Below are positions 1 through 25,300 of a DNA stretch of 25,300 nt, piece by piece. The notes beneath the pieces are model-generated. The model had not been told where the DNA came from and did no database searches. It saw nothing but the letters and a program-made list of their open reading frames with translations. Position numbers and translations under genes: made by a program. The stretch lies in the IMG/VR virus record IMGVR_UViG_3300023109_000125, positions 1 through 25,300 of that record, one strand, 5' to 3'. The DNA is from a virus. How positions within the stretch are numbered: the stretch's first letter is position 1; every line of letters starts with the position of its first letter.

Positions 1-1387
1 TTTGCAACTTCTGCGACTCCCATGAGTAGTATTCCATGTTGGATACATCATCCAGAAGATCTTCAACTTCATCATCATTCTGTGTATCATCTTCATGCTC
101 AAATGTGGAGGCAATCAAGTCTTCTGTGTCAAATGCTCCATTCATTATGGCTCTCTCAAGATCATAATGGTTCAGCGCGTTCTTATCATCACATCCGTCA
201 GCATTTCTGAGGATGTATTCATTGAACTTACTAGCATCGTCTCCAACCTGCGCTTTCTCCAGCAATGCTTTGTTCTGCGCCTTGCTGTATTCAGCGTATC
301 TAGTTGCTTCTGTAAGCTTCCTGTGAATGCCAAACACCAAGGTCTTGGTTTCAACCTTACGCTCTTTACATTGAATATCGCAGAGACTCATTTCCAATCT
401 CACGCCTTTCGCTTCACAGAGATCATCAACTGCTTTCTTTGTGTGCTGATAGTTGGCAAGGCTACCCTTGAAATCAGGGCAGTTCTTCTGAACAATCCGT
501 GCATAGACGAAACTACGCGCTTCTGTGTAGTTTTTCCAAGTGGCAAGCTTGCGCACACCCTTCTCGGTTGTCCAACACTGGTGATAGTCGATTCCAAACT
601 CAGGAATGACGGCTCTTACCAGAAACTCTCCTCGTAGGACAGAGATTATTTCAATGTTCTCTGTTCTCCCACAACGAGTTATGAACTTGTTGAGTAGTTT
701 GTTGTCCTCATAGTGACGTGTGATGATCTTGCCTTTATACTCAATCTTCACTATCCAATAGCTAAGACTTGGCTTCAAAGCTAACCACTCTTTCGTTCTA
801 CGCTCATCTTCTAGCTTGTTCCATATGTCCAGAGACGCTGAATCATCAACGTCAATCCAGTTCAGCTTGTTTTCTGGCGTGTTCAGGATCTCATCTTCGA
901 GATTGCCCGACTTTTCTAGCGTATTATGCTCTTTCTCAGCCAAGTAAGGCTTAGAGACGTATGAAAGCGCCTCACTGACACTCTTTTTGTCTTTTATGCC
1001 ATCCATAGGCACTCCAGCCCTGTCTGCCACCAGCTTTATACTGTCAAGCATGTCTCGACGCTCTTTGTCTGATGGACTAGCTTCTCCAGTGATATACATC
1101 TCAAGCTGACGCTTACCATCATTGGATGGTGTGTATTCTCTTTCTAGCTTCCTTTTCGCCTTCTCTGCCTCGTGGTTAACATCTTCAAGGGCGTTTTCTG
1201 CTTCACAACGCTCTTTGTTTACCATGATTCGTGCTTTTGCTGTATTCACACGACTTTCGCTACCAAGGAGGTTCTCCCTCAATGATCCAAGCTGAAATTC
1301 ATGACTCCCATTACGGTATGGCAATCCATTCAGCTTTGTTTTAAACGGCTGACTAGCAACCCAATTCTTATAACTATTAGTTTTCAT
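1..1387 (-). CDS. Unidentified phage protein, C-terminus cut by the window edge
   Basis: An uninterrupted minus-strand frame runs from an ATG at 1387 to the left edge, giving at least 462 residues with no stop, so the gene is partial at its 3' end. I do not recognise the family. The first 40 residues are polar. Residues of about 50-95 are rich in Lys, Glu and Arg and look like a coiled coil. Later stretches mix ordinary globular sequence (Trp-, Tyr- and Cys-containing, about 220-370) with a very acidic part near the visible end (runs of Asp/Glu after a TFEHEDD motif). No nucleotide-binding or catalytic motif is evident. The leader before the ATG is AT-rich without a Shine-Dalgarno sequence. 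The gene diverges from the terminase small subunit gene, so the two share the 1388-1578 control region. That the frame is real is supported by its length and normal composition. Confidence 0.85.
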   Translation of the reverse strand, partial: MKTNSYKNWVASQPFKTKLNGLPYRNGSHEFQLGSLRENLLGSESRVNTAKARIMVNKERCEAENALEDVNHEAEKAKRKLEREYTPSNDGKRQLEMYITGEASPSDKERRDMLDSIKLVADRAGVPMDGIKDKKSVSEALSYVSKPYLAEKEHNTLEKSGNLEDEILNTPENKLNWIDVDDSASLDIWNKLEDERRTKEWLALKPSLSYWIVKIEYKGKIITRHYEDNKLLNKFITRCGRTENIEIISVLRGEFLVRAVIPEFGIDYHQCWTTEKGVRKLATWKNYTEARSFVYARIVQKNCPDFKGSLANYQHTKKAVDDLCEAKGVRLEMSLCDIQCKERKVETKTLVFGIHRKLTEATRYAEYSKAQNKALLEKAQVGDDASKFNEYILRNADGCDDKNALNHYDLERAIMNGAFDTEDLIASTFEHEDDTQNDDEVEDLLDDVSNMEYYSWESQKLQ

Positions 1388-1578
1388 TTTTGATAATAAT
1401 TTTAGTTTCTGACTACCTTTCAGGGGATAGCCAACCCTTCAACAGGAACATGCATCCAGCATTTCCATATTTAAAAATTTCACCAAGTCCAAGAGGACGA
1501 AGTCCGAGCGCGAAGCGCCAACACAACCATAGAAGCTCTCTTCTTGCATTAAACTACCATTTGTGATTCTATCACCAC
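1388..1578. promoter_or_regulatory. Divergent intergenic region with tandem mini-hairpins
   Basis: This 191-bp spacer lies between two divergently oriented genes and should hold promoters for both, although I see no convincing sigma70 pair. At 1487-1518 three short inverted repeats follow one another: GTCC-AAGA-GGAC, then GGAC-GAA-GTCC sharing the GGAC arm, then GCGC-GAA-GCGC. The first two are mutually exclusive folds because they compete for the same GGAC. They lie about 60 nt upstream of the ATG at 1579 and could fold in its leader RNA. Function is inference only. Confidence 0.4.
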
Positions 1579-2127
1579 ATGAACGAGAACTATAAAGAGA
1601 ACGACAAGGGACTCCCTTACGCCGATTGGAGCGATTTCACCGATTCCACTTGGGAATGCATCAGAGACGACTACGAAGCACACAATTGCTCAATTCAGGA
1701 TGTGGCAGACAACTGGAACATCCCAGCTCCAATTCTTAAAGGCAGAATCAAAAATAACAAATGGCTCACCACCACAAAGGCAAGACAACTAGAAGAACAC
1801 CTAGAAAACAATCCTCTAGAATGTAAAAAACTCTCTTCTCATAGAAATAAAGCTCATCAAGAACTTACACCAGCCGAGAAACTAGTAGTCAAAAAAGCCA
1901 AATCCACTATCGACTACCAATCAGATATCCTCGACATCACACTCAACGCTCTAGCCGAACTAAAGGCAGATGGTGGACTCAAAATTAAGTCGGCTTTCGA
2001 CCTAGAGAAGATAGACGCAGTAGCCAGAAGAACACTCAACCTAGATGACGATCAATCCAAAAATCAAATCATAGACACAAACTTCACTTCAGCTAAACAT
2101 AAACCAGTGATAATCGATGTTGATTAA
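1579..2127 (+). CDS. Probable terminase small subunit
   Basis: The 182-residue product has the size and layout of a phage small terminase, the DNA-recognition subunit that selects phage DNA and hands it to the large terminase for packaging into proheads. Residues of about 36-62 look like a helix-turn-helix (CSIQDVADNWNIP, then a basic helix with KGRIKNNKW), as in families that use a resolvase-like or homeodomain-like fold. A basic stretch follows at about 90-115. The C-terminal third has the pattern of an oligomerisation helix and then LNLDDD, recalling the RxLGLDDD-type ending of many small terminases. No Shine-Dalgarno sequence precedes the ATG. Unusually, the large subunit is about 4.4 kb away, beyond a block of opposite-strand genes. 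The assignment rests on motif pattern, size and the presence of a large terminase nearby; another DNA-binding protein is the alternative. Confidence 0.6.
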   Translation: MNENYKENDKGLPYADWSDFTDSTWECIRDDYEAHNCSIQDVADNWNIPAPILKGRIKNNKWLTTTKARQLEEHLENNPLECKKLSSHRNKAHQELTPAEKLVVKKAKSTIDYQSDILDITLNALAELKADGGLKIKSAFDLEKIDAVARRTLNLDDDQSKNQIIDTNFTSAKHKPVIIDVD

Positions 2128-2174
2128 TTAATCAATTTACAAAATACAAGGGAGCGAAGCGACATATTCGACAA

Positions 2175-2251
2175 ATATCTCAATCAGAAGTCTCATGTTA
2201 AGACTCATATACAAGTCTCAATGAGAAGACTCAATTAGAAGACTCAGTGAC
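2175..2251. repeat. Iteron-like array: six octamers at 12-13 bp spacing
   Basis: Octamers of the form AAG(A/T)CTCA begin at 2188, 2200, 2213, 2226 and 2239, and a degenerate copy ATATCTCA begins at 2175. The steps between starts are 13, 12, 13, 13 and 13 bp. The spacers also share an AATnAG tendency, so the whole unit is about 13 bp. The array starts about 50 bp after the terminase small subunit stop codon and is not coding in any credible frame. Regular short direct repeats of this kind are typical of protein-binding arrays such as replication iterons or terminase recognition sites. The binding protein is unknown. Confidence 0.75.
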
Positions 2252-2263
2252 ATCACCATTCAT

Positions 2264-2316
2264 ATAAGTAATACTTACATAAGTTATAACTCATAAGTTT
2301 ACTTACATAAGTTATA
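2264..2316. repeat. AT-rich overlapping dyads with a 16-bp direct repeat
   Basis: A 16-bp sequence, ACTTACATAAGTTATA, occurs at 2273-2288 and again at 2301-2316. Interleaved with it are the dyads AAGTA-A-TACTT (2266-2276), AGTTATAACT (2282-2291, a perfect palindrome) and TAAGT-TT-ACTTA (2294-2305). The stretch is strongly AT-rich and follows directly on the octamer array. Iterons beside an AT-rich, easily melted segment is the arrangement seen at many iteron-controlled origins, but no test of that is possible here. Confidence 0.65.
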
Positions 2317-2720
2317 CCTTACTTCGCAGCTCAGTCGCTCTCTCCGTTCACTCCTTCGCTACGCTTAGCCTATTCCCGACCCACCACTCGTGTAAAGATC
2401 TTTATTTCAAATACCTCTCTAACGCCCTAATACCAACACTTCTAGACTATACTTTTTTTTAAGCAGTTAGACTCTTTCTGTTAGCATTATCGACTATATT
2501 GCAGTTTGACTCATTCCATATACTCCAAATTTACCCAAATTCCCCAAAATATACAGCTCCAACCACTCCCCGCAATACCCATATTATACCACTCAACACT
2601 CACTCCCATACACCCTTTTTCCTGCTGAGGACTCAATATCCACAAAGAAACCAAGATTTACTCACTTTGCTCATTGTTTTGAGTTGCTCCCGATGCTTGT
2701 GAATGTCGAATCAGGTAACC
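2317..2720. other. Gene-free region with a G-depleted plus strand
   Basis: No convincing gene is present. Visible items are a 12-bp palindrome TAAAGATCTTTA (2393-2404), a run of eight T near 2453-2460, and a near-repeat of GCAGTTAGACTC (2463-2474) as GCAGTTTGACTC (2501-2512). From about 2400 to 2640 the plus strand has almost no G: in 2521-2640 I counted 46 C and 6 G. The only longer frame here (67 residues from 2499) is low-complexity and simply reflects this composition. The leftward operon ends at 2721, and I see no clear intrinsic terminator after it. Confidence 0.6.
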
Positions 2721-3134
2721 TCAATAAACAGAGGGGATCTCGTGCTCGTGCTCCTCTTTTTCGTCGATGTAGTCAGCGATGATGCGCATCTCCTCTGCTG
2801 ATATGCTGTATGCTCCTATGGTGGAGAACATGAATCCTCCTCCGAAAACAGGCTCTAAGCATTTGTAGTATTTGCTTATTACCCGTTGCCTGTGCTCGTC
2901 AGGCATGTTGTTGACATGCTCGTTGGGCTCAGAGTAATCTTCAAGCTCTTTACTGAAGCGTTCCTGCTCGCTCTCAGTAAGCGGCTCAGGGAAGTGCTCA
3001 GGTGGTTTATTATGCTCTAGTCGTGCTTCAGCGCTCCTTGCTCGCTCCCGCCAGTATTTCACGTCGATGTAGGACTGCTCCTCAAGTGCTCTCAGTTTTA
3101 GCGTGAGGCTCGCTATTTTTTGTTTTTTGCTCAT
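2721..3134 (-). CDS. Hypothetical protein, last gene of the leftward cluster
   Basis: This is a 137-residue protein of no recognised family. Residues of about 1-45 are Lys/Arg/Glu-rich and helical with a coiled-coil look (MSKKQKIASLTLKLRALEEQ, then further heptad-like Leu and Ala). A proline- and acid-rich linker (about 42-75) separates this from a C-terminal part with GGGFMFSTIGAYSISAEE and an acidic His-rich tail (EKEEHEHE). There is no signal peptide or membrane segment. The ATG at 3134 follows the previous gene after an 11-nt gap, so co-translation in one operon is likely. The GGGF...ISAEEM segment could be a small folded domain, but I cannot name it. Confidence 0.7.
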   Translation of the reverse strand: MSKKQKIASLTLKLRALEEQSYIDVKYWRERARSAEARLEHNKPPEHFPEPLTESEQERFSKELEDYSEPNEHVNNMPDEHRQRVISKYYKCLEPVFGGGFMFSTIGAYSISAEEMRIIADYIDEKEEHEHEIPSVY

Positions 3135-3145
3135 GGTGATATTAA

Positions 3146-3412
3146 TTATAGTTCTCCGTTAATGATTGCTGCGTAGTCGTCTGCCCATGGATCAGGGTAG
3201 CAGTCTTCCCATGACGGCTCATAATCCCTGCGTGCAGCGTCACGCTCGTTTTCCTGCTCAGCCATCTTGGAATGGCCCAGCAAGATTTGTGCTTCCTCCC
3301 TGATGCTCTCAGGGGTGCCTTGGTAGTAATACTCAATAAACCCTGAGGCGTCTTGAGTGGTGTTACAGCAGCTCAGTGCGTCGTCTGCTATTTGTTGTGG
3401 TGTCTTGCTCAT
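3146..3412 (-). CDS. Hypothetical small acidic protein
   Basis: This 88-residue protein is not recognised. It begins MSKTPQQIADDALSCC, with an adjacent Cys pair at about 14-15, then Tyr-rich and Glu-rich helical sequence. It ends with an acidic, aromatic segment (SWEDCYPDPWADDYAA). A second frame starting at 3336 is internal and is a shadow. The leader is CA-rich (CCAACCAACTAATACC before the ATG), with no Shine-Dalgarno sequence. Upstream lies the large dyad at 3430-3490; downstream the next gene starts 11 nt after the stop. The acidic pI and small size fit an early phage protein acting by binding a host protein, but that is conjecture. Confidence 0.7.
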   Translation of the reverse strand: MSKTPQQIADDALSCCNTTQDASGFIEYYYQGTPESIREEAQILLGHSKMAEQENERDAARRDYEPSWEDCYPDPWADDYAAIINGEL

Positions 3413-3429
3413 GGTATTAGTTGGTTGGT

Positions 3430-3490
3430 GGCTAAAGAAGCTCCAGAACGCTGTGGGGGCGCTCCAGAGCTTCCCTGCGGCTTCTTAGCC
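3430..3490. other. 61-bp nested inverted repeat between two leftward genes
   Basis: Outer arms GGCTAAAGAAGC (3430-3441) and GCTTCTTAGCC (3480-3490) are complementary apart from one bulged A. An alternative inner pairing joins GAAGCTC (3437-3443) to GAGCTTC (near 3467-3473) with extra pairs toward the loop. On the minus strand the inner hairpin is followed by CTTTAG rather than a long T run. It overlaps the last codons of the gene ending at 3485 and precedes the gene starting at 3412. It could be a weak terminator, a processing site or a translation-control element. Confidence 0.6.
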
Positions 3491-3856
3491 AAAGCATACG
3501 ATGGAGAACGGCACGGTGTAACCCTTGGTAGCAGGGCTTCCAAACTCCACCTTGCTCCCATTAGGAGAGGTGGCGCGGTTCTTCCAAGGTGCGATGAGAC
3601 GCTCATGGATGAGGTCCGCTGCGGCAGCCCTGTAGCCTTTGGAGCCATTGGGGGCTTTGCGCTTGGAAGCGCGGAGATGGTTGATTTGAGTCAACCTGAT
3701 GCTCTCAGATAGAGAGCTGTCTACCTTGAAGTAGTAATACTTGAAGTAGATTTGAATCTGAACCTCGCCAGCTTTCACTGGACGCTTTGCTTCAGGTTTA
3801 GATGCACGGGCGGCTTTGGCTCCTTGGTTATCGGTGGCCTTTGTTTTTGCACTCAC
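3485..3856 (-). CDS. Hypothetical basic protein with a Lys/Ala-rich N-terminus, GTG start
   Basis: This is a 123-residue basic protein of no recognised family. The first 28 residues are Lys/Ala/Thr-rich and probably disordered, suited to nucleic-acid contact. A compact segment follows with an aromatic strand (QIQIYFKYYYFKV), a helix with SIRLTQINHLRASKRK, and another helix ending in IHERLIAPWKNR. The start codon is GTG at 3856: an in-frame stop lies just upstream and no ATG precedes the conserved-looking sequence. The stop overlaps the outer arm of the dyad at 3430-3490. The gene sits in a series of small same-strand genes, with a 78-nt hairpin-containing gap before it. A DNA- or RNA-binding role is plausible from charge alone. 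Confidence 0.6.
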   Translation of the reverse strand: MSAKTKATDNQGAKAARASKPEAKRPVKAGEVQIQIYFKYYYFKVDSSLSESIRLTQINHLRASKRKAPNGSKGYRAAAADLIHERLIAPWKNRATSPNGSKVEFGSPATKGYTVPFSIVCFG

Positions 3857-3870
3857 AATATCAGTGGTGT

Positions 3871-3920
3871 TCTGTCATTGGAATTAACGACAGACTTCAG
3901 CCCTCCCCTCGTGAGGAGAG
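3871..3920. other. Two intergenic hairpins upstream of the gene at 3856
   Basis: TCTGTC (3871-3876) and GACAGA (3889-3894) form a 6-bp stem around a 12-nt loop. Next to it, 3903-3920 forms CTC-C-CCTC / GAGG-A-GAG with a two-base loop and one mismatch. Neither is followed by a T run on the minus strand. The 6-bp/12-nt geometry is the same as in the repeated stop-proximal hairpins at 4848 and 5465, although the sequence differs. Confidence 0.5.
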
Positions 3921-3934
3921 CTGTAGGTCTATGG

Positions 3935-4204
3935 TTACAAGTTGGCGTGGAGATACTGAGCCGTTTTGCTATACTTCACCACGAAGCCGTGGGAGCATAA
4001 GCATCCGCAGCAGTCGTGTTCATGAAAGCAACGATCAACCTTCACCTTGAGGTGAGTGTTTCCATCTTGGTCGATAAGTTCACTCTCGATGTTGTGCTTT
4101 TGCTTAATCTCGGCAATCACCTCAGCTTCAGTGCCAAGGTTCTTGAAGAAAAAAGCGGCGGTTCCGTATTCGGTGTCTTGACCGATTGGTTCTAGCGTTT
4201 TCAT
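3935..4204 (-). CDS. Hypothetical protein with a Cys/His cluster
   Basis: This 89-residue protein carries eight Cys/His within 14 residues (C59, H61, H63, C65, C66, C68, C70, H72; sequence CFHEHDCCGCLCSH). Such density suggests metal binding, probably zinc, or a redox-active cluster. The N-terminal part looks like a small alpha/beta unit (FFFKNLGTEAEVIAEIKQKH) and strands with LKVKV precede the cluster. A HDCC-type motif also occurs in short uncharacterised phage proteins, as I recall. The ATG at 4204 lies 4 nt after the preceding stop, so the two are translationally linked. No catalytic assignment is possible. Confidence 0.75.
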   Translation of the reverse strand: MKTLEPIGQDTEYGTAAFFFKNLGTEAEVIAEIKQKHNIESELIDQDGNTHLKVKVDRCFHEHDCCGCLCSHGFVVKYSKTAQYLHANL

Positions 4205-4208
4205 TGGT

Positions 4209-4460
4209 TTAGTGGTTGTGACGCTCGTAGTGAGCGTCGTTATACATTATCTCCTCGTCGGAGAGTGGTGTGTTCTTCATGGGGATGAACTCATTGTTTG
4301 AGTCCAATAGTTTCCTGAGTCTATCCTGCCCCTCAATGGAGAGGCGGGACATTACCGAGGAGAGAGGATCACCGAAGTTCTCCTCAATGACGCTGTCATC
4401 CTTTTTGGTAGGATTCCAGCTTTGGTCTATGAGCTTTTCCAGCTCGTTTGGGTTTGTCAT
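4209..4460 (-). CDS. Hypothetical small acidic protein
   Basis: This 83-residue protein starts MTNPNELEKLIDQSWNPT. The ATG at 4460 was chosen over an upstream in-frame ATG at 4541 because that extension would lie inside the preceding gene. With this start the ATGA overlaps the preceding stop by 4 nt, the usual sign of translational coupling. The product is acidic and mainly helical (SVMSRLSIEGQDRLRKLLDS), ending in a His-rich tail (YERHNH). The family is not recognised. Confidence 0.7.
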   Translation of the reverse strand: MTNPNELEKLIDQSWNPTKKDDSVIEENFGDPLSSVMSRLSIEGQDRLRKLLDSNNEFIPMKNTPLSDEEIMYNDAHYERHNH

Positions 4461-4672
4461 TGGTTTGTTTGGTTGGTTGGGATGTAACGCTCCCAGAACG
4501 TGTTCAGTGGGACTTTGAAGGTAACACTGTATGCTGCCCACAAGCGCACATGCGTTCTATTAAAATCAAGGACTTTTAGGCGTTGCCGTGTCCTTAGATT
4601 GATCACCCATCCTGAGACAGGTGTGCTAGGGCTGTCATCAGCCTTAGCAATTAGTTCGTCTAGGTTACTCAT
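4457..4672 (-). CDS. Hypothetical protein
   Basis: This 71-residue protein begins MSNLDELIAKADDSPSTP. The body (VSGWVINLRTRQRLKVLDFN, then HVRLWAAYSVTFKVPL) looks like a small beta-rich fold of about 45 residues. The family is not recognised. It overlaps the upstream membrane peptide gene by 8 nt and the downstream gene by 4 nt (ATGA), so the three genes 4838 to 4209 form a tightly coupled unit. The leader before the ATG lies wholly inside the upstream gene and contains AAAGGA about 12 nt before it, a possible weak ribosome site. Confidence 0.7.
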   Translation of the reverse strand: MSNLDELIAKADDSPSTPVSGWVINLRTRQRLKVLDFNRTHVRLWAAYSVTFKVPLNTFWERYIPTNQTNQ

Positions 4673-4838
4673 CTGAGTATCCTTTCATAGTGCCGTAGCA
4701 CCTGTAATAAGAGCCCCTGTCACGGAGCTCTTTTTGTTGCTCTTGATTAGCTTCTAAGCCGTCAAGAGCCTTGCCTATGAAGGTTGTTAATAACCCTAGT
4801 GTGGCGAGCACTAGAGCAACCTTTATTGTGTTTTTCAT
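4665..4838 (-). CDS. Small single-span membrane peptide (57 residues)
   Basis: A short ATG frame at 4838 encodes 57 residues. Residues of about 4-24 are a hydrophobic helix (TIKVALVLATLGLLTTFIGK) preceded by Met-Lys-Asn, which fits an N-in or signal-anchor membrane segment. The rest is polar: a helical EANQEQQKELRDRG stretch and a Tyr/Cys-containing end (SYYRCYGTMKGY). There is no signal-peptidase motif of the usual AxA type. The gene fills an otherwise empty gap exactly, overlaps the next gene by 8 nt and follows the repeated hairpin at 4848-4876 by about 10 nt, so it is very probably real. Small phage membrane peptides include holins, superinfection-exclusion factors and spanin-like proteins. 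Nothing here decides among them, and no lysis gene is adjacent. Confidence 0.65.
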   Translation of the reverse strand: MKNTIKVALVLATLGLLTTFIGKALDGLEANQEQQKELRDRGSYYRCYGTMKGYSDE

Positions 4839-4847
4839 GATAGAATA

Positions 4848-4876
4848 TGAGCAGTTTAGACACTTGCTCAGGTGTG
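4848..4876 (-). repeat. Stop-proximal hairpin repeat, copy A
   Basis: A 29-nt sequence begins 6 nt after the stop codon of the gene ending at 4883 (minus strand). Arms TGAGCA and TGCTCA form a 6-bp stem around an 11-nt loop. It matches copy B at 5465-5494 almost base for base, including the loop, apart from one or two bases. There is no downstream T run, so it is not a standard intrinsic terminator. It also lies in the leader of the membrane peptide gene. Confidence 0.75.
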
Positions 4877-4882
4877 TTGTAA

Positions 4883-5314
4883 TTAAGCTTTAGCGATCAG
4901 AGCTTTAGCCTCTTCAAGCGATATACTAATCTCTCGACCAGATCGGGTGATTTGGTCTTCATTCATGTCCTGCCCCCGATGGGACAGAAACGAGAGGAGG
5001 AATGCCTCCTCTTTTAAGGTGAAAGTGTAAGCTTCCCACACTGATGCGATCTCACTCTCCTCCTTTCTCTGGAGGGTTTTATATCTAGCTGTTGACGAAT
5101 CCATAATCTCTCCGTCATCTACACGCTCCGAGACTCTCCTTGCCCTATCTTCATAAAAGCTGTGAATATGATTCCCTTCTCTCCCTAACTGATCAGCCGT
5201 GAGCTTCATCTTGTTGTAAATAGCCTCTAGGCTATCCCACACAGCCTCCCACTTAGCAGGAGTCTCATTTAGGGCGTCAAGGATCATTTCTGCGTTTTCT
5301 TTGTATGTGTTCAT
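4883..5314 (-). CDS. Hypothetical helical protein
   Basis: This 143-residue protein is almost entirely charged helix: MNTYKENAEMILDALNETPA, then AVWDSLEAIYNKMKLTADQL, a His-containing basic middle (HIHSFYEDRARRVSERV) and a C-terminal segment ISISLEEAKALIAKA. The pattern suggests an all-alpha or coiled-coil fold; no family was recognised. There is no membrane segment or Cys cluster. The ATG at 5314 follows an unusually structured 185-nt intergenic region, and the stop is followed 6 nt later by the repeated hairpin. This may therefore be a separately controlled transcription or processing unit within the cluster. Confidence 0.75.
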   Translation of the reverse strand: MNTYKENAEMILDALNETPAKWEAVWDSLEAIYNKMKLTADQLGREGNHIHSFYEDRARRVSERVDDGEIMDSSTARYKTLQRKEESEIASVWEAYTFTLKEEAFLLSFLSHRGQDMNEDQITRSGREISISLEEAKALIAKA

Positions 5315-5347
5315 AATAGTAAGTAGACATTATGGTTTCTGAACCCC

Positions 5348-5453
5348 TTAGCTAAACTGTAGCTGGAACAGGACAATTTACGTGCATTGCACAGATATGT
5401 AGTAGTCTTCTACATTACAATCGAACTCCGATTGATGGCATTCTAGAACGCCA
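5348..5453. other. Dyad-dense intergenic segment
   Basis: Within about 105 bp lie TTAGCTAA (5348-5355), GTGCA-T-TGCAC (5382-5392), TGTAG-N7-CTACA (5398-5414), AATCG-N5-CGATT (5419-5433) and an 18-bp near-palindrome TGGC-A-TTCTAGAA-C-GCCA (5436-5453). All are non-overlapping and back to back, and the hairpin repeat at 5465 follows. No frame longer than a few codons crosses it. This could be a structured leader RNA, a small RNA, an operator cluster or an origin element. Confidence 0.6.
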
Positions 5454-5464
5454 GAAGGAGAAGG

Positions 5465-5494
5465 TGAGCAGTTTAGACACTATGCTCAGGTGTG
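5465..5494 (-). repeat. Stop-proximal hairpin repeat, copy B
   Basis: This is a second copy of the 4848-4876 element, lying 5 nt after the stop of the gene ending at 5500. TGAGCA (5465-5470) pairs with TGCTCA (5483-5488) around a 12-nt loop. The loop bases are conserved with copy A except for one inserted base. It is followed on the minus strand by a pyrimidine-rich stretch (CCTTCTCCTTCT) rather than by a T run. Confidence 0.75.
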
Positions 5495-5499
5495 ATTGT

Positions 5500-5739
5500 T
5501 TACTTGAGGCTGTCTTCAAGAAAACAGATTTCTGCCTCCTTGTTGTTCAGCCACATCTGGTGGAACTCGGACCATCCTCCTGTGAGGATGACCAGCTCCT
5601 TATTCACCTCTACCGAGGTGAGCCCTGCCTCAATAGTGAGGCGTTGTAGGAGCTTTAGCTCCTGATATTTCACCACCTCAAGCTTGAGGGTGGCGATCTC
5701 CATTTGGGTCTTTACGACCTCTTTGTCATACGTTTTCAT
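5500..5739 (-). CDS. Hypothetical small coiled-coil protein
   Basis: This 79-residue protein starts MKTYDKEVVKTQMEIATLKL. Residues of about 5-40 have heptad-like spacing of Leu, Ile and Val among Lys and Glu, which fits a coiled coil. The second half has GGWSEFHQMWLNNKEAE and ends in an acidic helix. The ATG at 5739 was preferred to an in-frame ATG at 5778 because the latter falls inside the conserved leader repeat. With 5739 the repeat-to-start distance (17 nt) matches that of the gene at 6154 (18 nt). It is flanked by the leader hairpin upstream and the stop-proximal hairpin downstream. The family is not recognised. Confidence 0.7.
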   Translation of the reverse strand: MKTYDKEVVKTQMEIATLKLEVVKYQELKLLQRLTIEAGLTSVEVNKELVILTGGWSEFHQMWLNNKEAEICFLEDSLK

Positions 5740-5756
5740 ATGTATTATGGTGTTGT

Positions 5757-5813
5757 GGTTAATGTATGTGAACAGCAAGAGCGCTGATACATACAGAGCT
5801 GTTTAATACAATG
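5757..5813 (-). promoter_or_regulatory. Conserved leader hairpin repeat, copy 1
   Basis: A 57-nt element ends 17 nt before the ATG at 5739. Paired arms are TGTATGT (5763-5769) with ACATACA (5789-5795), and inside them CAGC (5773-5776) with GCTG (5783-5786), closing a 6-nt loop. Copy 2 at 6173-6229 has the same two stems and internal loop but a different apical loop. It could be an RNA hairpin in the 5' leader or a DNA operator/promoter module; no clear -10/-35 pair is visible. Confidence 0.75.
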
Positions 5814-5902
5814 AGACATCCACTCTGCATTTACACGGGCTTGTGACCGTCATAGGCTGCATTAGATGGCATGTTGGTGTCGCAGTCATGCTCTGCGGTT
5901 GG

Positions 5903-6154
5903 CTATGCAAGCAGCAAGTCCATCTCCTTGGTTAACTCAAGGAGTAATGCTTTAGCGGCTTCATGCTCCCTTATATGGGCGTCACGTAAGGCATCAAGAC
6001 GAGCTAAATTCATTACACCATTAGGCAAGCGTGGTGTGCTGCCTACATCCATGATGTATCGGCTACCTATCTTAGAGATCATTGATCTCACTGAGTCAGC
6101 CTGTTCGATTAGCTGCCTGCTTCTTATGTGCTTATGCATTGCTGGGTTGTTCAT
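5903..6154 (-). CDS. Hypothetical protein, first gene of the leftward cluster
   Basis: This 83-residue protein starts MNNPAMHKHIRSRQLIEQAD at the ATG at 6154. A longer reading from 6280 would run through the leader repeat and a CA microsatellite and has an implausible Cys-rich start, so I reject it. The body is helical (SVRSMISKIGSRYIMDVG) and the C-terminus is a Leu/Glu-rich amphipathic helix (EHEAAKALLLELTKEMDLLL) that could mediate dimerisation. A GSTPRLPNGVM loop lies in the middle. The family is not recognised. The leader is CA-rich (CCAACAACCAATACAATACA). As the promoter-proximal gene of the operon it is likely to be expressed early. Confidence 0.7.
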   Translation of the reverse strand: MNNPAMHKHIRSRQLIEQADSVRSMISKIGSRYIMDVGSTPRLPNGVMNLARLDALRDAHIREHEAAKALLLELTKEMDLLLA

Positions 6155-6172
6155 TGTATTGTATTGGTTGTT

Positions 6173-6229
6173 GGTTAATGTATGTGAACAGCAAGGATAG
6201 CTGATACATACAGAGCTATGAATACAATG
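6173..6229 (-). promoter_or_regulatory. Conserved leader hairpin repeat, copy 2
   Basis: This is the second 57-nt copy, ending 18 nt before the ATG at 6154. Arms TGTATGT (6179-6185) and ACATACA (6206-6212), then CAGC (6189-6192) and GCTG (6200-6203), enclose a 7-nt loop whose sequence differs from copy 1. Identity to copy 1 is high outside the loop. The element precedes the first gene of the leftward cluster. Confidence 0.75.
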
Positions 6230-6296
6230 GACAGACAGAGGACAGGCAAGCAGACAACAGCACACACACAGACAGCACACACAGACAGCGTAGAGA
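6230..6296. repeat. CA/GACAG simple-sequence tract
   Basis: A low-complexity run of ACAGACAG, CACACACA and related units lies just upstream (minus sense) of the leader repeat. It is purine/C-biased on the plus strand with almost no T. It may have arisen by slippage. No gene function is implied, and it inflates a spurious longer reading of the gene at 5903-6154. Confidence 0.7.
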
Positions 6297-6546
6297 ACTG
6301 AAGGGGCGGCGGGTGTCTTGCTTGGGGGACATCCTACACCGAGCTACCATGAACCTACTATGGAACTATGTGGGTTTTTATTTTGCCAAAGCGACTTTGT
6401 GGAAAAGAGTGTGGGGGGAAATGTGTGAGAGGGTTTGTTTTGGGATGAAAAATAAAATTCATGTATATAAAGGCGGTTTATTTTGTGTTGTTTAGAAATC
6501 GCAAAAAAAAATCGTTCCCTGAAGGGAATTGTGGTAGGGGTTGTTT
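6297..6546. promoter_or_regulatory. Control region upstream of the large terminase gene
   Basis: This gene-free stretch (apart from a doubtful 60-codon GTG frame) should carry the rightward promoter. The best candidate is TTGGGA (6440-6445) and TATATA (6464-6469) with an 18-bp spacer, a poor -35 with a fair -10. From about 6400 the plus strand becomes strongly G/T-rich. AGGGG at 6536-6540 with a 6-nt gap is a plausible ribosome site for the ATG at 6547. Confidence 0.4.
6502..6528 (-). terminator. Candidate leftward intrinsic terminator before the large terminase gene
   Basis: On the minus strand the palindrome TTCCCT-TC-AGGGAA (6515-6528) is followed after three bases (CGA) by nine T residues (plus-strand A run at 6502-6511). 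This is the hairpin-plus-U-tract form of an intrinsic terminator, though with a short stem. It would stop antisense transcripts coming back across the large terminase gene before they enter the leftward operon. Confidence 0.5.
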
Positions 6547-8472
6547 ATGAGTAATTTGAATGCTGGTAAGGGCGTGGCTGGTTTGTATGAGTGGGAGAGT
6601 TCTTATTTTCCTGTTCCTGATGGTGTTATGGTGGATGAGTTTCATATGGAGTGGGAGGGGAAGTTGTGGGATGTGCGTATTTTTGGGGAGATGGAGAGGA
6701 ATTTGTATATGTTGGCGATGGCGTATTTTGATGAGGGGGAGGGTGGGAAGTTGCTTTTGAAGCCTGAGTATGATGATAGTAAGGGGGGTAGTTGGCCTAG
6801 TGGTGAGGAGTTGTTTGTTTATTTTAAGAGGGTGGTGGATTTGTTGTGGAATGAGAATGGGAAGAGCACGAGGAAGGTTATATGGAATGAGTGGTGTGAG
6901 AGGATGATGGTGGGGATGTTGGGGAATAGGTATTGTGCTTTGGCTGGGTGTGCGTCTTCTGGGAAGAGTGATGCGATGGCTGTTTATGCTATAGTGATGT
7001 ATTTGTGTTGGCCTCAGAAGACGAAGGTTATTGCCACCTCTACGACTATGAAGATGGCTAAGATGCGTATATGGAGGAGTGTGAATGAGTTGTGGCAGAA
7101 GGATTTTCCCGGAAAGATGGTTTATAGTGACTGTGTTATTAAAGGGGTTAATATGGATGGGGACTTAACTGAGGACACTGGGGTGTTGTTGATGCCTGCT
7201 GCTGGTGGTGCTGGTCAGGAGATTGACAGTAACTTTTTGGGTTTGAAGCAGGAGAGGTTTTTTACGATGTTGGATGAGCTTTCTGAGTTGCCTGTGAGTG
7301 TGGTTAATGGTTGTTATAGTAACCTTAGTAATAATACGTGGTTTGAGATGAAGGCGGCTAGTAACCCCAATAGTTATCATGATGCGTTTGGTGTGTTTTG
7401 TAAGCCTATGAATGGTTGGGCTAGTGTGAGTGAGCTTAACATGGAGTGGGAGACATCTAGGGGTATTTGTTTAAGGTTTGATAGTGAGAAGAGTCCTAAT
7501 ATGAAGGCGGGGAGGGTGATATACCCTTGGTTGCCTAAAGAGAGGGATATTAATCATGCTCGGCGTGAGTTTGGTGAGAGGAGTAGGTATTTCTTTCGGA
7601 TGTATAAGGCTTTTTGGTTTTCTGGGAGTAGTGATGAGACTGTGTTTAATGAGGGTGAAGTAATGAAGGGCAGGGCTGACACGCCTGTTGACAAGAGCGA
7701 GATAGACAAGGGGAGTAGAGAGGAGTTGGTTTTGGCTGGTGATCCTGCTTTCACTCAGGGAGGAGACAGGTTTCCTTTGATTAAAGGCCGTGTTGTTAAG
7801 ATTGATGGTAAGAGCGTTTTGGAGGTTACGGATCTGGATATTATAAAAGACGATATTGATAATGAGGATGTGAGCAGGAGTTATAGCTCTATTCGATACA
7901 TTCGTGAGCGTTGTGTTAAGGAGGGTATTCCAGCTAGTCATTTTGCGTTTGATATGACTGGGGCGGGTATTCCTTTTAGGGACATTGTTGTGAGTGAATG
8001 GAGTAGTTTGCCTATGGGGGTTATGTTTGGGGGGAAGGCTAGTGAGCTTCCTATTAGTCCTATTGATCCTAGACTTGCCAGCGAGGTTTATGCTAATAGG
8101 GTTACTGAGTTGTGGGCTAGGTGTAAGGGGTTGATACGTGAAGGAAGGATTAGGGGTCTTACGAGTGAGATTGTTCAGGAGCTTTGTCAAAGGCAGTGGG
8201 ATGAGATGCGGGGGGCTAAATTAAAAGTCGAGAGCAAGAAGTTGATGAAGCTGAGGACGGGTAAGAGCCCCGACATTGCTGACACTTTAATTATTTTGGT
8301 TGAGCTTTGCGTTAAGCTTGGATTGCTTGGAGAGATGGAAAACGTTGATGTTGACGAGTCTTCTAAGGAGGTCTGGTCGAAGTCATATGAGTCTATTGAC
8401 AGTGATGCTTGGGACGATACAGGTCTTTCTTGGGGAGGCGGTGGTGGAGGCGATATGGATTTAGAGTGGTAG
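6547..8472 (+). CDS. Terminase large subunit (packaging ATPase and nuclease)
   Basis: This 641-residue motor protein drives DNA into the prohead and cuts the concatemer. The N-terminal ATPase domain has a Walker A motif at about 134-141 (GCASSGKS), followed by a coupling-type segment, and a Walker B motif at about 238-244 (FFTMLDE) with the catalytic Glu. The C-terminal RNase H-like nuclease domain begins with LVLAGDPAFTQGGD, continues with a FAFDMTGAG strand and ends with SPDIADTL, supplying the usual acidic metal ligands. The tail is Gly- and acid-rich (GGGGGGDMDLEW). I start at the ATG at 6547, with AGGGG 6 nt upstream, rather than at an in-frame TTG two codons earlier. Codon use is extreme: TTG for Leu, AGG for Arg, and third positions that avoid C. 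In 6541-6660 I counted 44 G and 9 C, unlike the genes downstream. Confidence 0.93.
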   Translation: MSNLNAGKGVAGLYEWESSYFPVPDGVMVDEFHMEWEGKLWDVRIFGEMERNLYMLAMAYFDEGEGGKLLLKPEYDDSKGGSWPSGEELFVYFKRVVDLLWNENGKSTRKVIWNEWCERMMVGMLGNRYCALAGCASSGKSDAMAVYAIVMYLCWPQKTKVIATSTTMKMAKMRIWRSVNELWQKDFPGKMVYSDCVIKGVNMDGDLTEDTGVLLMPAAGGAGQEIDSNFLGLKQERFFTMLDELSELPVSVVNGCYSNLSNNTWFEMKAASNPNSYHDAFGVFCKPMNGWASVSELNMEWETSRGICLRFDSEKSPNMKAGRVIYPWLPKERDINHARREFGERSRYFFRMYKAFWFSGSSDETVFNEGEVMKGRADTPVDKSEIDKGSREELVLAGDPAFTQGGDRFPLIKGRVVKIDGKSVLEVTDLDIIKDDIDNEDVSRSYSSIRYIRERCVKEGIPASHFAFDMTGAGIPFRDIVVSEWSSLPMGVMFGGKASELPISPIDPRLASEVYANRVTELWARCKGLIREGRIRGLTSEIVQELCQRQWDEMRGAKLKVESKKLMKLRTGKSPDIADTLIILVELCVKLGLLGEMENVDVDESSKEVWSKSYESIDSDAWDDTGLSWGGGGGGDMDLEW

Positions 8473-8514
8473 ATTTTATTGACATCTTTGTTTTTAGTAT
8501 GTAGGAGGAGTCAT

Positions 8515-9624
8515 ATGGACATAGTTACAATTTACGCGCAACCAGATATTGACAACCCTTTAAAGGCTTTTGAGGGGTTAATGAAGAGCTTTAAAAAGTA
8601 TGGATTTAGGTCTTGTGATAAATTGAAATTGGTTGTTCCTAATGGCAGTAGAGAGAAGCTGGCTAAGTTTAGTTACTTGCTGGATTTGATTGGTGAGGGT
8701 CATGAGTTGATCCCTATAATGTATCCTACGCTTCGTTCTGATCGCATTAGTTTTTCAGCTTATCATAATAATATATTATGTAGGGCTGTTCGTTCAATTA
8801 AAGGTCAAGGTCGTTTTGTTTATATTCCTTTTGGTTGTGAGCCATTAGAGAAGGGATGGGGTAAAACCGTCGAGACAGTAGCAACGATGCATTCAGAAAA
8901 GAGTTTTATTGGAGAGACTAGACAGAATAGTGACGGTTATGATTATTTAAGTGGCGTTTGTGTCTTGGATTACTCTTTCTTTTCTGAAGGGGTGGTATTT
9001 CAGGCTGTTAACGCTAAATGCTATCCTTTTTCTCGCGCCGCTCGCTCGTATAAGGGGGATTTGCTTAGCTACCCACTTCCTTTTAGTGATTTGGATTTTG
9101 GTGATGAAAAAGAGTTTATGTCTAAAATCACTAAGGGTTTAGCCACCCACAAAGAGAAAAAGGCAGAAAAACACATCAAAGATGTTCCTGATGAGGTTTC
9201 TGATGAGACTGAAGAGAAATTAGCTGAATTTGTTGCTCCTGAGGTTATTCCTGAGCCTGAAGTTATTCCAGATGTGCTTGGTGAGCTCTCAAAATCTATT
9301 TCAGAGACAAAAGAAGAGTCTATTTCAAAGAAAACTGTTGAAAAATTGCCAAATGATGATCTTTTGATGGAAGAATTTAGCAAATTGCATCATTTAACAT
9401 TTATTAAGCTTCACGGAAAGGAACTTTACGATAAACTGAAGAAGAAAAAGAAAGCTTCTTCTAAAAAGGCAAAAAAGAAAACAGCAAAGAAAGCCAAGAA
9501 GAAAGCCTCTAAAAAGACAGCTATTAGCCGTGAGGCGAAAAAGCAATCAGATAAGTCTACTTCTAAAGCTTACGGAATTAACGCCAAAGCTAAAGATGTT
9601 GATCGTATAGACCACAGCGTTTAA
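8515..9624 (+). CDS. Protein with possible glycosyltransferase-like domain and histone-like Lys-rich tail
   Basis: The 369-residue product starts at the ATG at 8515, which has a textbook AGGAGG (8503-8508) six bases upstream; a TTG at 8479 is less likely. Residues 1-210 look like one folded domain. The pattern FGCEPLEKGW (106-115), then FIGET (131-135), then YLSGV (144-148) recalls GT-A-like phage proteins that carry an EPD-x-VPL-x-x-GW motif. Here the acidic metal-binding position appears to be Gly/Cys, so the domain may be non-catalytic. Residues of about 220-300 are an acidic, Pro/Glu-rich linker. Residues 307-343 are a Lys/Ala/Ser run (KKKKKASSKKAKKKTAKKAK) like histone H1 tails, which should bind DNA or RNA. 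Its place between terminase and portal suggests a late or virion role. Assignment of the fold is tentative. Confidence 0.8.
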   Translation: MDIVTIYAQPDIDNPLKAFEGLMKSFKKYGFRSCDKLKLVVPNGSREKLAKFSYLLDLIGEGHELIPIMYPTLRSDRISFSAYHNNILCRAVRSIKGQGRFVYIPFGCEPLEKGWGKTVETVATMHSEKSFIGETRQNSDGYDYLSGVCVLDYSFFSEGVVFQAVNAKCYPFSRAARSYKGDLLSYPLPFSDLDFGDEKEFMSKITKGLATHKEKKAEKHIKDVPDEVSDETEEKLAEFVAPEVIPEPEVIPDVLGELSKSISETKEESISKKTVEKLPNDDLLMEEFSKLHHLTFIKLHGKELYDKLKKKKKASSKKAKKKTAKKAKKKASKKTAISREAKKQSDKSTSKAYGINAKAKDVDRIDHSV

Positions 9625-9641
9625 TTTAAATCTAAAATATT

Positions 9642-11990
9642 ATGAAAGATACAGAAGAGGTTGGTGATGTTGAGTTTCAAGAAAAAGGAGAGCGCCTAAA
9701 GAGCGTAGACCAAGCTAGGGCAATTGTTAATCGTTTAGCTGAAGATGATCGGCCATCTGAGCGAAACAGGGCGAAGGTTCAAGATTTGCATGACTTTAAA
9801 CCTCCTCTTAACAGCGCTATGCTTTCCCGTAGCGGTCAAAAGGGTCGCTTTAATATCAACTTTGGTGATTTAGCTCGTGCCGTTGGTGAGGCAGAGACTT
9901 CTTTTATTGATGGTTTTGAAAGCCCTGAACATCTTGTTCCCATTAAACTGAATCGCGGGTCATACGCCCCTGAGGAAAAACAGCAGTTTGAGCGCATTAT
10001 GTCTGATGAGTTTACTAAGCTGATCAGAAGTTGGGACGGCGGTTTCTTTAATTACGGTCTATTGGTTAATCAATTTCTGCTTCAAGGGGTGGGCATTGGT
10101 TTTTTTGAGGACAAATATACATGGCAATGGCAAGGCGCTGGTCTTCGTGAGTTTAAGTTTCCTCGAAAAACAAAGGCTCATTGTGATTCAGTTGAGATGA
10201 CATCTTGTGATGGTCAGATTGGCAGATCTAGACTTGCTGACATTCTTGAAAACGAGCAGGCTGCAGTAGACATGGGTTGGAATCCAAGTGCTATAAGGGC
10301 TGCCTTGAAGGGCGGGTATGAAGACCAGCTTTATGAAGACGACAACGCTGAGGATTCTCAAGAGAAAAGCAAAGCGAACGACTTGGATGACGAGGCTGGT
10401 AGCTTTCATCCCATTAACGTAAGTTATATGTGGGTGAGGGAGAATGACGGCACGGTTAGCTATTATATTTTTACGAAGAACTCTAAATCTAATGATTTTG
10501 AAGATTCTGATGCTGGATCTGGTGATGGGTTTCTTTATAAGAGATTGAATGCTTATGATAACATTGGTCAGGCTTTACAGATATTTCCTTACAATACAGG
10601 CACTAAAGGTAACATCTACACTATTAGAGCTATAGGTTTTCAGCTTTACCCTCAGGTTATGGCTAAGAACTTGATGCAGAGTGCTGAGCTTGATGCTTCT
10701 ATTGATGGAATGAGGACTAAATATCGCGCTCCTTCTGAGAAAGAGATTAATTCGATGCCTTTCTTGAATGCTGGCCCTGCACAGTTTGTTCCTAATCAGT
10801 ATATTGCCATTAAGGATCAGCACACTCCAGATTTAACTAAGATTGCATCACCAGTCATTGATCGTTTAGATATGCAATTAGCGGCTAAGAGCGCATCTAG
10901 CTCTATGTCTAGCGTGTTTAATAATAAGCAAGACAGACGATCAAGCTTGGAGGTTGGAAGCGCTCTTGAGCATTTCAACAGCCTTAATGATGGTGCTCGG
11001 TTGTTATTTTCACGACCTTGGCGATCATTGATGTCTGAGAGTTGCGTAAGAGCTTTTGCTGAGATTATTGACGAAACAACCGATTGTGGGCGAATGGCTA
11101 TGGTCATGCAGAAAGCCTGCATTGATCAAGGTGTCCCCGCTGAGGCTTTTGGCATGATAGACAGACATGAAACCAGAACCAGCATTCCTGTTGGCGCTGG
11201 CAGTAAAGCTGCTCGTAGTGCTGAGTTTGAGTCTGGAGCAACCCTTTATCAGGAGATGGATGATGTTGGTCGCGCCAACTTTAATAAGGACAGGGCAATA
11301 CACGGGTTTGGCGTTCAAAACGCTAAGCGTTACTTAAACTTTGAAGATCGTCCTCGTGAGATTATTGATGTGAGGTTTGCTATTCTTGAGAATAACGACC
11401 TAATGGAGGGAACATGGATTGAGCCTAGCAATAGTGAAGTTCACATTGTCCACCTTAGAGAACACATTAAGCCTATGGAGGAAGCTATTCAGGCTGTCGA
11501 AGAGGGTCAATTAGAACTTATTGACTTTACTAATAGGATGGAGGTTGTTTATGAACACGCCGTTGCGACCATTAAACTTACCGCTGTTCCCGATGAGCAG
11601 AATGATGAACTTAATATGTATGAACAAAAGATTCAGCAGATTGGTGAATACCTCAATAACGGCATCAGGGAGCGAGAGAAGATGCAGCGTGAGCAAGCTG
11701 AACAAGAAGCTCAGATGCAAGCTCAAGGCGCTCAGGAGGGAGCTGGTGATCCAGCAGCGGAGGCTAAAGCACAAGTTGAGCAGATGAAGTTGCAAGTGAA
11801 GGAGGCTGAGGCACAGATTGCCATTGAGCGCAAGCAGACAGAGAACATGCTGGATGCTGAGAAGAAGTCTCGTGAGATTGCTCACATTGACATGCTTCAT
11901 AAGCAGAAGTTGATTCAGAATCAGGAAGAGAGCCTGCAGAAGATGAAGTTGGCTGATGCTGATACGGCGAGCAAGATCAAGAGAAGCTAA
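9642..11990 (+). CDS. Portal protein (head-tail connector)
   Basis: This 782-residue protein follows the terminase and precedes the scaffold and capsid genes, the standard portal position. It would form the dodecameric ring at one capsid vertex through which DNA enters. The length suits the large portals of podovirus-type phages. The N-terminal portion has a globular alpha/beta region with GGFFNYGLLVNQFLLQGVGI (about 130), typical of the portal wing/clip core. The part from about 350 to 560 is rich in helices and SSSMSSVFNNKQDRRSS-type linkers. From about 655 to the end the protein is a continuous Gln/Glu/Ala/Lys coiled coil (EREKMQREQAEQEAQMQAQ and onward), matching the C-terminal barrel or crown helix of portals such as that of P22. 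The ATG is preceded by TAAAATATT, without a Shine-Dalgarno sequence. Assignment rests on synteny, size and the coiled-coil end; I could not recognise a named portal family. Confidence 0.8.
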   Translation: MKDTEEVGDVEFQEKGERLKSVDQARAIVNRLAEDDRPSERNRAKVQDLHDFKPPLNSAMLSRSGQKGRFNINFGDLARAVGEAETSFIDGFESPEHLVPIKLNRGSYAPEEKQQFERIMSDEFTKLIRSWDGGFFNYGLLVNQFLLQGVGIGFFEDKYTWQWQGAGLREFKFPRKTKAHCDSVEMTSCDGQIGRSRLADILENEQAAVDMGWNPSAIRAALKGGYEDQLYEDDNAEDSQEKSKANDLDDEAGSFHPINVSYMWVRENDGTVSYYIFTKNSKSNDFEDSDAGSGDGFLYKRLNAYDNIGQALQIFPYNTGTKGNIYTIRAIGFQLYPQVMAKNLMQSAELDASIDGMRTKYRAPSEKEINSMPFLNAGPAQFVPNQYIAIKDQHTPDLTKIASPVIDRLDMQLAAKSASSSMSSVFNNKQDRRSSLEVGSALEHFNSLNDGARLLFSRPWRSLMSESCVRAFAEIIDETTDCGRMAMVMQKACIDQGVPAEAFGMIDRHETRTSIPVGAGSKAARSAEFESGATLYQEMDDVGRANFNKDRAIHGFGVQNAKRYLNFEDRPREIIDVRFAILENNDLMEGTWIEPSNSEVHIVHLREHIKPMEEAIQAVEEGQLELIDFTNRMEVVYEHAVATIKLTAVPDEQNDELNMYEQKIQQIGEYLNNGIREREKMQREQAEQEAQMQAQGAQEGAGDPAAEAKAQVEQMKLQVKEAEAQIAIERKQTENMLDAEKKSREIAHIDMLHKQKLIQNQEESLQKMKLADADTASKIKRS

Positions 11991-11993
11991 TTT

Positions 11994-12281
11994 ATGAACA
12001 AAGACAAAGAACAACTAGATAGCCTGATTCATTCTTTTAAAGAGCTTGAATTAAATCCTGCATATATTTATATGCTAAATCGTTTTAATGATTCATGTTT
12101 AATGAACCTTGATGACGATTTGCAGAGCAAAGCCGAGCGTTACATTGCAGAAAGTGCAGTGAAAAGCTTCATTCGTGATATTAAGATGTTCTCCAATGGC
12201 TTGCCCGATGAGGAGATTGATGAAGACTTGATGCTTGAGGATGAAGTCTATGTTGCATCTTATAACGGGATTTTAGATTAA
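11994..12281 (+). CDS. Hypothetical small acidic protein between portal and scaffold
   Basis: This 95-residue, strongly acidic, helical protein (LDSLIHSFKELELNPAYIYM, then a LPDEEIDEDLMLEDE stretch) starts 3 nt after the portal stop. It is therefore translated with the portal. The family is not recognised. Its place between portal and scaffold fits a small head-assembly or packaging-adaptor protein, but there is no motif to confirm this. Confidence 0.75.
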   Translation: MNKDKEQLDSLIHSFKELELNPAYIYMLNRFNDSCLMNLDDDLQSKAERYIAESAVKSFIRDIKMFSNGLPDEEIDEDLMLEDEVYVASYNGILD

Positions 12282-12303
12282 ATCATTAAAATAAACAAAC
12301 GAT

Positions 12304-13599
12304 ATGGAAAACGAAGAAATAACGACAGGAGAAGAAGCTATGTCTGACCAGAGTGACCGAATTGGCGATTTTTTCGCCAACGAGGGCAACCCTGCTGGAG
12401 TTGAGGCTGATTCTGAAGGACAAGGTGAACCACAGGAATCAAATAGTGATTCTGGTGGTATGGATGAGCCTTTTTTGGCTAACGATCCAGATTACGACCC
12501 AGACGAGCTGTATGATCCAGATAATGAGCCAGAACCTGAAAAGGAACCAGAGCCAGAGCCTACTCCAGAACCTGATTCTGAGGTCGCTCCAGAGGATTCA
12601 ACTGACGACACTGAAGCCTCATCCGACAAAGATGATGTTTTAGAAGAATCTTCCAATGATGATATTCTCTCTGAAATCAAAGAGCTCTATGAAAATCCTA
12701 ACCAAGGACTTAAATGGGCAGAGATCAGAGGTGAAAACAAAAGTCTCAAGGAAGAGAACGCTCAACTTAAGAGCGGTTCTATGACGACCCCCGAGATGCA
12801 GGAAATTTCAGCGAAAGCTGAAAGGGTAGCCCAAGTTGAGGTTGCTCTTAAAGAAGCTCAAGACAAACTGGCTTTATTTGACTTTCAGGCAACTCCTGAA
12901 TACAGGAATCAGATTGAGATTCCGTATCAGAATATTGCTTCAACAGCCAGCAACATTGAGGCTTCAGCCTCTATTCCAGAAGGTAGCATCTTGAAGGCTA
13001 TTTCTGCGGGTGACAAAGCCACTCAGGACGCGAACATTCAAAATCTTGTTGATAGTTATAATATTAGCCCTCGTGATGTTAATACTATTTTCAATAAAGC
13101 TGATGAGATGCTGAATTTGACTCATTTTGAGTCGAATCTTCGCTCCACTGCTCAAGAGCGACTTAGTGAGAGCAGAGCACAGCAAGAAGCTCGTGACGCT
13201 TACATGTCCGAGCAGGCGCAGAGCGTTTACAGAGATCACGTTAACAATTCTTTCTCTGAATACGAGGGTCAGATTGGGGCGTTTCTTAACGAGGATGGCA
13301 CAAATAATGAGGATTGGTCGAAAGCTATATCTGACAGCCACAATCTTGATTTTAAGAATGATCCAGAAATTCAAGGCTTAGGAGCTTTTGCTCTTACTGC
13401 CGTCCCTCATTTGATGAGACAAAACTCAGAGTTCTCTTCTGAGATAGCAAAACTTAGGGCATTGGTGAATAGGAACAAGGCGGTTTCTCCTCCATCTGTT
13501 TCTAAGACAGCAGCCTCGCCTTCAGCTTCTCCTTCATTTAATAGTAATATGAGCTTATCCGATGCTTTGGGAGAAAGAATGAAATCTATTAACATATAA
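12304..13599 (+). CDS. Capsid assembly scaffolding protein
   Basis: This 431-residue protein immediately precedes the capsid gene, apart from a terminator and leader. Residues of about 1-125 are very acidic and disordered, with Pro-Glu repeats (NEPEPEKEPEPEPTPEPDSE near 77-96). From about 130 there are charged helices (ENKSLKEENAQLKSG, then AERVAQVEVALKEAQDKLAL) with coiled-coil character. The C-terminus has a Ser/Ala/Pro-rich linker and ends in a short basic helix (SDALGERMKSINI), the region that in many scaffolds binds the capsid N-arm. Acidic N-terminus, central coiled coil and basic C-terminal helix together are typical of phage scaffolds. Scaffolds direct capsid shell assembly and leave or are digested before maturation. 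An internal ATG 12 codons in (MSDQ) is a possible alternative start. Confidence 0.82.
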   Translation: MENEEITTGEEAMSDQSDRIGDFFANEGNPAGVEADSEGQGEPQESNSDSGGMDEPFLANDPDYDPDELYDPDNEPEPEKEPEPEPTPEPDSEVAPEDSTDDTEASSDKDDVLEESSNDDILSEIKELYENPNQGLKWAEIRGENKSLKEENAQLKSGSMTTPEMQEISAKAERVAQVEVALKEAQDKLALFDFQATPEYRNQIEIPYQNIASTASNIEASASIPEGSILKAISAGDKATQDANIQNLVDSYNISPRDVNTIFNKADEMLNLTHFESNLRSTAQERLSESRAQQEARDAYMSEQAQSVYRDHVNNSFSEYEGQIGAFLNEDGTNNEDWSKAISDSHNLDFKNDPEIQGLGAFALTAVPHLMRQNSEFSSEIAKLRALVNRNKAVSPPSVSKTAASPSASPSFNSNMSLSDALGERMKSINI

Positions 13600-13639
13600 T
13601 TTCCTATGTGGGGAACATGACAGTTAACGCTGTTGTGTA

Positions 13640-13692
13640 AGCCCTGCCCTCTTTTTTGTTCATTTTGTGGGGGCAGGGCTTTATTTTTTTTT
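13640..13692 (+). terminator. Rho-independent terminator after the scaffold gene
   Basis: AGCCCTGCCC (13640-13649) and GGGCAGGGCT (13671-13680) form a perfect 10-bp GC-rich stem around a 21-nt loop, followed by TTATTTTTTTTT. This separates the packaging/scaffold transcript from the capsid gene, which has its own promoter downstream. Confidence 0.9.
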
Positions 13693-13713
13693 AAAGGAAC
13701 ATTAAAAAAGATG

Positions 13714-13742
13714 TTGACTATGTATGTCAATATATGTTAATC
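13714..13742 (+). promoter_or_regulatory. Candidate capsid promoter overlapped by a dyad
   Basis: TTGACT (13714-13719) is a near-consensus -35 element; at 17 bp spacing lies TTAATC (13737-13742), a weak -10. The -35 is also the left arm of TTGAC-N7-GTCAA (13714-13730), an operator-like inverted repeat. It lies between a strong terminator and a long leader, which is where a capsid promoter is needed. Confidence 0.5.
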
Positions 13743-13807
13743 GTTTTGCGAGCTTAAGAAAACAGCTACTAAATTAGTCTTCCGTATTGCTTGGTTACGT
13801 CACACCT

Positions 13808-13876
13808 CTCTAAAGAATCTTTATGATTCACTATGAACAATTCGTCTCTTCGTATTGTAAAATTCATGCTTTAGAG
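13808..13876 (+). promoter_or_regulatory. Possible three-way-junction structure in the capsid mRNA leader
   Basis: CTCTAAAG (13808-13815) is complementary to CTTTAGAG (13869-13876). Inside lie GAATC-TTTAT-GATTC, whose first G is also the last base of the outer arm, and ACAAT-N12-ATTGT. Together they could form a three-way junction about 30 nt upstream of the capsid ATG. It does not meet tRNA rules (no T-arm, wrong arm sizes). Thermodynamic support was not computed. Confidence 0.4.
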
Positions 13877-13906
13877 GCAAAAACTAACTTATAACAAACT
13901 AATACT

Positions 13907-15172
13907 ATGGCTAATGAAATAGAAAACTTCCTACAGGAAGAAACGCAAAGGCTTACTGGCATCATTGATGCTCTAGTAACACCGTCGAGCCCTTGGCTCA
14001 GTCAAATCCGTAAAAAGACTTGGAAAGGTCAAATCGGACACGTAATCAGTAATGTTCGCTGGGAGCGCAGCTTCCCCGATACAGAGAAGGCTTGGACGCA
14101 ATATGTGTCTTCGACTACTCCAGGCACAAACAACATTTGTTTGCCTGTAACTGAATCAGCTACATTCGCTCAGACTGTAAGAACAACCAACCTCGCTGCT
14201 AAAGCTATCGAGTCTCCAGACTTTTGTGTGGAAGACCTTCGTGTTAAGTGGAAGCGTGACGAGCAACTTGGTAATGTTACTCGCACTCTTGAGCAAATGA
14301 CCAAGGAATACATGCTACGCCGTAACCGTATGTCTTACGCTGCAGCTTGTGATTCTAAGATCATCCCTACAGCTACTGGCTTTGTCACTACTGGCGAGAC
14401 TAGCGTTGTTAATGATGTTACTTCGTATAACAACGGAGATGCAATCTTTGCTGATGAAATCCCTGCTTCAATCATGACTCAATCCATGCTGGATAGTATT
14501 CATATTGATCTTGACCGTGAAAATGCTGGCACAGCTGGTGTTGCACAATCTGGTGGTGGATACATCTACAAGCTTGTAACTTCTGCTGAGCACAGTTCTT
14601 ATATTCGTAAGGGCAATTCTGAGATCCGCGAGGACTTCCGTAACTCTGGTCATGCCGACATCCTTCTTAAGGGTCTTGGTATCACTCATACTTATGGTGG
14701 TTACGCTCACGTTATTGATCCTCAGCCACGCCGCTTTACGAAGTATGAGTCTGGTGATGCTGAATATACTGACGCAGCTGTTGTTGGCGCTGACGGTTCT
14801 GATACCTTCCCTCTGGTTTCTACCATGAACGGTTGGTTTGAGGAGCGAGCTTACGCTGCTGACGGCTCTATTCGTTCTGAGTATAAGAACGCAAACTACG
14901 AGATGGGAGCAATCCTTGTGACTTCTGTCCTTGATTGTCTTGTTCCTGCTCCGCTTAGTGCTGTAGGACGAGCTAAGTTTAAAGCTCAAAACTACGCTGG
15001 TGAGTATATCTTCAATAACATTAAGGATCGTGATACGAACCCTGATGGGACTCTAGGATACTTCCGTGGTAAGATCGTTAATGGATTCCAGACCCGCCAC
15101 CCTGAGCGCGGTGTTGTATTCATTCATCAAGTTGCTCCTCTGAGCCTTGCTGTTGACGATGTTCTTGCTTAA
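13907..15172 (+). CDS. Major capsid protein
   Basis: This 421-residue protein stands directly after the scaffold gene with its own promoter region and terminator, the layout expected for the most abundant virion protein. The N-terminus (MANEIENFLQEETQRLTGII) is a helix resembling a capsid N-arm. The body includes KTWKGQIGHVISNVRWERSF, a central helix EQMTKEYMLRRNRMSYAAAC and late beta-rich segments with VFIHQVAPLSLAVDD at the C-terminus. The codons are the usual highly-expressed type (GGT, CGT, AAC, GAC), unlike the G/T-rich terminase. There is no Shine-Dalgarno sequence; the leader is AACAAACTAATACT. The function is inferred from position, length and composition. The HK97 fold is expected for tailed phages but I recognised no specific capsid family. 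Confidence 0.78.
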   Translation: MANEIENFLQEETQRLTGIIDALVTPSSPWLSQIRKKTWKGQIGHVISNVRWERSFPDTEKAWTQYVSSTTPGTNNICLPVTESATFAQTVRTTNLAAKAIESPDFCVEDLRVKWKRDEQLGNVTRTLEQMTKEYMLRRNRMSYAAACDSKIIPTATGFVTTGETSVVNDVTSYNNGDAIFADEIPASIMTQSMLDSIHIDLDRENAGTAGVAQSGGGYIYKLVTSAEHSSYIRKGNSEIREDFRNSGHADILLKGLGITHTYGGYAHVIDPQPRRFTKYESGDAEYTDAAVVGADGSDTFPLVSTMNGWFEERAYAADGSIRSEYKNANYEMGAILVTSVLDCLVPAPLSAVGRAKFKAQNYAGEYIFNNIKDRDTNPDGTLGYFRGKIVNGFQTRHPERGVVFIHQVAPLSLAVDDVLA

Positions 15173-15181
15173 CCCTTAACT

Positions 15182-15240
15182 CAACAAGCCCTCTTTTATC
15201 CTTGTGGTAGGAGGGGGTTTGTTGTTCTTTTTCAAATTTT
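15182..15240 (+). terminator. Terminator after the capsid gene
   Basis: AACAAGCCCTC (near 15183-15193) pairs imperfectly with GAGGGGGTTTGTT (near 15211-15223), followed by GTTCTTTTT and then a T-rich stretch. G-U pairs and a bulge are needed, so it may be leaky. Confidence 0.7.
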
Positions 15241-15256
15241 TTAAAACACTTTTATT

Positions 15257-16855
15257 ATGGCACATCCCGACCCCCTTCCACATAAAACCGATACAGATTC
15301 TGATATTTTAGAGAAGATAACCGACAACCTTGGTGGTGACGCTAAGTGGATTGATTCTTTGCAATCAAAGAAAGCCTTGGCCGCTAAATCTATTCTTGGT
15401 AAACTTTCAGAGCTTGAGGCAAGGCGAGACGCAGAACCTATTGACTCATCTAAGTCATACTCAGAGGGTGAGATCGTCTATGCAGAAGGTGCTTCGTGGC
15501 GTGTTGCTGCAGGTGGTGCTAATGCTGGAGATCTTCCTTCGACCCATCCAGACAAGTTTGTATCCTTTCAAGAGGGTGTAACCTCTATCGCCAACAAAGA
15601 AGCCGCCTATGCCCTGACAGGTGTGGCAGTCGGCACGGTTTATAAGACCGAGGACACGGGGCAGATCATGGAATACATGGGGAAGCGTAATGCTGGAATC
15701 TCTGACGTTCTATACATTGATACCGACTATCTTTTCAACACTCTACCAGCAGGTGATAATCCCAGCCTGACTGTTCGCGGATACTACCATCGTCGCCCTA
15801 CCAAAAACAATTTAGACACACGACCTAGTTTCGTTAGAGACGATGGAGCTATATTGTTTTCAGCTAACGGAGATGTGTGGGACTTAGGACACAACGATGG
15901 TGGGGGTCTTTACATTCACTCTGAATACAATCCTGACCCAACGGATATTGTTGGCACTTCATGGAATAATTATGGTGGCATGTCTAACCACCCGCAAACT
16001 ATTGCTTTCAGCGACTTTCCAGAAATGTATCCTAACAACTGGAAACACGATGGTGTTCTCCTAGTCAATGACAACGACGAGAAACAACTCCTGACCAACC
16101 TACCAGACGATCAGCAGGTTAAGATCGTTGTCGAGGGTGGACGCATTGAGCAACTACCACCATCACCACTACCAGACATTAAACGTGGCTTTATTATCTC
16201 TGATGCTGGCAATCCAAGAAGTTCTGTTTCCGACGGAGGTTACGCTCTTTCTGGTGCCTATTTCTGGCATGAGACTGATGGTCAGTTTGTCAGGGATGAT
16301 AATGGGAGTTATTATAATGCTTATTTTTACCATGATGGCTTTAGGTGGCAAATAGGCTACCAGATGGGCTACTTTTTTCAATCAGACCTGTGTGCCTCTA
16401 CTGTTCACCCTGCTGACGCTACGGGATGGACTGCCTATGACGCTTGGGGCGCGGGCATTGGTCAAGGAACGATAGCTGATGGTGGATTGGTTAAGACACG
16501 CGCATGTGAAGTCTACAATTCACCACAGTCTAAAACATCAGGAAATACCCCGTGGTTCACGATCAAGAACACGGTTGAACTAACATGGCATGACGATTGG
16601 TATTCTGGCGATCAGACTATTAACGGTATTTTAGCACCCGAAGGAACCCCAACTAACGTAGGATGGGTTCCCGTGGGGGAGCGTATACAAGGCACTAATG
16701 CGTCAACCGACAACTTCACTTGGACAACAACCGTCATCAATGGCATTGGGCCTAATACCCAAGTCTTTCCCAAGATGGTCTTGCTAACAGATGCAGGGAT
16801 ATTAATTCCAGATGGCTTCCCGAGCGGGGCGGCTATTACCGTCAAATCCTCTTGA
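15257..16855 (+). CDS. Probable tail fibre or receptor-binding protein
   Basis: This 532-residue protein has a helical N-terminus (about 1-60) and then a short carbohydrate-binding-module-like unit at about 65-105 (YSEGEIVYAEGASWRVAAGG), with the Tyr-x-x-Gly-x-x-Val...Trp spacing seen in chitin-binding type repeats. Residues of about 112-135 (AYALTGVAVGTVYKTEDTGQ) match a unit common in phage fibre and decoration proteins. The remainder is aromatic-, Gly- and Asp-rich beta sequence suited to a receptor-binding tip. It ends with tandem stops (TGA TAA). It is paired with a small fibre-chaperone-like gene downstream, which supports a fibre role. Composition is more C-rich than in the flanking genes, suggesting separate acquisition. 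A head decoration protein is the alternative, since it lies right after the capsid gene. Confidence 0.6.
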   Translation: MAHPDPLPHKTDTDSDILEKITDNLGGDAKWIDSLQSKKALAAKSILGKLSELEARRDAEPIDSSKSYSEGEIVYAEGASWRVAAGGANAGDLPSTHPDKFVSFQEGVTSIANKEAAYALTGVAVGTVYKTEDTGQIMEYMGKRNAGISDVLYIDTDYLFNTLPAGDNPSLTVRGYYHRRPTKNNLDTRPSFVRDDGAILFSANGDVWDLGHNDGGGLYIHSEYNPDPTDIVGTSWNNYGGMSNHPQTIAFSDFPEMYPNNWKHDGVLLVNDNDEKQLLTNLPDDQQVKIVVEGGRIEQLPPSPLPDIKRGFIISDAGNPRSSVSDGGYALSGAYFWHETDGQFVRDDNGSYYNAYFYHDGFRWQIGYQMGYFFQSDLCASTVHPADATGWTAYDAWGAGIGQGTIADGGLVKTRACEVYNSPQSKTSGNTPWFTIKNTVELTWHDDWYSGDQTINGILAPEGTPTNVGWVPVGERIQGTNASTDNFTWTTTVINGIGPNTQVFPKMVLLTDAGILIPDGFPSGAAITVKSS

Positions 16856-16877
16856 TAATACCTAATATCAAAACATT

Positions 16878-17354
16878 ATGAAATCATACTTATTCGACAT
16901 AGCCACAGGCTACATGACATTGATCAACGCCAACAAGCGTCAACTCAAAACCGAAACTACGATTGACGAGACGGATGAAAGCCTGTTTCCAAAGCGCACC
17001 TCTACACCATTAAACGAGATCCGCTCAAGCGATTTGGAGTTTGATACAGCTACCGAGACTCTACAAATTGTAGATGATGAGATCAAAGTTGTCCCGCGTC
17101 CTGCGGTTGCACCAGTTGTGCCTAAGTCTGTGACAAACTACCAACTCAGACAAGCACTCAACGAATCGCCAGAAGATAGAGCGGCAGTGGATGCACTGGT
17201 CAATGGTTCAGATGACCCTAACATCAAAGACGGGTGGGAACATGCTTCTGAGTTCAAATCTGACAACGCACTTTTTGTAGGTGCAGTAACTTATCTTGGT
17301 TGGTCACAGGAGAAAGTCAATGACTTGCTCATCCTTGCTTCAACCTTTAAGTAA
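16878..17354 (+). CDS. Small tail-fibre-associated protein, probable fibre chaperone
   Basis: This 158-residue protein has an N-terminal half with short strands (SYLFDIATGYMTLINANKRQ) and a Pro/Val linker at about 75-90. The C-terminal domain (about 93-158) begins VTNYQLRQALN, passes through GWEHASEF, and ends TYLGWSQEKVNDLLILAS. That order matches a widespread small phage domain found next to tail fibres (RQARLAL..., then a WEYA motif, then LGL...LDxLF). Such proteins are thought to assist fibre assembly or trimerisation. It is only 22 nt downstream of the putative fibre gene and shares its C-rich codon use. Confidence 0.6.
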   Translation: MKSYLFDIATGYMTLINANKRQLKTETTIDETDESLFPKRTSTPLNEIRSSDLEFDTATETLQIVDDEIKVVPRPAVAPVVPKSVTNYQLRQALNESPEDRAAVDALVNGSDDPNIKDGWEHASEFKSDNALFVGAVTYLGWSQEKVNDLLILASTFK

Positions 17355-17378
17355 TTAGACTAATAAGTGGCATCACTA

Positions 17379-17407
17379 AATAAATAGCACTTGAAAACAT
17401 ATAAATA
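17379..17407 (+). promoter_or_regulatory. Two T4-late-promoter-like octamers
   Basis: AATAAATA (17379-17386) and TATAAATA (17400-17407) lie 21 bp apart in the 77-nt gap before the gene at 17432. TATAAATA is the classic T4 late promoter -10 sequence, and NATAAATA is the form reported for cyanomyoviruses; neither needs a -35. Chance occurrence in AT-rich DNA is possible. Confidence 0.5.
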
Positions 17408-17431
17408 AACTTAAGAAAGAAAACTACTAAT

Positions 17432-19009
17432 ATGGCAGCAATTATTACAGACGATTTCCGTAGAAATCAAGCACGGCTTTTAGTCAACGACATCAAAGCA
17501 TCAGCGTCTAACGACTTTGATTCGCCTTCCGCGAATAGTGATGAAGACTCATGGCCATATAGAGGAAATAATGCTTATGGCGTTGGAATTGGTAAAACTG
17601 ATTCTTGGCAGAATGATAGCAGCGCAAGAGCAGAAGATGATGTTAATTTTGAAGTCCCAGCGCCTAATTCACATGTGTACGAAAACAAAGATGTTTTAAG
17701 TAATCTATTTTCTATTAAAGAAATTGAACAAGCGAATGTTGAACAATTGATTGCGAAAAACAATTGGACGAATGGCAGAAAATATAAAATGTACGATCAA
17801 GCAGATGATGATATGTTTTATTCCACAGGAGATCTTTATCCATGTTGTGCAGTATATAATGACAACATCTACCTTTGTATTTCTAATAAAGCACCGGACA
17901 CTAGTTCATCTAGTGTTGCTACATCAACCTCCGCACCATCTCACAGTAATGATTTTGAGTGGTTTGACAATAGTGATGGTTATGTTTGGGCCCATGTTCA
18001 GAGTGTTCCTGCAGCGAATAAATTAATAACAAACCAATTTGTTCCAGTATTGAAACCAAGCGAAACAAGCGTTACAACACCTACAAATAAAACGGATGGT
18101 CTTCTCACAAGTATTTCAGTTACTAGTCAAGGTACTTCCTATGCTTCTGGGACAACAACAGTTGATGTTACACTCGTTGATATTGATGGTAATAAAATTG
18201 ATACATCAGACTTTCAGTTTAAGCCAGTTGTTAGCGCAGGCGCAATTACACGTATTGATATTCTTGAAGCCACAAGCCCAACTATAACAGCAGGTGACGG
18301 TTACTATTGGAACAACAATGTTATCGAAGATGTAGCTTTTGGTACAGCTAAAATCGTGGATACCGCAAGCGGATCGGGTGCAGAAGCAATAGTTAATATC
18401 GCACCGGGTACTGGATTCGCAGCAAATGCAATTGATGTTTTACCAACTTGGTTTGTAGGTGTTAATGCCAGCTTTATAAATGAGGAAGGCGGCGATGCGC
18501 CATTACTTAAATTTAGACAGATTTCTTTAATTAAGAATTTTGATCGTAGTGTATCTGGTAAATTCGATTCTCCGGACAACCCACTAACACCTACAACATA
18601 CGATGCTCTTAAATGGATTACACTAAGTGGAGAAAATGCATCCAACTTAGCTTCACTTAATCCAGGCGACATTCTAAAGCAAACAAGTTCGGGCGTTACT
18701 TCATACTTTTACTTTGATAAATATGAAAGTGATACAATCTTCTATCATCAAAATACAAACGAAGAAGTCAATTTCCTTAGTCCAATAGTTGGTTCCGATG
18801 ATATTCTTGTGCATTCTTCTTCTACACTTTCCGAAGACGATGTAATTTCAACGGGTGTATCCACTATTGGAGTTGGCGAATACTCATCACTTGACAGCCC
18901 TAACACAACAAAGAGTATTAACGGTGAAGTAATTTTCCATGAAAATCGCGTTCCCTTTACACGATCTTCTGATCAAACTGAGGAAATAAAACTTATTATT
19001 CAACTTTAA
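17432..19009 (+). CDS. Cyanomyovirus-type virion structural protein
   Basis: The 525-residue protein starts MAAIITDDFRRNQARLLVND and continues with GVGIGKTDSWQ at about 50-60. This N-terminal pattern is familiar from virion structural proteins of T4-like cyanophages and pelagiphages, where it lies near baseplate and tail-fibre genes. A segment with FYSTGDLYPCCAVYNDNIYLC (about 130-150) looks like a small Trp/Tyr beta module. Residues of about 220-260 (SISVTSQGTSYASGTTTVDV) belong to the same Gly-Ser-Tyr beta-repeat class as the repeats late in the next gene. It has no Shine-Dalgarno sequence and follows two late-promoter-like octamers. The next gene begins 6 nt after its stop. Codon use is A/T-ending, unlike the capsid gene. 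Exact position in the virion is unknown; baseplate or fibre attachment is likely. Confidence 0.75.
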   Translation: MAAIITDDFRRNQARLLVNDIKASASNDFDSPSANSDEDSWPYRGNNAYGVGIGKTDSWQNDSSARAEDDVNFEVPAPNSHVYENKDVLSNLFSIKEIEQANVEQLIAKNNWTNGRKYKMYDQADDDMFYSTGDLYPCCAVYNDNIYLCISNKAPDTSSSSVATSTSAPSHSNDFEWFDNSDGYVWAHVQSVPAANKLITNQFVPVLKPSETSVTTPTNKTDGLLTSISVTSQGTSYASGTTTVDVTLVDIDGNKIDTSDFQFKPVVSAGAITRIDILEATSPTITAGDGYYWNNNVIEDVAFGTAKIVDTASGSGAEAIVNIAPGTGFAANAIDVLPTWFVGVNASFINEEGGDAPLLKFRQISLIKNFDRSVSGKFDSPDNPLTPTTYDALKWITLSGENASNLASLNPGDILKQTSSGVTSYFYFDKYESDTIFYHQNTNEEVNFLSPIVGSDDILVHSSSTLSEDDVISTGVSTIGVGEYSSLDSPNTTKSINGEVIFHENRVPFTRSSDQTEEIKLIIQL

Positions 19010-19015
19010 CATTTT

Positions 19016-22000
19016 ATGCCCATTCAAACATATTCTGATACGCCTTATCACGACGATTTTTCTTCTGAAAACAATTACTTAAGAATACTATTTCGTCCTG
19101 GCCGCAGCGTACAAGTACGAGAACTTAACCAACTTCAATCGAATCTTCAAGATCAAATTGATAAGTTTGGTCGTCATGTGTTTAAAGACGGCGATCGCGT
19201 ATTAGATGGTTACACAACTTACGATGGAAGTATTAGAAGTATTCCAATTGAATTCACTGGTGCAAGTTCACCAACAGATTTAACCGCTGCACAGCTTGGT
19301 GCTTTAAAGGGAAAGGAAATTCAATTATCTGGTACAGCCAATGTTAAAGCGAAAGTGCTTGGTGCCGAAGCGATTACAGGCGCTTACTATAGACTTTATG
19401 TAAAATATATCGGTACAGATACTCTCTTTGATGACGGCGATACGATTGAACTTAGTACAGGTGAAGATAGCGTTAGCCTTAATGGCACAGATATATCAGC
19501 AGGAGACACGTTAGGTATTTGCAGAGAAACAGCAAGTGGAGAAGATGTTGGTTACTATGGCGGGGTTTTTCAAGATTCAGGAATATTCTTTGTAAAAGGT
19601 CACTTTGTATTTACCGATAATACTGAAGCGTTTTACGTAAAAGGTAGCGAAACATCGAAGCTTACAGGTAACGCAGTCTTTGATATTACAGAATCAATTA
19701 TCACTTCAGGTGATGATACAAGTTTATTGGATAATGCCACGGGCCAACCAAACCTTACAGCGCCTGGTGCAGATAGGTATAAAATATCGCTAAATCTAAA
19801 ATTTATTCCTTCGACAGACACCACTGTCGTTGAAGGTCAACAACGTATTACTCTTCTAGATGTTAAAGAAGATATAGTAACACAATCTGTTCGAACACAG
19901 TATAGCGAACTTGGTAAAACACTTGCTCAACGAACAGAGGATGAAAGTGGGTCATACGTAGTCAATCCATTTAAGCATGAAATTCGTGAATATTTAAACG
20001 ACGAAGCGGGTAATAGAGGCAAATACACTGATGATCAAATTTACAATTCAGGAGATTCGTTACTTCCAGGTGTAACTGATGTTACTACAGCAGCGACCGA
20101 AGGTGCTAAAAGATATGTTATTGGTGTTGAACCCGGCGTGGCATATATACAAGGTTATAGAACTGAATTGGAAGGAAAGCAAGATGTAGTAGCAAACAAA
20201 GGCAACGAGTCAAGCGATGTTGCAACAGAAACTGCATACAAATTCTCAGCAGATCGTGGTCAATATATAGAAGGTGCCTTCGTTGATCAAGATGCTGACT
20301 TAGACTCTGCAGATTTTACCAACTTTATTTTTGCCCCAGCTAATACATACCAACTTTTTGCGAGTGGAGCAGGTACATCTATAGGAACATGCCGAATTCA
20401 AGCAATTGAAAATAGCGGTGTAAAAACGTCGAATGATGCTACACCTGAAGCGGCTGTTGCAACAAAAAGGTTATACATATACGATTTAGTTTTAGAATCA
20501 AATAAAACTCTTAGTGATGCGACAGTTTTATGTGTTGATCACACTGCTTCATCACCAACTGGCCAGTCATATTTAGAAAACACTGATGGCTTTGTTCTTC
20601 ACGAGATTGGTGATAATCTTTCTCGTATGGTTTATCCTATGGGTGACTATGATGTTAAGGATATCGATTCAACCAATACTTCGTATGTTGTACAAAAACG
20701 ATACTCTGATAACTCAACCGCTTCTTCAACAATTAGTATCACGGCCGGTGCTGGTGATTCTTTCATTAGTACAGATCCTGATGATTATGTCATTATGCAA
20801 AATGGTGCCGGGACCGATTCAGCTGGAGGTGAAACATATGTTAAAGACGTAACGATTTCTGGATCTGACGCAACTCTTGTTTTAGTAAGAGCTGATGGAA
20901 GTGCAGCATCTAATGCAAGTGCCAATCCAGTTACGGTTTTTGCGCCAGTGCAAACTGATGCAAACCTTGGTATTAAGAAACAGACAACTGGAACTACCTT
21001 TACCGAAACTCGTACACTAAACAATGGTGACATAATTACATTAGATAAAGTTGACGTATACGAAATTGAGAGTGTATCACATGATGGAAACACATTATCA
21101 CTTTCCGATTTTGAACTAGTGACCGGACAATCCGATACGCAGTATGGTTATTCACAAGTAGTTTATAAAGGCCCTGCGAGTCTTGAATCTGCGTCAGTTA
21201 TTGTTACATTCAGTTATTTTGAAATTCACACAGCGGGTGACTTCTTTTCTGCAAATTCATACACGACTAATGGTACGGTAGCAATGGCATTAGAAGATAT
21301 TCCGGTGTATGAGGACTTAAGACTTTCCAATTGTTTAGACTTTAGACCTTCAATTCTAACTTCAACAGAAGGTGAAAGCATAAAGCCAAATGCGATTGTG
21401 AATGTGAAGTTTGACTATTACAAACCTCGTAAAGACATCGTTACACTAAATCAACTTGGTGATATACAATTTATTGAAGGCGTAGCTTCTAAAGAGCCAG
21501 TGTATCCTCAAAATCCAAGTGATTCACTTATTCTTTATCGTATCAGCAAGCCTGGTTACGTGTACTCCTTAGGTGATATTGAAATAGACGTTGCTAAAAA
21601 CCGACGCTACACAATGAAAGATATTGGTTCTCTTGAAAACCGTATTCAATCTCTTGAGTATTACGCATCATTATCGCAACTCGAGTCAGAAGCTGCGGAA
21701 ACACAATTGAATGATAGCTCTGGTCCAAGATACAAGAGCGGAATTCTAACAGACTCATTTAGAGGCCACGGCGTTGGTAATGTAAAAAGCGCAGGTTATA
21801 GAAGTGCTATTGATAGAGAAAATTTCACTGCTCGACCTACATACTTATCGGATAACGCTAGGTGGCAATATATTCATGTTTCATCTGATATGCAAATTGC
21901 TGATGGAACATCTACAACAACGTGGAACGGTGATACTATAGACACTACACCTGTTTATACTGGTAAACGAAAGAATGCAGTAACTCTTGATTTCATTGAA

Positions 22001-24625
22001 CAAACACTTGTTGATCAACCTTATGCGTCAGATCACATTAGTGTAAACCCTTATGACGTTGCTACATGGAGTGGTTCACTTGAACTTTCACCATCAAGTG
22101 ACGAATGGAAAGATGTTAATTTTGTTCCTGATATTATAGAAAATATTGAAGGTGACAACTCAGCCCTGATTCAGGAAATTTCCAATAACCCTAACATACT
22201 TGGTACTGAATGGAACGAATGGGAATCACAGTGGTCACCTACACAACGTGCACAGGCTGGTCTCGGTAATCCTCGTCGATTCGGTAAGCGATTATTTAGC
22301 ACAAGGAGACACGACCACGTAGGTATATTTGAACGCGATAGAAGACAAGGTATTCAAACTTCTCTTGTTACTAACTTTAATAGAGAGGTAATTGACGATA
22401 AGATATTAAACATCACCTTTGTTCCATTTATTCGCTCACGCAAAGTGTTCTATAAAGGAAGTATGCTTAAGCCAAATACCACGTTCTATCTATACTTTGA
22501 TGACGTTAATATTACACCATACGCAGTTGATTCCACAACATTTGTATCGTTTGGTGGTGATGTTGCTGGTGATGCTAGTACAGAAATAGAAAGATTTGAT
22601 GGGCAAAGTTCAATTAGTGGTGCTGATGGAAGCATTATTTCCGATGCGGCGGGTAACGTTGAAGGATGGTTTGTTATTCCGAATAATGATTCATTACGAT
22701 TCCGTACTGGTTCTCGACAAGTTCGTTTAACTGATAAAGAAGACAATAACAGAACTCTCGAGTTATCGTCTGCTGAAACTACATATCATGCTAAAGGTCT
22801 TCTTGAGACAAGACAACGTACAATTCTTTCAACTCGACAATTGGTCTTAGAAAGAACGCGCTTAACCGAACAAAGGAATTTACTCGTAGGAACTCGAGTA
22901 GTACGAAGAGATCCCGTTGCTCAAACGTTTATGATTGGCAATGAGCCTACTGGTATTTTTCTTTCTTCAATTGACATTTACTTTCAAGAGAAAGATCCCA
23001 ATCTTCCAGTTGAACTAAGCATTGTATCAGTCGAAAATGGAATTCCTACACAAAATACTATTCCTTTATCGAAGGTGTTAAAGAGTCCAAGTGATGTAAA
23101 CGCTGATGCCACGAGTGCAGCTTCTACAACAAACTTTAGATTTGACACACCAATTTATCTTCAACCTGGTATAGAGTACGCGATCGTTCTTATATCGAAC
23201 AGTGCAAGATATCGTGTTTGGCACGCTGAAGTTGGTGGTACTGACGTTGGAGCAAATAAGGAAAAGATTAGTAAGAATGTTAATCTTGGTGTAATGCTTA
23301 AATCCCAGAACGCTTCAACTTGGACGCCTGATCAAAATAAAGATCTGAAGTTTAAACTCAATCGTGCTGACTTTACAACATCTTCACAGGATGCAATCTT
23401 TAGTGGTTTATCTCCTCAGCGTGAACAAGTTACTTATATCAATGTTACTGATTCAGGTTCAGGCTATTTGACAGGAGCTCCTGCAATTACTATTGCAGCA
23501 CCTTCAAGTGGAACTACTGCAACCGCAAAGGCACACGTAAGTAAAGGTGGAGTGATTGATACGATTGAGGTAATAACAAATGGTTCGGGATATACAAGCG
23601 TACCAACTGTTACGATCCCTGCACCGGGTGATATTAATATACCAACTGCTAATGTTACTACTGCAGCAGACACTATCACTCTTCCAGATGGCATGGCTGA
23701 GATGCAAAATGGCCAGCCTTTAGTGTACAACGACGGCGGAGGCACGGCGATCACTGGTTTAACTGATGGGGATACATACTACGCTATAACATACGAAGAA
23801 GATGGTTCAAATCTTTATGAAGTTCCTTATAGTAGAATTATCAAATTGAGCACAACGGATAGCCCAACAAGTATCGCATCTATTTCAGGAATAGGAAATG
23901 CTGCTCAATCGCTAACACCTACTGGAACTGCTGCCGGCACAGCCGAGGTTGATGTTTGGAAAGCATCTTCGTACTTACCTATCATTCAAGATATGCTTCT
24001 TCCAGAATCTAGTGTTGATTATGTGATGAACGTAGCAGATGATAAATCGTATACAGTATATCCTGGAGAATTAATTTACACGGACGAACGCGTAACACAC
24101 GATTCATCAAGCGCGCATGATGGTTCAGGTGATGATATGCTTAAGCTTCAAGCAACGCTATCAACGGCAAATTCTAAAATATCACCGGTTATTGATTTAG
24201 ATAGAATTTCACTTGTTACATTTGATAATCTAATTAATAACTCAAGCGAATTTGAAACGTTGAGAGACGACGGTGAGTGTATGGCACGCTACATTAGTAA
24301 AAGCGTTAAACTTTCATCCCCTGCCGATCAGATTAATGTTTACTTTGATGCTATGAGACCTGATGATAGTACATCAATTGAAGTTTACGCTAAGTTCAAA
24401 TACCTTAATAGTAATACACCATTTGAGGCTTTAGGGTGGACAAAAATAGATCCTCTCAATGGAACAAAGGTTCCAGTCTCAACTGACTTCAGGTTTAATG
24501 AAGTTAAGTTTGAAGGAAGTACTTCTGAAGAATACGATGAAGTTGCGGTGAAGGTACTATTTAAATCTAGTGATAAGACATACTCACCTGAAATCAAGAA
24601 TCTAAGAATAATAGCAACACTATAA
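19016..24625 (+). CDS. Giant DUF4815-type virion structural protein
   Basis: This 1869-residue protein begins with the DUF4815 signature (NYLRILFRPGRSVQVRELNQ at 20-39, then FGRHVFKDGDRVLDG), known from T4-like marine phages. Near 765-780 is NCLDFRPS and near 870-890 IGSLENRIQSLEYYASLSQL, both hallmarks of the family. At about 1295-1445 come DPVAQTFMIGNEPTGIFLSS, SIDIYFQEKDPNLPVEL, YRVWHAEVGG and SQNASTWTPDQNKDLKFKLN, matching the conserved second half of cyanomyovirus homologues. Two GSGY repeats (GSGYLTGAPAITI and GSGYTSVPTVTI, about 1480-1528) form a beta-helix-like or carbohydrate-binding insert. Homologues are thought to belong to the baseplate or tail fibre network. No enzyme motif was seen. 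The stop overlaps the next ATG by one base (TAATG). Confidence 0.88.
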   Translation: MPIQTYSDTPYHDDFSSENNYLRILFRPGRSVQVRELNQLQSNLQDQIDKFGRHVFKDGDRVLDGYTTYDGSIRSIPIEFTGASSPTDLTAAQLGALKGKEIQLSGTANVKAKVLGAEAITGAYYRLYVKYIGTDTLFDDGDTIELSTGEDSVSLNGTDISAGDTLGICRETASGEDVGYYGGVFQDSGIFFVKGHFVFTDNTEAFYVKGSETSKLTGNAVFDITESIITSGDDTSLLDNATGQPNLTAPGADRYKISLNLKFIPSTDTTVVEGQQRITLLDVKEDIVTQSVRTQYSELGKTLAQRTEDESGSYVVNPFKHEIREYLNDEAGNRGKYTDDQIYNSGDSLLPGVTDVTTAATEGAKRYVIGVEPGVAYIQGYRTELEGKQDVVANKGNESSDVATETAYKFSADRGQYIEGAFVDQDADLDSADFTNFIFAPANTYQLFASGAGTSIGTCRIQAIENSGVKTSNDATPEAAVATKRLYIYDLVLESNKTLSDATVLCVDHTASSPTGQSYLENTDGFVLHEIGDNLSRMVYPMGDYDVKDIDSTNTSYVVQKRYSDNSTASSTISITAGAGDSFISTDPDDYVIMQNGAGTDSAGGETYVKDVTISGSDATLVLVRADGSAASNASANPVTVFAPVQTDANLGIKKQTTGTTFTETRTLNNGDIITLDKVDVYEIESVSHDGNTLSLSDFELVTGQSDTQYGYSQVVYKGPASLESASVIVTFSYFEIHTAGDFFSANSYTTNGTVAMALEDIPVYEDLRLSNCLDFRPSILTSTEGESIKPNAIVNVKFDYYKPRKDIVTLNQLGDIQFIEGVASKEPVYPQNPSDSLILYRISKPGYVYSLGDIEIDVAKNRRYTMKDIGSLENRIQSLEYYASLSQLESEAAETQLNDSSGPRYKSGILTDSFRGHGVGNVKSAGYRSAIDRENFTARPTYLSDNARWQYIHVSSDMQIADGTSTTTWNGDTIDTTPVYTGKRKNAVTLDFIEQTLVDQPYASDHISVNPYDVATWSGSLELSPSSDEWKDVNFVPDIIENIEGDNSALIQEISNNPNILGTEWNEWESQWSPTQRAQAGLGNPRRFGKRLFSTRRHDHVGIFERDRRQGIQTSLVTNFNREVIDDKILNITFVPFIRSRKVFYKGSMLKPNTTFYLYFDDVNITPYAVDSTTFVSFGGDVAGDASTEIERFDGQSSISGADGSIISDAAGNVEGWFVIPNNDSLRFRTGSRQVRLTDKEDNNRTLELSSAETTYHAKGLLETRQRTILSTRQLVLERTRLTEQRNLLVGTRVVRRDPVAQTFMIGNEPTGIFLSSIDIYFQEKDPNLPVELSIVSVENGIPTQNTIPLSKVLKSPSDVNADATSAASTTNFRFDTPIYLQPGIEYAIVLISNSARYRVWHAEVGGTDVGANKEKISKNVNLGVMLKSQNASTWTPDQNKDLKFKLNRADFTTSSQDAIFSGLSPQREQVTYINVTDSGSGYLTGAPAITIAAPSSGTTATAKAHVSKGGVIDTIEVITNGSGYTSVPTVTIPAPGDINIPTANVTTAADTITLPDGMAEMQNGQPLVYNDGGGTAITGLTDGDTYYAITYEEDGSNLYEVPYSRIIKLSTTDSPTSIASISGIGNAAQSLTPTGTAAGTAEVDVWKASSYLPIIQDMLLPESSVDYVMNVADDKSYTVYPGELIYTDERVTHDSSSAHDGSGDDMLKLQATLSTANSKISPVIDLDRISLVTFDNLINNSSEFETLRDDGECMARYISKSVKLSSPADQINVYFDAMRPDDSTSIEVYAKFKYLNSNTPFEALGWTKIDPLNGTKVPVSTDFRFNEVKFEGSTSEEYDEVAVKVLFKSSDKTYSPEIKNLRIIATL

Positions 24626-24810
24626 TGGAAAAAACATTTATAAGAAATAAGGCTGGCATTTTGATTAACTCCAATTCTTCGGCATATACTGCAAGGCGCG
24701 TGGCCAAGGCACGTGGAGAAAAACAGAGAAAGCAGGAAGAAGAAATCACTTCGCTTAAAACACAACTTGCGGAATTGAAAAGTCTTGTTGAATCACTTAC
24801 ACCTGAATAA
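24625..24810 (+). CDS. Small coiled-coil protein of the structural module
   Basis: This 61-residue protein starts MEKTFIRNKAGILINSNSSA, then a basic stretch (ARRVAKARGEKQRKQ), then a coiled coil (EEEITSLKTQLAELKSLVES). Very similar short genes follow large structural genes in T4-like cyanophages. The ATG shares its A with the previous stop (TAATG), so translation is coupled. The role is unknown; an assembly partner of the neighbouring structural or fibre protein is plausible. Confidence 0.75.
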   Translation: MEKTFIRNKAGILINSNSSAYTARRVAKARGEKQRKQEEEITSLKTQLAELKSLVESLTPE

Positions 24811-24818
24811 ATACTACT

Positions 24819-25300
24819 ATGGACTACACAGACTTCGATAATTTTAATTCGCCTAATGATGGTGTTGAATTGTCCGACACGTTAAACGATTTTAGGAAAA
24901 AGACAAATGGCATCATTAAAAAAATCGATGATCCTAATTCTGTTAATCTAAATAAGCTTCAGGAACTTGCTGGAAAAAAACTTATAGGTAACACCGGTGC
25001 CTCAGCAGGAGATTGCTCTGAGGTAGACATTGTAGATGAAAGCGGTGGGATTAGTAATAACGACAATGACACTAGCATTCCTACATCTGCTGCAGTTAAA
25101 GATTATGTTGATGCGGCAACGGTCACGACAGGTTTACCACTTCAATACGTAAATAACCATGTTACTACGACACACCATTATGATAAAACCGCAGATGTAG
25201 ATTTGCACGTAACGCAACTCGATACATCAGTTACTCTTAAGGATGCAAATAGCAAAGTTTATATAACTGCAATGATCACAGCAGAATCATACACACATAA
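24819..25300 (+). CDS. Tail fibre-like structural protein, cut by the right edge
   Basis: An open frame from the ATG at 24819 gives at least 160 residues without a stop, so the gene is partial. It starts MDYTDFDNFNSPNDGVELSD, has a short charged helix, and then the segment NDTSIPTSAAVKDYVDAATV (about 88-107). The TSIPTSAAVKxYVD pattern is a recurrent unit in tail fibres of T4-like cyanophages, often joining shaft and tip. NATAAATA-like sequence (AATAAATA, 24806-24813) lies immediately upstream but is too close to the ATG for an ordinary leader. It follows the coiled-coil gene by 8 nt in the same module. Confidence 0.75.
   Translation, partial: MDYTDFDNFNSPNDGVELSDTLNDFRKKTNGIIKKIDDPNSVNLNKLQELAGKKLIGNTGASAGDCSEVDIVDESGGISNNDNDTSIPTSAAVKDYVDAATVTTGLPLQYVNNHVTTTHHYDKTADVDLHVTQLDTSVTLKDANSKVYITAMITAESYTH

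Follow-up and report, generated by a model that had tools for sequence, protein, structure and literature searches.

Among described phage loci, replication origins and packaging sites come closest to the repeat array analysed here. In SPP1, the origin oriR combines direct repeats with an AT-rich unwinding element in non-coding DNA away from the initiator gene, and the segment that carries it, together with moron genes, interrupts the late genes (PMC6316719). The origins of lambdoid phages hold iterons next to an AT-rich tract, four of them in lambda and six in Stx phages (PMC7466680). The packaging (pac) sites of SPP1 and SF6, which cover the promoter and start of the small terminase gene, terS, likewise hold direct repeats near that gene and contain boxes of three kinds (PMC4737164); the boxA repeats of SPP1 are missing from SF6, though the small terminase subunits (TerS) of these phages are exchangeable (PMC4737164, PMC9611059). 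In TerS rings, helix-turn-helix (HTH) domains lie about one helical turn apart on a circumference of ~300 Å, and wrapped segments of ~100 bp have been proposed (PMC4737164).

The locus described here comes from an uncultured phage and lies in a linear fragment of 25.3 kb, which is an entire IMG/VR record and is referred to below as the window. Its only close relative in IMG/VR, IMGVR_UViG_3300021957_000115 (38 kb), shares ~97% identity with it in this region and is called the ~97% relative. The array is an iteron-like element of known form; what is new is the lineage that carries it, the octamer of which it is built and its place directly after terS. With SPP1 oriR (and oriL) it has in common direct repeats beside a candidate AT-rich unwinding element in non-coding DNA, and with SPP1 also a phage-borne DnaB-type helicase and loader (PMC6316719), seen here in the ~97% relative. 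For SPP1, however, origin melting belongs to an established reaction with a known initiator, whereas both melting and initiator are putative in the candidate origin here. As in lambda and Stx phages, iteron-like repeats are followed by an AT-rich tract and their number differs between relatives (PMC7466680), but the lambdoid iterons lie inside the initiator gene O, while the units here are octamers spaced 12-13 bp apart in non-coding DNA beside terS. Unlike the pac sites of SPP1 and SF6, the array iterates one octamer, lies downstream of terS and is followed by an AT-rich element.

A regular octamer array in non-coding DNA

The array occupies positions 2175 to 2246 on the plus strand. It comprises five exact copies of AAG(A/T)CTCA (AAGWCTCA), starting at 2188, 2200, 2213, 2226 and 2239, and one degenerate copy, ATATCTCA, at 2175, which has two mismatches to this octamer. 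Successive starts are 13, 12, 13, 13 and 13 bp apart. An earlier reading of the letters without database searches (the sequence-only reading) had located all of these sites correctly to the base; its description of a six-copy array stands in that there are six sites 12-13 bp apart, but five are exact and one is degenerate, so they are not six equal copies. Tandem Repeats Finder reports the feature at 2179-2250 with a period of 13 (5.6 copies) and also with a period of 26.

This regularity exceeds chance. When 7-mers with at most one mismatch and 11-15 bp apart were linked into chains and the longest chain was counted, the array gave a chain of 5 copies. Among 1000 dinucleotide-preserving shuffles of the 593-bp block that holds the array, the best chain had 4 copies, a length reached once, and 5 copies appeared in 0 of 1000; shuffles of the whole window (n=60) likewise gave a best chain of 4, reached once. 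The array is also the sole cluster of at least three octamer sites (at most one mismatch) within 30 bp in the window, as it is in the ~97% relative, and outside it AAGWCTCA occurs in both phages only a few times and always singly.

The surrounding non-coding block (2128-2720) separates two genes that converge on it, one on the plus strand with its end at 2127 and one on the minus strand with its end at 2721. This agrees with the earlier description of a non-coding array about 50 bp beyond the 1579-2127 gene, the measured distance being 47 bp past the stop codon. An iteron origin would be expected to have several direct repeats of a single site at regular spacing, either in non-coding DNA or within the initiator gene, and the array shows such repeats. 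Leaving aside the array and the AT-rich element, the block is about as conserved against the ~97% relative as coding DNA. An identical run of 283 bp within it was considered as an exceptional feature and rejected, because runs in coding DNA reach 293-338 bp.

Two copies of GCAGTT(A/T)GACTC(T/A)TTC, 38 bp apart at 2463-2516 on the plus strand, contain outlying GACTC cores and are both unaltered in the ~97% relative; they weakly suggest further sites. The outlying GACTC cores at 2470, 2508 and 2630 are only suggestive as extra sites, since two-mismatch octamer matches in the block (20, array included) are not far above the window average (11).

An AT-rich element adjoins the array

Immediately to the right of the array lies an AT-rich element (2262-2316) with a ~14-bp repeat (ATAAGT...TTAC...), a candidate unwinding element. 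The segment 2262-2311 is 80% A+T, and by nearest-neighbour stability no other 50-bp stretch of the 25.3-kb window is as unstable as the one starting at 2262. This minimum begins 16 bp past the last octamer, which bears out the earlier remark that an AT-rich segment follows the array, and it favours a role in replication. The adjacent, easily melted element of an iteron origin is thus present in the window and weaker in the ~97% relative, where the element is 29 bp shorter and the matching segment falls within the least stable 2%.

The neighbouring gene probably encodes the small terminase

The plus-strand gene at 1579-2127 encodes a protein with an N-terminal HTH, a helical middle and an xDxxxxDxxARRxxxLD-type motif. 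Among curated families, no terminase small subunit matched the protein directly. Distant members of the group were reached through their portal and large terminase genes, and the nearest of them, IMGVR_UViG_3300023281_001622 (L067), encodes a homologue (43% identity over the C-terminal 89 residues, E 5e-14) in the same place and on the same strand. The L067 homologue matches PHROG 1206, terminase small subunit, with an E of 3e-5, and another homologue (L024) matches it weakly (E 0.055). With homologues from eight further records the family alignment comes to 11 sequences, which share the N-terminal HTH and, in their C-terminal half, a conserved motif.

Predicted without relatives, the structure was unusable (pLDDT 44). 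A model from nine sequences gave block means of mostly 76-89 pLDDT for the HTH, while the remainder was all-helical and poorly determined (pLDDT mostly 60 or below). Fold searches with this model returned resemblance to trihelical HTH domains; they found HTH proteins and singled out no terminase, which does not exclude one. Given the L067 homologue at the same place and its match to PHROG 1206, the gene probably encodes a small terminase, an identity reached by homology rather than by direct match. The earlier label of probable small terminase is upheld to this extent, although not by any direct database match.

The divergent non-coding region before terS (1388-1578) contains a 34-bp element at 1489-1522 with two short hairpins (GGACGAAGTCC and GCGCGAAGCGC). 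Two more exact copies of it are present elsewhere in the ~97% relative (L003:3166-3199 and 3278-3311), 112 bp apart.

Gene setting and lineage

An island of small minus-strand genes (2721-6280) separates terS from the large terminase gene, terL, on the plus strand at 6541-8472 (PHROG 2, E 4e-12; alignment A1). The island is variable: several of its genes are replaced in the ~97% relative, and L067 has an analogous island. At its start, 6263-6289, lies a perfect 13-bp tandem repeat, CACACACAGACAG. The order after the island is terL at 6541, a putative portal gene at 9642 and a putative capsid gene at 13907, the last two named from size and gene order as curated families gave no good match; a baseplate wedge protein and a DUF4815 protein are also encoded after terL. 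TerL, portal and capsid have no match among 50,697 phage records, and no relative of TerL was found in 84,980 bacterial and archaeal species genomes, searched for hosts and proviruses.

The array in a close relative

The ~97% relative has the same array plus one 13-bp unit (AAGACTCAATCAG), so that the comparison of copy number in relatives proposed in the sequence-only reading did reveal a difference. Its array also has one A-to-T change, at the toggling core position. Across the six distinct exact units of the two phages, seven core positions are invariant and position 4 is A or T, and the 4-5 bp spacers vary between units. Because the cores are fixed except for this A/T toggle while the spacers vary, a sequence-specific protein probably reads the octamer core. 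Fixed cores with varying spacers point to a bound site under selection rather than to plain duplication, and unequal exchange would account for the change in the number of units.

In the ~97% relative, adjoining genes encode a DnaB-family helicase (Pfam E 2.5e-39) and a DnaD-like loader (L017:15627-16241; PHROG E 1e-6). No iteron array was found in or near these two genes, and the other short-period arrays that the chain scan detected in this phage have periods that are multiples of 3 and lie inside one ORF. No initiator was recognised among the genes scanned of the window and the ~97% relative, both of which are incomplete genomes.

Elsewhere in the ~97% relative, an ORF of ~52 tandem 12-bp repeats (L017:6010-6765) encodes a G-N/D-H-x-rich repeat protein. 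Near-identity between the two phages stops at 15672 of the window, inside ORF 15257-16855, and beyond this point they differ as if tail or adhesin genes had been swapped.

Arrays in more distant relatives

The TerL, portal and capsid of L067 are 52%, 47% and 49% identical to those of the window, and a capsid scan for intermediate relatives returned only the two already known. An array scan for 7-mers spaced 10-16 bp covered nine further group members. Three non-coding arrays were found in L067, all within the terS-terL interval, with the motifs CAGTGTC, ATGCATTGCCGTC and ACTAAAG. One is a composite of CAGTGTC and ATGCAT(TGCCGTC) units in 13-bp steps, and within ~45 bp of it lies a segment among the least stable 0.13% of L067; another consists of five ACTAAAG copies, 12-14 bp apart, in a divergent promoter-type region. 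Thus the L067 arrays resemble that of the window in having ~13-bp direct repeats, an AT-rich neighbour, the same interval and homologous TerS, TerL, portal and capsid, but differ in motif and in lying 1.5-3 kb from terS. Arrays are located in L067 at 4035-4200 and 5401-5460, and the latter opens with a near-palindrome, CGTAACTAAAGTTACG.

The same scan found no comparable array beside terS in the more distant group members. In nearly all of their chains the period is divisible by three, as it is in coding repeats; one four-copy chain whose period is not so divisible (G008, 34070) is far from the terS of its genome. Arrays in the terS-terL interval recur, then, in the two nearest lineages and are not general. 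The sequence-only reading had counted absence of the array from relatives against itself: the ~97% relative has the array with one unit more, whereas more distant relatives are without a comparable one. The co-location of arrays in the terS-terL interval is only moderate evidence, because a large share of the non-coding DNA seen in these phages falls there. When IMG/VR was scanned for TGAGWCTT sites, three in tandem, six other contigs were returned; their sites lie in near-perfect simple repeats, some apparently coding, and the contigs have no visible relation to the phage.

Strand composition

Cumulative GC skew reaches its minimum at 3310 in the window and at 22006 in the ~97% relative, about 1 kb to the right of the array. 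GC skew as the mark of a simple bidirectional origin was rejected after per-gene analysis of third positions, which revealed a reversed segment of only ~3 kb: third-position skew is reversed only from ~18.5 to 21.7 kb of the ~97% relative (window 1-2720), and the remaining left arm of that genome has the same skew sign as the right arm. L067 has no skew minimum and no reversal. The skew minimum near the array lends weak support to an origin.

Throughout window 1-2720, strand composition is opposite to that of most of the 38-kb relative, whatever the gene direction. The third-position GC skew of terS, a plus-strand gene, is -0.53, against the direction of the gene, compared with +0.71 for terL. 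Third-codon-position asymmetry in terL (6541-8472) is extreme, with an AT skew of -0.77 beside this GC skew; it fades along the next genes, is identical in the ~97% relative and is mild in L067.

A candidate replication origin

The array most likely represents iterons, that is, five to seven tandem sites of one sequence-specific protein. We tentatively favour the reading that the array and the AT-rich element together form a replication origin, to which we give somewhat less than an even chance. A phage initiator would load onto the AAG(A/T)CTCA sites; sites ~13 bp apart would face successively different sides of the helix, so that the complex would wrap or bend the DNA. Strain from this wrapping could then melt the AT-rich element at 2262-2316, allowing the DnaD-like loader and the DnaB helicase to enter and theta replication to begin. 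In this scheme the initiator is putative, and its binding, the melting and the start of replication are inferred. What speaks for the scheme is the array with its fixed cores, the stability minimum beside it, the DnaB and DnaD-like genes of the ~97% relative, the variation in copy number and the precedent of SPP1 oriR. Further points in its favour are the lack of any iteron array in or near the DnaB and DnaD-like genes and the 13-bp-period array of L067 with its unstable neighbour.

Several observations weigh against an origin. No initiator gene was recognised in the genes scanned, the AT-rich element of the ~97% relative has lost 29 bp and ranks only within the least stable 2%, and a high A+T content is usual for intergenic DNA. 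Skew does not follow the pattern of a simple bidirectional origin, and L067 has no skew minimum. Neither the sequence nor the position of the array is conserved in L067, and no comparable array lies beside terS in the more distant relatives. The position of the array next to terS, moreover, would also be explained by a packaging site. Of the two identities put forward in the sequence-only reading, replication iterons and a terminase recognition site, the supports named for each, an AT-rich neighbour and a probable small terminase gene, have both held up, while the array proved not to be conserved in distant relatives.

Packaging and other alternatives

The packaging site is the strongest of the alternatives, though on balance unlikely: a TerS ring would bind the octamers by successive HTHs, wrap the DNA and bring TerL for the first pac cut. 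Such sites lie in or beside the small terminase gene, and the array is 47 bp past the stop codon of the probable terS; in SPP1, the pac site contains direct repeats and extends across the start of terS (PMC4737164). The N-terminal domain of the probable TerS here is predicted to be a helical HTH, and seven sites at 13 bp would span ~90 bp, of the same order as the proposed ~100-bp wrap. Contigs of the group cross the interval unbroken, and one relative is cut inside late genes, which would fit permuted headful genomes. In three phages the contig passes through the interval, making cos or a terminal repeat less likely as a fixed end there; this argument concerns fixed ends, not pac. On the other hand, the binding of DNA by TerS in pac phages is weak and depends little on sequence (PMC4737164, PMC9611059), whereas the cores here are strictly kept. 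The known sites of SPP1 and P22 lie within terS or at its start, whereas the array follows the gene. In L067 only 3 bp, and no array, separate terS from the next gene, and the arrays of that phage are 1.5-3 kb off and of other motifs. A packaging site would also leave the AT-rich element without a role. A stricter form, in which one HTH of the TerS ring would sit on each 13-bp unit in register and DNA would be wrapped by sequence-specific contacts at every subunit, appears rather improbable.

We consider it doubtful that the array consists of operators, sites for a phage regulator of transcription through the block, for example of leftward read-through from the island or of a hidden promoter. 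Short direct repeat arrays are common operators, the five ACTAAAG copies of L067 lie in a divergent promoter-type region, and promoter-like matches were found overlapping the array as well as its right flank (2247-2275 on the plus strand, 2201-2174 on the minus strand). These matches, however, occur at the chance rate (8 found against 8.5 expected), the convergent genes that flank the block leave no gene start in need of a promoter, and no folded RNA was detected (z -0.2 and -0.5).

There is little to recommend a functionless tandem repeat produced by slippage. Copy number does differ by one between the close relatives, and the AT-rich repeat has also changed length, but a neutral array would diverge evenly, whereas the cores here are invariant apart from the A/T toggle and the spacers have diverged; the rest of the block, besides, is about as conserved as coding DNA.

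The centromeres of TubR, ParR and omega systems are short direct repeat arrays beside the gene of a small HTH binding protein, and the array does adjoin an HTH gene, but a partition or other DNA-anchoring site with iterons of this type is very improbable, as that gene is a terminase homologue and no ParM, ParA or TubZ gene was found among the tested proteins of the window and the ~97% relative. An RNA element was rejected, as folding of either strand is no better than that of shuffled sequences (z -0.2 and -0.5) and there is no Rfam match; no tRNA was found. A methylation switch (GANTC, CcrM) was dropped: AAGACTCA has GANTC and AAGTCTCA is without it, and the 104 GANTC sites present are no enrichment over the 94 expected.

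Implications for the lineage

The array marks a likely control site, either a replication origin or a packaging start, in a lineage whose TerL, portal and capsid are without a match among the 50,697 phage records. If its reader is the small terminase, the array would provide clean, repeated, sequence-specific terminase contacts of a kind lacking so far for pac phages, and an in-register site, if true, would amount to a ruler-like pac and would directly answer the debated question of DNA recognition by TerS. If the reader is instead a replication protein, the locus would be another origin set among packaging genes, as in SPP1.

Follow-up and report, generated by a model that had tools for sequence, protein, structure and literature searches.

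The question raised by this locus is why two small phage genes with dissimilar products are preceded by the same sequence, and what that sequence may do. The window analysed is the entire 25,300-base virus record IMGVR_UViG_3300023109_000125, a length which does not imply a complete genome; the source phage is a poorly known bacterial virus. Based on the analysis below, the shared sequence, here called H1, is probably, though by no means certainly, an RNA leader belonging to an operon of small genes that is read leftward; it has been moved by recombination and has a twister ribozyme cutting upstream of one of its copies (copy A).

The original prediction described two hairpins with identical stems and with loops of 6 and 7 nt, placed 17 and 18 nt before two ATGs, and this is what the window contains. 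The element was given there as 57 nt long; it is indeed present twice, but the true repeat is longer. Copy A (5735-5818, minus strand) runs through the start codon of a 79-aa ORF and copy B (6150-6233, minus strand) through that of an 83-aa ORF. Each is 84 nt long, includes ATGAA and ends just past the start codon, whereas the 57-nt blocks stop 17 nt (copy A, ATG at 5739) and 18 nt (copy B, ATG at 6154) short of it. The hairpin of copy A (5763-5795, minus strand) consists of a 7-bp outer stem (5795-5789/5769-5763, TGTATGT/ACATACA), a 2/3-nt internal loop, a 4-bp inner stem (5786-5783/5776-5773, CAGC/GCTG) and a 6-nt loop (5782-5777). The hairpin of copy B (6179-6212, minus strand) has the same stems (outer 6212-6206/6185-6179, inner 6203-6200/6192-6189) and a loop of 7 nt (6199-6193). 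Both are predicted to adopt the same fold at -12.0 kcal/mol, with z values of -2.31 (copy A) and -2.72 (copy B).

The two copies find each other in a BLAST self-comparison with 85% identity over 87 columns (E 4e-15). The differences between them occupy 13 columns, none of which is found within the 27 columns of the stems and internal loop (hypergeometric p = 0.005). A chance origin of the repeat was therefore rejected, on the basis of both the BLAST match and the stem-avoiding differences. Because the stems are identical, they offer no covariation between copies A and B. Two further readings were also rejected: an intrinsic terminator, as neither hairpin has a T run after it, and a coding sequence or upstream ORF, as the frames through the hairpin differ between the copies by 1-nt indels. 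No tRNA was found.

Concerning the downstream genes, the 79-aa ORF (5500-5739, minus strand) lies behind copy A and the 83-aa ORF (5903-6154, minus strand, stop at 5905-5903) behind copy B. Their products give no BLASTP alignment with each other at E <= 100, no match in Pfam or PHROGs, and no relative in IMG/VR. When 2.9 million IMG/VR contigs were scanned with the exact 27-base hairpin pattern, the sole matching contig was IMGVR_UViG_3300021957_000115 (L001); a loosened 20-base pattern and a 21-base pattern of the 3' part led to L001 again and to no second contig. The whole contig (38,096 nt) holds one copy of H1 and is 99% identical to the window across 6150-15675 (BLAST; ~9.5 kb). Its H1 copy precedes a third ORF, unrelated to the 79-aa and 83-aa ORFs, and is a mosaic, with the loop of A (GCTCTT) and the downstream leader of B. 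The repeat thus stands before three different genes, and the earlier claim that what is conserved is the element itself, rather than a duplicated gene, is upheld, both by the two products that do not align and by the third copy before a third unrelated gene.

The relatives supply this one further copy, in a close relative, and none other in the wider scans, which settles in part whether relatives carry additional copies. With the terminase or the protein at 13907-15172 as the IMG/VR query, no relative besides the L001 contig was found, and the terminase query gave no match in INPHARED. In the GTDB genomes, the loosened hairpin pattern gave a single match, in Hoylesella, without the flanking leader; it was set aside as a host-borne H1, since the flanks are absent and a few such matches are estimated by chance. 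Some other features of these phages were also noted. A TGTCTG/TGTG-rich stretch (6234-6305, minus strand) lies directly upstream of copy B and is conserved in L001. A terminator-like hairpin (TTCCC/GGGAA) with a run of nine Ts (6515-6528, minus strand) is located just upstream of the terminase start, towards copy B. In a related phage, a 251-aa ORF (L008:6009-6764) is built from a 4-residue repeat with a 12-nt period.

A conserved stem with a free loop had been proposed to be either an RNA structure or an operator read by one phage regulator. As DNA, H1 would be an operator or a phage-specific promoter, a protein-bound inverted repeat from which each copy starts the transcription of its gene. 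Such a role agrees with the perfect conservation of the inverted repeat and with the fact that a gene begins after each copy, and copy A contains the sigma-70-like site that scores best in the region (TTCACA-17-CATAAT, 10/12; 5772-5744, minus strand). Copy B, however, is without that site, and the region 2100-6700 contains 8 sigma-70-like sites against 6.6 expected. The spacing of the half-sites also varies, with a loop of 6 nt in one copy and 7 nt in the other. Because such a change of loop length would shift the half-sites of a rigid operator, an RNA structure appears to fit better than a DNA operator, so that of the two original alternatives the first is retained and the second disfavoured. 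The reading by one phage regulator is not supported. The larger proteins that were tested include neither a recognisable phage RNA polymerase nor a regulator. We therefore regard the operator or promoter as unlikely.

As an RNA leader, H1 is predicted to fold not only into its hairpin but also into a helix at the start codon. In the predicted folds of all three leaders, the 5' edge of H1 (CATTGTATT) forms base pairs with the sequence around the start codon (AATACA..ATG). The CA-rich gap before each ATG, previously taken to be unstructured, is instead the predicted partner of the 5' edge of the same repeat. The 5' arm of copy A (5804-5814, minus strand) would pair with 5747-5741 and 5739-5736, and that of copy B (6221-6229, minus strand) with 6160-6152; the start codon is covered in both cases. 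When folding is started at the beginning of the repeat, the ATG is predicted to be paired with a probability of 0.87-1.0 in each of the three leaders. The complementarity of the arms is matched by 5 of 2000 shuffles for copy B and 2 of 2000 for L001, which is unusual for these two leaders, themselves not independent, and by 97 of 2000 for copy A, which is marginal. Pairing of a start codon is not rare as such: a mean of at least 0.87 is found at 7 of the 71 ORF starts of the window and the L001 contig, a set which takes in copy A and the genes common to both records and omits the leaders of copy B and L001, displaced by overlapping ORFs. Of the two 96-nt pieces, the one containing copy B is predicted to fold better than its shuffled versions (z -2.61), and the one containing copy A is not (z 0.34). 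All these folding predictions ignore pseudoknots.

A comparable arrangement is found in the leader of T4 gene e (lysozyme), for which the available text of PMC3014915 describes a start codon in an RNA helix with the 5' arm upstream. For H1, pairing of the start codon with an upstream 5' arm is predicted in all three leaders, at a level that 7 of 71 ORF starts of these genomes also reach. H1 differs from the T4 leader in that no late promoter, of the kind that would yield transcripts lacking the arm, was found inside the H1 arm. No Shine-Dalgarno-like sequence is present in front of the ATGs of copies A and B, and opening of the helix at the ATG may therefore matter. Many gene starts (window 2721-6154 and the ORFs of L001) are without a Shine-Dalgarno sequence and have A- and C-rich leaders, e.g. 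ACCAACTAATACC before the ATG, which suggests non-Shine-Dalgarno initiation in the host. The H1 leader may exert translational control.

The sequence directly upstream of copy A matches the twister ribozyme of Rfam (RF03160; 5817-5868, minus strand), of type P1 and without P3, with the predicted cleavage between U5864 and A5863. It is 52 nt long and overlaps the beginning of repeat A by two bases at its 3' end; the 83-aa ORF terminates before it, and the leader of the 79-aa ORF follows. The match scores 59.9 bits (E 1.7e-12 in a piece of 1961 bases, E 5.4e-11 in the 63 kb of the window and both halves of the L001 contig) and is the sole Rfam match at E <= 0.05 in the window and both contig halves; the other matches in the 1961-base piece are two weak snoRNA ones (E 0.3 and 0.8). 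The Rfam gathering cut-off of 67.2 is a curation threshold and not a matter of anatomy; the twister lies below it, and a scan of the window at gathering level gives no match.

The required stems of the twister are all present and formed by Watson–Crick pairs only: P1 CAUC/GAUG (4 pairs), P2 UGCA/UGCA (4) and P4 ACG/CGU (3). P3 is optional and is found in 78% of annotated twisters, according to the available text of PMC6154101 and PMC5408937. Both pseudoknots are also present, T1 as CAC/GUG (3 pairs) and T2 as GC/GC; T1, which joins loops L4 and L1, departs from the Rfam consensus CCC/GGG by a compensatory change. The adenosine after the cleavage site and the conserved L1 and L4 residues (UAA, CAAGCC, UAAA and GAG) are found as well. 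A strict twister descriptor has one match in the window, none in the L001 contig and none in 10.1 Mb of shuffled window. The stretch therefore shares with RF03160 its three stems, both pseudoknots, the L1 and L4 residues and, as predicted here, the U-A cleavage step; it differs in its score below the cut-off and in being joined to a duplicated leader repeat. The anatomy is strong evidence that 5868-5817 is a twister, whose self-cleavage is predicted. In the L001 contig, neither the Rfam scan nor the strict descriptor finds a twister, and since H1 is present there, the ribozyme is not needed for H1. Upstream of the ribozyme and after the stop codon of the 83-aa ORF lies a hairpin (CGCAG/CTGCG; 5881-5897, minus strand) with -6.6 kcal/mol and z -2.14.

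The early genes of T7 are separated by hairpins, and H1 might be a comparable processing or stability hairpin, e.g. a site for RNase III or an element that stabilises the 5' end. Its position between genes resembles that of such elements, as does its architecture, in which an asymmetric internal loop separates two short helices, but it has 11 base pairs in all and a twister is already located just upstream of copy A; we consider this role highly unlikely, and continue with the reading of H1 as an RNA leader.

Twisters are found at the same kind of place in other phages. A blastn search with the 52 nt against INPHARED (50,697 records) matched 8 records, of which five were examined, the remaining three all being Prochlorococcus phages; the Prochlorococcus phage matches fall within a peptidase gene and were rejected as twisters. 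Rfam twisters were present in three of the five examined records: two in MT835475.1 (54.4 and 61.1 bits), one in MT835795.1 (60.0) and one in the crAss-like cr113_1 (42.8). All four, at 42.8-61.1 bits, are also below the gathering cut-off. Two further twister queries against INPHARED again ranked MT835475.1 and MT835795.1 at the top. In these two gut phages, each of the three twisters occupies the gap between two consecutive small ORFs, after the stop of the first and before the start of the second; that of cr113_1 is found within a longer intergenic stretch. The hairpins directly before the three twisters have energies of -12.6 to -13.5 kcal/mol, and the equivalent in the window is weaker (-6.6). 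The window twister is thus similar to those of MT835475.1 and MT835795.1 in being intergenic, behind a hairpin and before a small gene, and in its T1 of CAC/GUG; the genes of those phages, however, have Shine-Dalgarno-like sequences after the ribozyme, whereas here the H1 leader follows and has none. MT835475.1, which is Mu-like, encodes a transposition protein (PHROG 296, E 4e-44); the proteins of the window phage that were scanned gave no sign of a transposition gene.

Taken together, the five phage twisters (the window, two in MT835475.1, and one each in MT835795.1 and cr113_1) pair in 94.7% of 75 cells, and 7 of the 15 pairs change on both sides, a result matched by none of 500 shuffles. 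In the pseudoknots all cells (100%) are paired across the five, with one both-side change, in T1. The twisters of MT835475.1 are in tandem (L011:1497-1548 and 1909-1967), each before a small gene, and the second precedes an ORF for a MazE-like antitoxin. A twister-like remnant or variant, which gives no Rfam report at E 0.01, is located ~35 nt before a small gene in the Bacteroides phage C3_41T2LP (L014:1480-1525). Of the five examined records, the two without Rfam twisters are that of a Prochlorococcus phage and the Bacteroides phage record OR296439.1, which has a partial twister-like stretch.

How the same leader may have come to precede different genes is suggested by the comparison of the two records. 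The 99% identity of the window and the L001 contig ends at 6150, next to the start codon behind copy B, and resumes at 4885, next to a second repeat (H2). The original prediction included neither H2 nor the twister nor the arms that would pair with the start codon. The window has one H2 copy after the 79-aa ORF (5459-5499, minus strand; hairpin TGAGCA/TGCTCA; 90% match to 4842-4880, E 6e-7) and another before a 57-aa ORF (4842-4880, minus strand; BLAST match and fold), which forms the right-hand boundary with L001. The H2 hairpins are small and are found after the stop codons of the preceding small genes; the L001 contig has one copy (14492-14526). Between the boundaries, the window contains ORFs of 83, 79 and 143 aa, and the contig a single short ORF, of 50 aa when counted from the ATG that follows the leader. 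Based on the breakpoints at 6150 and 4885, the changed segment is therefore bounded by the repeats H1 and H2, in this one pair of genomes. Another segment present in the window and absent from the contig (3936-4478, minus strand) contains small ORFs of 89 and 83 aa, with no flanking repeat seen.

These breakpoints at H1 and H2, as well as the A/B mosaic in L001, would also be expected if H1 were a mere patch of homology, shared through recombination between small-gene cassettes and without a regulatory role. Pure homology does not require, however, that the stems be free of the differences found between A and B, and we consider it quite improbable that H1 is homology alone. A similar setting is that of the promoter early stem-loops (PeSL) of T4-like phages, intergenic stem-loops at which gene cassettes are exchanged, as described in the available text of PMC4503421. 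H1 shares with them a stem-loop at the boundaries of shuffled cassettes (6150 and 4885, one genome pair); it differs in that it includes the start codon and belongs to an unrelated phage. With respect to an early promoter, as in a PeSL, H1 shows a sigma-70-like site in one of the two copies (A), and such sites occur in the region about as often as expected by chance.

The mechanism which we propose for the RNA leader is as follows. H1 would be the 5' leader of RNAs transcribed leftward from an operon of small phage genes, and recombination at the repeats would have placed it and its start codon before various small ORFs; H1 may also serve as the homology for this cassette exchange, for which the evidence is the single genome pair. 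A transcript reading through the 83-aa gene and across the region would cleave itself in the cell between U5864 and A5863, a step for which the anatomy is strong. The upstream mRNA would then end behind the small hairpin, and the downstream mRNA would carry the ribozyme body at its 5' end and, after it, the H1 leader that precedes the 79-aa gene. Based on the folding predictions, the constant H1 hairpin would place the 5' arm (CATTGTATT) against the bases around the start codon, and initiation would probably be damped unless this helix is opened or absent.

The twister and the leader could also form one switch, in which cleavage removes the partner strand of P1, so that the remaining ribozyme body is free to compete against the helix at the start codon of copy A and the 79-aa gene is turned on. 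The predicted folds point in this direction. The predicted pairing of the ATG bases of copy A is 0.85-0.96 with the uncut ribozyme and 0.73-0.79 after cleavage, when the ribozyme body competes. We regard this switch as very doubtful.

The ribozyme belongs to a known class and is located at a known kind of place, and the individual is new. No description of a duplicated phage leader with a twister attached to it was found in the literature searched, which consisted mostly of papers outside subscription journals. Since the two near-identical phages differ by the ribozyme cassette and have the same leader, the effect of the ribozyme on the next gene is directly testable. Bacterial twisters are enriched near Mu-like phage genes, and the reason why they cluster near phage genes is described as unknown in the available text of PMC10085705. 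That a stop codon, a hairpin, a twister and the start of another small gene recur in this order suggests that such twisters serve to divide the transcripts of an operon by cleavage in the gaps between its small genes.
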